Assembly (NCBI RefSeq): GCF_017355525.1
Contig: NZ_CP067395.1
Location: forward strand, 3,565,001 to 3,629,000
Source: Lysobacter enzymogenes
GTDB lineage: Bacteria > Pseudomonadota > Gammaproteobacteria > Xanthomonadales > Xanthomonadaceae
Direction: 5' to 3'
Length of the DNA: 64,000 nucleotides
A program made the translations under genes and the position numbers. Positions 1-64,000 of this stretch are shown here, piece after piece; position 1 is the stretch's first letter, and every line of letters starts with the position of its first letter. Below the pieces are notes generated by a model, which worked only from the letters and a program-made list of their open reading frames with translations, ran no database searches and was not told the origin of the DNA.

Positions 1-222
1 GTCAACCACCCGTCGAAACCGACTGCCGTACCGCGCTCCGTTCAACCATCCAACCGTCGACCGGGCCGCGCATCTTACAGCTTCGTTTCAGTTCGTCAAC
101 ACTCACCGAAACCGCTGTTTTCTGCGCCCCGACAAACCATCCAACCGTCTGCCGGGCCGCGCATCTTACAGGCTCGTTTCGATTCGTCAACACGTTTCGA
201 AGCCGCTGTTTTTTGCGCGTCC
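1..222 (-). promoter_or_regulatory. Tandem strong promoters, probable rRNA operon promoter array (leftward)
   Basis: Reading the minus strand, a ~91-bp unit occurs twice (135-222 and 44-134) and a degenerate third copy begins at 43-1. Each complete copy holds TTGACG (185-190; 94-99), a 16-nt spacer and TAAGAT (163-168; 72-77), followed by a GC-rich stretch GCGCGG where the discriminator should be. The third copy runs off the left edge just as its TTGAC (5-1) begins. Tandem near-consensus promoters with GC-rich discriminators are typical of stringently controlled rRNA operons. The rRNA genes themselves are outside the window, so this identity is inferred. Confidence 0.75.
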
Positions 223-290
223 CGCGGACCGGAGAAAGCGTCGTTGGGAGCCGCACATTATGCTCAGATGAATGGGGCTTGGGAAGGGGG

Positions 291-310
291 TCTGCCGGGT
301 TTTCGGCAGA
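291..310. repeat. Perfect-stem hairpin downstream of tyrS
   Basis: TCTGCCG and CGGCAGA flank a short GTTTT-type loop. It lies between the 3' end of tyrS and the leftward promoter array. There is no T-tract on the minus strand, so it is not a convincing intrinsic terminator for tyrS. Confidence 0.4.
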
Positions 311-362
311 AATTTTCCGGGACCGGTTCAGGAGACTGAAACGGCAAAGTCCTGGAGGGGTT

Positions 363-480
363 TCGGCGGCGGGAGGCCCTCATCCCCCCCCACGCCAGCC
401 CGAACGCATAGCGCTCGGTGCTTCGCGAGCCGGTGGCTCGCAAGCGCAGCCCCTCACCCTGCAGGCGGGAGAGGGGCTTT
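363..480. repeat. Dispersed palindromic repeat, CCCTCATC/CTCTCCCGC family
   Basis: This non-coding stretch after tyrS contains CCCTCATCCCCCC, an inverted pair CGCGAGCC/GGCTCGC and a GGCGGGAGAGGGG end. The same modules recur in opposite order at 47520-47780. Such repeats are common between genes in Xanthomonadaceae and carry no coding potential I would accept. Confidence 0.6.
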
Positions 481-493
481 GGAGACGCGGCGC

Positions 494-1708
494 TTAGGCG
501 GAGACGAGGCGGACGCGGGCGAAGGTGCGCTTGCCTACGGTCAGGACGCCTTCGAACCCTGGGGCGAACACTTGCTGGGCGTCTTCTATTACGACGCCGT
601 CGACCTTGACCGCGCGCTCCTTGAGCTTGCGGTTGGCTTCCGAATTGCTCGGGGTCAGCCCGGCCGCGGTCAGCAGCGCCGCGATGCGCAGGCCTTCGGC
701 CGGCACCGTCACGTCGGTCAGCGGCAACGACGACAGGTCGCCCTCGCCGCGCACCGCCGCATTCCAGCCTTCCACCGCCGTCTCGGCCGCAGCGGCGCCA
801 TGGAACCGCGCCGCCAGCTCGCGCGCCAGGCGCAGCTTGAGGTCGCGCGGGTTCAGCTGACCGGCCTCGATGTCCTGCTTCAACCGCGCGGCCTCCGCGA
901 TCGATATCTCGAAGCTCAGCAGATCGATCCACCGCCACATCAGCGTGTCGTCGATCTTCATCGCCTTGGTGACGATGTCGATCGCGGGCTCGTTGATGCC
1001 GATGTAGTTGCCCAGCGACTTGGACATCTTGTTGACGCCGTCCAGGCCTTCCAGCAGCGGCATGGTCAGCACGATCTGCGGCGGCTGGCCGTGGTGCTCC
1101 TGCAGGCCGCGGCCCATCAGCAGGTTGAACTTCTGGTCGGTGCCGCCGAGTTCGACGTCGCACTTCAGCGCGACCGAGTCGTAGCCCTGCACCAGCGGAT
1201 ACAGGAATTCGTGGATCGCGATCGGCTGCTGGCCGGCGTAGCGCTTGGCGAAGTCGTCGCGCTCGAGCATGCGCGCCACGGTGTGCTGGGCCGCCAGCTT
1301 GATCATGTCGGCCGCGCCCATCTTGCCGAACCACTCGGAGTTGAAGCGCACTTCGGTGCGCTCCTTGTCGAGCACCTTGAACACCTGTTCGGCGTAGGTC
1401 TCGGCGTTGGCCAGCACGTCCTCTCGGGTCAGCGGCTTGCGGGTGACGTTCTTGCCGGTCGGGTCGCCGATCATTCCGGTGAAGTCGCCGATCAGGAAGA
1501 TCACCTGATGGCCGAGGTCCTGGAACTGCCGCATCTTGTTGAGCAATACGGTGTGGCCGACGTGCAGGTCGGGCGCGGTGGGGTCGAAGCCGGCCTTGAT
1601 GCGCAGCGGGCGGCCGAGCTTCAAACGGGCCTCGAGCTCCTCGAGCTTGATGATTTCGTCGGCGCCGCGGGCGATCAGGTCCAGGGCTTCTTGTACGGAT
1701 GTCGACAC
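494..1708 (-). CDS. tyrS: Tyrosyl-tRNA synthetase
   Basis: Charges tRNA-Tyr with tyrosine in the cytoplasm. The 404-residue product is a class I synthetase: HIGH-type motif HVGH in [10 protein letters not shown] near residue 50, and KMSKS in NKMSKSLGN near residue 230. A C-terminal S4-like RNA-binding segment ([15 protein letters not shown]) follows. The length fits the ~400-residue TyrZ/TyrS type of many proteobacteria. The start is a GTG whose product begins [13 protein letters not shown] see no strong Shine-Dalgarno. It is transcribed away from the M23 peptidase gene and toward the probable rRNA promoter array, and shares a 192-nt divergent intergenic region with the peptidase. Family assignment is secure. 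Confidence 0.97.
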
Positions 1709-1827
1709 AGGGGGACTCGCAAGACGGTCGCGAGCGGTTTTGTTAACCGCGTCACGAATTCAGGTTAATTGGGGGTTAAACGAAACGGTACCCATCGGAG
1801 GCGAAAAACCCTATTCAGGACAAGGGT

Positions 1828-1856
1828 TTGACGCGTACTGCTCGCGTGTCTATGGT
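1828..1856 (+). promoter_or_regulatory. Sigma70-type promoter for the M23 peptidase gene
   Basis: TTGACG (1828-1833), a 17-nt spacer and TATGGT (1851-1856) lie 45 nt before the ATG at 1901. Spacing and hexamers are close to consensus; assigned by eye. Confidence 0.55.
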
Positions 1857-1900
1857 AGCGCCGCAACGTGGCCTTCACACCTCGTCCGAGGATTCCTTCC

Positions 1901-3391
1901 ATGACAGTACCCGAGCAGGCTTCCAGTGTGGGCGCCGAACGACGCGAACGCCTGAGAGCCCTGCGCGAGAAAGCACTGAAACGGAAGGTGTTGGCGCGCC
2001 ATTTGTCCGACGGCTTCAACGGCCGCTGGAGCGGGCGCCAGTGGGTCCAGGCCGGTCTGTTCGCGACCCTGGGCATGATGGTCGCCGCGGTGATTCCCGG
2101 TTTCAGCCAGTCCACCGCCTCGGTGCGCGCGCACGAGCCGCGCCAGTCGCTGGCCTTGGCGCTGCCGCCGCTGACCCTGGCCCGGCTCAAGGGCGAGACC
2201 GGCGACAGCTGGCAGCTGGTGCGGGTCAACCGCGGCCAGACCCTGGGTTCGGTGTTCAAGGACATGGACATTCCCAAGTCCACGATGAGCCAGATCCTCG
2301 AGCAGCCCGGCGCGCGCGACGCGCTGATGCGGATGAAGCCGGGCACCGAGCTGGGCTTCGACATTCCGGTCAACGGCTCGCTGCGCACCTTCCGCTACGA
2401 CCAGGACGAAGGCCACCGGGTCGAGCTGAGCATCGCCGGCGACAAGGTCACCGACAAGAAGGTCATCGCCCGCCAGAGCCAGGTCCGCACCGTGGTGCTC
2501 AGCGGCAAGGTCGGCAAGTCGCTGTTCCGTTCGGCGCGCAAGGTCGGGCTGACGCCGGCCAACATCAACACGCTGACCGACGACATCTTCAAGTACGACA
2601 TCGACTTCAACGAGGACGTCGGCGCCGACGACCGCTTCAGCGTGGTGGTCGAGCAGACCTGGCGCGAGGGCGAACTGATCAGCACCGGCCCGATCCTGGC
2701 CGCGACGTTCACCAGCGACGGCAAGCTGCACACCGGCTTCCGCTTCGACCGCGGCGGCAAGCCCGAATACTTCACCGGCGAAGGCCGCCCGCTGAAGAAA
2801 AGCTTCATCCGCATGCCGATTCCGTACGCGCGCCTGACCTCGGGCTTCGGCACCCGCCGGCATCCGGTGCTCGGCAGCATCCGCATGCACGCCGGCGTCG
2901 ATTACGCGGCCGGCACCGGCACGCCGATCATGGCCGCCGGCGACGCGCGCGTGCAGTTCGTCGGCTGGAAGGGCGGCTACGGCCGCGCGGTGATCCTCGA
3001 CCACGGCCGCGGCTACACCACGCTGTACGGGCACATGTCGAACTTCAGCAAGATCAAGCCGGGCCAGCGGGTTCCGCAGGGCACGGTGATCGGCTACGTC
3101 GGCAGCTCGGGCCTGGCCACCGGTCCGCACCTGCATTACGAATTCCGCGTCAACGGCGTGCACCGCAATCCGCTGTCGATCACCATGCCGCCGCCGGAGC
3201 CGCTCAGCGGCGTGGCGCTGGCGCAGTTCCGCCAGCAGAACGCGGTGGCGCTGGGGCGCATCCGCCAGGTCGAGAACGTCATTTACGCCGATGTCGGCCC
3301 GGCGCCGGCCGCGGACCCGACCGCGGCGCCGGTGGCCAAGACGGTCGCGGTGGCGAAGAAAGCCGGCAAGAAGAAGACCTCGCGCGGCTGA
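1901..3391 (+). CDS. M23 family peptidoglycan DD-metallopeptidase (MepM-like)
   Basis: Probable periplasmic zinc endopeptidase that cuts peptide cross-links in peptidoglycan. The 496-residue product has a basic N-terminus and one membrane segment (about residues 48-68). An OapA/LysM-like region (WQLVRVNRGQTLGSVFKDMDI) and a linker domain follow, then the M23 domain from about residue 305. Zinc ligands are visible in RRHPVLG/MHAGVD and in the HLHYE motif. The C-terminus is Ala/Lys-rich. I chose the ATG at 1901 over an upstream GTG at 1868 because the residues added by the GTG look non-native and the promoter fits. It precedes anmK, consistent with cell-wall turnover, but an intrinsic terminator separates the two. 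MepM is the closest functional analogue; the exact substrate is inferred. Confidence 0.9.
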   Translation: MTVPEQASSVGAERRERLRALREKALKRKVLARHLSDGFNGRWSGRQWVQAGLFATLGMMVAAVIPGFSQSTASVRAHEPRQSLALALPPLTLARLKGETGDSWQLVRVNRGQTLGSVFKDMDIPKSTMSQILEQPGARDALMRMKPGTELGFDIPVNGSLRTFRYDQDEGHRVELSIAGDKVTDKKVIARQSQVRTVVLSGKVGKSLFRSARKVGLTPANINTLTDDIFKYDIDFNEDVGADDRFSVVVEQTWREGELISTGPILAATFTSDGKLHTGFRFDRGGKPEYFTGEGRPLKKSFIRMPIPYARLTSGFGTRRHPVLGSIRMHAGVDYAAGTGTPIMAAGDARVQFVGWKGGYGRAVILDHGRGYTTLYGHMSNFSKIKPGQRVPQGTVIGYVGSSGLATGPHLHYEFRVNGVHRNPLSITMPPPEPLSGVALAQFRQQNAVALGRIRQVENVIYADVGPAPAADPTAAPVAKTVAVAKKAGKKKTSRG

Positions 3392-3412
3392 GCGGCGCGG
3401 CGGTCGCGAACC

Positions 3413-3437
3413 AAAGGGCCCTGCGGGGCCCTTTTGC
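3413..3437 (+). terminator. Intrinsic terminator after the M23 gene
   Basis: AAAGGGCCC and GGGCCCTTTT form a GC-rich stem with a short loop and a T-run, 22 nt after the stop codon. A weaker CCTGCGGG hairpin followed by T-rich sequence lies further down near 3504-3530. Confidence 0.75.
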
Positions 3438-3594
3438 TTTTGTCGCCGACGCCGCCGTGCCGAGCCTCTCGGCTTTTGTTGCCGATACCGCCCTGCGGGC
3501 CTTTGTTTTTGCCGCGAATGCCGGGATGCTGCGCGGCAGTGCGCCGCGACCTGGGCGCGGACGCGAACCTTAGTCGCCGCTACGGAACCGACTC

Positions 3595-4743
3595 ATGAGC
3601 GAAACCTCCACTCCCGCCGCGGGCCTGTTCCTGGGCATGATTTCCGGCACCAGCGCCGACGGCATCGACGCCGCGCTGGTGCGCTTCGAGGCAGGCGCGC
3701 CGACCCGCTGCGAACTCGTGCTCGGCCGCACCTACGCCTGGGACGCGGCGCTGCGCGAGCGGCTGGTCGCGCTCGGCCAAGGCGGCGATGCGCGTTCGCT
3801 GGAGGAGTTGGGCACGCTCGACATCCAGACCGCCGAGGCCTTCGCCGCGGCCGCGCAGGCGCTGCTGGCCGAAGCCGGCGTGGCCGCGTCCGCGGTCGCG
3901 GCGATCGGCTCGCACGGCCAGACGGTGCGCCATCGCCCGGCCGGCGCGGGCTTCGACGGGCGCCATCCCTTCACCTGGCAGATCGGCGACGGCGCGGTGA
4001 TCGCCGAACGCAGCGGGATCGCCACGGTCGCCGACTTCCGCCGCCGCGACGTCGCCGCCGGCGGCCACGGCGCGCCGCTGATGCCGGCGTTCCACGCCGC
4101 GCTGCTGGGTTCGCCAGCGCAAGACCGCGCCGCCTTGAACCTCGGCGGCATCGCCAACTTCACCCTGTTGCCGGCGCGCGGCGAGGTGCGCGGCTTCGAC
4201 ACCGGGCCGGCCAATTGCCTGATGGATGCGTGGGCGCTGCGCCATCTCGGCCAGGCCTTCGATGCCGACGGCGCGTTCGCCGCGCAGGGCCGGGTCGATG
4301 CGGACTTGCTGGCGCGGCTGCTCGACGAGCCGTGGTTCGCGCTGGCGCCGCCCAAGAGCACCGGGCGCGAGCAGTTCCATCTGGCCTGGGTCGAGGCGCG
4401 CCTGCGCGGCGGCGAGCGGCCGCAGGACGTGCAGGCGACGCTGCTGGAGCTCAGCGCGGTCAGCATCGTCCAGGCGCTGCGCGCGCAGCAGCCGGCGACG
4501 CAGCGGGTGCTGGCCTGCGGCGGCGGAGTGCGCAACGGCGCGCTGCTGGCGCGGCTGGCGGCGCTGCTGCCGGAGGCGGTGGTCGAGACCACCGCGGCGT
4601 ACGGGCTGGATCCGGATTTCGTCGAGGCGATGGGCTTCGCCTGGCTGGCGCGGCAGACCCTGGCGGGGTTGCCGGGGAATCTGCCGAGCGTGACCGGGGC
4701 GCGCGGGTTGCGGGTGTTGGGGACGGTGCATCCGGCGGCGTAG
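3595..4743 (+). CDS. anmK: Anhydro-N-acetylmuramic acid kinase
   Basis: Phosphorylates and opens 1,6-anhydro-MurNAc released from recycled peptidoglycan, giving MurNAc-6-phosphate. The 382-residue product matches AnmK throughout: N-terminal phosphate-binding [16 protein letters not shown], then [36 protein letters not shown], and the C-terminal [13 protein letters not shown]. It lies near ampG (opposite strand, 5315-6715), which imports anhydro-muropeptides, so both halves of the recycling route are local. The ATG at 3595 starts [18 protein letters not shown], the usual family N-terminus. In the cell it acts in the cytosol. Confidence 0.96.
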
Positions 4744-4834
4744 GCGCGGGGGCGGTCGATCGCTGGAGCGAAGCGAACCCCCAGCCGGGCTGGATCCGGG
4801 CTGCGGCAAGTGGCGCGGGAAGTCGCGGTGGCGC

Positions 4835-4858
4835 GGTCGCGGCTTGCGCCGCTCCTAC
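4835..4858 (-). repeat. REP element (GTAG head), solitary
   Basis: Minus-strand copy of the 24-nt GTAGGAGC...GCGACC palindrome, with arms GCGGC/GCCGC around GCAA. This is the only copy in the window without a nearby partner. Confidence 0.75.
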
Positions 4859-4884
4859 AGGGGGATTCCTGCCGGGGAGACGGA

Positions 4885-5238
4885 TCAGCCGTCGCGGTCG
4901 GGGCGGAATTCGTCGAGCAGTTCCAGGCCGCTGAGGTCGGGGCCGGCGGCGCGGCGGACCGGCGCGTCCTTGGGCTCGGCGCGGCCGATCATGGCGAAGC
5001 CGGGGTCGCTGGGGATGCCTTCCAGCGCCTCGATCGCTTCGCGCAAGGCGCGGCTGTCGTGATCCTCGAAACGGCCGGCCATCTCGGCCTCGACCGCGAA
5101 CAGCCCGGTCTCGATCAGGTGCAGGGCCGTGCGCTGCAGGCTCCAGCCGCGCGTCTCCGCCACCCGGCGCAGCCGGTCGGAGATCACAGGGTCCAGGTTG
5201 TGCAGGAGAATGTCGGTCACTGCGTGGCAAGTTGCCAT
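4885..5238 (-). CDS. Ribbon-helix-helix / FitA-type antitoxin-like protein, orphan
   Basis: Small protein of 117 residues from the ATG at 5238, or 111 from a GTG at 5220. The segment TDILLHNLDPVISDRLRRVA resembles the beta-strand/helix start of FitA/Arc-type DNA-binding antitoxins (xxVxxxNLxxxxxxxLrxRA). The following RGWSLQRTALHLIETGL fits the second helix. The remaining acidic tail has no motif I know. No toxin (PIN or RelE-like) gene is adjacent: the neighbours are anmK and ampG. It may be a solitary regulator or a remnant of a toxin-antitoxin pair. The fold is inferred from sequence pattern only. Confidence 0.65.
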   Translation of the reverse strand: MATCHAVTDILLHNLDPVISDRLRRVAETRGWSLQRTALHLIETGLFAVEAEMAGRFEDHDSRALREAIEALEGIPSDPGFAMIGRAEPKDAPVRRAAGPDLSGLELLDEFRPDRDG

Positions 5239-5314
5239 CCGGGCATGCGCCGCGCAACACAAAATTGGCCAAATCGCGTTCAGGAACGCTACTTTTCGGC
5301 CTGTTCGCTGCGCG

Positions 5315-6715
5315 CTAGACGGACCCGGGCGGCGGCGCGGCCGGCCGGCGCCAGGCCAGCGCGAGGCACAGCACCAGCGCCGGCACGCCGACCAGGGCGG
5401 TGCCGACGAAGAACAGCGCATAGCCTTCGAGCAGGGTGCGGCCGACGGCCAGTTCGGTCACCGCGACGCCGGACAGTCCCTTGAGCAGCTTGCCGAGCAA
5501 GGCATAGAACGAACTCAGCAAGGCGTACTGGGTGGCGGTGTAGCCGACGTTGGTCAGGCTCGACATGTAGCCGACCAGGGCCACGCCGGCGTAGCCGTTG
5601 CAGAAGTTGTCGATGACCATCGCCGCCGCGAACACGGTCGGGTCGTTGCCGTGCAGGGCGAGGTAGGCGAAGGCCAGATTCGACACTGGGCCGAGCACCG
5701 CGCCGGCGACCAGGGTCGGCATGAAGCCGAAGCGCACCGCGGTCAGGCCGGCCGCGGCGACGCCGGCGATGGTCGCGACGAGGCCGAACGAGCCGCGCAC
5801 CGCGCCGACGGTTTCCTTGTCGAGCTTGAGGTCGGCGTAGAACGGGTTGGCCATCGGCCCGAACAGGAAGTCCGGCAGCCGGTACAGGCTGATCGCCAGC
5901 AGGATCAGCAGGGCCAGCCGGCCGTGCTGGCGGAAGAACGCCACGAACGGCCCGATCACCGCGTCGAACAGGCCGCGCGCAGTGAACAGCGCCGGATGCG
6001 GCGCGGCCGCGGCCAGCACGCTGGCCTGCGGCTCGCGCGCGGTCAGCGTGGCGACCACGCCGACGCCGAGCAGCAGCGCCATGATTTCGTACGACAGCGA
6101 CCAGCCCGCGTGCGCGGCCAGGATCAGGATCAGCGAGTCGGTGACGAGCAGCGCGCCGCGATACCCCAACGTCGAGGTCGACGTCAGCAGGCCTTGCTGC
6201 TCGGCGTTGTCGGCGCTCTCGATCCGCCAGGCGTCGATGACGATGTCCTGGGTGGCCGAGGCGAACGCGACCACCAGCGCCAGCGCGCCGAACACCGTCA
6301 ATTGGTTCAGCGCGACGCCGCCGAGCAGCAGCTCGCCCGAGCGCGGTTCGACCAGGGCCATGCCGACCAGGGCCACGGCGGCGACCAGTTGCGACAGCAG
6401 CATCCAGCCGCGGCGGCGGCCGAGCCAGCGCCCGGCCAGCGGCGCGTCGATCTTGTCGACCAGCGGCGCCCAGGCGAATTTCAGCGAGTACGCCAGGCCG
6501 ACCCAGGACAGGAAGCCGATCGTGCTCAGCTCGATGCCGTTCTCGCGCATCCAGTAGCCGAGGGTGTTGCCGACCAGATAGATCGGGATGCCCGAGCTGA
6601 AGCCGAGCAACAGCATCGTCAGCACCTTGGGCTGGCGCAGGTTGCTCAGCACCAGCCGCCAGCCCTTGCGCGCCGGGCGCGCCGGCGCGGCGGAGGCGTC
6701 CGCCTCAGACGTCAT
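5315..6715 (-). CDS. ampG: AmpG-family muropeptide MFS permease
   Basis: Inner-membrane permease expected to import GlcNAc-anhydroMurNAc peptides released from peptidoglycan. The 466-residue product has about 12 or more hydrophobic segments. Its start LSNLRQPKVLTMLLLGFSSGIPIYLVGNTLGYWMR contains the FSSG-P pattern typical of AmpG, and KFAWAPLVDKIDAP is also characteristic. The start codon overlaps the 3' end of exoA by 11 nt (exoA stops at 6705, ampG starts at 6715), so the two are probably translated from one transcript. Proximity to anmK supports a recycling role. It could also influence beta-lactamase induction, but no ampR/ampC is seen here. Confidence 0.9.
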   Translation of the reverse strand: MTSEADASAAPARPARKGWRLVLSNLRQPKVLTMLLLGFSSGIPIYLVGNTLGYWMRENGIELSTIGFLSWVGLAYSLKFAWAPLVDKIDAPLAGRWLGRRRGWMLLSQLVAAVALVGMALVEPRSGELLLGGVALNQLTVFGALALVVAFASATQDIVIDAWRIESADNAEQQGLLTSTSTLGYRGALLVTDSLILILAAHAGWSLSYEIMALLLGVGVVATLTAREPQASVLAAAAPHPALFTARGLFDAVIGPFVAFFRQHGRLALLILLAISLYRLPDFLFGPMANPFYADLKLDKETVGAVRGSFGLVATIAGVAAAGLTAVRFGFMPTLVAGAVLGPVSNLAFAYLALHGNDPTVFAAAMVIDNFCNGYAGVALVGYMSSLTNVGYTATQYALLSSFYALLGKLLKGLSGVAVTELAVGRTLLEGYALFFVGTALVGVPALVLCLALAWRRPAAPPPGSV

Positions 6716-7478
6716 AGTCGACCGTGAACGGCGCGTGGTCGGAGAAGCGCGGGTCTTTCAGGATCGAACAGCCGCGCAGCTTGGCGCGCAGGCTCGGGGT
6801 CGCGAACTGGTAGTCGATGCGCCAACCCACGTCGTTGGCGCGCGCGGCGCCGCGGTTGCTCCACCAGGTGTAGTCCTGGCCTTCGGCGTTGAGCGCGCGG
6901 TAGGCGTCGACCCAGCCGCTGTCGTCGGCGCACACGCCGTTGAGCCAGTCGCGTTCGGGCGGCAGGCAGCCGGAGTTCTTCTGGTTGCTGGTCCAGTTCT
7001 TGATGTCCAGGCGGCTGCGCACGATGTTCCAGTCGCCGCACAGGACGTAGTCGCGGCCACTGGCCAACCACTGGTCGAGGATCGGCTTGAGCCATTCCAT
7101 GACTTCGAACTTGAAGCCCTGGCGCAGGTCGCCGGACGAACCCGAGGGGATGTAGAACGAGACCACGCTGAGGTTGCCGAAGCGCGCCTCGATGTAGCGG
7201 CCCTCGTCGTCGAACGGGGCCCAGCCCAGCGCGGTGCGCACTTCGTCGGGTTCGCGCTTGGCGTAGATCGCCACGCCGCTGTAGCCCTTCTTGGTGATCG
7301 CGTCGCGGAAGAACGCGCGGTAGCCGTCGGGCAGGAATTCCGGGCCGCTGAGCTGGTGCTCCTGGGCCTTGGTCTCCTGCACGCACAGCACGTCGGCGCG
7401 CTGGGTCTTGAACCAGTCGAAGAAGCCTTTGGTCGTGGCCGAACGCAGGCCGTTGGCGTTGAAACTGATGATGCGCAT
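6705..7478 (-). CDS. xth: Exodeoxyribonuclease III (AP endonuclease)
   Basis: DNA repair nuclease that cleaves at abasic sites and trims 3' ends. The 257-residue protein begins MRIISFNANGLRSATTKGFFDWF and carries the ExoIII signatures: VQETKAQ (metal-binding Glu), CGDWN in the middle, WRIDYQFATP, and the terminal SDHAPFTVDYDV with the catalytic Asp-His. I chose the ATG at 7478 because family similarity starts exactly there; upstream codons look non-native. It is the upstream gene of a two-gene unit with ampG and is divergent from the GNAT-pyrE pair (66-nt gap). Confidence 0.96.
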   Translation of the reverse strand: MRIISFNANGLRSATTKGFFDWFKTQRADVLCVQETKAQEHQLSGPEFLPDGYRAFFRDAITKKGYSGVAIYAKREPDEVRTALGWAPFDDEGRYIEARFGNLSVVSFYIPSGSSGDLRQGFKFEVMEWLKPILDQWLASGRDYVLCGDWNIVRSRLDIKNWTSNQKNSGCLPPERDWLNGVCADDSGWVDAYRALNAEGQDYTWWSNRGAARANDVGWRIDYQFATPSLRAKLRGCSILKDPRFSDHAPFTVDYDV

Positions 7479-7544
7479 GCGCGTTCCGGGGCAGGAAGTG
7501 CGCACGATCATAGCAACCGGCCGGGCGCGGGTATCATGCCGCGC

Positions 7545-8105
7545 ATGACCGATACGCCCCCGCCCGACCGTCCCGCGCCGCCCGCCGTGCGGGTCGGCGT
7601 GGTCTCGCCGATGCTGGCCCCCGCGGTGCGCAGCCTGCAGGTCGCGCCCGAGCAACTGCCCTTCGTCGGCGACACCGCCTACAACCTCGAACAGACCCGC
7701 CTGGACCGCAACAGCGAAGCGATGGCGGTGCTGGCCGGCGAGCGCGTGGTCGGCTTCTACCGGCTCGACTTCAGCGTCGAGGCGATCGCCGGCCGCGCCC
7801 TGGGCGAACCCAGCGTCGGCCTGCGCGCCTACGTCATCGACCGGCGCGAACAGGGCCGCGGCTACGGCACCGCGGCGATGCGCGCCTGCATCGAGGACCT
7901 GCGCCGGCGCTACCCGCAGCGCAGCCTGCTGGCGCTGACGGTCAACGTGCGCAACCAGGCCGCCATCGCCGCGTACCTGAAGGCCGGCTTCCACGACACC
8001 GGCGAGCTTTACCACGGCGGTCCGTCCGGCCCGCAGCACCTGATGCTGTACCGGCTGGCGCCCGCGCCGGCCCCCTCCCCTTCCCCCATCGCGACCGCGC
8101 CATGA
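7545..8105 (+). CDS. GNAT family N-acetyltransferase
   Basis: 186-residue acetyl-CoA-dependent acyltransferase of unknown substrate. The acetyl-CoA-binding motif A is visible as GLRAYVIDRREQGRGYGTAAM (R/Q-x-x-G-x-G/A), followed by LTVNVRNQAAIAAYLKAGF, the usual N-x-x-A-x-x-x-Y-x-K-x-G-F. The start at 7545 was preferred because an earlier in-frame ATG (7536) adds only three residues. Its stop overlaps the pyrE start (ATGA), indicating translational coupling. The Pro-rich tail (APAPAPSPSP) is non-conserved. Confidence 0.85.
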   Translation: MTDTPPPDRPAPPAVRVGVVSPMLAPAVRSLQVAPEQLPFVGDTAYNLEQTRLDRNSEAMAVLAGERVVGFYRLDFSVEAIAGRALGEPSVGLRAYVIDRREQGRGYGTAAMRACIEDLRRRYPQRSLLALTVNVRNQAAIAAYLKAGFHDTGELYHGGPSGPQHLMLYRLAPAPAPSPSPIATAP

Positions 8106-8758
8106 CCGACCACCGCACCCGCTTCCTGCAACTGGCCCTGAAGGCCGAGGCCCTGCGCTTCGGCGAATTCACCCTGAAATCCGGGCGGGTCAGCCCGTAC
8201 TTCTTCAACGCCGGACGCTTCGACTCCGGCGCCGCGCTGGCCGCGCTGGCGGCCTGCTACGCCGACGCGATCGACGCCGCCGGGCTCGATTTCGACCTGC
8301 TGTTCGGCCCGGCCTACAAGGGCATCCCGCTGGCCAGCGCGCTGGGCTGCGAGTACGCCGGCCGCGGCCGCGACCTGCCGCTGGCGTTCAACCGCAAGGA
8401 AGCCAAGAGCCACGGCGAGGGCGGGATGCTGATCGGCGCGCCGCTGGCCGGGCGGCGGGTGCTGATCGTCGACGACGTGATCACCGCCGGCACCGCGATC
8501 CGCGAAGCGCTCGGGCTGATCCGCGACGGCGGCGGCACGGTCGCCGGCATCGTCATCGCGCTGGACCGGCAGGAAGCCGTGGACCCTGCACAATCCCGAC
8601 GCTCGGCGGCAGAAACTGTCGCAATCGAACACGGCCTGCCGGTCGTGGCGATCGCCGGGCTCGACGATCTGCTCGCCTTCACCGGCGCCAGCGCCGAGTT
8701 CGCCGCCCAGCGCGAGCGCCTGCTGGCCTATCGCGCCGCCTACGGCCGCGAGGGCTGA
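8102..8758 (+). CDS. pyrE: Orotate phosphoribosyltransferase
   Basis: Converts orotate and PRPP to OMP in pyrimidine synthesis. The 218-residue product carries the PRPP-binding loop VLIVDDVITAGTA, the N-terminal FTLKSGRVSPYFFNAG and the FGPAYKGIPLA motif, all diagnostic of PyrE. Length matches the ~213-residue E. coli enzyme. It overlaps the upstream GNAT gene by 4 nt. exoA and algC/dut are close by, an order familiar from Xanthomonadaceae. Confidence 0.97.
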   Translation: MTDHRTRFLQLALKAEALRFGEFTLKSGRVSPYFFNAGRFDSGAALAALAACYADAIDAAGLDFDLLFGPAYKGIPLASALGCEYAGRGRDLPLAFNRKEAKSHGEGGMLIGAPLAGRRVLIVDDVITAGTAIREALGLIRDGGGTVAGIVIALDRQEAVDPAQSRRSAAETVAIEHGLPVVAIAGLDDLLAFTGASAEFAAQRERLLAYRAAYGREG

Positions 8759-8900
8759 GCGCCGGCCGCGCCCGCGCCGCCGCGGCGGCCGGGCGCGCCA
8801 GCGTCGAAATGAGCGGTCGGTCACAGGTAAATTTTCCGCCGTGGCCCGACTCTTGCGTCACGCCTTGTCGACCGACAGCCCCCGAAGGCGGGAACGCGAC

Positions 8901-9545
8901 ATGAAATCCATCCATACCCTGATCGCCGGCGCGGTGTTGCTGGCGCTGGCCGCGCCGCTCGCCTTGGCCCAGGACGGGGCGAAGAAGAAGCTGTATTGCT
9001 GGGACGAAGGCGGCCGCAAGGTCTGCGGCGACGCCCTGCCGGCGAACGCGGTCGACAGCGCGCGCACCGAGATCAGCGCCAAGAGCGGCCTGGCCACGGC
9101 CCGGGTCGAGCGCGCCCAGACCGCCGAGGAGCGCGCCGCCGCCGAACAGGCCGCGCGCGACGCGCGCAGCGCGGCGATGAAGGCCGAGGCGCAGAAGCGC
9201 CGCGACCATGCCATGGCCGAGTCCTACGCGACCGAGGAAGACCTGCGCAAATCCTTCCAGGAGCGGATCGTGCTGCTGGACGAGACGGTCAAGGCCTCGC
9301 AGCTCGGCATCGAAGGCCGCCGCCAGACCGTGCTGGCCCTGCTGCGCAAGGCCGGCGAAGCCGAACTCAACGGCAAGCCGGTGGGCTCGGGCCTGGCGGA
9401 GAACATCCGCGGCCAGCACGACGAACTGCTGCACCAGCAGGAAGTGCTCAAGCAGCAGTTGGTCGAACGCGGCCTGGCCGACCAGGACCTGGCCACCGCG
9501 CTGGATCGCTACAACGCGCTCAAGGCCAAGAACGCCGGCGGCTGA
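8901..9545 (+). CDS. Secreted coiled-coil protein with DUF4124-like start
   Basis: 214-residue protein of unknown function. It starts at the ATG preceded by a GGCGGGAACG region and has a clear Sec signal peptide (MKSIHTLIAGAVLLALAAPLALAQ), so it is likely periplasmic. After cleavage the segment KKKLYCWDEGGRKVCGDALP resembles the short DUF4124 domain (Y-x-W-x-D-x-x-G-x-x-x-x-x-D), here with two cysteines that could form a disulfide. The rest is charged and Ala/Gln/Glu-rich (about residues 75-200), predicted to be helical coiled coil. It is convergent with algC across a shared terminator. No partner can be named. Confidence 0.75.
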   Translation: MKSIHTLIAGAVLLALAAPLALAQDGAKKKLYCWDEGGRKVCGDALPANAVDSARTEISAKSGLATARVERAQTAEERAAAEQAARDARSAAMKAEAQKRRDHAMAESYATEEDLRKSFQERIVLLDETVKASQLGIEGRRQTVLALLRKAGEAELNGKPVGSGLAENIRGQHDELLHQQEVLKQQLVERGLADQDLATALDRYNALKAKNAGG

Positions 9546-9587
9546 GCGGCGCGCCCGAACGCGCGATCGCCTGTCGCATCGTCCGGA

Positions 9588-9626
9588 AACGAAAAACGCC
9601 GCGGCTGGGCCGCGGCGTTTTTCGTT
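9588..9626. terminator. Bidirectional intrinsic terminator
   Basis: A perfect inverted repeat with AACGAAAAACGCCGCGG and its complement around a TGGG-type loop lies between two convergent genes. The A/T runs at both ends let it serve either direction. Confidence 0.9.
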
Positions 9627-9661
9627 GGGCGGGCGGCGCACGCGCCGCCCGTCGGCCCGGC

Positions 9662-11980
9662 TCAGAACGGCAGCGCCAGATCCGGCTTGATCGCGTGCAG
9701 CTGGGCGCGGAACAGGCCCTGGATGCGTTCCATCGCCGCCTGGCTGTCGGCGTCGAAGCGCATCACCAGGATCGGCGTGGTGTTGGACGCGCGCACCAGG
9801 CCCCAGCCGTCGGGGAAGTCCACGCGCAGGCCGTCGATGGTCGACAGGCGCGCGCCCTCGAACGAGGCCTCGTTGCGGAAGCGCTCGACGAAGCTGTGCG
9901 GGTCGCCGTCGGGCGCGTCGACCTTGATCTCCGGGGTGGCCACGCCGTTGGGCAGCTCGTTGAGGGTCTGGGTCGGCGTGTCGGCCTGCGCGGCCAGGAT
10001 CTCGAGCAGGCGCGCGGCCGAGTAGATGCCGTCGTCGAAGCCGTACCAGCGCTCCTTGAAGAAGAAGTGGCCGCTCATCTCGCCGGCCAGCTCGGCGTCG
10101 GTCTCGCGCATCTTGGCCTTGATCAGCGAGTGGCCGGTCTTCCACATCAGCGGGCTGCCGCCGTGGCGCAGGATGTGGCCCGGCAGGCGGCCGGTGCACT
10201 TCACGTCGTAGATGATCATCGCGCCGGGGTTGCGCTCGAGCACGTCGGCGGCGAACAGCATCAGCAGGCGGTCGGGGAAGATGTTGTGGCCGTCGCGGGT
10301 GACCACGCCGAGGCGGTCGCCGTCGCCGTCGAAGGCGATGCCGAGGTCCGCGTCCAGGCGCTGCACCATCTTGATCAGGTCGATCAGGTTGTGCGGCTCG
10401 CTCGGGTCGGGGTGGTGGTTCGGGAACTCGCCGTCGATCTCGCAGTACAGCGGGGTGACCTCGGCGCCGATCGCGGCCAGCACGCGCGGGCCGATGTCGC
10501 CGGCCACGCCGTTGCCGGCGTCGACCACGACCTTGAGCGGGCGGTCGATCTGGATGTCGGACGCGATCCGCTGGACGTAGTCCTCGGAGATGTCGCGCGG
10601 GGTCAGCGTGCCCGGCTCGGCCGCGGTGTGCAGGCGGCCGCCGACGATGCGCCGGTACAGGTCGGTGATCGCGTCGCCCGACAGGGTTTCGCCGCCGACC
10701 ACGATCTTGAAGCCGTTGTAGTCCGGCGGGTTGTGGCTGCCGGTCAGCGAAATGCAGGAGCCGGCGCGCAGGTGGTAGGCGCCGAAGTAGACCACCGGCG
10801 TCGGCGCCATGCCGATGTCGACGACGTTGCGGCCGGCCTTGCGCAGGCCGGCGATCAGGCCTTCCATGAGGCTCGGGCCGGACAGGCGGCCGTCGCGGCC
10901 TACGACAATTTCGGTCAGGCCCTGGTCGTGCATCACCGAGCCCACCGCCTGGCCGATCAGTTCGGCGATGCCCGGATCGAGGCTTTGGCCGACCACGCCG
11001 CGGATGTCGTAGGCGCGGAAGATGCCGTTGTCCACGGCCAGCGGCCGCGGTGCGGCTTCGAGGGTGTTATCGCTCACGTTTATCGCATTCGCATCGGCAA
11101 TAGGAGCGCTCATGGTCTCAGCCAGCGTCTGAACGGGACCTTCGTCCTCGACCGGACCGGTCGTCCGGCCCAGGCGCTGACGCAGCCGCGCCGCCACGAA
11201 CGCGAGCAGGGCCAGCACCACCGCGGCGATGAAGCACGGCAGCGCGCCCATGCCGAGCGGGCCGCCGGCGATGTCGGGCACCGCCGCGGCCACGCGCAGG
11301 TCGCTGCCGGGGATCGGCGCGGCCATCGCCTCGGCGCCGTTGTTGAGCGCGGTGTCGCCGCGCTCGATCGCGCTGAAGCCGCCCTGGCGCAGGGCCAGAT
11401 AGCTGCTGCCGCCGATCTCGGCCTTTTCCACGCCGTCGCTGACGCGCTGCAACGGCAGCTGCACGTAGGCCACGCCGACCAGCTGCTCGCCGGCGCGCGC
11501 CGGCGCCGCCAGCGCCAGCACCGGCTTGCCGCCTTCGCGCACGATCGCCGCCATCGGCTTGTCGGCGACGATCGCCGCCTCCATCGCGCCGAGCCGGCCG
11601 TAACCGCTGCCGGGCAGGGCCGCGTACTGCTCGGCCAGATCGGCCGGCAGCACCGCGCCGTTGCTGGCGCCGGGCCAGTCCTTGCCGAGTTCGGCGCTGG
11701 CGGCCTTGAAGTCGCCGGCCTGCAGCGCGGCCTGCATCGGCGCGGTCGCGAGGCGGTCGCGCAGGCGCTTGTGCTCGACGCCGAGCGCGTTGTGGGCGCT
11801 GGTCACCGCTGCGTCGCGCACCTGGATCAGGTCGTTGCGGCGCGAGGAATCCAGATGCTGCTGCACCCCGGCCCAGGCCATCCACAACGCCAGCACGCCG
11901 CACAGCGCCGCGACCGGCAGCAGCGCGGGCCTGAGTTGCGCCGCGGAGATCTGCGGCTTTTCCAGCTTCACATCGACCAT
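9662..11980 (-). CDS. algC: Phosphomannomutase/phosphoglucomutase with membrane N-terminal domain (AlgC/XanA type)
   Basis: Interconverts hexose 6- and 1-phosphates to feed exopolysaccharide and LPS sugar synthesis. The 772-residue protein is nearly twice the ~450-460 residues of a bare mutase. Residues ~1-310 hold a membrane segment (LLPVAALCGVLALWMAWAGV), a putative periplasmic domain and a second membrane segment (FIAAVVLALLAFVAA). The mutase follows: FRAYDIRGVVG, active-site serine loop SLTGSHNPPDYNG, metal loop AFDGDGDRLGVV, sugar loop GEMSGHFFF and the C-terminal phosphate loop VRASNTTPILVMRFD. I chose the ATG at 11980, with AGGGGA 11 nt upstream; an earlier TTG lies too close to that ribosome site. 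The N-terminal extension looks sensor-like but its role is unknown. Confidence 0.93.
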   Translation of the reverse strand: MVDVKLEKPQISAAQLRPALLPVAALCGVLALWMAWAGVQQHLDSSRRNDLIQVRDAAVTSAHNALGVEHKRLRDRLATAPMQAALQAGDFKAASAELGKDWPGASNGAVLPADLAEQYAALPGSGYGRLGAMEAAIVADKPMAAIVREGGKPVLALAAPARAGEQLVGVAYVQLPLQRVSDGVEKAEIGGSSYLALRQGGFSAIERGDTALNNGAEAMAAPIPGSDLRVAAAVPDIAGGPLGMGALPCFIAAVVLALLAFVAARLRQRLGRTTGPVEDEGPVQTLAETMSAPIADANAINVSDNTLEAAPRPLAVDNGIFRAYDIRGVVGQSLDPGIAELIGQAVGSVMHDQGLTEIVVGRDGRLSGPSLMEGLIAGLRKAGRNVVDIGMAPTPVVYFGAYHLRAGSCISLTGSHNPPDYNGFKIVVGGETLSGDAITDLYRRIVGGRLHTAAEPGTLTPRDISEDYVQRIASDIQIDRPLKVVVDAGNGVAGDIGPRVLAAIGAEVTPLYCEIDGEFPNHHPDPSEPHNLIDLIKMVQRLDADLGIAFDGDGDRLGVVTRDGHNIFPDRLLMLFAADVLERNPGAMIIYDVKCTGRLPGHILRHGGSPLMWKTGHSLIKAKMRETDAELAGEMSGHFFFKERWYGFDDGIYSAARLLEILAAQADTPTQTLNELPNGVATPEIKVDAPDGDPHSFVERFRNEASFEGARLSTIDGLRVDFPDGWGLVRASNTTPILVMRFDADSQAAMERIQGLFRAQLHAIKPDLALPF

Positions 11981-12221
11981 AACCGGCAACTTCCCCTAAA
12001 AATGTTCGGTCCTGCGCGTGCGCGGCGCGGGCACGGCCCCGCAGTCTGCCCCGCGGGGCGCGGCCGCGTCCGTCGACTGCGCCTCGTCGCACCTATTGAC
12101 GTGACAAAAACGCGATCACGGTCGGTCGCCGCGGCACACCCGCTGTACGCACCCGCCACTAAGCACCCGCAAAGTACAAGCACGATGCGTGCCAGCCCTC
12201 CCCCCGACGGCGCGGCCGCGC

Positions 12222-12680
12222 TCAGCGCACGCCGGTATGGCCGAAGCCGCCCTCGCCGCGTTCGCTGGCCTGGAACTGTTCCACCACCTGCAACTGCGCG
12301 CGCACGATCGGCAACAGCACCAGCTGCGCGACCCGGTCGCCCGGCTGGATCGTATAAGCCTCGCGGCCGCGGTTCCACACGCTGATCAGCAAAGGGCCCT
12401 GGTAGTCGGCGTCGATCAGGCCGGTGCCGTTGCCGAGCACGATGCCGTGCTTGTGGCCCAGGCCGGAACGCGGCAGCACCACCGCGCACATCGTCGGATC
12501 GCCGACGTGCACGGCCAGGCCCGACGGCAGCAGCGCGGCGTCGCCGGGTTGCAGCACCAGTTCGTGCTCCAGCGCCGCGCGCAGGTCCAGGCCGGCGCTG
12601 GCCGGGGTCGCGTAGGCCGGCAGCGGCCATTCGTCGCCGAAACGCGGGTCGAGGATCTTCAGTTCCAGGGTGTGGTGCAT
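12222..12680 (-). CDS. dut: dUTP diphosphatase
   Basis: Hydrolyses dUTP to dUMP, keeping uracil out of DNA and supplying dTMP synthesis. The 152-residue protein has the trimeric dUTPase motifs: [12 protein letters not shown] (motif 1), [11 protein letters not shown] (motif 2), [14 protein letters not shown] (motif 3), [12 protein letters not shown] (motif 4) and the C-terminal [10 protein letters not shown] (motif 5). The start [11 protein letters not shown] at 12680 has GGAAG six bases upstream; an upstream in-frame start would overlap the T-run of the preceding terminator-like hairpin. It lies downstream of coaC-coaB on the same strand. Confidence 0.97.
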
Positions 12681-12703
12681 GCGTCTTCCAAAAACGTCCA
12701 AAC

Positions 12704-12740
12704 AAAAAAAGGGCGGCGCGCCGGTCGGGGCCGGCGCGCG
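12704..12740 (-). terminator. Terminator-like hairpin between coaB and dut
   Basis: On the minus strand GCGCGCCGG pairs with CCGGCGCGC around CCCCGA, then CGCCC and seven T. The 5-nt gap before the T-run is not ideal. It ends only 24 nt before the dut start codon, so it would separate dut from the coa genes or attenuate read-through. Confidence 0.6.
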
Positions 12741-12747
12741 GACGCGC

Positions 12748-13404
12748 TCAGGCCGGCCAGCGCGCCAGGATCAGGTCGAGCAGTTGGTCGGCCAGCGCGG
12801 TCTTCGGCGCCGGCCCGAGCGCGCGCTCGCCGCCGATCCAGTACACGGTCAGGGCGTTGTCGTCGCTCTCGAAACCGCTGCCGGACACGCCGACGCGGTT
12901 GGCGGCGATCATGTCGACTTTCTTCTTCTCGAGCTTGCCGCGCGCGTAGAACTCCACGTCGTGGGTCTCAGCGGCGAAGCCGACCACCACGGTCGGGCGG
13001 CGCGCGTGCACCGCGACTTCGGCCAGGATGTCGGGCGTGCGCACCAGCGCCAGGGTCAGCTGTTCTTCTTTCTTCTTGATCTTGCCCGGGGCGATCTCGG
13101 CCGGCGCGTAGTCGGCGACCGCGGCGGCGCCGATGTAGACGTCGGCCGGAAGCTGGCCGATCACCGCCTCGCGCATCTGCCGGGCCGAGCGCACGTCGAC
13201 CCGCTCCAGCCCGGCCGGGGTCGGCAGCGAGACCGGGCCGGCGACCAGCACCACCTGGGCGCCGCGGCGCGCCGCGGCTTCGGCGATCGCGAAGCCCATC
13301 TTGCCGCTGCTGCGGTTGCCGATGAAGCGGACCGGGTCGATGTCTTCGAAAGTCGGGCCGGCGCTGACCACGATGCGGCGCCCGGCGAGGTCGGCGGCGC
13401 TCAT
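12748..13404 (-). CDS. coaB: Phosphopantothenate-cysteine ligase, as a separate gene
   Basis: Joins cysteine to 4'-phosphopantothenate in coenzyme A synthesis. The 218-residue protein equals the C-terminal half of bifunctional CoaBC. It has [37 protein letters not shown] (nucleotide-binding region), [39 protein letters not shown] and the late [22 protein letters not shown]. It starts with an ATG whose A, T and G lie inside the end of coaC (ATGA overlap), 6-7 nt after a strong ribosome site (GGGAGGTG). The usual gammaproteobacterial arrangement is one fused gene; here the reading frames differ by one base. It is either a natural split or a frameshift, and the good Shine-Dalgarno favours a split. 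Confidence 0.9.
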
Positions 13405-13967
13405 GCGCGCACCTCCCGGGCCAGGGCGGCGACGATCTCGAGCGGTTCCAGCAACCGGCCGGGGCCGGATTCGGGTTCGGCCATGCGGCCCTCGCCGGGT
13501 CCGAAGAAGACCACGCCGCGCCCGCGCAGGGTGGCGACGTTGGCCTGGGTCGCCGGGTGGCCCCACATGCGGTGGTTCATCGCCGGAGCGATGCGGACCG
13601 GCGCCTCGGACGCCAGGCACAGGGTACTGATGAGGTCGTCGGCGAAGCCGTGGGCGAGCTTGGCGATCATGTCGGCGGTGGCCGGCGCGATCAGGATGCG
13701 CTGAGCCCAGCGCGCCAGTTCGATGTGGCCCATCGCCAGTTCGGCGGCTTCGTCCCACAGCGAGGTGCGCACCGGCTGGCCGGACAGCGCCTGGAAGGTC
13801 GCCGGCCCGACGAAGCGGGTCGCGTTTTCGGTCATCGCCACGCGCACCTGGGCGCCGGCGTCCTGCAGGCGGCGCACCAGGTCGGCGGCCTTGTAGGCGG
13901 CGATGCCGCCGCAGACGCACAGCAGGATGCGTTGTGAGTGCAGCGGCAAAGAAGGGTCTTGCGCCAT
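13401..13967 (-). CDS. coaC: Phosphopantothenoylcysteine decarboxylase, as a separate gene
   Basis: FMN-dependent decarboxylation of phosphopantothenoylcysteine to phosphopantetheine. The 188-residue product (from MAQDPSLPL) equals the N-terminal half of CoaBC. It has RILLCVCGGIAAYKAADLVRRL (flavoprotein fold start), MGHIELARWAQRILIAPATADMIAKLAHGFADDL and the PAMNHRMWGHPATQ motif with the Asn-Met pair of PPC decarboxylases. An in-frame ATG at 14000 would add 11 residues; neither start has a convincing ribosome site. The stop is TGA overlapping the coaB ATG by 4 nt. The gene is divergent from radC. Confidence 0.9.
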   Translation of the reverse strand: MAQDPSLPLHSQRILLCVCGGIAAYKAADLVRRLQDAGAQVRVAMTENATRFVGPATFQALSGQPVRTSLWDEAAELAMGHIELARWAQRILIAPATADMIAKLAHGFADDLISTLCLASEAPVRIAPAMNHRMWGHPATQANVATLRGRGVVFFGPGEGRMAEPESGPGRLLEPLEIVAALAREVRA

Positions 13968-14127
13968 GTTCGGCGGGGCTCGCTGGTGTTCGTAGTGCAT
14001 GCGGGGCAGGTCGCTGCGGCCGCCGCGGCGGCCCGGCGATTTCCTACCTCCGCCCGGGCCGATAGCTTACCCGATGGGCCGCAGGCTCCCGATCACGCGT
14101 GGCCCGCGCCCCCGCCAGGATGGCGGC

Positions 14128-14802
14128 ATGCGAATCCAAGAATGGCCCAGCGCGGAGCGGCCGCGCGAAAAACTGCTCGCCAGCGGCGCCGCCGTCCTCT
14201 CGGACGCCGAGCTGCTGGCGCTGATCCTGGGCTCCGGCGTGCGCGGCCACGACGCGGTCGGCACCGCGCGCCGCCTGCTCGCCGAACACGGCCCGCTGGC
14301 GACGCTGCTGGAGCAGTCGCCGGCGCGGCTGCTGCGCATGCGCGGCATCGGCCAGGCCCGCGCCTGCGCGCTCAAGGCCGCGCTGGAACTGGCCGCGCGC
14401 AGCCAGATGGCCGACCTGGAGCGCGGCAGCGCGGTCACCGATCCGCCCTCGGCCGGGCGCTATCTGGCGCAGAAGCTGCGCGGCCGCCCGCACGAGGTGT
14501 TCGCGGCGATGTTCCTCAACAGCCGCCATGGCGTGATCGGCTACCAGGAGCTGTTCCACGGCAGCGTCGACGGCGCCGAGGTGCATCCGCGCGAAGTGGT
14601 GCGGCAGGCGCTGCAACGCAACGCCGCGGCGGTCATCGTCGGCCACAACCACCCCAGCGGCAACGCCGAACCCAGTCCGGCCGACCGCGCCGTGACCCTG
14701 CGGCTGAGGGAGGCGCTGGCGCTGATGGACATCCGCCTGCTCGACCATTTCGTGGTCGGCGACGGCAAGCCGGTGTCGATGGCGCTGCGCGGCTGGGTGT
14801 GA
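14128..14802 (+). CDS. radC: RadC/JAB-domain DNA repair-associated protein
   Basis: 224-residue RadC-family protein. The N-terminal half has a helix-hairpin-helix-like segment (RLLRMRGIGQARACALKAALELA). The C-terminal half is a JAMM/MPN+ domain with the metal site E-(HxH)-(x7-S-x2-D): VIVGHNHPSGNAEPSPADRAVT. The start MRIQEWPSAERPREKLL at 14128 is the standard RadC N-terminus. The biological role of the family is still debated despite the repair name. It is divergent from coaC (160-nt gap). Confidence 0.94.
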   Translation: MRIQEWPSAERPREKLLASGAAVLSDAELLALILGSGVRGHDAVGTARRLLAEHGPLATLLEQSPARLLRMRGIGQARACALKAALELAARSQMADLERGSAVTDPPSAGRYLAQKLRGRPHEVFAAMFLNSRHGVIGYQELFHGSVDGAEVHPREVVRQALQRNAAAVIVGHNHPSGNAEPSPADRAVTLRLREALALMDIRLLDHFVVGDGKPVSMALRGWV

Positions 14803-14906
14803 GCGCGCGATCGCGCGCCGCCGCCGGCAGACAGCGCAGGCCGCGGCGTTCACTTTTCGCCCGCCGGCGCGCCGATGCCCGGCCCCAAAGCCGGCGCGGA
14901 AACGCG

Positions 14907-14912
14907 TAAAAT
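14907..14912 (+). promoter_or_regulatory. Probable -10 box for argS
   Basis: TAAAAT followed by GCGCGG, about 38 nt before the argS GTG. No convincing -35 was found at 16-18 nt. Confidence 0.35.
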
Positions 14913-14949
14913 GCGCGGTTCCGCAACGCCCCGCGAAAGCGCATCTCAC

Positions 14950-16638
14950 GTGAAAACCACCCTCCACGCTCTGGTCGCGCAGGCCATCGAAGCACTGCGC
15001 GCCGCCGGCACCGTGCCGGCCGACCTGCCCACGCCCGATTTCGTGATCGAGCGCCCGAAGAACCGAGGCCAGGGCGATTTCTCGACCAACGCCGCGATGC
15101 TGCTGGCCAAGCCGGCGCGCGCCAATCCGCGCGAACTCGCGCAGAAGCTGGTCGCCGCGCTGCCGGCCGACGCCGACATCGGCAAGGTCGAGATCGCGGG
15201 CCCGGGCTTCATCAATTTCCATGTCGACGAAGCCGCCTGGCGCCGCCAGATCGGCGAGGTCTTCGCCCAGGGCGCCAACTACGGCCGCAACGCCAGCGGC
15301 GCCGGCCGCCGCGCCGGCGTCGAATTCGTCTCGGCCAACCCGACCGGCCCGCTGCACGTCGGCCACGGCCGCGCCGGCGTGATCGGCGACTGCATCGCGC
15401 GCGTGCTCGACGCCAACGGCTGGGACGTGATGCGCGAGTTCTACTACAACGACGCCGGCGTGCAGATCAACAATCTCGCCGTCTCCACCCAACTGCGCGC
15501 GCGCGGCCTCAAGCCCGGCGACGAGGGCTGGCCGGACAGCGCCTACAACGGCGACTACATCGCCGACGTGGCCCGCGCGTATCTCGACGGCGCCACGGTC
15601 GAGTTCGAGAACCACGCCGTCACCGGCAAGGGCGACATCGACGATCTCGATGCGATCCGCCAGTTCGCCGTGGCCTACCTGCGCCGCGAGCAGAACGAGG
15701 ACCTGGCCGCGTTCGGCGTCGGCTTCGACGTGTATTTCCTGGAAAGCTCGCTGTACGAGCAGGACAAGGTCGAGGAGACCGTGCGCGAGCTGGTCGCCCA
15801 CGGCCACACCTACGAGGAAGGCGGCGCGCTGTGGCTGCGCTCGACCGACTTCGGCGACGACAAAGACCGGGTGATGCGCAAGTCCGACGGCACCTACACC
15901 TACTTCGTGCCGGACGTGGCCTATCACCTGAGCAAGTGGCAGCGCGGCTACGAGCGCGCGATCACCGAGCTGGGCTCGGACCACCACGGCTCGCTGGCGC
16001 GCGTGATCGCCGGCCTGCAGGCGCTCGACGCCGGCATCCCGAAGGGCTGGCCGGAGTACGTGCTGCACCAGATGGTCACGGTGATGCGCGGCGGCGAAGA
16101 AGTGAAGCTGTCCAAGCGCGCCGGCAGCTACCTGACCCTGCGCGACCTCATCGACGAAACCGGCCGCGACGCGGTGCGCTGGTTCCTGATCGCGCGCAAG
16201 CCCGATTCGCAGCTGACCTTCGACATCGACCTGGCGCGCTCGCAGTCGATGGACAATCCGGTCTACTACGTGCAGGTCTCGCACGCGCGCATGCACGGCC
16301 TGCTGCGCCAGCTGAACGAGCGCGGCCTGTCCTACGACCAGGCCGACGGGCTGGCCCAGCCGCTGGACCTGAACGACGTCGCCGCGCACGAACTGATCGC
16401 CGCGATCGCGCGCTATCCCGACGTGGTCGCCGCCGCCGGACGCGATCTGGAGCCGCATCAGGTGGCCGGCTACCTGCTGGAGTTGGCGCAGACCTTCCAG
16501 ACGTATTACAACGATCACCAGTTCCTGGTCGACGACGCCGCCCAGCGCCACGCGCGGCTGGTGCTGGCGATGGCGACCCGCCAGGTCCTGGCGAACGGTC
16601 TGGAACTGTTGGGGATCCACGCCCCGGAGGTGATGTAA
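14950..16638 (+). CDS. argS: Arginyl-tRNA synthetase
   Basis: Charges tRNA-Arg. The 562-residue class I enzyme shows an N-terminal additional domain ([13 protein letters not shown]), the HIGH motif as [12 protein letters not shown] in [35 protein letters not shown] near the middle, and the C-terminal anticodon-binding helical domain. The start is GTG ([16 protein letters not shown]), where similarity to ArgS begins; the earlier ATG at 14875 would add 25 unrelated residues. The SPOR gene starts immediately at the next base after the stop codon, so the two are likely co-transcribed. Confidence 0.97.
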
Positions 16639-17613
16639 GTGGCAGCACGACGCGGCAAATCGCAGGCCAAGCGCAACCACCAGAGCAACGACGGCCTGCC
16701 CGGCTGGGCCTGGGGCGTGCTCGGGCTGCTGCTCGGGGTCGTGCTGATCCTGGTCGTCCCCAAGTACCTCAAGTCCGACGGCAAGGGCGACGGTTTCTTC
16801 CGTCCGCAGCCCAATCCCGACGCCCAGCCCGCCGCGGTCAGCGCCGACGAGGATTCGGTGGCGCCGGAAGGCAGCCCGCGCCCGGCCCGCGCCGACGCCG
16901 CGCAGGGCAAGAACGGCAAGCCCAAGGACGCGGCCGGCAAGGACCCCAAGTCCAAGGACGGCACCGAGTACGACTTCTACACCCTGCTGCCGGGCCGCGA
17001 AGTGGAAATGAGCGACGCCGAGCTGGCCGCGACCGAGGCCGCCGAGGAGCAGCGCCGCGCCGCCCAGCAGCGCCGCGCCGGGCAGACCGCCGCGGCCAAC
17101 CCCGCGGCCGCGAATCCTGCGTCCAGCCACGCCGCGTCCAATCCGGACGCCGCCCAGCCGCGCAACGCCGCGCAGACCTCGGGGCCGGCCACGGCCAGCC
17201 TGCCGCGGCCGGTCGACACCATCGCCCCGGCCGCGTCGAAGCCGCCGACCCAGGTCGCCAGCGCCACGCCGCCGCCGTCCACGGTGACGCCGAAGCCGCC
17301 GGTCGTGTCCGCCGCGCAAGGCAGCGCCGCGACGCCGGCCGCGACCGTCGCCAGCGCCGCCGCGGCGGCCGCCGACGACAACACCCGCTACCTGCTGCAG
17401 GCCGGCGCGTTCCAGGCCTCCGGCCAGGCCGAGGAAATGAAGGCCAAGATCGCCATGCTCGGCCTTGGCGCGCGGGTCGAATCGGCGCAGATCAGCGGCA
17501 AGACCGTGTACCGGGTGCGCATGGGGCCGTACGGCACCGCCGGCGATCTGGCCGAAGCCAAGCGCAAGCTCGCCGACGGCGGCTTGCCGGGGATGGCGAT
17601 CAAGGTTCAGTAA
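16639..17613 (+). CDS. SPOR-domain protein, FtsN-like
   Basis: Probable bitopic inner-membrane protein that binds denuded septal peptidoglycan. The 324 residues comprise a basic cytoplasmic start (AARRGKSQAKRNHQ), one membrane segment (WGVLGLLLGVVLILVV, about 28-43), a long low-complexity Ala/Pro-rich linker with repeated AANPAA-type runs, and a C-terminal SPOR domain from about residue 245 (RYLLQAGAFQASGQAEEMKAKIAMLG ... VYRVRMGPYG). The architecture matches FtsN/DedD. The start is GTG directly after the argS stop, so translational coupling is likely. Division function is inferred from the domain. Confidence 0.88.
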   Translation: MAARRGKSQAKRNHQSNDGLPGWAWGVLGLLLGVVLILVVPKYLKSDGKGDGFFRPQPNPDAQPAAVSADEDSVAPEGSPRPARADAAQGKNGKPKDAAGKDPKSKDGTEYDFYTLLPGREVEMSDAELAATEAAEEQRRAAQQRRAGQTAAANPAAANPASSHAASNPDAAQPRNAAQTSGPATASLPRPVDTIAPAASKPPTQVASATPPPSTVTPKPPVVSAAQGSAATPAATVASAAAAAADDNTRYLLQAGAFQASGQAEEMKAKIAMLGLGARVESAQISGKTVYRVRMGPYGTAGDLAEAKRKLADGGLPGMAIKVQ

Positions 17614-17639
17614 GCCGCCAGCGCATCGGTCGCCCTCCG

Positions 17640-17664
17640 CAACGCCCGGCACTGCCGGGCGTTG
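17640..17664. terminator. Hairpin terminator after the SPOR gene
   Basis: CAACGCCCGGC and GCCGGGCGTTG around CACT/ACTG, 27 nt downstream of the stop. The T-run after it is poor (TGTGCGTTGG), so it may act with Rho or as an RNA-stabilising stem. Confidence 0.55.
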
Positions 17665-17699
17665 TGCGTTGGGCCCGACCTTCCCGGCGCCGCGAGGGC

Positions 17700-18034
17700 C
17701 GCGGCCCGATGCTTGCGTTCGGGATCGCCGAGGCCGCAGCGGAATGCGTCGGGGCCAAGCCCGTCCCATCGTTCTCAAGCGCCTCGCGCAGGACTGCGCG
17801 GCGGATCCGGCACGCGCTGCGCGGACGATCCGATCCGCACGCGGCGCAGTTCGGCGCCGGAAAGGCCGCAACCCGACGCCTTCGTTCAGGATCGCGGAGA
17901 TCGGAGCGAAAAATGTCGGGGCTGAAGCCCTCCCACAGTTCTCGAGCGCCTTGCGCAAGACTGCGCTGCGGACCCGCCGCGCACTGCGCGGACGACCCGA
18001 TCCGCGCGCGCGGCGCAGCGGAAGACACAACCCA
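17700..18034. repeat. Two diverged tandem copies of a ~167-bp repeat
   Basis: GCTTGCGTTCGGGATCGC (around 17711) recurs as GCCTTCGTTCAGGATCGC (around 17878). The order GTCGGGGC.. GCCC.. TCCCA .. TTCTC.AGCGCC .. GCGCA.GACTGCGC .. CGATCCGC..GCGGCGCAG is conserved in both copies. Period is about 167 nt. The GGGCTGAAGCCCTCCCACA core belongs to a palindromic family also seen near 54620-54700. This 560-nt gap between the SPOR gene and the small membrane protein holds no gene I can support. Confidence 0.7.
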
Positions 18035-18174
18035 GAATGCCGATTGCCCGCAACCGTGCGTCGGCGCGCGGGCGCCTTCCGGCAGCGCGCCCGGCTACAG
18101 CGCGACGCCGGTCACCCTGGCCCGTACCCGCCGCGCATAGACTTCGCCGGCTGATGCACGTCGTTGGGGATGGG

Positions 18175-18606
18175 ATGGACAAGCGCATTCTTCTGGGCTG
18201 CCTGGGCGGAGCAGGCATGCTCTTGCTGTTCGCGTTGTTGACCAAGCTGTTCGGCCTGGATGCGCGCCAGGCGATCGATACCGGCGTCGGCCCGCTGCCG
18301 GTGATCGATGTGTTCGCCGCGCTGGTCGCGATGTTCCTCGGCGGCGCGCTGGCCCGCCACGCCTGGTTCCGCTGGATCGCCGTGTTGCTGATGACGGCGA
18401 TGTGGGCCCTGACCCTGTACACCGTGGTGTCGATGGCGCTGCCCGACAGCCCGCCGCCGATGCGTTCGATCGGCGGCGCGCTGAAGTTCAACGCGCTGGC
18501 GATCGTGCTGACCCTGGCCGCGGCGTTCGCCGGCGCCCTGCTCGGCGAACGCTTCGGGCTCAAGCGCGCCGGCGCGCTCGGCCGCGACGGCTTGATGCGC
18601 CGCTAA
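18175..18606 (+). CDS. Small inner-membrane protein, function unknown
   Basis: 143 residues from MDKRILLGCLGG, with GGGGATGGG just upstream; an ATG at 18154 would add seven residues. About four hydrophobic helices are visible: LLGCLGGAGMLLLFALLTKL, VIDVFAALVAMFLGGALA, WIAVLLMTAMWALTLYTVV and ALAIVLTLAAAFAGALLG. Short basic loops connect them. No catalytic or binding motif is recognisable. It stands alone between the 167-bp repeats and a REP pair. Confidence 0.7.
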   Translation: MDKRILLGCLGGAGMLLLFALLTKLFGLDARQAIDTGVGPLPVIDVFAALVAMFLGGALARHAWFRWIAVLLMTAMWALTLYTVVSMALPDSPPPMRSIGGALKFNALAIVLTLAAAFAGALLGERFGLKRAGALGRDGLMRR

Positions 18607-18642
18607 GGCCGCCGCCAAACGACCGCGAACCTGTCCGCTCCT

Positions 18643-18884
18643 GTAGGAGCGGCGCAAGCCGCGACCGCGCCACCGCGCCTACGGCGCAATCCTCTGGCCC
18701 CCTCCGCCATACGACTTGCGGCGCAATCGTTCGAGCCGCGCAAGCGCCCACGACGCCGCCCGCGCGAACTCATCCTCGCCGCCGCATCGCTCGCGCGCGC
18801 ATGAAGCGACGTGCAGCGGGCGCCGGCGGTCGAGAGCGGTCGTCGTAGTTGCAGTGTCGCGGTCGCGGCTTGCGCCGCTCCTAC
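18643..18884. repeat. Inverted REP pair (GTAG heads outward)
   Basis: Plus-strand REP at 18643-18666 and minus-strand REP at 18861-18884, both with arms GCGGC/GCCGC around GCAA. They frame ~190 nt of non-coding sequence in the gap between the small membrane protein and the dehydrogenase gene; nothing else is seen there. Confidence 0.75.
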
Positions 18885-18950
18885 AGGGGGCCGCCGCGAG
18901 ATCTCGGCGTCGCGCGGCCCGGCATCGCGCCGGGCCAGCGCCGACGCGGC

Positions 18951-19829
18951 TCAGGCCGCGTCGCTCTCCGCCTGCGCCCGCGCGCGCTTGAGCGCGATCA
19001 GCGCCGAGGTGTCGGCTTCGCCGTAGCCGCGTTCGATCAGCTCGGCGTAATCCGCCGCGGCCTGGTCGAGGGTCGCGGTGCGCACGCCGGTGTCGCGGGC
19101 GATGCCCTGGACGATGCGCAGGTCCTTGAGCATGTGCTGGCACTTGAAGCCGGGCGCGAACTCGTCGCGCAGCATGGTCGCGCCGCGCTTGTCGAGGAAC
19201 CAGTTGCTGGCCGCGCCGGCCATCAGCGTCGGCAGCAGCTTGTCCGCCTCCAGGCCGAGCTTCTCGGCCAGGGCCAGGCCCTCGCAGACCGCTTCGTTGA
19301 TGCCGGCGACCAATACCTGGTTGATCGCCTTGGTCGCCTGGCCGGCGCCGGTCGCGCCCATGTGGGTGATGCGCGCGGCGTAGCTGGCGACGATCTCGTG
19401 CACGCGTTCGAGCTGCGCTTCGTCGCCGCCGACCATGATCGACAGCTTGCCGTTGCGCGCGCCTTCCGCGCCGCCGGAGACCGGCGCGTCGAGGAAGCCG
19501 ATGTCGTGCACGGCCAGCATCGCCGCGGAACGGCGCGCGGTTTCGATCGACACGGTGGAATGATCGACCACGATCGCGCCGGGCTTGAGCACCTCGGCCA
19601 GCGCGGCGACGTTCTCGAGCACGTCCGCGTCGAGCGAGACGCACAGGATCACCACGTCGCAATCGGCGAAGTTCGCCGCCGAACGCGCCGCGCGTACGCC
19701 CAGTTCCGACGCCAGCGCGTCGGCCTTGGCCTGGGTCCGGTTGCCGACCGCGGTCAGCCCGCCCATGGCATGTACGTAACGCGCCATCGGCGCGCCCATC
19801 GCTCCCAGACCGATCACCCCTGCTTTCAT
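18951..19829 (-). CDS. NAD(P)-dependent beta-hydroxyacid dehydrogenase
   Basis: 292-residue enzyme of the 3-hydroxyisobutyrate / tartronate semialdehyde / glyoxylate-succinic semialdehyde reductase family. Visible motifs are the N-terminal Rossmann GVIGLGAMGAPMA, the substrate loop FLDAPVSGGAEGARNGKLSIMVGG, and the catalytic-lysine segment GAGQATKAINQVLVAGINEA. The ATG at 19829 starts exactly at the Rossmann strand (MKAGVIGLG); longer starts add Ala/Arg-rich residues without family similarity. Which hydroxyacid it reduces or oxidises cannot be read from sequence. It sits downstream of yciI-speA on the same strand after a 221-nt gap. Confidence 0.9.
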   Translation of the reverse strand: MKAGVIGLGAMGAPMARYVHAMGGLTAVGNRTQAKADALASELGVRAARSAANFADCDVVILCVSLDADVLENVAALAEVLKPGAIVVDHSTVSIETARRSAAMLAVHDIGFLDAPVSGGAEGARNGKLSIMVGGDEAQLERVHEIVASYAARITHMGATGAGQATKAINQVLVAGINEAVCEGLALAEKLGLEADKLLPTLMAGAASNWFLDKRGATMLRDEFAPGFKCQHMLKDLRIVQGIARDTGVRTATLDQAAADYAELIERGYGEADTSALIALKRARAQAESDAA

Positions 19830-20050
19830 TTCGACCTTCTGCCCGTCCGGGCGTTGATTGTTGCCAAACCATGATGCGGCATCGCCGCCCTGCGCGCTCG
19901 CTCTGGCGCTACGCGATGCGGCCGCGGCCGCCGAAAACGCGGCAGCCCCGGCGCGGATCGCGCGCCGGCCGGCCCCGCAGGGCGCCCCTGTCGCCTGTCC
20001 CCGCCGCCCGGCTGCCCGTCCCACGGGCCGCCGGGCGGCTCAAGCGGCGC

Positions 20051-20305
20051 TCAGGCCGCCTTCCACTCGTAGACGTCGACCCGCGACGAGCCGGTCAGAT
20101 GCAGCGGGTCGGCGAACGCCAGCACCCGCGCCTCCTCCAGGTCGGCCGCGCGCAGCACGTAGGCGCCGCCGCTCTTGTCGGCGAAGCCGCCGGCCAGCTC
20201 CAGCCGCGCCTGCGCGCGCAGGCCGTCGAGGAAATCGCGGTGCGGGCCGATCTGATCGGTATCGAACTGCGGCAGGCGCATGACCATGACCAAATAGCGG
20301 TTCAT
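20051..20305 (-). CDS. YciI family protein
   Basis: 84-residue protein starting MNRYLVMVMRLPQFDTDQ, matching the N-terminus of YciI-like proteins (ferredoxin-like alpha/beta fold). The middle contains RAQARLELAGGFADKSGGAYVL and the end DPLHLTGSSRVDVYEWKAA. It starts 9 nt after the speA stop, so it is probably co-transcribed with speA. Slightly shorter than the usual ~95-100 residues. Biochemical role unknown; the conserved His-Asp pair of some YciI members is not evident to me. Confidence 0.82.
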   Translation of the reverse strand: MNRYLVMVMRLPQFDTDQIGPHRDFLDGLRAQARLELAGGFADKSGGAYVLRAADLEEARVLAFADPLHLTGSSRVDVYEWKAA

Positions 20306-20314
20306 CGCGCCTCC

Positions 20315-22204
20315 TCAGGCCAGCGGGGTGTCGTCGAGATAGGTATACCCGGTCAGGCCGGTCTCCAGCGCCGCTTGCAGGCGCGCGGCCTCCTCGGCCG
20401 GCAGGCCCGCGGCGGCGACCTTGGCGGCATAGGCCTCGCGCAGCTCGGACAACTTGTAGCCGACGTAATCGAGCATGACGTCGGTGGTGTCGCCGCGGCG
20501 CTGCTGGGCGAAGCGGTAGCCGTCGCCGTCGGCGCGCACTTCCACCGCGTCGGTGTCGCCGAACAGGTTGTGGATGTCGCCGAGGATTTCCTGGTACGCG
20601 CCGACCAGGAAGAAGCCCAGCCGGTAACGCTCGCCGGGCTGCAAGGCATGCAGCGGCAGCGAGCTGTCCAGGCCCTCGCTGTCGACGTAGGTGTCGATCT
20701 TGCCGTCCGAATCGCAGGTCAGGTCGGCGATCACGCCGCGCCTTAGCGGCTTCTCGTTCAAGCGCTCGATCGGCGCGATCGGGAACACCTGATCGATCGC
20801 CCACACGTCGGGCATCGATTCGAACACGCTGAAATTGACGAAGTACTTGTCGACCAGCCGCTCGTTGAGCTCGTCGAGCAGGTCGCGGTGGCTGCGTTCG
20901 CTGACGTCCAGCCGCGCGCGCACGGCGTGGGCGATGGCGTAGAACAGGTCGTCGATGCGCGCGCGGTGGGTCAGGTCGATCTGGCCCAGCGCGTACAGCG
21001 ATAGGCCTTCGCCGTGGTGGTGCTGGGCCTCGTGGAACAGCTCCACCGCCGGGCGCTGGCCGAGTTCGTCGTGGATCTCGCGCAGGTGGCGGATCACCGC
21101 CGGCTCGTCCTCGTGCGCGGGCGGCACCCGGCCTTCGGGCGCCTCCTCGATCTCCGACACGTTGGCGACCAGCACCGCATGGTGCGCGGTCATCGCGCGG
21201 CCGCACTCGGTAACCACGCGCGGCGGCGGCAGCCCGTATTCCTGGCAGGCCTCGGCCAGCGGCTGGACGATGTTCGAGGCGTATTGGTTGACGCCGTAGT
21301 TGATCGAGCAATAGCTGCGCGAACGGGTGCCTTCGTAGTCGATGCCGAGGCCGCCGCCGACGTCCATGTAGCGCACCTTGGCGCCGAGCTTGGACAGTTC
21401 GACGAAATAGCGCGTGGCCTCGCGCATGCCGTTGGCGATGTCGCGCACGTTGGAGATCTGCGAGCCCATGTGGAAGTGCAGCAGGCCCAGGCAGTCCTGC
21501 AGGCCGTTGTCGCGCAGCTGCTTCCACAGGTCCAGCACCTGGCGCGGGCTGAGCCCGAACTTGGCCTTGTCGCCGCCGCTGTTCTGCCATTTGCCCGCGC
21601 CGAGCGAGGCCAGGCGCATGCGCACGCCGAGGCCCGGCTTGACCCCGAGCGCCTTGGCTTCCTCGAACACCAGCGCCAGCTCGGACGGCTTTTCGACCAC
21701 GATGTAGGTCTCCATGCCGAGCTTGCGGCCGATCAGGGCCAGGCGGATGTACTCGCGGTCCTTGTAGCCGTTGCACACGATCAGCCCGCCGGGCCGGCTC
21801 AGCGCCAGCACCGCCATCAGCTCGGGCTTGCTGCCGGCTTCCAGGCCGAAGCCCTCGCCCGCGTGCGAGGCCAGCGTGCCGGCCACGCCCTGGTGCTGGT
21901 TGACCTTGATCGGGTAGACCGCGGTGTAGCCGCCGGCGTAGTCCCAATCCTTCATCGCCTGCTCGAACGCGCCCTGCAGCTTGCCGAGGCGGTCGCCGAG
22001 GATGTCGGGGAAGCGCACCAGCAGCGGCAGCTTGGCGCCGGCTTCGCGCGCGGCGTCGACGACCTCCGGCAGCGGCACGGTCGGGCCGCGCTCGCCGCGC
22101 GGCTTGACCACGATGCGGCCGGCGCCGTCGATGTCGAAATAGCCTTCGGACCAATGCGGGATCGAATAGGTCTTGCGGGCCTGATCGAGCGACCAGTCGG
22201 ACAT
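20315..22204 (-). CDS. speA: Biosynthetic arginine decarboxylase
   Basis: PLP enzyme converting arginine to agmatine, the first step toward putrescine and spermidine. The 629-residue product has the PLP-lysine motif YPIKVNQ, NGYKDREYIRLALIGRKLG, HFHMGSQISNVRDI, the GGGLGIDYEGTRS phosphate loop and the late TCDSDGKID with the active-site cysteine (AlaR/ODC-type fold). Length is close to the ~630-660 of SpeA. The start MSDWSLDQARKTYSIPHWSEGYF at 22204 matches Xanthomonadaceae homologues from memory; an ATG at 22240 would add 12 residues. It is divergent from speE, so polyamine synthesis genes face away from one intergenic region. Confidence 0.97.
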   Translation of the reverse strand: MSDWSLDQARKTYSIPHWSEGYFDIDGAGRIVVKPRGERGPTVPLPEVVDAAREAGAKLPLLVRFPDILGDRLGKLQGAFEQAMKDWDYAGGYTAVYPIKVNQHQGVAGTLASHAGEGFGLEAGSKPELMAVLALSRPGGLIVCNGYKDREYIRLALIGRKLGMETYIVVEKPSELALVFEEAKALGVKPGLGVRMRLASLGAGKWQNSGGDKAKFGLSPRQVLDLWKQLRDNGLQDCLGLLHFHMGSQISNVRDIANGMREATRYFVELSKLGAKVRYMDVGGGLGIDYEGTRSRSYCSINYGVNQYASNIVQPLAEACQEYGLPPPRVVTECGRAMTAHHAVLVANVSEIEEAPEGRVPPAHEDEPAVIRHLREIHDELGQRPAVELFHEAQHHHGEGLSLYALGQIDLTHRARIDDLFYAIAHAVRARLDVSERSHRDLLDELNERLVDKYFVNFSVFESMPDVWAIDQVFPIAPIERLNEKPLRRGVIADLTCDSDGKIDTYVDSEGLDSSLPLHALQPGERYRLGFFLVGAYQEILGDIHNLFGDTDAVEVRADGDGYRFAQQRRGDTTDVMLDYVGYKLSELREAYAAKVAAAGLPAEEAARLQAALETGLTGYTYLDDTPLA

Positions 22205-22425
22205 CGGCGCGGTACCGTAAAAATCGTGGGGAAGGCGCATTCTACAGGCCGCGTCCGGTTGGGGGGCCGTTCGCGCGCGGCGGGTGAGCGCGCCGGGCCG
22301 TCCGGACTCGGCCCGATCCGGCCGGATCGGCAAAAACCGCCGCGCCCAGGCGCCGGCAAGCGGTCGGCGCGGGCGCTGAGGCCGCTGGCCGGACACCCTC
22401 GCGACGAGTGTTCATACCGGTCCGC

Positions 22426-22431
22426 TACAAT
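22426..22431 (+). promoter_or_regulatory. Probable -10 box for speE
   Basis: TACAAT at 22426-22431 in the 333-nt divergent speA-speE gap, about 107 nt before the speE ATG. No good -35 hexamer at 16-18 nt, so support is moderate. The rest of this gap is GC-rich with no other feature I recognise. Confidence 0.35.
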
Positions 22432-22537
22432 TCGCGCCCCAAGCCGGGTCCCCAGCCCGGCGCCGCCGGCCGGGCCCGCCCGCACCGACCCCACAGGCTG
22501 GCCGCACCAGCAACCGTCTTACTTCAGGAGCACGCGC

Positions 22538-23389
22538 ATGACCAACGAAGCCCAGTGGCACTACGAGAACTTCGAGCCGACCGGCTCGTCCATCGGCTAT
22601 CGCATCACCCGCAAGCTCGATGAGGTGCAGTCGCCGTTCCAGAAGATCGAGATCTTCGAGACCACCGACTGGGGCAACCTGATGCTGATCGACGGCGCGG
22701 TCATGCTGACCACGCGCGACAACTTCCTCTACCACGAGATGATGTCGCACCCGGCGCTGTTCACCCACGCCGCGCCGAAGAACGTGGTCATCATCGGCGG
22801 CGGCGACTGCGGCACCCTGCGCGAAGTGCTCAAGCACCCGGGCGTCGAGGAAGCCGTGCAGTGCGACATCGACGAGCAGGTCACGCGCATGGCCGAGAAG
22901 TGGTTCCCGGAACTGTGCGACAGCAACGGCGACAAGCGCGCGCAGCTGCTGTTCGACGACGGCATCGCCTACATGGCCAACCGCCCGGCCGGCAGCGTCG
23001 ACCTCATCATCGTCGACTCCACCGACCCGGTCGGCCCGGCCGAGGGCCTGTTCAACAAGGCCTTCTACGACAGCTGCTTCCGCGCCCTGCGCGAGGACGG
23101 CATCCTGGTGCAGCAGTCCGAATCGCCGCTGATGCTGCTCAAGCTGATCCAGGAAATGCGCACCGAGATGGGCAAGGCCGGCTTCAAGACCTTCAAGACC
23201 CTGCCGTTCCCGCAGCCGTGCTACCCGACCGGCTGGTGGAGCTGCACCCTGGCGCGCAAGGCCGGCGGCTTCGAATTCCGCCAGGACGATGCGCAGGGCA
23301 AGGCGTTTGCGACCAAGTACTACAACGCCGGCATCCACCATGGCGCGTTGTCGACGCCGGCGTTCGTGGCGCAGGCGCTGGGCGAGTAA
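22538..23389 (+). CDS. speE: Spermidine synthase
   Basis: Transfers aminopropyl from decarboxylated S-adenosylmethionine to putrescine. The 283-residue enzyme has YHEMMSHPALF, the nucleotide-binding IIGGGDCGTLREVLKH (usually GGGDGG; here one Gly is Cys), the acidic VQCDIDEQV and the catalytic VDSTDPVGPAEGLF. The C-terminus has FPQPCYPTGWWSC. The ATG at 22538 is preceded by CAGGAG. It pairs functionally with divergent speA, although speB or an agmatine deiminase route is not in the window. A strong terminator follows. Confidence 0.97.
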   Translation: MTNEAQWHYENFEPTGSSIGYRITRKLDEVQSPFQKIEIFETTDWGNLMLIDGAVMLTTRDNFLYHEMMSHPALFTHAAPKNVVIIGGGDCGTLREVLKHPGVEEAVQCDIDEQVTRMAEKWFPELCDSNGDKRAQLLFDDGIAYMANRPAGSVDLIIVDSTDPVGPAEGLFNKAFYDSCFRALREDGILVQQSESPLMLLKLIQEMRTEMGKAGFKTFKTLPFPQPCYPTGWWSCTLARKAGGFEFRQDDAQGKAFATKYYNAGIHHGALSTPAFVAQALGE

Positions 23390-23413
23390 ATCGCCTTTGC
23401 CGGTGCTGCAAAG

Positions 23414-23441
23414 AAAAAGCCCCGCACTCGCGGGGCTTTTT
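23414..23441 (+). terminator. Intrinsic terminator after speE
   Basis: AAAAAGCCCCGC and GCGGGGCTTTTT with an ACTC-type loop, 25 nt after the stop; works in either direction. Confidence 0.9.
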
Positions 23442-23453
23442 CGTAGTACGACT

Positions 23454-23548
23454 GTAGGAGCGGCGCGAGCCGCGACCGCGACAACGCAACCACGGCGCAG
23501 GTTTCGGCATAGTTGAGTTGTCGCGGTCGCGGCTTGCGCCGCTCCTAC
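23454..23548. repeat. Inverted REP pair
   Basis: Plus-strand REP 23454-23477 (loop GCGA) and minus-strand REP 23525-23548 (loop GCAA), both with GCGGC/GCCGC arms and GTAG heads outward. Located between convergent speE and the metalloprotease gene. Confidence 0.8.
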
Positions 23549-23585
23549 AGACCCGGAGCCCGCCGGGCTCCGGGTCGCAAGGCGA

Positions 23586-24863
23586 TCAGCGGAACGCCGC
23601 CATCGCCGCCGCGCGCTCGCGCATGACCCGCTCGTTGTCGCGCGTGCTCGTTCCCAGCGACCGGCTCACGCCGCCGGACACATAGCTCTGGTCGGTCGTG
23701 GAGAAGTAACCGATGCGCGGCTGCGGATTCGAGTTCACCGCCATGATCGTGCGGAAATTGCCGGCCGAATTGACGTAGCCGTGGCCGTAGGAGAACGGCG
23801 TGGTGTTCGGATCGTTGTCGTGGCGCGCGCCGAACAGATGCGCCGCCTCGTGCACGAAGGTGAAGGTGCTGCACGAATGGTTCTGCACGAAGAATCCGTT
23901 CGCCGCGCTCGCGCCGATCGCCGCGGCCTGGCCGCACAACAGGCCGCCGCTGCTGCTGACCAGGCCGTCGCGCACGACCAGGGTCACCAAGTCCGCCGCG
24001 GTGTTGTTGCGCTCGGTGGTGGAATAGGCGTCGTACCAGCCGTCGCTGGTGCCCTTGATGCGCGACACCAGGGTGTCGGAGTTGTCGGTCGCCTGGCCCT
24101 GGGTCGGGAAACGGGTCCCGGCGCTTTCGAAGCGCACCGCCAAACCGTTGTTGGCGAACGCGGTGTTGGACTGGGCGATGAAGAACGCCGCGCGGTCGTT
24201 GGCCGAGTTCACTCCGCCGAGTTCGGCCACCGCTTCCGGGGTGTAGACCTGGAGGACGCGCACCACCGGATCGGCCAGCAACGGCGCCGCGGCCAGCGAG
24301 CGCGCGGCGCGGTCGGACTGCGGCGGCAGGTCGACATGGGTCGGCGTGTCGTCCGCGCCTTCCAGGCTGGCCGGATCGCGCTTGACCAGATACTGCTGCG
24401 CGCCGTTCTCGGAGGTCAGCAGTTCGTACACCTCGCCGGTGGTCGCGACGATCTGGCCGGTCACGCGCTCGCCGCGCACCACGAACAGCGCGGTCGACGG
24501 CGCTTGCGCGCCGAGCGCGAGACTGCCGTCGGGCCGCAGCCGGTCCGCGCCGGACCACACCACCTCGCCGCCGGGCGCGCGATACGACTTGGCAAGACGC
24601 ATCTGCATGCGCGCGCCTTCGGGCAGGCTCAAGCTCAGCTCGCGACGGCCGTCGACCAGCATCTTGCGGTCGACCGACACCGCCGCCGCCCACTGCGCGG
24701 TCTTGCCGCGCAGCATGCCGGCGACGTGGGCCGGCGCCGCGGCCGCGGCGCGCGACGACTGCGCCTGGAACAGTTCCGGCGCGGCGGCCGATTGTGCGCT
24801 GGCGGCGTTCGCCGTGAGCGCGATGGCGCCGGCGATGGCCGCGACCAAGAGTGCTTTTTGCAT
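23586..24863 (-). CDS. Secreted zinc metalloprotease (reprolysin-like, HExxHxxGxxHD)
   Basis: Probable secreted endopeptidase of the metzincin type. The 425-residue precursor has a signal peptide (MQKALLVAAIAGAIALTANAASA) and a propeptide of ~180 residues. The catalytic domain carries HEAAHLFGARHD starting at about residue 338, the metzincin zinc motif with final Asp, and a later IMAVN that may supply the Met-turn. The Cys pair around LLCGQAA and NHSCSTF could be a disulfide. Resembles the peptidyl-Asp metalloendopeptidase-like group common in Lysobacter/Xanthomonas; specificity is not readable. The ATG at 24863 has GGGAGAG seven bases upstream. Fits a predatory, lytic lifestyle, an inference. 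Confidence 0.88.
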   Translation of the reverse strand: MQKALLVAAIAGAIALTANAASAQSAAAPELFQAQSSRAAAAAPAHVAGMLRGKTAQWAAAVSVDRKMLVDGRRELSLSLPEGARMQMRLAKSYRAPGGEVVWSGADRLRPDGSLALGAQAPSTALFVVRGERVTGQIVATTGEVYELLTSENGAQQYLVKRDPASLEGADDTPTHVDLPPQSDRAARSLAAAPLLADPVVRVLQVYTPEAVAELGGVNSANDRAAFFIAQSNTAFANNGLAVRFESAGTRFPTQGQATDNSDTLVSRIKGTSDGWYDAYSTTERNNTAADLVTLVVRDGLVSSSGGLLCGQAAAIGASAANGFFVQNHSCSTFTFVHEAAHLFGARHDNDPNTTPFSYGHGYVNSAGNFRTIMAVNSNPQPRIGYFSTTDQSYVSGGVSRSLGTSTRDNERVMRERAAAMAAFR

Positions 24864-25183
24864 CGGTTCTCTCTCCCTAATGCGTTGCAGCGATGATGGG
24901 CGGCGGTAACCGCCCGCGAAGTTCATGGCTGCATCGCCGCTGACCGCTCGCTGGCGAACGAGGGCGCAGGGGTACGGTCGAGCTACCGCGAACGGAGCTG
25001 AGCTTAGGCACGCGGGGTGTGGCGCGAATCGTAGTCGCAAGCGTCGTGTGTGCGCTGAAGTACGCGGCACATCACATATTCACAGATAACTACCGTTGCT
25101 GCGGTAGCGCAGGTATACGGCTCAAGACGGTCTACTCACGTCTGACGCGCACTTGCTGCGCGAAATCCTCAAGCAAAACGACT

Positions 25184-25266
25184 GTAGGAACTGCGCGAGC
25201 TGCGACCGCGTTACCACGCTTGCGACGTAGGTGCGGTGTCGCGGTCGCAGCTCGCGCAGCTCCTAC
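25184..25266. repeat. Inverted REP pair, CTGC-arm variant
   Basis: Plus REP 25184-25207 and minus REP 25243-25266. Both carry the variant arms GCTGC around GCGA instead of GCGGC/GCCGC; the plus copy also has GTAGGAAC for GTAGGAGC. Only 8 nt downstream of the yeiH stop codon on the minus strand. Confidence 0.8.
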
Positions 25267-25272
25267 AGACAG

Positions 25273-26325
25273 TCAGCCGAACAGCTTCGCCGCGCCGACA
25301 TTGAGCGCATAGCCGCCGACCGTCAGCGTCGCGAACAGGATCGCCGCCAGCAGCATCGGCTTGGCGCCGGCCTGGCGGATCGCGCCGATGTGGGTGCGCA
25401 GCCCCAGCGCGGCCATCGCCATCGCCAGCAGCACCGTGTCGATCTGGATGATCGCGGCCTTCCACGCCGCCGGCAGCAGGTGCAGCGAGTTGATTCCGCT
25501 GACCGCGACGAACAGCAGCGCGAACCACGGAATCACGATCTTCGACTGGGTCGCGCCCGCGCCGCCCTGGCCGCCCAGACGCGAGGACAGGATCAGCAGG
25601 AACGGCGCCAGCAGCATCACCCGCAGCATTTTCTCGATGACCGCCGCCGATGCCGCCTGCTCGCTCACTGCGCGTCCGGCGACGACAACCTGGGCGACTT
25701 CGTGGATGGTCGAACCGGCGAACACGCCGTACGCGTGCTCGCTCAGGCCCAGATACGGATAAGCCCAGGGGTAGACGAACATGCCCACGGTGCCGAACAC
25801 CACCACCGTGGCGACCGCGACCGATACCTTGTGCGCCTGCCCCTTCACCACCGGCTCGGTCGCCATCACCGCCGCCGCGCCGCAGATCGCGCTGCCGGCG
25901 CCGATCAGCATCGAGGTTTCGCGGTCGAGCTTGAGCACGCGCGTGCCGAGCCAGGTCGCCAGGCAGAAGATCCCGGCGACCACGACGATGTCGACCGCCA
26001 AACCGGCCGCGCCGACTCCGGCGATCTCCTGGAACGTCACCCGGAACCCGTACAGCACGATGCCGGCGCGCAGCAGCATCGCCTTGCTGAAGTCCACGCC
26101 GCTGCCGACCCGCCCGGCGATGGCCGGAAACACGGTGTTGCCGACCGCGATGCCGAGCATGATCGCCAGGGTCAGCGCGCTGAGCCCGGCCGACTGCAGC
26201 GCCGGCAGCCCGGCCAGGCCGGTCGCCGCGGCCGCGATCGCCGCCGCCAGCGCCAGTCCCGGCCAGAACCCCGGCTGCCGGTGCGCGCCTTGCGGGGCGA
26301 CGGGGGCGGACGAGGTCGGAGTCAT
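25273..26325 (-). CDS. yeiH: YeiH-family putative sulfate/anion exporter
   Basis: 350-residue integral membrane protein with about 10 hydrophobic segments, of the UPF0324/YeiH family. Characteristic segments are LTLAIMLGIAVGNTVFPAI, FSKAMLLRAGIVLYGFRVTFQEIAGVG, ETSMLIGAGSAICGAAAVMATEPVV and GVFAGSTIHEVAQVVVAG. The start at 26325 gives MTPTSSAPVAPQ before the first helix; upstream codons are poor. It is divergent from a LysR gene across 112 nt, the classic yeiH-yeiE-like arrangement. Transport of sulfate or sulfonate is suggested for the family but is not proven. Confidence 0.88.
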   Translation of the reverse strand: MTPTSSAPVAPQGAHRQPGFWPGLALAAAIAAAATGLAGLPALQSAGLSALTLAIMLGIAVGNTVFPAIAGRVGSGVDFSKAMLLRAGIVLYGFRVTFQEIAGVGAAGLAVDIVVVAGIFCLATWLGTRVLKLDRETSMLIGAGSAICGAAAVMATEPVVKGQAHKVSVAVATVVVFGTVGMFVYPWAYPYLGLSEHAYGVFAGSTIHEVAQVVVAGRAVSEQAASAAVIEKMLRVMLLAPFLLILSSRLGGQGGAGATQSKIVIPWFALLFVAVSGINSLHLLPAAWKAAIIQIDTVLLAMAMAALGLRTHIGAIRQAGAKPMLLAAILFATLTVGGYALNVGAAKLFG

Positions 26326-26390
26326 GGCGGCGGACACGGGGGCGTACTCGGGCTGGAAAGAAGGCGCCACGGTAGGCCCGCCCCCAAACG

Positions 26391-26431
26391 GAGTCCAATA
26401 CATATAATTCAAGAATCCATGAGTTGGACTC
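26391..26431. promoter_or_regulatory. Inverted repeat operator and AT-rich promoter between yeiH and its LysR regulator
   Basis: GAGTCCAA (26391-26398) is perfectly mirrored by TTGGACTC (26424-26431), 7 nt before the regulator ATG. Between them lies an AT-rich core with TATAAT (26403-26408) and ATTCAAGAAT, a LysR-like T-N-A palindrome. A good candidate for the site through which the LysR protein controls yeiH and itself. Confidence 0.6.
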
Positions 26432-26437
26432 ATAGCC

Positions 26438-27349
26438 ATGAACCTGCACCTGCTGCGCGTGTTCCTGACCGTGGTCGAACAGCAAGGCTTCTCGCGCGCG
26501 GCCGAAACCCTGTTCGTGAGCCAGTCGGCGGTGTCCAAGGCGGTGCGCGAGCTGGAAAGCCAGCTCGACCTGCCGCTGCTGGAGCGCACCGGCAGCGACG
26601 GCAAGGCGGTGCGCGGCGGCGTCCACGGCATCGCCCTGACCGACCACGGCCGCGCCCTGTTCGAACACGCCCGCGCGATCTTCGCCCTGGAGCGCATCGC
26701 CATCGAGGACATCCGCGACCGGGTCGAACTGCGCCAGGGCCGGCTGCGCATCGGCGCCAGCACCACGGTCGCGGCGTACTGGCTGCCGCAGCAGCTCGGG
26801 CCGTTCATGCGCCGGCACCCGCAGTTGGCGACCGAGCTGATCGTCGGCAACACCGAACAGATCAGTCGCGCGGTGATCGATTGCGCGGTCGACATCGGCT
26901 ACGTCGAAGGTTCGGTCGACGACCCGCGCATCGCCGCCAGCCATTGGCGCGACGAACCGCTGCGCCTGATCGCCGCCGCCGACAGCGCGCTCGGCGCGCG
27001 CCGGCGGCCGACCATCGGCGAACTCTCGCGCCAGACCTGGCTGCTGCGCGAACCCGGCTCGGGCACGCGCCAGGTCGCCCAGTCGCTGTTCGCCGCGCGC
27101 GCCATCGCGCCCGCGCGCACGGTCGAGATCGGCAGCAACGAAGCCATCGCCCGCGCCGTCGCCGCGGGCGCCGGCATCGCCCTGCTGCCGGCGACCGTGG
27201 TCGCCGACCTGATCCTGATGCAGCGGGTGCGCCCGATCGCGCTCGGCGAAGACGAAACCCTGAGCCGGCCGCTGTACCGGCTGGAACTGGCCAATCGGCC
27301 GCGCGCGCCGGCGTTGCAGGCGTTTCTCGAGGAAGAACGCGAGGCGTGA
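26438..27349 (+). CDS. LysR family transcriptional regulator (YeiE-like)
   Basis: 303-residue regulator. The N-terminal winged helix is clear: MNLHLLRVFLTVVEQQGFSRAAETLFVSQSAVSKAVRELESQLDLPLLERT. The substrate-binding domain follows from ~residue 95 (GRLRIGASTTVAAYWLPQQLGPFMRRHPQ) to the end. It is divergent from yeiH and most likely controls it through the operator between them. The inducing ligand is unknown; sulfite or a related anion would fit what is known of YeiE, as inference. Confidence 0.92.
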   Translation: MNLHLLRVFLTVVEQQGFSRAAETLFVSQSAVSKAVRELESQLDLPLLERTGSDGKAVRGGVHGIALTDHGRALFEHARAIFALERIAIEDIRDRVELRQGRLRIGASTTVAAYWLPQQLGPFMRRHPQLATELIVGNTEQISRAVIDCAVDIGYVEGSVDDPRIAASHWRDEPLRLIAAADSALGARRRPTIGELSRQTWLLREPGSGTRQVAQSLFAARAIAPARTVEIGSNEAIARAVAAGAGIALLPATVVADLILMQRVRPIALGEDETLSRPLYRLELANRPRAPALQAFLEEEREA

Positions 27350-27540
27350 GCGCGCGTGCCGCGCCCGGCGAATGCGATCGCGGTGTGGAGGCGGCGGAAC
27401 GTGCTGGGTGGATGCGCGCTCGGTCGATGCGCGCTCGATGGACGAACGCTAGAGCGCGCGCGGCGACGTCACGTCGCGCAGACCGACCGGAACTTGGCAG
27501 CGCTCGAGCGCTGCGTGCGCTCAGCCAAGGAGCATCCGGC

Positions 27541-28209
<669 letters not shown>

Positions 28210-28476
28210 ATGATCGACCTGAACTATATCGACGACCTCGCCCGCCGCCTCAGCACCCTGGTTCCGCCGGGCGTGCGCGAAGGCCGCGAAGAAATGCAGC
28301 AGAACTTCAAGTCCGTGCTGCAGACCGGCTTGACCAAGCTCGACCTGGTCACCCGCGAGGAATTCGAGGTGCAACGCGCGGTGCTGCTGCGCACCCGCGA
28401 GAAGCTCGAAGAACTGCAGCGCACCGTGGCCGAGCTCGAAGCCCGGCTCGACGACGCGCCCGCGCCCCAGCACTGA
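28210..28476 (+). CDS. ubiK: Ubiquinone biosynthesis accessory factor UbiK (YqiC/BMFP family)
   Basis: 88-residue helical protein, MIDLNYIDDLARRLSTLVPPGVREGREEMQQNFKSVLQ..., ending in a coiled coil (RTREKLEELQRTVAELEARL). This matches the BMFP domain of UbiK, which binds UbiJ and supports the late ubiquinone hydroxylation complex. ubiJ-ubiB lie 31 kb away in the same window. It is followed 9 nt later by comM, so the two are probably one transcript. Confidence 0.9.
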   Translation: MIDLNYIDDLARRLSTLVPPGVREGREEMQQNFKSVLQTGLTKLDLVTREEFEVQRAVLLRTREKLEELQRTVAELEARLDDAPAPQH

Positions 28477-28485
28477 GTTCCCGCC

Positions 28486-30012
28486 ATGAACCTGGCGCTC
28501 GTGCACAGCCGTGCGCGAACGGGGGTGCGTGCGCCGGCGGTACGCGTCGAAGTGCATCTGGCCGGCGGCCTGCCGTGCATGAACATCGTCGGCCTGCCCG
28601 AGGCCGCGGTGCGCGAGGCCAAGGACCGGGTGCGCGCGGCGATCCAGTCGGCGCAGTACGAATTCCCGCAGCGACGCATCACCGTCAACCTCGCGCCCGC
28701 CGATCTGCCCAAGGACGGCGGCCGCTACGACCTGGCCATTGCGCTCGGCATCCTCGCCGCCAGCGGGCAGCTGCCGCTGCCGGCCTTCGCCGACTGCGAA
28801 TTCCTCGGCGAACTCGGCCTCACCGGCGAGCTGCGCGCGATCGACGGCGTGCTGCCGGCGGCGCTGGCCGCGGCCGACGCGGGGCGCCGGCTGGTGGTGC
28901 CGGCCGGCAACGGCAGCGAAGCGGCGCTGGCCAGCCGGGTCGAGGCGCGCACCGCGCGCACGCTGTCGGAAGTCTGCTCGATGCTGTGCGAACGCAGCCA
29001 GCTGCCGCGCGCGCAAGCGCCCGCGATCGTGCGCGCGCCCGAGCCGGACATGCGCGACGTGCGCGGCCAGGCGCAGGCGCGGCGCGCGCTGGAGATCGCC
29101 GCGGCCGGCGGCCACCACCTGTTGCTGATCGGCCCGCCCGGCTGCGGCAAGACCTTGCTCGCCTCGCGCTTGCCCGGCCTGCTGCCCGAAGCCAGCGAAG
29201 ACGAAGCGCTGGAAACCGCGGCGATCGCTTCGGTCGGCGGCGGCGGCCACGGCCGCGCGCTGGATCCGGCGCGCTGGCGCCAGCGGCCGTTCCGCGCGCC
29301 GCACCACACCGCCAGCGCGGTCGCGCTGGTCGGCGGCGGCGCCGATCCGCGTCCGGGCGAAATCTCGCTCGCGCACCACGGCGTGCTGTTCCTCGACGAG
29401 TTGCCCGAATGGGAGCGGCGCGCGTTGGAAGTGCTGCGCGAACCGCTGGAATCGGGCGTGGTCACGGTCGCGCGCGCGGCGCGCAGCGCCGAGTTTCCGG
29501 CGCGCTTCCAGCTGGTCGCGGCGATGAATCCCTGCCCCTGCGGCTGGGCCGGCGACAGCAGCGCGCGCTGCCGCTGCAGCGCCGACCTCATCCATCGCTA
29601 TCGTTCGCGCCTGTCCGGCCCGTTGCTGGACCGCATCGACCTGCACATCGAGGTGCCGCGGCTGCCGCCGGCGGCGCTGCGGCCGGACCAGCCCGACGGC
29701 GAGTCCAGCGCGGCGATCCGCGAACGCGTGAGCGCTGCGCGCCGCCTGCAGACCGAACGCAGCGGCAAGCACAACGCGCGCCTGGACCAGGCCGACACCA
29801 ACCGCCATTGCCGCTTGAGCGAATCCGATCAGGCCCTGCTGGAACGCGCGGTCGACGCGCTGCAATTGTCGGCGCGGTCGATGCACCGGATCCTGCGCGT
29901 GGCCCGCACCATCGCCGACCTCGCCGGTTGCGAGGCCATCGCCACCGCGCATCTGAGCGAAGCCATCGGCTATCGGCGCGCGGACCGCGACAGCGCGACG
30001 CGGGCGGCGTAA
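28486..30012 (+). CDS. comM: YifB/ComM family Mg-chelatase-like AAA+ ATPase
   Basis: 508-residue hexameric helicase-like ATPase; ComM promotes branch migration during natural transformation in other gammaproteobacteria. The N-terminal ChlI-like domain is MNLALVHSRARTGVRAPAVRVEVHLAGGLPCMNIVGLPEAAVREAKDRVRAA. The AAA+ core has Walker A GPPGCGKTLLA, Walker B GVLFLDELPEW and sensor-type AAMNPCPCGWAGD. The C-terminal region has RYRSRLSGPLLDRIDLHIEVPRLP and LDQADTNRHCRLSESD. Co-located with ubiK. Implies competence potential, not proof of it. Confidence 0.95.
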   Translation: MNLALVHSRARTGVRAPAVRVEVHLAGGLPCMNIVGLPEAAVREAKDRVRAAIQSAQYEFPQRRITVNLAPADLPKDGGRYDLAIALGILAASGQLPLPAFADCEFLGELGLTGELRAIDGVLPAALAAADAGRRLVVPAGNGSEAALASRVEARTARTLSEVCSMLCERSQLPRAQAPAIVRAPEPDMRDVRGQAQARRALEIAAAGGHHLLLIGPPGCGKTLLASRLPGLLPEASEDEALETAAIASVGGGGHGRALDPARWRQRPFRAPHHTASAVALVGGGADPRPGEISLAHHGVLFLDELPEWERRALEVLREPLESGVVTVARAARSAEFPARFQLVAAMNPCPCGWAGDSSARCRCSADLIHRYRSRLSGPLLDRIDLHIEVPRLPPAALRPDQPDGESSAAIRERVSAARRLQTERSGKHNARLDQADTNRHCRLSESDQALLERAVDALQLSARSMHRILRVARTIADLAGCEAIATAHLSEAIGYRRADRDSATRAA

Positions 30013-30163
30013 CGCAGCGTTCCGGCCGCGGCCGCCGGGACCTCGCCGCCGCCCGCCGGGACACGCTTTCGCCGCGAAAAAGCGCGGCGGCGCGGGTTCG
30101 CGACCGCGCTGCACGCTTGCGCCACGGCCCACGGCGGCCCGCGCCGCGGCCGCCGGCCTGGGC

Positions 30164-30169
30164 TATAGT
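30164..30169 (+). promoter_or_regulatory. Probable -10 box for the AraC-type regulator
   Basis: TATAGT at 30164-30169 in a very GC-rich gap, about 72 nt before the ATG at 30242. The -35 region is not clear. Confidence 0.35.
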
Positions 30170-30241
30170 CGCCGCGCGGACCCGGCCACGGCAGGCGACG
30201 GCCCGCCGGCCGCGGCGCGCGGCGCCATCGAGGCCTCCGGC

Positions 30242-31072
30242 ATGTCCGAGTTCACCGTCCATAGCCTGCTCAAGACGCCGACCGTGACGGTCCGCGATGT
30301 CTATTGCCGCGGCGAGTGCAAGCACCGCAGCGCCGAGGAATGCGCCGCCGCGACCCATCTGGTGTTCCCGTATCGCGGCGTGTACGTACGCCATGTCGGC
30401 GAGCAGGCGACCGTGGCCGAGGCCAGCCAGGTGCTGTTCTTCAATGCCGGCGAGGGTTACCGGGTCAGCCATCCGATCGAAGGCGGCGACGCCAGCCTAT
30501 CGGTGTCGGTGGCCGAGCCGATGCTGCGCGAAATGGCGCCGAAGACGCTGTTGCGCGACGGCGAGGAACTGTCGTTCCGCCAGCCGCGCCTGCGCATCGA
30601 CCCGCGCGCGCAGTCGCTGGCGATGCTGCTGCGCCACAGCCTGCGCCAGGGCATCGCCGAGCCGCTGGAAGCCGAGAGCCTGGCGCTGACCCTGGTGCAG
30701 CGCGCGCTCGGCCCGCGCACCGCGCACATCGCCGGCGCCAGCGCGGGCCAGCAGCGGTTGGTGGAACGGGCCAAGCTGGTGCTGGTCAGCGATCTGTCGC
30801 GGCGCTGGACCCTGGCCGAGATCGCCGCCGAAGTCGGGGTGTCGCCGGTCTATCTGACCCAAGTGTTCCAGCGCGTGGAAGGGCTGCCGCTGTACCGCTA
30901 CCAGTTGCGCTTGCGCCTGGCGCGGTCGCTGGATCTGCTCGGCGAGTACGAGGACCTGAGCGCGTTGAGCCAGGATCTGGGGTTTTCCAGCCACAGCCAT
31001 TTCAGTGCCGCGTTCCAGCAGACCTACGGGCGTTCGCCGTCGGAATTCCGGCAGTCGGCGCTGTATCGCTGA
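30242..31072 (+). CDS. AraC family transcriptional regulator
   Basis: 276-residue regulator. An N-terminal cupin-like sensor (about 1-150) contains CRGECKHRSAEE with two Cys and a His that might bind metal. A C-terminal double HTH is evident: RRWTLAEIAAEVGVSPVYLTQVFQRVEGLPLYRYQLRLRLARSLDLL, then DLSALSQDLGFSSHSHFSAAFQQTYGRSPSEFR. No divergently transcribed target is present; it follows comM by 229 nt and precedes a REP pair, so its targets are probably elsewhere. Confidence 0.9.
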   Translation: MSEFTVHSLLKTPTVTVRDVYCRGECKHRSAEECAAATHLVFPYRGVYVRHVGEQATVAEASQVLFFNAGEGYRVSHPIEGGDASLSVSVAEPMLREMAPKTLLRDGEELSFRQPRLRIDPRAQSLAMLLRHSLRQGIAEPLEAESLALTLVQRALGPRTAHIAGASAGQQRLVERAKLVLVSDLSRRWTLAEIAAEVGVSPVYLTQVFQRVEGLPLYRYQLRLRLARSLDLLGEYEDLSALSQDLGFSSHSHFSAAFQQTYGRSPSEFRQSALYR

Positions 31073-31116
31073 TCTCCCGGCGAAGCCGCTGCCACCGCGG
31101 CCGCAGGCCGCGCGAT

Positions 31117-31275
31117 GCAGGAGCGGCGCGAGCCGCGACACCGGATGCGGTGGGCGCAAACGGACCGACCCAAGCCCGGCCGCGCAGGGTTCCAATCGAC
31201 GGCCCGGCATCGCCAGCTTCGGCAGGAAGCGTGGTATCGCACCGCATCCGGTGTCGCGGCTCGCGCCGCTCCTAC
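31117..31275. repeat. Long imperfect inverted repeat built on a REP pair
   Basis: Plus REP 31117-31139 (degenerate head GCAG for GTAG) and minus REP 31253-31275. The homology continues inward as CACCGGATGCGGTG and CACCGCATCCGGTG, so the two arms pair over about 35 nt around an ~80-nt centre. This fills most of the 316-nt gap before the small Cys-rich gene. Confidence 0.75.
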
Positions 31276-31388
31276 AGGGGCCCCGGCCGGCCCCTCGGAC
31301 CCCGATCGCTAAATTTTCTGACAGCGCCTACCCCGCCCGCGGTGGCCTACTGTGCCTGCCCACTCCCGGGCGCCTTCGGAGAATCCCC

Positions 31389-31544
31389 ATGAGCGAGAAG
31401 ACCTGCGCGGCCTGCGACTGTCCGCTCGACGAGAACGCGTTCCAGGTGAAGGTCGGCGGCAAGACCGTCGAGGTGTGCTGCGAGGAATGCGCGCAGAAAC
31501 TCGACGCGGCCTACGTCTCGGCGCAGTCGCCCGGCGGCAACTGA
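31389..31544 (+). CDS. 51-residue Cys-rich, probably metal-binding protein
   Basis: Tiny protein MSEKTCAACDCPLDENAFQV... with six cysteines arranged C6-x2-C9-x-C11 and C30-C31-x2-C34. The spacing looks like a two-knuckle zinc or copper site of the TRASH/YHS sort. It has GGAG eight bases before the ATG. No signal peptide; cytosolic. The short length, clustered Cys pairs and central KVGGKTVEVCCEECA make it a credible gene, though the function is unknown. Neighbours give no hint beyond the following Tat-exported hydrolase. Confidence 0.75.
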   Translation: MSEKTCAACDCPLDENAFQVKVGGKTVEVCCEECAQKLDAAYVSAQSPGGN

Positions 31545-31787
31545 TCGTTCCGAAAAACGCACGCGGCGCGCTCTGGAAAACGCGTCGGCCCGTGCCTAAG
31601 TCGCCTGTGTGCGGATCCTGGCGCATCGCCTGCCGATAAGGGGGTAGCGGGCGCCGGCTGCACGCATTCAAGACATCGCGGCGCTCGCGCCGCATTCCGA
31701 TAACGCAACGTCCCAAGGCGGCGCCCGCAGCGCCGTTGCGGGCCTCTGCACGCCCGCGACGGCGCTGCGCACCCTAGGAGTTCCCCC

Positions 31788-32801
31788 ATGAACCGCAGAA
31801 ATTTCCTGTTGGGCGGCGCCGGCTTCATCGCCGCCGGCAGCCTCGGCGCCATCGTCCACGCCGCCGCGCGCGGCGCCGCCGCGGGCGGCGCGCAGGCGAC
31901 CGCCGGCCTCGACCTCAGCGCCGCCGAGTTCCACGCCAGCCGCAAGTTCGCCCACACCGCGTTCGGCGACATCGCCTACGTCGAACGCGGCGAAGGCCCG
32001 GCCGCGCTGTTCCTGCACGGCTTCCCGCTCAACAGCTATCAATGGCGCGGCGCGCTGCCGCGGCTGGCGCCGTACCGGCGCTGCATCGCGCCGGACTGGC
32101 TGGGTCTGGGCTACACCCGCGTGGCCGACGGCCAGGCCGTGGATCCCGATGCGCAGGTGGCGATGATCGTGGCGCTGATGGACCAACTCGGCATCGACAG
32201 CGCCGACCTGGTCGCCAACGACAGCGGCGGCGCCATCGCCCAGTTGCTGCTGACCCGCCATCCCGAGCGCGTGCGCACGGTGCTGCTGACCAACTGCGAC
32301 ACCGAATTCGACAACCCGCCGCCGAAGCTGGTGCCGGTGATCGAACTGTCCAAGCAAGGCCGCTTCGTCGACGAATGGCTGGCGCCGTGGTGGCAGGACA
32401 AGGCGCTGGCGCGCTCGCCGAACGGTTTCGGCGGCATGTGCTACGCCGATCCGTCGCATCCCGACGACGACGCCATCGACATGTACTTCGGCCCGCTGCT
32501 GTCGACCGACAAGCGCAAGGCGCTGACTCATGCGTACGCGATGGGCCTGGAGCGCAACGTGCTCGAAGGCATCGGTCCGTTGCTGGGCAAGAGCCGCGCG
32601 CCGACGCGGGTGCTGTGGGGCATGGCCGACGACATTTTCGACAACAAGCAGGCGCAGCCGCTGGCCGATGCGTTCGGGCAATCGCGCGGGCTGCGCAAGC
32701 TCGACGGGCTCAAGCTGTTCTGGCCGGAAGAACGCCCGGACGTGATCGCCGAGGAAGCGCAGCGCTTGTGGGCGGCGTGGGCGCCGCAGCGGGTGCGGTG
32801 A
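31788..32801 (+). CDS. Tat-exported alpha/beta hydrolase
   Basis: 337-residue alpha/beta-hydrolase with a twin-arginine signal (MNRRNFLLGGAGFIAAGSLGAI), so folded before export. Oxyanion region FLHGFPLNSYQWRG and nucleophile elbow LVANDSGGAIAQLLL are visible. The Asp in AND-SG aligns with the Asp nucleophile of haloalkane dehalogenases (V-H-D-W-G), while the next Ser could also be the nucleophile in a G-x-S-x-G-like reading, so dehalogenase or epoxide-hydrolase versus esterase activity is open. VLWGMADDIFD probably holds the acid. No partner genes adjacent. Confidence 0.85.
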   Translation: MNRRNFLLGGAGFIAAGSLGAIVHAAARGAAAGGAQATAGLDLSAAEFHASRKFAHTAFGDIAYVERGEGPAALFLHGFPLNSYQWRGALPRLAPYRRCIAPDWLGLGYTRVADGQAVDPDAQVAMIVALMDQLGIDSADLVANDSGGAIAQLLLTRHPERVRTVLLTNCDTEFDNPPPKLVPVIELSKQGRFVDEWLAPWWQDKALARSPNGFGGMCYADPSHPDDDAIDMYFGPLLSTDKRKALTHAYAMGLERNVLEGIGPLLGKSRAPTRVLWGMADDIFDNKQAQPLADAFGQSRGLRKLDGLKLFWPEERPDVIAEEAQRLWAAWAPQRVR

Positions 32802-32883
32802 GCGTAGCGGGTACACGGACGCGGACGCCGCTACGTTGCGTGGAGCGCAGCGGCTGTGTGGGTGTGGACGCCGCAACGACGCA

Positions 32884-33050
32884 TTGAGCGCTGTGATTGT
32901 TGCAACACAAACGTCGTCGTGTTGCGTCCATCGTAGCGGTTGCGAATACGCGCACGCTGCAGCGGCCCGTTGAGCGCAGTGATTGTGGAAACGTCGACAT
33001 TGCCGCGTTGCGTCGAGCGAAACCGCTGCATGCGGCGTTTTGCGCGCAGC
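32884..33050. repeat. Degenerate direct repeats, period ~86 nt
   Basis: TTGAGCGC-GTGATTGT occurs at 32884 and 32970, each followed by GTTGCGTC.A.CG and an AACCGCTGC-like stretch. Upstream 32830-32850 shows a further partial match (GTTGCGTGGAGCGCAGCGG). Non-coding; it lies between the hydrolase and the RiPP-like locus. Confidence 0.55.
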
Positions 33051-33060
33051 GGTGCAGCGT

Positions 33061-34158
33061 TCAACCGACGTCGCTGCGGCCGCCGTCGCGGCCGCGATCG
33101 AGCAAGTCCTGAGCCTGCCGCGCCAGTTCGCGGGTCAGCGCGAACGCGTCCAGCGCATGCGCGCGCCGCGCCTGGCCCGACCACAGCGACATGAAGCCGT
33201 CGTCGCCGGCGGCCTCGGCGTTCGCCCGCAGCGGCGCCAGCGCGGCGCCGGCGCCGGGGAAGGCCGGCGCCAGCGGCGACAGCGGCCCGAGTTCGCGCAT
33301 GACCCGGTTGACCACGCCACGCGCGGGCCGGCCGCTGAACAGGTTGGTCAGCGCGGTGTCGTCGCCGTCGCCGGCGTGCAGCGCGCGCCGGTGCAGCGGC
33401 GAGATCGTCGCTTCCGGGCAGAACAGATACGCGGTGCCGACCTGCACCGCCGCCGCGCCGAGCGCGAACGCCGCGGCGATGCCGCGGCCGTCGAAGATGC
33501 CGCCGGCGGCGATCACCGGCACGCCGACCGCATCGGCCACGCGCGGCAGCAGCGCGAACAGGCCGGCTTGCGCGCTGACGTCTTCGCCGTCGAGGAACAC
33601 GCCGCGGTGGCCGCCGGCTTCGTTGCCTTGCACGACGATCGCGTCGCAGCCGCGCCGTTGCAGCCACACCGCCTCGGCGACGGTGGTGGCCGAGGCGATC
33701 GCGCGCGCGCCGCTGGCGCGCACGCGTTCGAGCAAGGCCGGCTCGGGCAGGCCGAAGTGGAAGCTCGCGACCTGCGGCCGCAGTTCTTCGACCAGCGCGC
33801 ACCACGCCTCGTCGAACGGCGCGCGCGCGGCCGCGGCGACGGCGGCGTCGGGATCCAGGCCGAATTCGAGGTAGTACGGGCGCAGCCGCTGGCGCCACGC
33901 GGCGTCGCGCGCCGGGTCCGGCGCGGCGGCGCGATGGCAGAAGAAATTGAGGTTCACCGGCGCGTCGACCGCGGCGCGGAACTGCGCGACCTGTTCGCGC
34001 GCCTGCGCCGGCGACAGCATCGCGCACGGCAGCGAGCCCAGCGCGCCGGCGCGCGCGGCGGCGATCGCCAGCTCGGCGTTCTGCGCGCCGGCCATCGGCG
34101 CCTGCACGATCGGCAAGGCGATGCCGAACAAGTCCTGGATACGGCGGTCTGGCCACAT
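33061..34158 (-). CDS. Nitronate monooxygenase-like FMN enzyme
   Basis: 365-residue TIM-barrel flavoprotein of the 2-nitropropane dioxygenase/NMO family. Motifs: IVQAPMAGAQNAELAIAAARAGALGSLPCAMLSP at the N-terminus, VNLNFFCHRAAAP, VVQGNEAGGHRG (phosphate-binding loop), VPVIAAGGIFDGRGIAAAFALGAAAVQVGTAYLFCPEA, and RPARGVVNRVMRELG. The start is the ATG at 34158; an upstream ATG at 34191 would add 11 residues. It lies 86 nt downstream of the SagB-like gene on the same strand, so the two may form an operon and it may tailor the peptide; it could equally be a detoxification enzyme. Confidence 0.88.
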   Translation of the reverse strand: MWPDRRIQDLFGIALPIVQAPMAGAQNAELAIAAARAGALGSLPCAMLSPAQAREQVAQFRAAVDAPVNLNFFCHRAAAPDPARDAAWRQRLRPYYLEFGLDPDAAVAAAARAPFDEAWCALVEELRPQVASFHFGLPEPALLERVRASGARAIASATTVAEAVWLQRRGCDAIVVQGNEAGGHRGVFLDGEDVSAQAGLFALLPRVADAVGVPVIAAGGIFDGRGIAAAFALGAAAVQVGTAYLFCPEATISPLHRRALHAGDGDDTALTNLFSGRPARGVVNRVMRELGPLSPLAPAFPGAGAALAPLRANAEAAGDDGFMSLWSGQARRAHALDAFALTRELARQAQDLLDRGRDGGRSDVG

Positions 34159-34244
34159 GCGTGCGCGCTCCGTGGAGGATGCGCGCAGCATGCCACCGGC
34201 CGCGCGCGCCGTGTTGGCGCGCTGTGGCGAACGTGCGCGCGCGC

Positions 34245-35414
34245 TCAGTCCCGCGGCCAGACCGCGCCGGCCGGATCGAACTCGGAGGTGCCCATGCGTT
34301 CGCCGCGCCAGCCGAAGCCGCAGACCGCGAGCGGGCCTTCGGCCAGCGGGTCCAGGCCGAAGCCGCGCTCGATGTCGACTTCGTTGATCGCCGAGGTCAC
34401 GAACGCGCCGAGCCCGAGCTCGGTCGCGCTCAGATACAGCGTCTGCGACAGATGCCCGCTGTCGAGCAGCAGCGCGCGATACGCCTTGGCGTGGCGGCGG
34501 TACTTCCAGAAGCTGCGCGCATAGCGCGGCGCCAGCACCGCCAGCGCGTGCGCGTCGGCGAACCAATGCTGGCCGGCGACCGCCTGCGCGGCGAACTCGG
34601 CCAGCGGCGCGGCCGGCGCCGGCATCGGCTCCAGTGCGTGCTCGACCGGGTGGTAGTGGTACAGCCCGGGCGCCACGCCGTCGACGTTCTGCACGATCAG
34701 ATACGCCTCGGTCGCGTGCAGGCCGCCGCCGGACGGCGTGTGCTTCTTCAGGAACACGGTGTCGTCGCTGATCCGCACCTGCGCCTGCGCGGCGAACACG
34801 CGCCGTAGCATGCGCGCGAAGCGCTCGTACGGCAGCGCGCGCGCGGCGTCGAAGTTGCGGCAGGTGGCGCGGCGCGCCAGCAGCCGCTCGAACTCGCCGT
34901 CGTCCAGCCGCGGCAGCGGCAGGCGCGCGGCGGCCGGCGCGCGCTCGACTACGTGCGGCGGCGGCGCGCCGAGGCGGCGGCGGATCTCGGCCGCGGTGGT
35001 CAGTTCGTTCTCGTCCATCGCCGCGGCGCTGTCCGTGCCCTGCCAGCGCGCCATGCGGTGGGCCAGCGCGGCCGGCGGCCACCAGTGCGCGGCGCGCACC
35101 GCCTCGTCGCGCTCGCGGTGGGCGGCGCGGGCTTCGTCGTCGCCGATCAGCAGGCCGGCCTGCAGCAAGGCCTCGCAGGCCTGCGGGGCCAGCGCGCGCA
35201 CGTCCTCGGCCGGCAGCCACGCGTGCGCGCCGACCGCGCCGAGCAGCTCGCGCTCGTCGGCGCCGATCTCCACCTCCGCCTCCAGGTGCGGCGCCAGCGC
35301 CAGCCATTGGCGCTGGCTGTGCAGGCCGTTGCCGCCGCTGAGCAGCGAGTTCAGGTCGAACGACAGGGTTTCGCGCGGTTCGATGAATACGATGGAGCAG
35401 CGGCGGATGCGCAT
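34245..35414 (-). CDS. SagB-like peptide maturation dehydrogenase
   Basis: 389-residue FMN-dependent oxidoreductase of the SagB/ThcOx nitroreductase type. The C-terminal half has RRATCRNFDAARALPYERFARML (FMN site), HTPSGGGLHATEAYLIVQNVDGVAPGLYHYHPVEHALEPM, LDSGHLSQTLYLSATELGLGAFVTSAINEVDIERGFGLDP and GFGWRGERMG. The N-terminal ~140 residues (MRIRRCSIVFIEPRETLSFDL...) are family-specific and may bind the leader peptide. From memory, relatives are annotated as putative peptide maturation dehydrogenase beside NHLP-type peptides in Xanthomonadaceae. SagB enzymes oxidise azolines to azoles, but no YcaO cyclodehydratase is nearby. It is divergent from the precursor gene. Confidence 0.88.
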   Translation of the reverse strand: MRIRRCSIVFIEPRETLSFDLNSLLSGGNGLHSQRQWLALAPHLEAEVEIGADERELLGAVGAHAWLPAEDVRALAPQACEALLQAGLLIGDDEARAAHRERDEAVRAAHWWPPAALAHRMARWQGTDSAAAMDENELTTAAEIRRRLGAPPPHVVERAPAAARLPLPRLDDGEFERLLARRATCRNFDAARALPYERFARMLRRVFAAQAQVRISDDTVFLKKHTPSGGGLHATEAYLIVQNVDGVAPGLYHYHPVEHALEPMPAPAAPLAEFAAQAVAGQHWFADAHALAVLAPRYARSFWKYRRHAKAYRALLLDSGHLSQTLYLSATELGLGAFVTSAINEVDIERGFGLDPLAEGPLAVCGFGWRGERMGTSEFDPAGAVWPRD

Positions 35415-35501
35415 GGCGGCGGGCGGGTCTCGGCGACGGCGGGCTCGGCGGCGGTGCACGAACCGCGGCCTGCGCGTGCCGGACAGCACGGCGGCCGCGG
35501 C

Positions 35502-35507
35502 TAGAAT
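35502..35507 (+). promoter_or_regulatory. Possible -10 box for the precursor transcript
   Basis: TAGAAT followed by AGGCG in the 284-nt divergent gap; no matching -35 is evident. A GGGGGAACTGGGGAAC stretch before the precursor ATG gives a purine-rich ribosome site. Confidence 0.3.
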
Positions 35508-35698
35508 AGGCGATGGACGCCGCACCGGCTCGCACACGCCGCGCGGCGGCCCGGCGCCGGGCGCCGACCCGACTTTGCTGAACGACGCATTTGACCTGTC
35601 GCTGCGGGTTGTCGCGTTGTCCCTGCTTGACCGGGGCGGCCGTACGGCGCCGCTTTACGCCCGAATCGGGCAATCACGGGGGAACTGGGGAACTACCT

Positions 35699-36016
35699 AT
35701 GGCTACGAAAAAACCTGGCGGCGGACACACGCCTTTGGATCCGAAAGTCGCCGACAAGCTGCTGGAGTTGTTGAGCACCGATAACGAATTCCGCGCGAAC
35801 TTCGAGAAAGACCCGAAGGCCGCGGTGCAGTCGCTCGGCCACGACGTGCCCGAGGGCGTGCAGCTGCTGTGCATGAACACGACCCAGATGGCGAGCAAGG
35901 AAGAGATCGCCCAGGCGCGCGAGGCGATCAAGGAGTTCCTGACCTCGGCGGCCGCTTACAGCAATCCTCACTGCTTCGAGGCCGGCAACCTCGGCCCGGC
36001 GCTCGACGACAAGTAA
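35699..36016 (+). CDS. NHLP-type RiPP precursor peptide
   Basis: 105-residue peptide. Residues ~14-60 have the nitrile-hydratase-alpha leader pattern: DPKVADKLLELLSTDNEF, then FEKDPKAAVQSLGHDVPEGV. A helical KEEIAQAREAIKEFL follows and the probable core is the last ~23 residues, containing YSNPHCFEAGNLGP. There are two cysteines, 58 (leader) and 92 (core). No Gly-Gly cleavage site is evident before the core, unlike many NHLP peptides. From memory, close relatives are named NHLP-related RiPP or putative modified peptide. The SagB-like gene is divergent upstream. The 3' end overlaps the cyclase-like gene antisense by 49 nt. Confidence 0.88.
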   Translation: MATKKPGGGHTPLDPKVADKLLELLSTDNEFRANFEKDPKAAVQSLGHDVPEGVQLLCMNTTQMASKEEIAQAREAIKEFLTSAAAYSNPHCFEAGNLGPALDDK

Positions 36017-38589
36017 GCCGGCGGCGCATTGGCGGCCCAGGCGGCGGAGTACGCCTGGGCTTCCTTGTCCGCTTCGGCCGTACGGCCCAAGGCCTTGAGC
36101 GCCTGCGCGGCGCGCAGCCGCGCGATCCGGGTGTCGGCCACGTTCAGCGATTGCAGCGACTGGCCGCCGGCCAGTTCGATGTACGCCAGGCCGCGGTGCG
36201 CGGCCAGCCAGCGCGCTTGCTCGAGCGCCTTTTCGTTGTCGCCGGCGGCCTCGAAGGCCTGCATCAGCGCGGCCCGGGTCTGGAACAGTTCGTGCCCGTT
36301 GAGCAGGCCGGCCAAGCGCCGCACCGCTGCCTCGGGCTTGCCGTCCAGCCGCTCCTGCCCGGCCAGCACCACTTCGCGCAGTTCCGCCAGCTTCGGCGTC
36401 GCCCACAGCTTCGGTTGGTCCTTGAGCGCGTCGAGCACGCTGGTCGCCAGGCTGGCATCGTCCTGGCGCTGGGCCAGGTAAGCGCTGGCCAGGGCCAGGA
36501 ACACGTAGTCGCTCTCGTCGAAACCGGCGCCCTTGGACGCGGCCAGGGCGTTGCGCGCGCTCGCGCCGAGCAGTTCGCGCGCCCGCGCGCGTTCGCCGTT
36601 GAGCATGGCCACGCTGGCCTCGGTCACCGCCAGCACGTGCTTGAGCAGGTCGTTGCCTTCCACCGGCAGCTTGGCCGCGGCCTCGATATGGCGCTGGGCC
36701 TCTTTCCAGCGGCCCTGGTCGAGCAGCAGCGAGGTCTTGTCGAGATCGCGCACCGCGGCATAACCCTTGCGCGCGGCGCCGCCGCCGTCGAGCCGGCGCG
36801 CGGCGTCGTCGAGCGCGCCCTGCGCGGCGGAGACGTTGGCGCGGCGGCGCGCCGCATCGGCGATGTCGAGCTTGAGCGCCTGGTCGAACGCGGCGCGCGC
36901 GGCGCCGTAGTTCTCCTGGCCCAGCTCGGTGCGGCCGACATAGTCGTAGCCGTGGCCGCGCAGCGGGTTCTGCGGCACGGTGGCGCGCTGGGCGTAGGTG
37001 CGGGCCTCGGCGAAGCGGCTCTCCTGCATCAGCTGGAACGCGTAGTTGGCGGCGCCGGCGAAGTAGTCCGGATACAGGTCGGCCAGCAGCTTCCACTTGC
37101 CGACCGCCTCGCGGCCGCCGGCGAACTCGGCCGACCATGCGTCCAGGTACAGCGCGTCGCGCGGCGGCAGCCGGTCGCGGTGTTCCAGCGCCTGGGCCAG
37201 GAACGGTTTGGCGTGGGTGGCGTCGATCCGCGAGACCGCGGTGCGCACGCTGCCGAGGTAGGCCAGGGCGAAGGTCGGGTCGAGGGTGGTGGCGCGCTGG
37301 TAGAAGTCGGCCGCCTCCTCCATGCGCCCGCGGCCGAACGCCTTCTGGCCCAGGGCGTAGGCGCGCAACGCGTCGAGATTGGAGGTGGCGACCTTCGGCA
37401 GCGGCTCGGAATCGCGCTCGATCGACTTCATCGCCTCGCCGAGCTTTTCGCGCAGCGCCGCGGTGACGGTGTCGATCGAGTTCAGCGTGGACTCTTTGCC
37501 GGCGCCGTCGGCGGACTCGGCGTAGACCGTGGTCTGGGTATGCGGATCGATGACTTCGGCGCTGACCCGCACCCGCCCGCCGACTTCGGCCACGGTCGGC
37601 AGGATCACCGCGCGCGCGCCGTCGCGCAGGGCGATTTCCGAGGCGATGGCGCGGTCGAGCACGGTGTCGTTCTTGCGCTGCATGCGCTCGAGCGCGTCGC
37701 GCGCCTTGAGGTCGCTGAGCACGTTGACGTAGCGCGACTGCTCCAGGCTGATGCGGAAGGCCTGTTCCAGCGAATCGTCGAGCACGCTCTGGCCGGTGAG
37801 GTTGCGCAGGTCGCCGATCACCACCCAGTCGCGCTGGCCGAACGCGATCGCCGGCTGCGGCCGGGTCGCGAACCAGATGCCGCCGCCGACCGCCGCCAGC
37901 AGCGCGACCTCGGCGACCAGCGCCGCCGGGCGCCGCCACAGCGGAATGTCGCGCCAGGCCTTGGGCCCGTTCGGCGGCGCGCGCAGCGGGGCGATCCCGG
38001 GCTCGCCGACTTCGTAGATTTCCTGCGGCTCGGGCACGCCCTTGAAGCGCCAGCGCCCGTGCGACTTCCACAGCAGCTGCTGGCCGCGTTCGCCGAGTTC
38101 GCGCGCGGCGCGGTGCGCCAGCGGCTCGGCCACCGCCGACAGCAGGATCTGGCCCGGCCGCGCGGTCGCCATCAGCCGGCCGGCCATCGGCTTGGCCAGG
38201 CCTTCGACTTCGACCGGCTTGGCGCCGACCTTGACCGCCTCGTCGCTGTTGCGCCAGGTCAGCACTTCGCCGACGTGCAGGCCGGCGCGGGCCTTGAGTT
38301 CGAACTTGCGCGCCGCGCCGATCTCGCGCAGGCCGCGGGCGTAGTCCAGGGCGAAACCGAGGCCGTCGATGGGCCGCTCGAACAGCAGCAGCAAGCCGTC
38401 GGAGCGGTCGATCAAACGCCCGCGCCAGCGTTGCTGCAACGACAGCACCAGCCGGTCGTGTTCGCGGAACAGCTCCGCCGCGGGGCCGTCGCCGATGCGT
38501 TCGACCAGGGTGGTCGAATCGCACAGGTCGGTCAGCAGCAGGGTACGCAGCTGCGGGCCGTCGGCGTCGGGGCGGTGGGCGTCGTTCAT
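35968..38589 (-). CDS. Peptide modification system cyclase-like protein (class III cyclase domain, TM, TPR)
   Basis: 873-residue membrane protein. Residues ~14-185 form a class III nucleotidyl cyclase-like domain: LLLTDLCDSTTLVERIG with metal Asp21, then RSDGLLLLFERP with Asp64, and ARAGLHVGEV. The usual V-N-x-A-A-R-L motif reads A-K-P-M-A-G-R-L, keeping Arg but losing Asn, so activity is doubtful. A membrane segment (PAALVAEVALLAAVGGGIWFA) follows, then a TolB/CadC-like domain and many TPR-like helices to the end. From memory relatives are called putative peptide modification system cyclase. It lies 23 nt downstream of the cNMP-GGDEF gene, same strand, and runs into the precursor 3' end. Confidence 0.85.
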   Translation of the reverse strand: MNDAHRPDADGPQLRTLLLTDLCDSTTLVERIGDGPAAELFREHDRLVLSLQQRWRGRLIDRSDGLLLLFERPIDGLGFALDYARGLREIGAARKFELKARAGLHVGEVLTWRNSDEAVKVGAKPVEVEGLAKPMAGRLMATARPGQILLSAVAEPLAHRAARELGERGQQLLWKSHGRWRFKGVPEPQEIYEVGEPGIAPLRAPPNGPKAWRDIPLWRRPAALVAEVALLAAVGGGIWFATRPQPAIAFGQRDWVVIGDLRNLTGQSVLDDSLEQAFRISLEQSRYVNVLSDLKARDALERMQRKNDTVLDRAIASEIALRDGARAVILPTVAEVGGRVRVSAEVIDPHTQTTVYAESADGAGKESTLNSIDTVTAALREKLGEAMKSIERDSEPLPKVATSNLDALRAYALGQKAFGRGRMEEAADFYQRATTLDPTFALAYLGSVRTAVSRIDATHAKPFLAQALEHRDRLPPRDALYLDAWSAEFAGGREAVGKWKLLADLYPDYFAGAANYAFQLMQESRFAEARTYAQRATVPQNPLRGHGYDYVGRTELGQENYGAARAAFDQALKLDIADAARRRANVSAAQGALDDAARRLDGGGAARKGYAAVRDLDKTSLLLDQGRWKEAQRHIEAAAKLPVEGNDLLKHVLAVTEASVAMLNGERARARELLGASARNALAASKGAGFDESDYVFLALASAYLAQRQDDASLATSVLDALKDQPKLWATPKLAELREVVLAGQERLDGKPEAAVRRLAGLLNGHELFQTRAALMQAFEAAGDNEKALEQARWLAAHRGLAYIELAGGQSLQSLNVADTRIARLRAAQALKALGRTAEADKEAQAYSAAWAANAPPAYLSSSAGPRLPASKQ

Positions 38590-38612
38590 CGCGGCATCCT
38601 TGTCCACGCCGA

Positions 38613-39662
38613 TCAAACGGCGCTCAGTTCGGCGTCCTGCCAATGCACCCGGTTGCCGCCCAGGCGCTTGGCCTGGTAAAGCGCGGCATCGGCTTGCGCG
38701 TACCAGTCGTTCCAGTCGCGCTTGGCGCTGACCAGGCAGGCGCCGACGCTGACCGGGCAGATCGTCGGCGGCGATTGCGGGATCAGCAGCAGCCCGTGCA
38801 CGGTATGGACGATGAAGTCGGCGAAGCGCATGACGTCCTGGCGGGTGTGCGCGGCGACCAGCAGGCAGAACTCGTCGCCGCCGAGGCGGCAGGCGATGTC
38901 CTCGGTGCCGGCCACCGAACGCAGGATGTTAGCCACGCTCTGCAGCACGCGGTCGCCGGCCAGATGGCCGTGTTCGTCGTTGACCTGCTTGAAGCGGTCG
39001 CAGTCCACCAGCACCAGCCCGATCGTGTCGGCCATGCCGGCCGCGCGCACTTCCTGCAGGTGCAGGGTCAGGCCGCGGCGGTTGTACAGGCCGGTGAGGT
39101 CGTCGGTGCGCACCAGCTCCTCGGTCTGGTTGAGCTGGTGGGTGGTCGCGTAGAGGCTGTCGAGCGCGGCTTCCAGGTCCTGATTGCGGCGGCGCAGGCG
39201 GCGGATCAGGCTTTGTTCGTTGAGCACCACGCGCATGATCGCGCGGCGCAGGAAGTAGGACACCAGCGAGGGATCGCGGTCGACCAGGCGCTGGAATTCC
39301 TCGTGGCGCAGTTCCACCAGCAGGCCGTCGGTGGCGGCGATGGCGTCGGCGCTGCGGGCGTGGTCGCCGATCAGCAGGCCGAGTTCGCCGAAGAATTCGC
39401 GCACGCCCAGGCGCTTGGTGACCAGGTCGTCGCCGAAGTCCAGGACGATCGCGCCGCGCGCGATCACGAACATGGTGGTGCCCAGCTCACCGCGGCGGAA
39501 CAGCACCTGCCCGGCCTCGACCCGGCGCGGGCGGCCGATCTCGGCGAACAGTTCGAATTCGCCCGGGGTCAGCACCGCCATCGCCACGTCCGTCGGCGCC
39601 GCGGTCGCTGCCGAATTGTCGGTTTCGCGGCCCACCGAAGGCGCCGCCGTGTCGCGATTCAT
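38613..39662 (-). CDS. Cyclic-nucleotide-binding domain plus GGDEF diguanylate cyclase
   Basis: 349 residues with a Crp-like cNMP-binding domain at ~35-150 (GQVLFRRGELGTTMFVIARGAIVL, FFGELGLLIGDHARSADAIA). A coiled connector follows, then a GGDEF domain at ~180-345 (RTDDLTGLYNRRGL, VDCDRFKQVNDEHGHLAGD, CRLGGDEF at 261-265). The intact GGDEF suggests c-di-GMP synthesis; no RxxD inhibitory site precedes it. No HTH, so it is not a Crp regulator. The ATG at 39662 has GGGGAG eight bases upstream. It heads a two-gene unit with the cyclase-like gene, which suggests cAMP or cGMP input to c-di-GMP output. Confidence 0.88.
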   Translation of the reverse strand: MNRDTAAPSVGRETDNSAATAAPTDVAMAVLTPGEFELFAEIGRPRRVEAGQVLFRRGELGTTMFVIARGAIVLDFGDDLVTKRLGVREFFGELGLLIGDHARSADAIAATDGLLVELRHEEFQRLVDRDPSLVSYFLRRAIMRVVLNEQSLIRRLRRRNQDLEAALDSLYATTHQLNQTEELVRTDDLTGLYNRRGLTLHLQEVRAAGMADTIGLVLVDCDRFKQVNDEHGHLAGDRVLQSVANILRSVAGTEDIACRLGGDEFCLLVAAHTRQDVMRFADFIVHTVHGLLLIPQSPPTICPVSVGACLVSAKRDWNDWYAQADAALYQAKRLGGNRVHWQDAELSAV

Positions 39663-39840
39663 CCCGATCTCCCCGAGCCCCACATCCCCTGTGAAGCTTT
39701 GACGGCAGGATAGCACCTGAGTCTGAGCAGCTAACGCCGCAAGGGGGCAGGAGCGGCCACCCCCCGCCGTCCCGATGCGCGCTGTTGCGTATACGGCCGC
39801 GAGTGTAGTCCCGCGGTCCGCTCCGGCGCGGGCGCGCCGC

Positions 39841-39900
39841 GTTGCAGGTGTGCAACAGATGCGCAGTACGACCGCGGTCGCGGTCGCGGTCGCGGCCGCG
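39841..39900. repeat. Hairpin and CGCGGT hexamer array in a divergent promoter region
   Basis: GTTGCA/TGCAAC hairpin at 39841-39856 with loop GGTG, then a run of CGCGGT units (39873-39900). They lie in the 322-nt gap between the cNMP-GGDEF gene and the S9 peptidase gene; no gene is seen there. Confidence 0.6.
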
Positions 39901-39984
39901 CCGGCATGGCCTTCGGCACTGCGCGGGCCGGGGCGGATGCTGTTCATACTCGACCCCGACCTGCCACGGAAACGGAGAACCGCC

Positions 39985-42060
39985 ATGCCCGCTCGTCCGC
40001 ACCGCCACCGCTTGTCGCCTGCCGGCCTCGCCCTCGCGCTCGCCGCCGCCACCGCCGCGCCGGCCTTCGCCGCCGGGTCGGCGCAGGTCGAGCTGATTCC
40101 GCGCTCGGCCCTGTTCGGCAATCCCGAGCGCAGCAGCGCCCAGCTCAGCCCCGACGGCCGTTACCTGAGCTGGCTGGCGCCGGTGAACGGCGTCATGAAC
40201 GTGTGGGTGGCGCCGGCGGACGATCCGGCCAAAGCGCGCGCGGTCACCGACGACGCCGCGCGCGGGATCCGTAGCTATGTCTGGAGCTATCGCGAAGGCA
40301 CCCTGCTGTACCTGCGCGACAGCGGCGGCGACGAGAACTTCCACCTGTATGCGGTCGACGTGGCCAAGCCGGGCCAGGCGCGCGACCTCACCGCCTATCC
40401 CAAGACCCGCGCCAGCCTGGTCCGCCTCGCCCATCGCCATCCCGACCGGATCCTGGTCGGCATGAACGACCGCGACCCGAAGTGGCACGACTTGTACGAA
40501 GTCGACCTGGCCAGCGGCGAACGCAAGCGCGTGCTGGAGAACAAGGACCGCCTGTCCGGCTATCTCGCCGACGGCGATCTGAAGGTCGGCCGCGCCACCC
40601 GCTCGCGCGAGGACGGCGGCGGCGAACTGCTGGCCGCCGACGGCAAGGGCGGCTGGACGGTGATCGACACGATTCCGTTCGAAGACAGCCAGACCACCAA
40701 GTACGAGGGCTACAGCGACGACGGCCGCACCTTGTATCTGACCGACTCGCGCGGCCGGAACACCGCCGCGCTGTACGCGGTCGACGCCGACGGCAAGAAA
40801 TCGCTGCTGCTCGAGGACGCCCGCGCCGATGTCGGCGCGCGCCTAAGCGATCCGCGCAGCGACCGGGTCCAGGCGGCATCGGTCTATTACCTGCGCCAGC
40901 AATGGAAACCGCTGGACCCGGCCGTCGGTCGCGACCTGACCTGGCTGCAGGGCAAGCTCGGCGCGGGCGAAGTCTCGGTCGCCTCGCGCAGCCTCGACGA
41001 CCGCGCCTGGGTGGTGTCCTACAGCGCCGCCGAGGAACCCGGCACGACCTATCTGTACAAGCGCGGCGGCAGCGGCGAGCCGAGCCTGACCCGCTTGTTC
41101 TCGACCCGCCCGGCGCTGGACGGCCAGCCGCTGGTGCCGATGTGGCCGGTCGAGATCGGCGCGCGCGACGGCAAGACCCTGGTCAGCTACCTCAGCCTGC
41201 CCAAGAGCGCCGACGCCAACGGCGACGGCAAGCCCGACCGCCCGGTGCCGCTGGTGCTGTTCGTCCACGGCGGCCCGTGGGCGCGCGACTACTACGGCTA
41301 CCACGCCTACGCGCAGTGGCTGGCCAACCGCGGTTACGCCTCGTTGCGGGTCAACTACCGCGGCTCCACCGGCTTCGGCAAGGACTTCATCAACGCCGGC
41401 GACGGCGAATGGGCCGGCAAGATGCACGACGACCTGATCGACGCGGTCGACTGGGCGGTCAAGCAAGGCGTGACCAAGAAGGAAGACGTCGCGATCATGG
41501 GCGGCAGCTACGGCGGCTACGCGACCCTGGTCGGCCTGACCTTCACCCCCGACGCGTTCAAGTGCGGCGTCGACATCGTCGGCCCGTCGAACCTGGAAAC
41601 CCTGCTCAAGACCATCCCGCCGTACTGGGCCAGCATCTTCGAGCAGTTCGCCCGGCGCATGGGCGACCCGCGCACCGAAGCCGGGCGCAAGCAACTGGCC
41701 GAACGCTCGCCGATCGGCCGGGTCGACAAGATCGACAAGCCGCTGCTGATCGGCCAGGGCGCCAACGACCCGCGGGTCAACCAGGCCGAGAGCGACCAGA
41801 TCGTCGAGGCGATGCGCAAGAAGAACATCCCGGTCACCTACGCGCTGTTCCCCGACGAAGGCCACGGCTTCGCCCGGCCGGAAAATTCGATGGCGTTCAA
41901 CGCGGTCGCCGAAGGCTTCCTGGCCCAGTGCCTGGGCGGCCGCGCACAGCCGATCGGCGAGGACTTCAAGGGCTCCAGCATCACCGTGCCGGCGGGCGCG
42001 GATGGGGTGAAGGGGCTGGAGGCGGCGTTGAAGACGCACAAGCAGGAAGTGAAGAAGTAA
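39985..42060 (+). CDS. Secreted S9 family prolyl oligopeptidase-type peptidase
   Basis: 691-residue serine peptidase with a signal peptide (MPARPHRHRLSPAGLALALAAATAAPAFAA). Residues ~40-400 form a WD/beta-propeller-like region (SPDGRYLSWLAPVNGV). The catalytic alpha/beta-hydrolase domain has VLFVHGGPWARDYYGY, the nucleophile MGGSYGGYA with Ser508, GANDPRV (Asp) and DEGHGF (His). The start ATG has CGGAGAA upstream. It is divergent from the cNMP-GGDEF gene. A leader-processing role for the RiPP-like locus is conceivable but unsupported; general peptide scavenging is the default. Confidence 0.92.
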   Translation: MPARPHRHRLSPAGLALALAAATAAPAFAAGSAQVELIPRSALFGNPERSSAQLSPDGRYLSWLAPVNGVMNVWVAPADDPAKARAVTDDAARGIRSYVWSYREGTLLYLRDSGGDENFHLYAVDVAKPGQARDLTAYPKTRASLVRLAHRHPDRILVGMNDRDPKWHDLYEVDLASGERKRVLENKDRLSGYLADGDLKVGRATRSREDGGGELLAADGKGGWTVIDTIPFEDSQTTKYEGYSDDGRTLYLTDSRGRNTAALYAVDADGKKSLLLEDARADVGARLSDPRSDRVQAASVYYLRQQWKPLDPAVGRDLTWLQGKLGAGEVSVASRSLDDRAWVVSYSAAEEPGTTYLYKRGGSGEPSLTRLFSTRPALDGQPLVPMWPVEIGARDGKTLVSYLSLPKSADANGDGKPDRPVPLVLFVHGGPWARDYYGYHAYAQWLANRGYASLRVNYRGSTGFGKDFINAGDGEWAGKMHDDLIDAVDWAVKQGVTKKEDVAIMGGSYGGYATLVGLTFTPDAFKCGVDIVGPSNLETLLKTIPPYWASIFEQFARRMGDPRTEAGRKQLAERSPIGRVDKIDKPLLIGQGANDPRVNQAESDQIVEAMRKKNIPVTYALFPDEGHGFARPENSMAFNAVAEGFLAQCLGGRAQPIGEDFKGSSITVPAGADGVKGLEAALKTHKQEVKK

Positions 42061-42217
42061 GCCGCGCAGTCGGCCGCTGCCTGCACAGGCGGCGGCCGAT
42101 TCGTTGCGAGCGTCGGTCGGCGCGGCGTGGTCCGTCGACGCGTCCGGATCGTTATCGCCGCGCTACCGTCTCGATCCGCCGCGTCCGCTGCCGGTCGCGG
42201 GTTTCGATACAGTTTTC

Positions 42218-43261
42218 ATGCCTCGCAAGAATTCTCCGACCGCTGCACCGACCCGAGCTCCGTCGGGCTATGCCGCGCTACTCGCGCAGATCAAGCAACG
42301 AATCGGCGATTCCCGGCTCAGGGCGTCGCTGTCAGTCAACCGCGAACTCAACCTGCTGTACTGGAGCATCGGCCGCGACATCCTGGCGCGGCAGGACCGG
42401 CAGGGCTGGGGCGCCAAGATCGTCGACCGCCTCGCCGCCGACCTGACCCGTCTGTTCCCGGAAATGCGTGGTTTTTCGTCGCGAAACCTGAAATACATGC
42501 GGGCCTTCGCGCAGACCTGGCCCGATGCCGAAATAGTGCAACAGCTTGTTGCACAATTGCCCTGGGGCCATAACCTGCGTCTGATCGAAGCGGTCAGGAG
42601 CGACGACGAGCGCGAATGGTACGCGCGACAGGCGCTGGAGCACGGCTGGAGCCGCAACGTCCTGGTCCATCAAATCGAAAACCGCTTGTACGCGCGCCAA
42701 GGCCGCGCCCTGACCAATTTCTCGCGCACGCTGCCGGCGCAGCAATCCGAACTGGCCCAGCAGATCGTCAAGGATCCCTATGCGTTCGATTTTCTGTCGC
42801 TGAGTCCGCAGGCGAAAGAACGCGACCTGGAACTGGGGCTCATCGACCACTTGCGCTCGCTCATCATGGAGCTCGGCAAGGGCTTCGCCTTCGTCGGCAA
42901 CCAATACCGGCTGGAGATCGGCGGCGAGGACTACTTCATCGACCTGCTGTTCTATCACCTGCATCTGCGCTGCTTCGTGGCGTTCGAACTCAAGATGGAG
43001 GAATTCAAGCCCGAATTCGCCGGCAAGATGAACTTCTATCTCTCCGCCGTCGACGACACCCTGCGCCATGCCGACGACCGCCCGACCATCGGCATCGTCC
43101 TGTGCAAAAGCCGCAACCGGATCGTGGTCGAGTACGCGCTGCGCGACTCGCTCAAGCCGATGGGCGTGGCCGAATACAAACTCTCCGCCGCCCTGCCCGC
43201 GCGCCTGCGCAAACAGCTGCCGACCGCAGCGGACCTGAAGCCGCTGCGCGAGGACGCCTGA
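42218..43261 (+). CDS. YhcG-type PD-(D/E)XK nuclease-domain protein (DUF1016)
   Basis: 347-residue protein of the YhcG/DUF1016 family. The N-terminal winged-helix-like domain has NRELNLLYWSIGRDILARQ and FSSRNLKYMRAFAQTWPD; the C-terminal PD-(D/E)XK nuclease fold has EIGGEDYFIDLLFYHLHLRCFVAFELKMEEFKPEFAGKMNFYLSAVDD and PTIGIVLCKSRN. The ELK and D residues fit the D-x(n)-ExK site. The start at 42218 is preceded by a weak site, and base use is slightly less GC-rich than its neighbours. Such proteins are often found near restriction systems or alone; none are here. Defence role is inferred. Confidence 0.85.
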   Translation: MPRKNSPTAAPTRAPSGYAALLAQIKQRIGDSRLRASLSVNRELNLLYWSIGRDILARQDRQGWGAKIVDRLAADLTRLFPEMRGFSSRNLKYMRAFAQTWPDAEIVQQLVAQLPWGHNLRLIEAVRSDDEREWYARQALEHGWSRNVLVHQIENRLYARQGRALTNFSRTLPAQQSELAQQIVKDPYAFDFLSLSPQAKERDLELGLIDHLRSLIMELGKGFAFVGNQYRLEIGGEDYFIDLLFYHLHLRCFVAFELKMEEFKPEFAGKMNFYLSAVDDTLRHADDRPTIGIVLCKSRNRIVVEYALRDSLKPMGVAEYKLSAALPARLRKQLPTAADLKPLREDA

Positions 43262-43267
43262 AACGAC

Positions 43268-43289
43268 GAAGGGCCCCGCGGGGCCCTTC
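43268..43289. terminator. Bidirectional terminator between the nuclease gene and aceA
   Basis: Perfect GAAGGGCCCCG/CGGGGCCCTTC palindrome, 6 nt after the nuclease stop and 24 nt after the aceA stop. Very short loop and no long T-run. Confidence 0.6.
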
Positions 43290-43312
43290 GCGCGCAAGAC
43301 CGCCGCGAAGAC

Positions 43313-44611
<1,299 letters not shown>

Positions 44612-44681
44612 GACATCGATTCCTTGCGTGTGGGTCGTAGCGACGTGGGTATGGGGTGAGGCGGGTGCTGGACGTCTGGCT

Positions 44682-44766
44682 GTAGGAGCGACGCGAGTCG
44701 CGACCGCGGGGTTGCAGGCTCGCGTCGCAAGCGGTGTTTCGCGGTCGCGGCTCGCGCCGCTCCTAC
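44682..44766. repeat. REP pair of mixed subtype inside the aceB-aceA gap
   Basis: Plus REP 44682-44705 has arms GCGAC/GTCGC; minus REP 44743-44766 has GCGGC/GCCGC. It is the only inverted pair here in which the two members differ in stem subtype. They sit directly after the aceB stop. Confidence 0.8.
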
Positions 44767-44772
44767 AGGGGG

Positions 44773-46407
<1,635 letters not shown>

Positions 46408-46475
46408 GGTGCGACTCCTGTGGGGGAGGACCGCTCCCAGCGAGCGAGTCCCTGGACCAGACCATGCGGCGGCGT

Positions 46476-46513
46476 GTTGTATTTGACAATCAAGTTTTTT
46501 CAATGCATATCAT
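46476..46513. promoter_or_regulatory. Overlapping divergent promoters, aceB and LysR gene
   Basis: Minus strand: TTGAAA (46503-46498), 16-nt spacer, TACAAC (46481-46476), toward aceB. Plus strand: TTGACA (46483-46488) and TATCAT (46508-46513) with a long 19-nt spacer, toward the LysR gene. The 65-nt AT-rich patch stands out from its GC-rich surroundings. Confidence 0.5.
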
Positions 46514-46539
46514 TTGCTTAGCTTATATATGGAATTCAC

Positions 46540-47508
46540 GTGACTTCGACGCGCTCGCTAAGTCCGCGATTTGCCTACAAAAGCGACAAGCTCAAGCCGC
46601 TGCGGGCGTTCTGCCAAACCGCGCGCCTGGGCTCGGTCTCACGCGCGGCCGAGGCGCTGTACCTCAGTCAGCCGGCGGTGACCCTGCAGTTGCAGGCGCT
46701 GGAACGCGAAATGGGCGTGCGCCTGCTCGAACGCAGCGGCCGCCGGCTGGCCCTGACCCGCGAAGGCGAGGCGCTTTACGAACTGGCCCGGCCACTGGTC
46801 GAGGGCCTGGACGGGCTGGAAGGCGTATTCCGCGAACGCATCCGCGGCCTCGACGCCGGCGAGCTCAACGTCGCCGCGGGCAGCTCGACCATCCTCTACC
46901 TGCTGCCGAAGATCGTCGAAGCCTTCCGCGCCGCGCACCCGGAGGTGCGGCTGACCCTGCACAACGTCACCGGCGCCGGCGGCCTCGACCTGCTGCGCTC
47001 CGACGGCGTCGACCTCGCCGTCGGCTCGATGCTCGACGTGCCCGGCGACCTCAGCTACGCCCCGGTCTACCGCTTCGAACCGATGCTGATCGCGCCGCGC
47101 GACCATCCGCTGGCCAAGCTCGACACGCTGACCCTGCAGGACCTGAGCCCGTACGGCCTGATCCTGCCGCCGCAGCGACTGACGACCTACCGCATGGTCG
47201 ATCTGGTGTTCCAGCAGAACCGGGTGCCGTACACGGTGGCGCTGGAAGTCGGCGGCTGGGAGGTCATCAAGCAGTACGTGGCGATGGGCTTGGGGATCAG
47301 CATCGTCACTGCGATCTGTCTGACCGAGGCCGACCGCGCGCGGCTGTCGGCGCGGTCGCTGGCGGATTATTTTCCGTCGCGCAGCTATGGCGTGGTGGTG
47401 CGCAAGGGCAAGTATCTGTCGCCGCAGGCGCGGGCGTTCACCGAATTGATCCAGCCGGCGTTGTTCGAGCGTGGCGACTATTACGCGACCGGCCAGTCGG
47501 ATCGCTGA
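46540..47508 (+). CDS. LysR family regulator, CysB-like, divergent from aceBA
   Basis: 322-residue LysR protein; N-terminal HTH LRAFCQTARLGSVSRAAEALYLSQPAVTLQLQALEREMGVRLLERSGRR, then a substrate-binding domain with GELNVAAGSSTILYLLPKIVEAF. The start is a GTG (MTSTRSLSPRFAYKSDKLKPL); no better ATG lies close. Divergence from aceBA across 132 nt suggests it controls the glyoxylate shunt, with a metabolite ligand. CysB-like rather than classical IclR/FadR control of ace genes is notable. Target assignment is inference. Confidence 0.9.
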   Translation: MTSTRSLSPRFAYKSDKLKPLRAFCQTARLGSVSRAAEALYLSQPAVTLQLQALEREMGVRLLERSGRRLALTREGEALYELARPLVEGLDGLEGVFRERIRGLDAGELNVAAGSSTILYLLPKIVEAFRAAHPEVRLTLHNVTGAGGLDLLRSDGVDLAVGSMLDVPGDLSYAPVYRFEPMLIAPRDHPLAKLDTLTLQDLSPYGLILPPQRLTTYRMVDLVFQQNRVPYTVALEVGGWEVIKQYVAMGLGISIVTAICLTEADRARLSARSLADYFPSRSYGVVVRKGKYLSPQARAFTELIQPALFERGDYYATGQSDR

Positions 47509-47519
47509 TCGGTGGGCCC

Positions 47520-47782
47520 TCATCCGCCCCTCCGGGGCACCTTCTCCCGCAGGCGGGGTGAGGGGGCGCGCTTGCGAGCCACCGGCTCGCGCGCCACCGA
47601 ACGCCCGAACGCTCTGCGTTCGGGCTGGGGAACGCCGTGACCCATTGCGGCGCAGGTTGCCGCCCTCATCGGCCCCTTCGGGGCACCTTCTCCCGCAAGC
47701 GGGAGAAGGGACAGCAATCAGCGTCGCTGCTTGAAGCCCCTCTCCCGCTTGCGGGAGAGGGGTTGGGGTGAGGGCAGCCCCA
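47520..47782. repeat. Cluster of CCCTCATC / CTCCCGC palindromic repeats
   Basis: Several inverted modules: CCCTCATCCGCCCCTCCGGG, CACCTTCTCCCGC with AGGCGGGGTGAGGG, GGCTCGC pairs, then GCCCTCATCGGCC... and CTCCCGCAAGCGGGAG, ending CTCTCCCGCTTGCGGGAGAG. The same family is at 363-480. It separates the convergent LysR and collagenase genes. Confidence 0.7.
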
Positions 47783-47790
47783 GCGAAACC

Positions 47791-50442
47791 TCAGTACCGC
47801 GCGCTCACCTTGACGCCCGAGAACGCGCTCGCCGCATGCACGGCCACATACACATACCCCGCCGGCGCATTGGCGATCGTCACCGACTCGCCGTTGCCGG
47901 CCTTGGCCGAACGGTACTGATACGACTCGCGCGACGGCCAGTTGCCGGCGCTGACGTACAGATCGGCGTTGCCGCTGCCGCCCGCGGTATCGATCCGCAG
48001 CTGGCTCACGCCGGCCGGCAGGTACAGATAGAAGTAGGCGTAGTTGCCCGCCGTGGCCGCCGCGTTGCTGCGCGAGCAATTGCGGCCCAACGCGCGCGCG
48101 TCGCTGCCGGCGCACTCCGGCAGGCCCGGCTCGCTGACGCTGACCGAACGCGTGACCGTCGCGGTCGCGCCGCGATCGTCGGTCACGGTCAAGCTGACGC
48201 TGTAAGCGCCCGCCGCGGCGTAGGTCTTGCTCGGATTGGCTGCGGTCGAACCGCTGCCGTCGCCGAAGCTCCAACTGCGCGAAACGATCCGGCCATCGCT
48301 GTCGCCTGATGTATCGGTGAAGCTCACGCTCAAACCGCTGGCGACCGCGCTGAAGTTCGCCGTCGGCGGCTGGTTCGGCGTGCCGCCGCAGCCGCTGCCG
48401 GCCGGATCGGCCACGCACGGCAGCCAGGCCTTGAACGCGGCGTCGTTGCTCTGGCCGATGCCGGCCATATAGGTCGCATAGCCGGTGTAGTCGCCCGGAC
48501 GGAACCGCGCCAGGATCGCGTTCACCTGCTCGCGCCGCTGTTCGAACATGAAACGCACCGCCAGATAGCCCCAGCGATAGACCCGGTTGGTGCCGCTGTC
48601 GTAATCGTTGGCGTAGACCGTGCTCAAGGCGTAGGTCGCGCGCGCGGCCTCGGCGATGGCGGCGTCGTTGCTGACCTGCCGGTACTGATACGACAGGTAC
48701 TCGGCGAAGCCTTCGACCCACCACACGGTCTTTTGCTGCATCGCCGCCTGGAAGTCGCCCCACATGTCGAAACGGCCGTCGAGGTAGTGCACGTACTCGT
48801 GGGTCAGGTTCCAGATCTCGAAGGTCGGGCGCAGCCACTCGGCCTCGTAGGCGATGAAGCGCGCCTGGTTGCCGGGTGCGGACGGATCGCCTTCCAGGTA
48901 CATGCCGCCGTTGTTGGTGTCGATGCCGAAGATCGCGCCGGCGTAGATGCCGTAGTCGTCGCTGCTGTCGAACACCGCCATTTCCAGGCTGGCGTTGTTG
49001 TCGCCGGCGACCGGCACGCCGCCGGTGGCGAGTTCGCGGTGGAAGTAGGCCTCCTGTCCGGACACCGTGGCGCAGGCGCTGGCCAGTTCCGACGCGCTCA
49101 TCTGCTGCGCGCGCAGGGTCAAGGTGGCGCTGCAGGTGTGGCGGACCGGCAGCGCCGCCGCTTCCAGGCGCGGCACGAAATCGCACTGGCCGTAGTAGGC
49201 GCAGTTGCCGGCGTCGTAGTACTGCGCCATTTCGCCGATGCCGACCCACAGCCGCGCGGTCGCGCCGGTGATCGAGCTGCGGTCGATCAGCGCCTTGGCG
49301 CGGGCGCGCGCCAGCGTCTTGAGCGCGCCGTCGTATTGCAGGAAGCGCGCCATCTCGCGGCCGGCGTTCGACGCCAGATACGCCCGGTCGGTGCCGAGCA
49401 AAGCGAAGTTGCGGTTGGCGAAGTTGTACAGCGTGTCGACGATGGAGGTGTCCGACTGCACCAGCGCGCGGAACGCCGCGTCCTGGTGGCCGCGGAAGGT
49501 CACGGTGTAGGCGTTGTTGACCGCGACCTTCATCCAGTAGAACGCGTCGTAGCGGCTGTCGTAGCTGTCGAGCAGGCGCTTGACGACGTACAGGTAGCGC
49601 GCGTTCTCAGCCGCGCTGTCGATCAGGGTCACGTACTCGGCCAGGATCTCGCCGTGCGCATCGTCGATGCGGCCGAAGTTGGCGTTGGCGGCGAACGCGT
49701 CCAGCGCCGGCCGAATCGCGTTGCGCAGCGCGGCGCCATAGCTGCCGACCGCGCTGTCGTAGTACTGCACGTAATAGCCGGCGCGCAGGAACAGCACCAG
49801 TTGCAGAGTGCCGCCGGCGTTGGTGCCGTCGTAAGCGCGCGCCGAAGCGGCGAACGCGTCGGCGACGCTGACCATCTGCGCCTCGCGGAAGGTCGCGTAC
49901 GCCTGGCTGCCGCTCAAACCGAACAACTGGTTGACGCAGTCCGGCGCGGCCGCGCGTACCGCCGAGGCAAGCGCGGCGCCGCTGAGCGAACCGAAGCTGT
50001 TCGGATCGCAGGCCGCCGCGGCCTTGGCCGTGCGCGCGAACGACAGCAGCGACGGCCGCTTGAGCGGGTCGCGGCGCACACCCGCGCCGTCGTAGGCGCT
50101 GTCGGCGCGATCGGGCAACAACGGCTGCTGCGGCGCGCGCTGCGCCGGCGCCAGCGAGCGCGGTTGGCGGTGTTCGCCGAACAACTGGCGTTCGGTCGCG
50201 GGCTGCTTGCGCGCGGCGCCGGCGACAACGGTGCGCGAGGCCGCGAATGCAGCGGCGACGGCGCTATGGCCGGGCGCCGACGGCGCGGATGCGGCGGCGG
50301 ACGACGCGGCGGCGGCGGTGCCGGCGGTCGGCGACGGCGCCGCTTCGAACGCGGACGGCAAAGCGAAACTGGCGAACACCGCCAACGCGGCGGCGCCGGC
50401 GAACAGGGCCCGCAACGGGCCCGGACGGAAAACGAAAGACAT
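47791..50442 (-). CDS. Secreted M9 family collagenase
   Basis: 883-residue secreted zinc protease. It has a signal peptide (LRALFAGAAALAVFASFALPSAFEA) and an Ala/Ser-rich linker. An M9N-like activator region with DPNSFGSLSGAALASAVRAAAPDCVNQLFGL follows, then the gluzincin catalytic domain with HEYVH (His548, His552) and Glu577 in WWVEGFAEYLS, 24 residues after the motif. A PKD domain (PPTANFSAVASGLSVSFTDTSGDSDGRIVSRSWSFGDG) and a PPC-type C-terminal domain (YFYLYLPAGVSQLRIDTAGGSGNADLYV) follow. The ATG at 50442 has AAGGAGA upstream. Collagenolytic or general protein degradation fits a lytic soil bacterium. Confidence 0.93.
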   Translation of the reverse strand: MSFVFRPGPLRALFAGAAALAVFASFALPSAFEAAPSPTAGTAAAASSAAASAPSAPGHSAVAAAFAASRTVVAGAARKQPATERQLFGEHRQPRSLAPAQRAPQQPLLPDRADSAYDGAGVRRDPLKRPSLLSFARTAKAAAACDPNSFGSLSGAALASAVRAAAPDCVNQLFGLSGSQAYATFREAQMVSVADAFAASARAYDGTNAGGTLQLVLFLRAGYYVQYYDSAVGSYGAALRNAIRPALDAFAANANFGRIDDAHGEILAEYVTLIDSAAENARYLYVVKRLLDSYDSRYDAFYWMKVAVNNAYTVTFRGHQDAAFRALVQSDTSIVDTLYNFANRNFALLGTDRAYLASNAGREMARFLQYDGALKTLARARAKALIDRSSITGATARLWVGIGEMAQYYDAGNCAYYGQCDFVPRLEAAALPVRHTCSATLTLRAQQMSASELASACATVSGQEAYFHRELATGGVPVAGDNNASLEMAVFDSSDDYGIYAGAIFGIDTNNGGMYLEGDPSAPGNQARFIAYEAEWLRPTFEIWNLTHEYVHYLDGRFDMWGDFQAAMQQKTVWWVEGFAEYLSYQYRQVSNDAAIAEAARATYALSTVYANDYDSGTNRVYRWGYLAVRFMFEQRREQVNAILARFRPGDYTGYATYMAGIGQSNDAAFKAWLPCVADPAGSGCGGTPNQPPTANFSAVASGLSVSFTDTSGDSDGRIVSRSWSFGDGSGSTAANPSKTYAAAGAYSVSLTVTDDRGATATVTRSVSVSEPGLPECAGSDARALGRNCSRSNAAATAGNYAYFYLYLPAGVSQLRIDTAGGSGNADLYVSAGNWPSRESYQYRSAKAGNGESVTIANAPAGYVYVAVHAASAFSGVKVSARY

Positions 50443-51168
50443 CGCGAATCTCCTTGATGGCAGGACGGCCGCGGCGGCCGCGCGGTGCGCGGCGACGCCC
50501 GCATCAGCGAACACGGCCGGGACGAATCGGACGACGGAACGGCGATACGGCTGAGCGACGACCTGCGCAGCGGCGGCGGCGGAAGACCTGCGCGAAACGG
50601 CTGCGCGGATCGGCCGCAAGCGCGCGGCTGAGCAGCGGCCGCGCTGAGGCGCGGCGCGAAAGCTGGCGATGGATCGGGCGGCTGCGCTCGGCGAACGGGC
50701 GCGGCGGCCGCCGCGCGGGACGCGCAGTCCCGTGCGGCCGCGTCGCCGCGTCCGTCGCGTCTGCGCTCTCTTGCTGCGCGCCGCCCGGCCGCGCCGCGCG
50801 CACGCACGCCGGCACGGCCGGCCCAAGGCCGAACCCGGCATGCGCTGCGACGGCACGGCCGCCCCTGACGGCCGCGAGCCACCGATCGGCCGCGGCCCCG
50901 CGCGGTCGGTCATCGCCGCGACATCGAAGGCTGCTAATCGGTATACCGTATACGATATGTGCGGAATCCGTGGCGATTCCGTGACTGCGGTTGTGGCTCC
51001 GCGCGAACTTCCTGCCGCTCATCGGCGCGCACGGCGGCACGTTCTGGGCGTGCAATGCGCGCTTTTGCGAAGCGCATCCCACTAAAGTACTAAGTCGCTC
51101 ACGCTCGCTCGCCGCATAGCCGCGACCGCCGCCACATTTCCGGCGCAAGCCTTGGATAGACTGGCCGC
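50443..51168. other. 726-nt non-coding region with palindromes
   Basis: Between the divergent collagenase and GntR genes. Coding-looking frames here are Arg/Ala-rich GC artefacts. An AT-rich core holds GTATAC twice (50941-50946 and within CGTATACG 50947-50954) and a GGAATC/GATTCC inverted pair (50963-50980), plausible operators. The remainder is GC-rich with no feature recognised. Confidence 0.5.
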
Positions 51169-51879
51169 ATGAGCATCCTGCCGCGTTCGCTGTCCGACCA
51201 AGCCTTCGAAGTGGTGCGCGAGCGCATTTTGTCGACCCAGATCCCGCCGCTGGCGCCGATCCGCCAGGAGCTGCTGGCCGAGGAACTGGGGATCAGCAAG
51301 ATCCCGCTGCGCGAGGCGCTGAGCCGGCTGGAAGAACAGGGCCTGCTGTCCTCGCACCCGAACCGCGGCTTTTTCGTGCCGCCGCTGACCTCGACCGAGG
51401 CCGAGGAAGTGTTCGCGCTGCGCCTCAAGATCGAGCCGGAAGCCGCCGCCCAGGCCTGCCTGAGCGCCTGCGAGGCCGGCCAGGAGGCCGCGCGCGCCGC
51501 GTTCCTGGCCTGGGAGCAGGCCGACCACGGCGACCCCAACGCCAGCGTGCGCTGCAACCGCGCCTTCCACCTCGCCCTGGTGACGCCGGGCGGGCGCCAG
51601 GTCACCGCACAACTGATCGAGCGCCTGCAGGTGCTGGCCGAGCGCTACGTGCGCAAGCACCTGGAACCGGTCGGGCGCGAAGCGCGCGCGGCCAACGAAC
51701 ACCTCGGCATCCTGCAGGCCTGGCTGCAACGCGACGCCGCGCTGGTCGACCAACTGCTGTCGACCCACATCCTCAGCACCCTGCACGACCTGCGCGCCCA
51801 GCTCGAACAAATCCCGCTGACCGGCCCGCTGCTGCCGGATTTCCGCCGCGCCCCGCGGCGGCGCCGCGAACCGGCCTGA
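51169..51879 (+). CDS. GntR family transcriptional regulator (FCD)
   Basis: 236-residue regulator. Winged helix: SLSDQAFEVVRERILSTQIPPLAPIRQELLAEELGISKIPLREALSRLEEQGLLSSHPNRGFFVPPL. The C-terminal all-helical FCD domain has EEVFALRLKIEPEAAAQA, then HLALVTPGGRQ and EHLGILQAWLQRDAALVDQLLSTHI, with the His residues that bind metal in such domains. The ATG at 51169 has no strong Shine-Dalgarno. Targets unknown; the palindromic sequence near 50941 may be its site. Confidence 0.92.
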   Translation: MSILPRSLSDQAFEVVRERILSTQIPPLAPIRQELLAEELGISKIPLREALSRLEEQGLLSSHPNRGFFVPPLTSTEAEEVFALRLKIEPEAAAQACLSACEAGQEAARAAFLAWEQADHGDPNASVRCNRAFHLALVTPGGRQVTAQLIERLQVLAERYVRKHLEPVGREARAANEHLGILQAWLQRDAALVDQLLSTHILSTLHDLRAQLEQIPLTGPLLPDFRRAPRRRREPA

Positions 51880-51903
51880 GCGAACCCGCTTGAAAAAATG
51901 AAA

Positions 51904-51942
51904 ACGGATTCCGGCTCACACCGGAATCCGTCTTTGATTTTT
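51904..51942 (+). terminator. Intrinsic terminator after the GntR gene
   Basis: ACGGATTCCGG and CCGGAATCCGT with loop CTCACA, followed by CTTTGATTTTT. Strong stem and T-run. Confidence 0.9.
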
Positions 51943-52240
51943 CCGTTGCCGTTGCCGTTGCTTCTTGCTCCCCCCGCCGCCCCGAACTCGCTACAGGCAA
52001 ACGCAGACCCGAAGGGCGCGCGCATGGATGCGCGCGTGCGGGACCGGGCCAGGATGGCCCTTGTCCCGCATCCCCGCGCAAGCTCCGAACCATAGTGGCT
52101 CTTGATTCGAGAACAAGGAAAGCGCCTTTCTTTGGTTACTTTCTTTGGCAAGACAAAGAAAGTGACCCGGCCGCTTGCGGACGGAAGCCGTTGATTGCGG
52201 CTGGTCGCCACACGACACACCGCCCACGGCGAAACCAACA
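51943..52240 (+). repeat. ~270-bp dispersed repeat, copy 1, with long hairpin
   Basis: Begins with a CCGTTG hexamer run (51943-51960), then a stretch from 51967 that matches 58575 onward almost base for base. It contains a hairpin (52134-52167) with 14-bp arms (GGTTACTTTCTTTG/CAAAGAAAGTGACC, one G-T pair) and ends near a REP array. No coding function assigned. Confidence 0.85.
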
Positions 52241-52284
52241 GCAAAACGACAGAAAGAAAGGGGGCACAGTAGTCGAGTTGTCGC

Positions 52285-52422
52285 GGTCGCAGCTTGCGCA
52301 GCTCCTACAGGGGCCTCGTATCCGACTGTAGGAGCGACGCGAGTCGCGACCGCGAAACCACAGCCACTGCGCAGGTTTCGTCGTAGTTGCGTTTTCGCGG
52401 TCGCGACTCGCGTCGCTCCTAC
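52285..52422. repeat. Three REP elements in a row
   Basis: Minus REP 52285-52308 (CTGC-type arms, GCAA loop), plus REP 52328-52351 and minus REP 52399-52422 (both GCGAC/GTCGC arms around GCGA). The last two form a matched inverted pair. Confidence 0.8.
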
Positions 52423-52486
52423 AGGAGCTCCAGCAGGTTTCGTTCGCGGCGACAGGCGCTGCGACCACGCCACCCCGACACCGCCC

Positions 52487-53167
52487 TCAAACCGTCCCGC
52501 GGTTCTTGCCGATAAACGGCCGGCAATACTCGCGAATCCGCCGCATGTCCGCATCCATATCGTCGCCCAGATGAAACGCCGGCCCGATCCCGATCACCTT
52601 GTCGGGATAATGGAAATACGCCAGCACCACCGGCACGTCCGCGTTCTTGGCGATCTTCCAAAAGCCCGCCTTCCACTTCTCGACCCGCTTGCGCGTGCCT
52701 TCCGGCGCGATGCCGAGCCAGAGCTTCTCCGCGCCCTTCATCATCGCCACCGCCTGATCGATGACCCCATGGGCGGCGCTGCGGTTGATCGGAATCACCC
52801 CGAAGCGGCGCAGCATGAACCCCACCACCGGCACCTTGAACAGCGATTCCTTGGCGATGATGTTGACGTTCAGGCCCATCGCCGCCTTGGCCGCGAACGC
52901 CCACACCCCGTCCCAGTTGGACGAATGCGGAATGCCGATCAGCACCGCGCGCGGGATGTCGGGGAACTGGCCGACCATGCGCCAGCCGCCCAGGCGCAGG
53001 ATCGCGCGGCCGGTCCACTGCGCCAGCCGGCTGCGCTTGACCCGCGGCACGTTCGGCGGCAGCGGCAGCACGATCGAGCCGTCGGGCGCGCCCGGCGGAT
53101 GCTGGTAGGGGGCGTGGGGCGGGCCGTTCGGCGCGTGGTCGGCGGGGGTCTCGGGTTCGGCTGACAT
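52487..53167 (-). CDS. Lysophospholipid acyltransferase family protein
   Basis: 226-residue PlsC-like acyltransferase. Motif I is IPHSSNWDGVW (H-x4-D), motif III is IAPEGTRKRVEKWKAGFWKIA, and a FKVPVVGFMLRRFGVIPI region lies between them. The N-terminal ~45 residues are Pro-rich. Probably acylates glycerolipid or a related lipid at the inner membrane; substrate unknown. Start at 53167 (MSAEPETPADHAP). It lies 25 nt downstream of arfB on the same strand. Confidence 0.86.
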   Translation of the reverse strand: MSAEPETPADHAPNGPPHAPYQHPPGAPDGSIVLPLPPNVPRVKRSRLAQWTGRAILRLGGWRMVGQFPDIPRAVLIGIPHSSNWDGVWAFAAKAAMGLNVNIIAKESLFKVPVVGFMLRRFGVIPINRSAAHGVIDQAVAMMKGAEKLWLGIAPEGTRKRVEKWKAGFWKIAKNADVPVVLAYFHYPDKVIGIGPAFHLGDDMDADMRRIREYCRPFIGKNRGTV

Positions 53168-53192
53168 GCAGTCTCCGTGCGTGGTTCGCGGG

Positions 53193-53597
53193 TCAATCCC
53201 ACTCGCGCTGCGAGCGCCCGCGCTTGGTCTGGCCGCGCTCGCGTTTGGCGCCCAGACGGCGTTCCTTGGCGGCGCGGCTGGGCTTGGTGGCCACGCGCGG
53301 CTTGGGCGCGCGCAGGCCGCTGTCGACGAACGCGGCCAGGCGCTCGCGCGCGTCCTCGCGGTTGCGTTCCTGGGTGCGGAAGCGTTGGGCGCTGATCACC
53401 AGCACGCCGTCGTTGGTCACCCGCCGGTCGCGCTTGGCCAGCAAGCGTTCGCGCACGGCTTCGGGCAACGACGGCGACTGGGCGACGTCGAAGCGCAATT
53501 CCACCGCGGTGGCGACCTTGTTGACGTTCTGCCCGCCGGGACCGGTCGACCGCACGAAGCGTTCGACCAGTTCCGTCTCGGGGATGGTGATGGCCAT
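53193..53597 (-). CDS. arfB: Alternative ribosome-rescue factor / peptidyl-tRNA hydrolase ArfB
   Basis: 134-residue release-factor-like protein that hydrolyses peptidyl-tRNA on stalled ribosomes. The GGQ motif is in RSTGPGGQNVNKVATAVELRF (Gly21-Gly22-Gln23). The basic C-terminal tail RAAKERRLGAKRERGQTKRGRSQREWD fits the mRNA-channel tail of ArfB. Length near the ~140 residues of E. coli ArfB. It lies upstream of the acyltransferase. Confidence 0.94.
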   Translation of the reverse strand: MAITIPETELVERFVRSTGPGGQNVNKVATAVELRFDVAQSPSLPEAVRERLLAKRDRRVTNDGVLVISAQRFRTQERNREDARERLAAFVDSGLRAPKPRVATKPSRAAKERRLGAKRERGQTKRGRSQREWD

Positions 53598-53840
53598 GCT
53601 CTCCTCCGTCGGCGATTGTAGTCGGCGGCGGCCATTCGTCCATGACGGGCGTTTCGACCCGGATCGCGCTGCGTGCGGATTGGGCGACGTTGCCGGCGCG
53701 ATCGCGCCCGGTCACCGCCGCATCGTTGACGCGGCCGCCGCCGCGGGGGGACGATGGCCGTCCGCGCCCCACCGGGCGCGATCCGGTCGGTCCCGTCCGA
53801 TACCCGAGCGATACCCGAGCGATCCAAGGAGGAAGCCCGC

Positions 53841-54587
53841 ATGAAACGCCCGTCCCGTCCGTCCGCGCCGCGTTGGCCGGCCGTCCTGGCCCTGGCGGCG
53901 GCATGCATGGCCGCGCCCGTCGCCGGCGCGCAGGCCATCGACCAGCGTTACGACCCGGCCAACGTCAACAACCGCATCGACAACCCGGCCTTCCAGCGGC
54001 AAATGAACCATCAGGCCCAGTCGATCGCCGAAAGCATGATCGGCCGTCAGGCCAACGGCACCGAGCAGCAGATCCTGAGCCAGTTCAACCAGGTCCAGAC
54101 CCAGGCGCTGCGGCAGATGCAGGGCGCGCTCGACCGCATGCCCGCGCAGGGCGCGGGCGCGGCCTACGGCGGCCAGCCGCAGCTGGACGCGCGCGCGATC
54201 CAGCAGTTGCAGCAGTCGCCGGAAGGGCGTTACGTGCTCGAGCAGATGGCCGGGCAGCAGCGCGGCGGCGGCGGCAGCGGCGGTTATCCGGCCCAGTACC
54301 AACAGCAGGCGCGGCAGCCGCAGAACGAGTACGAGCGGCTGTATCAGCAGGCCTATGGCCAGCTGCCGCCGCAACCGGCACCGCAATATCAGGGCGGCTA
54401 TCCGCAGCAGGGCTACGGCGCCCAGGGCGGCTACGCGCCGCCGCAGTCCTCGGTCGGCCGCGCGCTCGGCGGGGCGCTGCTGCAGGACGTCACCAACGCC
54501 GCGATCCAGCGCTCGATCGGGCCGCGCGTGCAGGTGCAGGGCAATCCGTATTACGTGCCCAGCAACAATCGCGGCCGCCGGCCCTGA
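53841..54587 (+). CDS. Secreted Gln/Gly/Pro-rich protein, function unknown
   Basis: 248-residue protein with signal peptide (WPAVLALAAACMAAPVAGAQA). The mature part is low-complexity: NNRIDNPAFQRQMNHQAQSIAESM, then Gln/Gly-Tyr stretches such as QQQARQPQNEYERLYQQAYGQLPPQPAPQYQGGYPQQGYGAQGG, ending SVGRALGGALLQDVTNAAIQRSIGPRVQVQGNPYYVPSNN. A strong AAGGAGG ribosome site precedes the ATG. No catalytic motif. Likely periplasmic or surface; may be a disordered envelope protein. Confidence 0.78.
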   Translation: MKRPSRPSAPRWPAVLALAAACMAAPVAGAQAIDQRYDPANVNNRIDNPAFQRQMNHQAQSIAESMIGRQANGTEQQILSQFNQVQTQALRQMQGALDRMPAQGAGAAYGGQPQLDARAIQQLQQSPEGRYVLEQMAGQQRGGGGSGGYPAQYQQQARQPQNEYERLYQQAYGQLPPQPAPQYQGGYPQQGYGAQGGYAPPQSSVGRALGGALLQDVTNAAIQRSIGPRVQVQGNPYYVPSNNRGRRP

Positions 54588-54619
54588 GGGTGATGGGCTT
54601 GCGGCGGGTTCGCCGCTGC

Positions 54620-54705
54620 TGAGACGAAAGCGTCGGGCCTGAAAGCCCTCCCACAACAGCCGTCGCGCTGTGGCAGAGCCTTCAGGCCCGATGTTTTGGC
54701 TGTTG
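54620..54705. repeat. GGGCTGAAGCCC-type palindromic repeat
   Basis: GCGTCGGGCCTGAAAGCCC...CCCACA with a mirrored TGTGGCAGAGCCTTCAGGCCCGATG downstream. The same core is in the 17700-18034 tandem repeat. Located between the Gln-rich gene and truC. Confidence 0.6.
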
Positions 54706-54770
54706 CCGGAATACCCTCGCCGCCGGCGCCGCGGTCGTTGCGGGTGGTCGACGCTTCGCGCCCCGCCGCC

Positions 54771-55508
54771 CTACTGCGCCCGCTCGAACAGCGCCAACGC
54801 CTTCGCGAACTCCGCATCCGCCGGCGCCACCGCCTCGACCCGCTCGCCGCTGTGCGGATGCACGAACGCCAGCCGCTGCGCGTGCAGCAGCATGCGATGG
54901 ATCCCGAGCATGCGGAAGCTGCGGTTGTGGCGGCCGTCGCCGTGGCTGGTGTCGCCGATCAGGTGATGCGACAGGTGCTTGAGGTGGCGCCGGATCTGGC
55001 GGAAGCGCCCGGTCAGCGGCTGCGCGCGCAGCAGCGCGTAGCGCGAGGTGTCGAAACCCGCCGACGGCAGCGCCAGTTCGGTCCGCGCCAGCACCGCGAA
55101 GCGGGTCTGCGCCGGCTTCTTCAACGGCTTGCCGGGCCCGCCGTCGAGATCGTGGTCGACTTCGAACGCGTCTTCGCCGGGCCAGCCGCGGCACACCGCC
55201 AGATAATCCTTTTCGACCTCGCGCGACATCAGCACCTTGCCCAGCGCCGAGGCGGTCTCGCGGTCGAACGCCAGCAGCAGGCAGCCGCTGGTGGCGCGGT
55301 CGAGGCGGTGGACCAGGAAGATCGGCCGGCCGAACTGCTCGCGCAGGCGGTCGGCGGCGAAGTCGGTCTCGCCGCGGGCCAGCGCGCTGTCGTGAACCAT
55401 CAGCCCCGCCGGCTTGTCGATGATGGCCAGGGCCTCGTCGGCGTACAGCACCGGCAGGGCAGCGGCGGGTTCGTTTGCATCGGCGGGACGGGTGTCTGAA
55501 CTGAACAT
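54771..55508 (-). CDS. truC: tRNA pseudouridine(65) synthase TruC-like
   Basis: 245-residue RluA-family pseudouridine synthase. The catalytic Asp motif is HRLDRATSGCLLLA, and the family tail is RFRQIRRHLKHLSHHLIGDTSHGDGRHNRSF, which matches TruC rather than RluD. It begins MFSSDTRPADANEPAAALPVLYADEALAIIDKPAGLMVH. E. coli TruC has ~260 residues. Target is presumed U65 of certain tRNAs, by family. Divergent from the M16 peptidase gene. Confidence 0.9.
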   Translation of the reverse strand: MFSSDTRPADANEPAAALPVLYADEALAIIDKPAGLMVHDSALARGETDFAADRLREQFGRPIFLVHRLDRATSGCLLLAFDRETASALGKVLMSREVEKDYLAVCRGWPGEDAFEVDHDLDGGPGKPLKKPAQTRFAVLARTELALPSAGFDTSRYALLRAQPLTGRFRQIRRHLKHLSHHLIGDTSHGDGRHNRSFRMLGIHRMLLHAQRLAFVHPHSGERVEAVAPADAEFAKALALFERAQ

Positions 55509-55640
55509 CGGATGGATGCGCGCTGCAAGCCGGCTGGGGAGGTGTGCTCCCATTGTCGTCTATGCCTGCAAGCGGCGCAGCCCCGCCCGCGTAGTCCGCC
55601 GTTCGCGCTGTTTGTGCGTTGCATCGCCGCAGTTCGCACG

Positions 55641-55704
55641 GTTCGAGATCGCAACCGTTGAATATCGGCACTGTTCGACATCGCCACCGTTCCACATCAG
55701 CACC
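55641..55704 (+). repeat. Four tandem 16-bp repeats upstream of the M16 peptidase gene
   Basis: Units GTTCGAGATCGCAACC, GTTGAATATCGGCACT, GTTCGACATCGCCACC and GTTCCACATCAGCACC run head to tail, with GTTnnAnATCnnnAC conserved. The last ends 33 nt before the ATG at 55738. An iteron-like regulator site is possible. Confidence 0.65.
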
Positions 55705-55737
55705 GCCCGACACCCGCAGTCCTCCACCGGAGTTTCC

Positions 55738-58518
<2,781 letters not shown>

Positions 58519-58535
58519 ACGGCGAGCTGCGGCCG

Positions 58536-58860
58536 CTGTTGTTGCTGTTGCTGTTGCTGTTGCTGTTGATCTTCGCTCCCCCCGCCGCCCCGAACTCGCC
58601 ACAGGCAAAAGCAGACCCGAAGGGCGCGCGCATGGATGCGCGCGTGCGGGACCGGGCCAGGATGGCCCTTGTCCCGCATCCCTGCGCAAGCACCGAACCC
58701 TAGTGGCTCTTGATTCGAGAACAAGGAAAGCGCCTTTCTTTGGTTACTTTCTTTGGCAAGACAAAGAAAGTGACCCGGCCGCTTGCGGACGGAAGCTGTT
58801 GATTGCGGCTGGTCGTCACACGACATACCGCCAACGGCGAAATCAACACGGAAAGACAGG
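58536..58860 (+). repeat. ~270-bp dispersed repeat, copy 2, with long hairpin
   Basis: Starts with TTGCTG hexamer runs after the M16 stop, then matches copy 1 from 58575, including the hairpin at 58742-58775 and the tract to ~58845. The 494-nt gap to ubiB holds only this copy and two REPs; no gene. Confidence 0.85.
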
Positions 58861-58882
58861 AGCGCGGCAGTTCAGTTGTCGC

Positions 58883-58959
58883 AGTCGCAGCTCGCGCAGC
58901 TCCTACAGGGGCTCCAGCCAGTTCCGTATCCGACTGTAGGAGCTGCGCGAGCTGCGACC
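58883..58959. repeat. REP pair, CTGC-arm subtype, heads inward
   Basis: Minus REP 58883-58906 and plus REP 58936-58959, both with GCTGC arms; the minus copy ends CGACT rather than CGACC. Order is minus then plus, opposite to the other pairs. Confidence 0.75.
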
Positions 58960-59012
58960 GCGAAACCCCAGCCACGGCAAAACTTCAAACACCAACCTCA
59001 ACCCAGCCGCCG

Positions 59013-60707
59013 TTACTTGAACCACCGCTTACGCCGCCGCCGCGGCCAAGCCGCCAACAACGCCCACACCCCCCCCAACCCCGCAATCCACGACGAAGCC
59101 GGAATCGACCAAAACCGCGGCCCGCCCGACTCCAACCCGTACAACACCGCCGAAACGATCAACAACCCGGTCCCCAAAATCGCCGACACCGTCCGCCGCA
59201 CCGCATCCTTGATCGTGCGGTTGAGCTCGACGATATCCCCCGACCGCATCTTCAGCTCGTGCTGCCCAGCCACCTGCTGGCTCAGCCAGGAATGCAGCAG
59301 CCGCGGCATTTCCGGCGCGCGCGTCACCAGCTCCGGCAGGCGCTTGCGGAACTCGCCGGCCAGCCGCTGCGGGCTGTAGCGGTCGAGCAGGATGCGCTGC
59401 AACACCGGCCGCGCCACCGCCCAGATGTCGAGCTTGGGATCGAGCAGTCGGCCGACGCCTTCGATGTTCAGCAGGGTCTTCTGCAACAGGATCAGCTGCG
59501 GCTGCAAAGTCAGCTCGTAGCGCTGCGCGGTGCGGAACAGCTTGACCAGCACCTCGGCCAATGAAATCTCGCTCAGCGGGCGGGTGAAGTACGGCTCGCA
59601 CACCGCGCGCGTGGCCGCTTCGAGCTCGTCGATGCGGATGTGCGCCGGCATCCAGCCGGCCTGCACGTGCAGTTCGGCGATGCGGCGGTAGTCGCGGTTG
59701 AAGATCGCCATGAAGTTCTCGGCGAGGTAGTACTGATCCTCGTCCGACAACTGGCCCATGATCCCGAAATCCAGGGCGATGAAGCGCGGGTTGTGGCGCC
59801 GCGCCGGATCGCTGTCGACCCAGATGTTGCCGGCGTGGGCGTCGGCGTGGAAGAAGTTGTCGCGGAACACCTGGGTGTAGAACACCCGCACGCCCTTGGC
59901 GGCGAGCGCGCGGCGGTCGATGCCGGCGGCGTCGAGCGCGGCGATGTCGTCCGACGGAATGCCGTAGACGCGTTCCAGCGTCAGCGCGCGTTCGGAGGTG
60001 TGCGACCAGATCACCTCGGGCACGTACATGTCGTCGCTGTCGGCCCAGAACCGGCGCAGCACGCTGGCGTTGGCGCCCTCGCGCTGCAGGTCGAGCTCGG
60101 CGGCGAGCGTGCTTTCGATCTCGGCGACGATCGCGCGCGGACGGATCTTGTCGGCGTTCGGATGGGCGCGGTCGACCAGCGCGGCCAGCGCCTTGAGCAG
60201 GGCGATGTCGCCGGCGATCTTGCCCTCGATGTCGGGGCGCAGCACCTTGACCACGACCTCGCGCGCGGGCCGTTCGCCCTGCGCGGGCAGGCGCGCGGCG
60301 TGGACCTGGGCGATCGAGGCCGACGCCAGCGGCTCGATGTCGAAGCGTTCGAACGCGTCCTCGATGCTGCGCTCCAGCGCGCGCTCGACGATGCCGCGCG
60401 CGGTCTCGCCGTCGAACGGCTTGACCCGGTCCTGCAGCAAGGTCAGTTCCGCGGCGATGTCCGGCGGGACCAGATCGCGGCGGGTCGAGAGGATCTGGCC
60501 GAACTTGACGAAGATCGGGCCGAGTTCCTGCAGGGCCAGGCGCAGCCGCGCGCCGCGCGACATCGCCGCGACTTCGGCCGAGGCGCGCGGCACGAATGGG
60601 CGCGCGAGCTTGAGCCAGCGTTCGGCCGGGGTGTCGTCGAGCAGCGCGTCGAGGCGATAGCGCAGCAGCACGCGGCCGATGCGCCAGGCGCGGGCGGCAG
60701 ACCTCAT
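59013..60707 (-). CDS. ubiB: Ubiquinone biosynthesis regulatory protein kinase UbiB
   Basis: 564-residue ABC1/UbiB protein, an atypical kinase-like ATPase required for ubiquinone synthesis and extraction of intermediates. Motifs: the KxGQ motif [53 protein letters not shown] (ExD), [10 protein letters not shown] and [12 protein letters not shown]. Two C-terminal membrane segments ([34 protein letters not shown]) end in a very basic tail. Its start overlaps the ubiJ stop by 4 nt, so the pair is translationally coupled. Confidence 0.96.
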
Positions 60708-61363
60708 GCGCGGCCGCCCGCGCGCGCGCGCAGGCGCGCCACCCGCGCGGCCGCGCGCTCGACGTCGTCGCGCAAGGCGTCGACGTCGTCGTGGAAGGCG
60801 TCGAGTTCGGCGCGCGGCACCAGGTCGCGGCTTTCCTCGGTGAGGTATTCGGCGGCGTTGCTGGCGAACGCGCCGGCGGCGTCGCGGGCGTGGCGCAATG
60901 CGCCGGCGACCGCGTTGGCGATCTGCACGCCGACGATGTCGCCGAACACCGCGGTGAACGGCTGCTGCCAGTCCGGATCGAAGCGCTCGGCCAACCGTTG
61001 CAGGCGCCGGGCCAGATCGGCGTCGCCTTCGATGCGCAGCTTGCCGACCGGCGCGGCCTGTTCGTTGCGCGCCGCGCCGAGCAGGTTCGGCAGCTGGGCG
61101 AAGATCGCGCCGAGGGTGCTGCGCACCGACAGGTCCGGCTCGTCGCTGCTGCGCACCGGGCCGACTTCCAGGCGTTCGCCGGCGACCAGGATGCGCGCGG
61201 CCAGCGGCGGCTCGGCCAGGTGCAGGGCGATGCTGCGGCCGTCGAGCGCGGACAGGCCGGCGCGGGTGTCGGGATCGAGCGCGAGCGCGCGGTTGAGCGC
61301 GGCTTCCAGGGCGCGGCCGGCGAGCGGCTTGAGCGCATCCAGGGGCGAGGCGGAATCGTTCAT
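60704..61363 (-). CDS. ubiJ: Ubiquinone biosynthesis accessory protein UbiJ (SCP2 domain)
   Basis: 219-residue lipid-binding SCP2-type protein that scaffolds late ubiquinone intermediates. N-terminal [49 protein letters not shown], then [46 protein letters not shown]. It has a long helical C-terminus. Overlap with ubiB by ATGA. Together with ubiK (28210-28476) this gives the known UbiJ-UbiK-UbiB set in one window. Confidence 0.92.
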
Positions 61364-61483
61364 GCGCCCATTCTATCCGCGGCCGCCGGCGCGGCTGTTA
61401 GCGCTTTGTGCAAGCGCGGTGCGGTTTAGGGACGCGGTTTGGCCGCAGGTCCTGGGCCGCCGCGCATCCTGGCCGGGCTCCCT

Positions 61484-61568
61484 GTAGGAGCGGCGCGAGC
61501 CGCGACCGCGAATTGCGGCGTCCGGCGCGAACATGAAACCCCGCGGTCGCGGCTCGCGCCGCTCCTAC
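61484..61568. repeat. Inverted REP pair, GCGGC subtype
   Basis: Plus REP 61484-61507 and minus REP 61545-61568, identical arms GCGGC/GCCGC around GCGA. Between ubiJ and oleD (217-nt gap). Confidence 0.85.
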
Positions 61569-61580
61569 AGGAGGCTTCGG

Positions 61581-62570
61581 TCAGCCCTGCGCCGCCTTGA
61601 CCCGCGCCAGCCCTTCGTCGAACCCCACCTGCGGCACGTAGCCGAAATCGCGCCGGGCCGGGCCCATGTCGTACCAGTGGGTGGTCGACAGCTGTTCGGC
61701 CAGGAACCGGGTCATCGGCGGTTCGCTCTTGAGCGGCAGCAGCGTCCACAGCCCTTCGCAGATCGCGCCGACGACGTAGGCGGCGCGGAACGGCAGGGTC
61801 TTGTCGACGGTCGGCGCGCCGACCGCGGCGAGCAGGCCGTTGAGGGTCTCGCGCGCGCTGCGCGGGTCGCCGTTGCTGATGAAGTAGGCCTTGCCGGCGC
61901 AGGCCGAACCCGGGGCCAGATGCTCGAAGGCGTCGAAGTGGGCCTGGGCGGCGTTGTCGATGTAGGTGGTGTCGATCAGGTTGTCGCCGGTGCCGACGAA
62001 GCGCAGGCGGCCGCTGTTGGCGCGCTGGACCAGGCGCGGCAGCAGCTGATTGTCGCCGACGCCCCAGATCAGCCGCGGGCGCAGCGCCACGGTCGCCAGC
62101 TGCGGCGAATTGGCCGCGAGCACGGCTTTTTCGGCGATGGTCTTGGTGGTGGCGTAGTGGGCCTTGAAGCCGTCGCCGTAGGGCACGGTCTCGGCGCTGC
62201 CGCCTTCGACCGGATGGGTCGCGCGGTGGGTGACGCTCGGCGTGGAGGTGTAGACCAGCTTGCCGATGCCGTGGGCGCGGCAGGCGGCCAGAACATTCTC
62301 GGTGCCGACCACGTTGGCCTGGTGATAGCTGTCGTAGCTGCCCCAGGCGCCGGCCTTGGCGGCGTTGTGGAAGATCGCGTCGCACCCTTGCGCCGCGGCG
62401 ACCACGGCGTTGCGGTCGGCAAGATCGCCCTGGATCTGGGTCACGCCGAGCGGTTCCAGCGCCGGGTAGTGGCCGCGGTTGAAGCTGAGCACTTCATGGC
62501 CGCGCGCGGTGAGGCCGCGGCACAGCGCCTGGCCGAGGAAGCCGCCGCCGCCGGTAACGAGGATCTTCAT
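61581..62570 (-). CDS. oleD: NAD(P)-dependent epimerase/3-beta-HSD-type dehydrogenase, probable OleD
   Basis: 329-residue extended short-chain dehydrogenase. Rossmann motif [20 protein letters not shown], active-site tetrad with YxxxK in [11 protein letters not shown], and upstream [11 protein letters not shown]. In the olefin pathway OleD reduces the 2-alkyl-3-ketoacyl product of OleA to the 3-hydroxy acid. The next gene upstream is an OleC-like ligase, the order of oleC-oleD in Xanthomonadaceae, which supports this call. An ATG at 62585 would add five residues. Confidence 0.9.
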
Positions 62571-62737
62571 CGCGCTGGGGTCCATGAGTGGGGAATCGAA
62601 TGATAGGGCTTGCGGCCGCAGCGGAATGTCGGCCAGGCGACAGGCCGGCGTTGGCGGGAGGGCCTGAAGGCTGTCTCACCAGCGCTGAAGCGGACCTTCG
62701 GCGCTGGAGGCGGTACCGCAACACCCAACGACCGCCT

Positions 62738-64000
62738 TCAGTCGCCGATCGCGCGCGCCTGCAGCGCCAGCTTCTCGCGCCCGATCTTGGCGTTGTGGCG
62801 GATGTCGACCGGAAAGCCCGGATGGAAGCGGAAGCGTTCGATCGCGGCGGTATGCGCATGCTTGGCGCCGATTTCGCGCAGCTCCTCGACGATGCGCTCG
62901 CGCTCGCGGTTGCCGATGCGCGGCTTATGCAATTCGACCCACAGCAGCGGCCGCTGCCGGCCCGCTTCGCCGGTGCCGACCAGCGCGGTGCGGCGCACCT
63001 TGGGATGGGTGTTGAACACCGGTTCGACCTGCTCGGTGTACAACGGCCCGTTCGCGGTTTCGACGCGATGGCCCTTGCGCCCGCAGAACCACAGCCGGCC
63101 GTGTTCGTCGAGGTAGCCGACGTCGCCCATGCGGTGGACGATGCGCTCGCCCGCGCCCGTCGTTTCGCGGATCTTGGCGAGCTGGGTCATGCGCTCGCGG
63201 TTGAAGTACGAATCGGTCGCGGTCGGCCCGGCCACGGTGATTTCGCCGACGGTGCCGACGGCAACCAGCAGCTCGTCCGACCACTGCTCGATGGCTTCGT
63301 CGCTGACGCGGATGATGCGCACGTCGTTGCGCGCGACCGCGCGGCCGACGCAGGTGCCGGCGCCGGCTTCGGTCGCCGCGCGCGTGGATTGCAGTTCGCG
63401 GCCTTCGATGACCGCCACCGGCAGGCATTCGGTGGCGCCGTACGGCGTCCAGAACTGGGCGTCCTCGTGCATCAGCCCGCGCAGCTTGGCGACCGTGTCC
63501 GGCGGCACCGGCGCGCCGGCCGAGGTCACCCGCCGCAGCGTCGGCAGCGGCCGGCCGTAGTTCGCCAGCACCGCCATCAGCGCGGGCGAGCCGAACAGTT
63601 GGTCGCAATCGAAGCGGCGCAGCGCATCGTGCAGCTTGGCCGGGTCGGCCTGCGCCGGCCGGGTCGGGTCCATGTCCGGAATCACCGAGGTCAGGCCCAG
63701 CGCCGGGTCGAACAGCGCGAACGGCGGGAACGTCGGCAGATCGACGCCGCCGGGCGCGATGCCGAAGGCCTCGCCCATCATTTCGATCTGGGCGACGAAA
63801 TGGCGATGGCGGAACACGACGCCCTTGGGCACGCCGGTCGAACCGCTGGTGAACACGATCGCGGCGACTTCGTCGGCGCGGGTGTCGGCCAGCTGCGAAC
63901 CGGCGCCTTCGCCGGCGCGCTCGACGCGCGCGAGCGTGTCGTCGGCGAGGAACGCGCGTTGACCGGTGGTGATGCGGATGCGCGCCGACTTCGCCCAGCC
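62738..64000 (-). CDS. oleC: OleC-like AMP-dependent synthetase (beta-lactone synthetase), partial
   Basis: Cut at the right edge: 420 C-terminal residues remain, so the gene start lies beyond 64000. It is an acyl-adenylate-forming enzyme with the P-loop IVFTSGSTGVPKGVVFRH. Further motifs are WTPYGATECLPVAVIEG, RIVHRMGDVGYLDEHGRLWFCGRKGHRVETANGPLYTEQVE and the C-terminal PGFPVDIRHNAKIGREKL with catalytic lysine. The position upstream of oleD supports OleC, which turns 3-hydroxy acids into beta-lactones for OleB. A plain fatty-acid CoA ligase is the alternative. Confidence 0.88.
   Translation of the reverse strand, partial: GWAKSARIRITTGQRAFLADDTLARVERAGEGAGSQLADTRADEVAAIVFTSGSTGVPKGVVFRHRHFVAQIEMMGEAFGIAPGGVDLPTFPPFALFDPALGLTSVIPDMDPTRPAQADPAKLHDALRRFDCDQLFGSPALMAVLANYGRPLPTLRRVTSAGAPVPPDTVAKLRGLMHEDAQFWTPYGATECLPVAVIEGRELQSTRAATEAGAGTCVGRAVARNDVRIIRVSDEAIEQWSDELLVAVGTVGEITVAGPTATDSYFNRERMTQLAKIRETTGAGERIVHRMGDVGYLDEHGRLWFCGRKGHRVETANGPLYTEQVEPVFNTHPKVRRTALVGTGEAGRQRPLLWVELHKPRIGNRERERIVEELREIGAKHAHTAAIERFRFHPGFPVDIRHNAKIGREKLALQARAIGD

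Follow-up and report, generated by a model that had tools for sequence, protein, structure and literature searches.

Precursor, dehydrogenase and sensor alleles exchanged as one block over a fixed cyclic-nucleotide relay in Lysobacter and relatives: a possible pherotype-type signalling system

A unit of four genes, which encode a cNMP-binding GGDEF protein, a membrane guanylate cyclase, a RiPP-like precursor peptide and a SagB-like FMN dehydrogenase, is conserved in the Lysobacteraceae, where about 120 of 198 genomes carry it. A finding new to this analysis is that three parts of the unit act as a single exchangeable allele: the precursor, the dehydrogenase and the cyclase half that holds the membrane segment and the TPR region. 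We propose, with confidence that is evenly balanced, that the fixed cGMP-to-c-di-GMP relay and the exchangeable allele together work as signalling of the pherotype type, the guanylate cyclase being the receptor and the oxidised peptide its ligand.

The unit was analysed in a window of 64,000 nucleotides from Lysobacter enzymogenes (NZ_CP067395.1, positions 3,565,001 to 3,629,000). The five genes reported by the first-pass annotation are all present at the positions it gave (Table 1). Its assignment of the precursor, dehydrogenase and cyclase to families of a putative modified-peptide system is borne out by profile search, in which members of the NCBI putative peptide-modification families TIGR04509, TIGR04510 and TIGR04511 adjoin at 34245-38589, all well above their curated cut-offs. 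NCBIfam names these families as a putative system and gives neither product nor mechanism; the cNMP-GGDEF partner, the allele exchange, the independence from YcaO, the predicted recognition element and an actinomycete pair are added here. The Pfam matches at the locus are NMO, Nitroreductase, GGDEF and cNMP_binding. Neither LanM nor radical SAM occurs among the Pfam and NCBIfam matches of the five locus proteins and three neighbours, and the locus contains no exporter or further maturation gene. The tail-to-tail overlap of the cyclase and precursor frames is also found in 64 of 106 loci, with a median of 46 bases. The framing of the locus as a RiPP-like precursor with its own SagB-like dehydrogenase holds, but it overlooked the cNMP-GGDEF protein as a regular partner, the identity of the two relay genes and the co-exchange of the sensor half.

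Table 1. Features of the locus, in window coordinates.
Feature	Coordinates	Strand	Size and basis
Precursor peptide	35699..36016	+	105 aa; TIGR04509 99.7 bits (cut-off 34)
SagB-like FMN dehydrogenase	34245..35414	-	389 aa from likely ATG; TIGR04511 577.3 bits (cut-off 240)
Dehydrogenase N-terminal domain, ~residues 1-92	35139..35414	-	Predicted RiPP recognition element
Membrane guanylate cyclase, XC_0250 orthologue	35968..38589	-	873 aa; TIGR04510 1150.5 bits (cut-off 400)
Cyclase fixed part: cytoplasmic class III cyclase domain, ~residues 1-208	37965..38589	-	D21/D64 in 100/100; conserved between alleles
Cyclase exchangeable part: membrane segment (~residues 222-243) and predicted periplasmic TPR half	35968..37926	-	Break position and charge asymmetry
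cNMP-binding GGDEF protein, XC_0249 orthologue	38613..39662	-	349 aa; 155.8 bits to PDB 5h5o; contacts F, E, H, N-E and GGDEF kept
Tail-to-tail 49-base overlap of cyclase and precursor frames	35968..36016	.	Coordinates
NMO-like flavoprotein, judged a neighbour outside the system	33061..34158	-	365 aa; PF03060 254.7 bits

The first-pass annotation had made its reading depend on the co-occurrence of these genes elsewhere, and they do co-occur: the precursor is found in 122 of the 198 family genomes, all 122 of which carry a dehydrogenase match and 119 of which carry the cyclase above cut-off. A guanylate-cyclase protein was matched in 98 of 101 surveyed stretches (100 stretches chosen from the family-genome matches, not every match, plus the window). 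Two genomes, G054 and G126, have the cyclase above cut-off without the precursor, and G054 retains the cyclase and cNMP-GGDEF genes with neither precursor nor dehydrogenase. Six actinomycete genomes carry the precursor-dehydrogenase pair and no cyclase. Neither half therefore requires the other, which counts against the signalling model. No third gene is common beside the actinomycete pair in an all-against-all comparison of the six loci, and a Pfam search of ten chosen neighbouring frames found nothing in common.

By sequence, the cyclase and cNMP-GGDEF genes are orthologues of XC_0250 and XC_0249, which in Xanthomonas campestris form a cGMP to c-di-GMP relay. According to the consulted sections of An et al., 2013 (PMC3770947), XC_0250 makes cGMP from GTP, and the known output of the relay is biofilm formation and gene regulation. 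The two systems are alike in consisting of two adjacent genes, one for a cyclase with a TPR half and one for a cNMP-GGDEF protein, and the residues named in those sections coincide. The functional residues of XC_0250 (D41, D71, L73, A150, L157 and A161) are present at the same numbering, six of six, in the cassette cyclases of Xanthomonas loci L192, L201 and L196 and five of six in L194; for L192, none of 739 other offsets exceeds four residue matches. The window cyclase has equivalents of these residues by alignment, and D21 and D64 are found in 100 of 100 cyclase sequences. The cGMP contacts F73, E90, H98 and E146 are kept in all 156 domains, and 142 of these also have N145; GG[DE]EF occurs in every cNMP-GGDEF match, and the window protein has all contacts and the GGDEF motif. 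In contrast to the cassette described here, in which the relay pair lies with a precursor and a dehydrogenase and the TPR half is co-exchanged, the consulted text of PMC3770947 names no peptide, dehydrogenase or operon. The TPR domain is uncharacterised in those sections and is still termed so in the consulted part of a 2019 review (PMC8042644). Within the open PMC literature, no paper was found that links the XC_0250 relay to a RiPP.

The dehydrogenase matches PF00881 (82.8 bits) and TIGR03605 (115.3 bits, above the cut-off of 78.4). Its structure model has a mean pLDDT of 95.4 and finds McbC, BmdC and ThcOx as the best structural matches, and W303-K304-Y305 is invariant in 83 aligned sequences, so that the modelled enzyme combines the nitroreductase fold with the conserved Lys-Tyr of the SagB type. 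The N-terminal domain, in which a PqqD-like winged helix was sought, is predicted to be a RiPP recognition element; a structural search with it ranked no other family clearly above RiPP enzymes. The precursor carries an NHLP-related leader with Cys58, Tyr87 and Cys92 along the chain, and its C-terminal core ends ..SNPHCFEAGNLGPALDDK. Similarity to TIGR03793, the canonical NHLP (proteusin-type) leader family, is weak (25.9 bits, under the cut-off of 50.9), as is that to the nitrile hydratase alpha chain (E 0.025); unlike such NHLP precursors, it has no exporter or further maturation gene in its locus.

The exchange, tree, distance and topology analyses use 106 distinct loci in which all four genes are present and the precursor is single; they were drawn from 181 loci (101 + 80, genomes partly shared), and multi-precursor loci were left out. 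Pairwise contrasts serve as examples, being large-contrast pairs within a genus and selected Xanthomonas pairs. In the sharpest Xanthomonas pair, L126/L044, the cNMP-GGDEF proteins and cyclase domains are identical and the flanking DNA is 97-99% identical, and the 3.5 kb between shows no DNA match. The break falls within the cyclase gene at the membrane segment (codons 221-280); in Lysobacter pairs with the window it falls later, at ~380-440. The membrane segment shows a positive-inside charge asymmetry in 106 of 106 loci. Trees of the TPR half and the cyclase domain of the same protein conflict at 38 of 56 supported splits, as compared with only 1/49, 3/47 and 2/43 in within-part controls. 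One allele lineage (type D) unites six genera in the dehydrogenase tree and in that of the TPR half, and is scattered in the relay trees. Because its eight loci were picked by low dehydrogenase scores and by their C-termini, their grouping in the dehydrogenase tree was to be expected, and the information lies in the TPR-half clade and the relay-tree scatter. The dehydrogenase and TPR-half trees have 30 supported splits in common, although 22 of 62 conflict, which is evidence against the model.

Distances across the 106 loci, whose pairs are not independent of one another, resolve the parts further. Core distances follow the TPR half once relay, cyclase-domain and catalytic-domain distances are removed (partial 0.18; p 0.002, the lowest value possible with 499 permutations) but show no such relation to the cyclase domain (-0.07, p 0.95). 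They follow the catalytic domain of the dehydrogenase (partial 0.30) and its N-terminal domain at only 0.06, whereas leader distances follow the N-terminal domain at 0.30. The leader also tracks the TPR half more closely (partial 0.30) than the core does, contrary to a pure core-ligand model. Block variation over a conserved output domain is the pattern seen in pherotype systems.

In the proposed mechanism, the predicted recognition element of the dehydrogenase would bind the leader of the precursor, and the FMN domain would take two hydrogens from a residue near a C-terminal hydrophobic-acidic pair without an azoline being formed; such a pair, [FLIMY][EDN], occurs in 162 of 185 precursor C-termini (a raw count with no shuffle control). 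The mature peptide would reach the periplasm and, as the allele exchange suggests, bind the cyclase of its own allele at the TPR half, which is predicted to be periplasmic. By orthology to the published biochemistry, the window cyclase would then produce cGMP, and binding of this cGMP to the GGDEF protein at its cNMP domain would raise c-di-GMP, promoting biofilm in Xanthomonas. The pairing counts, the SagB-type fold with W-K-Y and the predicted recognition element, the relay residues, the exchange and the topology argue for this model. In the consulted sections of PMC3770947, however, the isolated cyclase domain is active and restored biofilm in Xanthomonas; the sensor half is thus not essential for activity, which argues against it. 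Also against it, no exporter was found in the search for C39 domains, and such a domain is absent from 33 of the 122 precursor genomes. C39 domains occur in 89 of these 122 and in 39 of 76 others, so there is no strict link to the precursor, and a dedicated C39 exporter was rejected. An S9 peptidase was likewise rejected as a processing enzyme: it lies near 19 of 101 loci (with no chance control), and in Xanthomonas the exchanged block does not include it.

The peptide could instead be an antagonistic or kin-recognition effector, with the TPR half as its matched sensor or protection, the relay regulating its production and the diversity reflecting toxin-protection selection. We consider this improbable. 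A diversified effector would account for the exchangeable blocks and for the multi-precursor arrays (with as many as nine precursor matches, in G022, and five in Kribbella L169), and the actinomycetes hold the pair without the cyclase; against this, nearly all surveyed stretches match a guanylate cyclase whose published output is the sessile and regulatory one given above, and no killing or immunity family is found among the Pfam and NCBIfam matches of the locus.

Hitchhiking is a similarly doubtful account. The precursor and dehydrogenase, as an internal cofactor-like peptide system for example, would be unrelated to the relay, the TPR half would sense some other variable ligand, and adjacency would explain the joint replacement. 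Because the block is one contiguous stretch, linkage alone could suffice to move all three parts jointly, a point that counts against the signalling model too; the relay without the pair in G054 and the failure to find an exporter in the C39 comparison across the 198 genomes point the same way. Near-perfect co-occurrence across those genomes speaks against it, as does the correlation of the core with the TPR half and not with the cyclase domain.

It is very unlikely that the product is an azole peptide for which a distant YcaO makes azolines in trans that the dehydrogenase oxidises. The locus lacks YcaO, as the first-pass annotation noted; the window genome has three YcaO genes elsewhere, the nearest ~593 kb off, and an NCBIfam search of seven frames around two of them matched no family. 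All 12 YcaO genomes among the 198 carry the dehydrogenase, a point against the signalling model as well, 5 of the 6 actinomycete genomes have YcaO, and the fold and Lys-Tyr motif are of the SagB type. Of the 124 genomes with the dehydrogenase, however, 112 have no YcaO above cut-off, which makes azole chemistry unlikely as a rule, sets the enzyme apart from the SagB/McbC/ThcOx/BmdC azoline oxidases and agrees with the earlier suspicion that it operates mostly without YcaO. YcaO also lies hundreds of kb from the locus wherever contigs permit a distance, and three genomes have a SagB-like frame of low score, distinct from this dehydrogenase, ~3-9 kb from YcaO. Desaturation like that of the cyclodipeptide oxidase AlbA is offered purely as an analogy for the window enzyme.

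The five-gene version put forward at first, in which the dehydrogenase and the NMO-like flavoprotein oxidise the Cys92/Tyr87 region, is very unlikely, although the two flavoprotein genes of the window lie side by side in the same direction. The NMO-like gene is a local add-on of six loci among 101, every one of them in the genus of the window, and was rejected as part of the system on this distribution; Cys and Tyr occur within the last 25 residues of only 54 and 39 of 185 distinct precursors, which excludes them as a universal target.

The closest parallel to the signalling model is ComQXPA of Bacillus, in which, according to the consulted sections of two papers (PMC4408185, PMC4008528), the peptide, the modifying enzyme and the ligand-facing part of the receptor are highly variable and the cytoplasmic output is conserved. 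The window system likewise has a variable peptide, enzyme and receptor-facing part over a conserved output part, but it is Gram-negative, a flavin dehydrogenase replaces the isoprenyl transferase, and a guanylate cyclase takes the place of the histidine kinase as receptor, with a putative ligand role for the peptide.

If the peptide is the input of the relay, two orphan systems explain one another: an unnamed RiPP-like family would gain a function and the cGMP relay a ligand. Bacteria would then have a peptide-gated guanylate cyclase and a SagB-type dehydrogenase operating without YcaO, and because the hypothesis spans just four genes, it is directly testable. The chances are about equal that a flavin-oxidised ribosomal peptide gates a bacterial receptor guanylate cyclase, giving Gram-negative pherotypes with cross-genus alleles and private Xanthomonadales dialects that control sessile behaviour. 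Since a swappable block of peptide, predicted oxidising enzyme and predicted sensor is joined to a fixed relay, Lysobacter, Xanthomonas and their relatives likely use private peptide dialects, which would set their cyclic-nucleotide levels.

All five genes of the window locus lie at the positions assigned in the first-pass annotation. Profile searches placed the precursor, the SagB-like dehydrogenase and the cyclase/TPR protein above the cut-offs of their families, and the remaining two genes encode a cNMP-binding GGDEF protein and an NMO-like protein. The precursor had been described as nitrile-hydratase-leader-type; it is a relative of the canonical NHLP leader family rather than a member (25.9 bits against a cut-off of 50.9). 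A tail-to-tail overlap of the cyclase and precursor frames, 49 bases in the window, occurs in 64 of 106 loci (median 46 bases), with possible antisense 3´ ends.

Coordinates of the features, with strand and profile score where available
Feature	Sequence	Position	Strand	Profile (bits)
NMO-like gene	window	33061–34158	−	
Dehydrogenase	window	34245–35414	−	TIGR04511 (577.3)
Precursor	window	35699–36016	+	TIGR04509 (99.7)
Cyclase/precursor overlap	window	35968–36016		
Cyclase/TPR protein	window	35968–38589	−	TIGR04510 (1150.5)
cNMP-GGDEF gene	window	38613–39662	−	
S9 peptidase gene	window	39775–42060		
YcaO genes (three)	G000:C1 (window genome)	801066; 3005080; 4536043		
Five precursor frames	L110	5723–7794		
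Region with pyridine-synthase-like stretch	L248 (G062)	13127–18617		NF045556 (199.3; cut-off 325)

Among 198 Lysobacteraceae genomes, the dehydrogenase was matched in 124 (119 above cut-off), the precursor was found in 122 and the cyclase exceeded its cut-off in 121. A dehydrogenase match accompanies the precursor in all 122 genomes and a cyclase in 119; the others are G011 and G120 (cyclase fragmented) and the Xanthomonas genome G175 (L246; cyclase absent, dehydrogenase broken as well). The dehydrogenase appears without a precursor in G126, as a fragment at a contig end, and in G130, at 48 bits and under the cut-off. Across 101 surveyed loci, 99 have a profile-detected precursor, 98 a cyclase match, 89 a cNMP domain above 60 bits and six the NMO-like gene. 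The commonest order is cNMP-GGDEF and cyclase, convergent with the precursor, followed by the dehydrogenase, whose orientation varies with allele type. In a class-wide sample of 369 genomes, five exceed the dehydrogenase cut-off, all with the same gene order, and a further 71 have weak matches. Array-like versions of the locus occur in G022 (L034, L035) and G067 (L036); that of G022 packs nine precursor matches into ~16 kb along with several copies of the dehydrogenase, of which two are partial or under cut-off. Locus L110 carries a tandem of five near-identical precursor frames, each ending in an identical core.

The cyclase and cNMP-GGDEF protein belong to a known relay. An et al. (2013; PMC3770947) showed XC_0250 to be a guanylate cyclase, whose TPR domain was left uncharacterised and whose isolated cyclase domain is active without the TPR half. 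They also found that the neighboring XC_0249 binds cGMP (0.293 µM) and that its c-di-GMP production then rises, with consequences for biofilm. The words 'peptide', 'dehydrogenase' and 'operon' do not occur in the main text of that paper, and a passage of a 2019 review still terms the TPR domain uncharacterised (PMC8042644). Residue comparison establishes the cassette proteins as orthologs of this pair. Under identical numbering, all six named XC_0250 residues are present in three Xanthomonas cassette cyclases and five of six in a fourth; for locus L192, more than four residues matched only at the true offset among 740 tried. The chain of PDB 5h5o, which is 97% identical to the X. hortorum cassette proteins, has all seven XC_0249 contact residues at a single offset, from which we infer that it is the XC_0249 domain; the code in PMC3770947 is 4KG1. 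F73, E90, H98 and E146 are present in all 156 aligned cNMP domains and N145 in 142, and the window protein retains all cGMP-contact residues together with GGDEF. Of the cyclase residues, D21 and D64 occur in all 100 aligned sequences and Asp61, at the position of the base-specifying Lys of relatives, in 99. Window D34 (97 of 100) is the equivalent of D41, the metal residue published for XC_0250, whereas the Asp aligning with the TD of class III cyclases of solved structure is D21; the published D41 assignment may merit re-examination.

The new result is that part of this cassette is exchanged as an allele. In Xanthomonas loci L126 and L044, cNMP-GGDEF and cyclase residues 12–210 show 100% identity, with flanks at 98.8% and 96.7% over 5,935 and 4,486 aligned bases. 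In contrast, the ~3.5 kb between the flanks, comprising the TPR half, precursor and dehydrogenase, gave no blastn match at an E value of 1e-10; protein identity falls to 16–43% in TPR windows, 22% in the precursor and 33% in the dehydrogenase, whose orientation is flipped. Cyclase nucleotide identity drops from 98% (codons 201–220) through 75 and 60 to 52% by codons 261–280; this is where the protein has its one strong hydrophobic segment (residues ~222–243). Mean net charge is +4.7 before this segment and −1.3 after it, and is higher before it in 106 of 106 cyclases, so the exchanged half is predicted to be periplasmic. The same gap occurs in five more pairs with flanks 80–97% identical, two of which retain one short matching dehydrogenase piece (307 and 136 bases, 67–71%). 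When the window is paired with other Lysobacter loci, identity begins to fall later (~codons 380–440) and the drop is deepest at 561–740. Near the cassette, 19 of 101 loci (L061, L126 and L192, for example) have an S9 peptidase gene, on one side or the other; in Xanthomonas it marks the conserved flank beside the exchanged block.

Trees agree with such an exchange. At support of at least 0.9, conflicts are few between the two TPR-half quarters (1 of 49 splits), the dehydrogenase halves (3 of 47), and GGDEF and cNMP (2 of 43), whereas 38 of 56 conflict when the first TPR quarter is compared with the cyclase domain from the same protein. The TPR half shares 30 supported splits with the dehydrogenase and eight with the cyclase domain; it is nevertheless in conflict with 22 of 62 dehydrogenase splits, which shows that TPR half and dehydrogenase are not perfectly linked. 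A single allele type, represented by eight loci in six genera, makes up a clade of its own in the trees of the TPR half and the dehydrogenase, whereas the smallest group containing these loci spans 83 of 106 leaves in the cNMP-GGDEF tree and 81 in the cyclase-domain tree. TPR-half distances correlate at Spearman 0.76 with those of the catalytic domain of the dehydrogenase and at 0.51 with those of the precursor core, and cyclase-domain distances with cNMP (0.71), GGDEF (0.68) and, weakly, the core (0.18). With relay, cyclase-domain and catalytic-domain distances removed, the core retains a correlation with the TPR half (0.18, p 0.002); the same scheme gives −0.07 (p 0.95) for the cyclase domain. 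For 216 locus pairs, not mutually independent, whose cNMP-GGDEF proteins share 85% identity or more, the TPR half and the precursor agree in being similar in 65 pairs and dissimilar in 142, and disagree in nine; the corresponding counts for TPR half and dehydrogenase are 63, 137 and 16.

This joint variation resembles ComQXPA, in which the peptide, modifying enzyme and ligand-facing receptor part vary together over a conserved output domain (PMC4408185, PMC4008528). By this likeness, the modified peptide is proposed as the ligand of the cyclase: it would be modified and exported, and the cyclase would bind it with allele specificity. The main weaknesses are that contiguity of the block could let linkage bring along parts that were not selected themselves, that the XC_0250 cyclase domain is active on its own, that G054 (L245) retains cyclase and cNMP-GGDEF while lacking precursor and dehydrogenase, and, for the export route, that 33 of 122 precursor genomes lack a C39 domain. 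The leader also correlates with the TPR half more strongly than the core does (partial 0.30), unlike the prediction of a pure core-ligand model.

The modification is proposed, by analogy to AlbA, to be a flavin dehydrogenation that needs no YcaO and acts on a residue near a hydrophobic-acidic pair, found in 162 of 185 distinct precursor C-termini (a count without chance control); these termini are variable, with Cys in 54 and Tyr in 39. YcaO above cut-off is absent from 112 of 124 dehydrogenase-bearing genomes. Against YcaO independence, all 12 YcaO genomes among the 198 have the dehydrogenase, and YcaO is present in five of six actinomycete genomes with close dehydrogenase relatives. Of the Lysobacteraceae genomes with both genes, G000 (the window genome) and G138 have them on one contig, hundreds of kb apart, and the rest on separate contigs. 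The three YcaO genes of the window genome are distant from the locus, and NCBIfam gave no family for frames around two of them. Another, low-scoring SagB-like frame lies ~3–9 kb from YcaO in G015, G062 and G176. In G062, which belongs to the same genus as the window, a frame near two YcaO genes includes a thiopeptide pyridine-synthase-like stretch and has an ABC transporter ATPase beside it; this may be a thiopeptide-type cluster.

The close actinomycete relatives (62–70% identity; five Streptomyces and one Kribbella, among the best 80 of 303 relatives in a named-genome scan) each lie in a locus with one or more precursors. No third neighbor gene is common to these six loci, and TIGR04510 has not even a weak match in the six genomes. 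The minimal unit is therefore precursor plus dehydrogenase, and the cGMP to c-di-GMP relay is its partner in Xanthomonadales.
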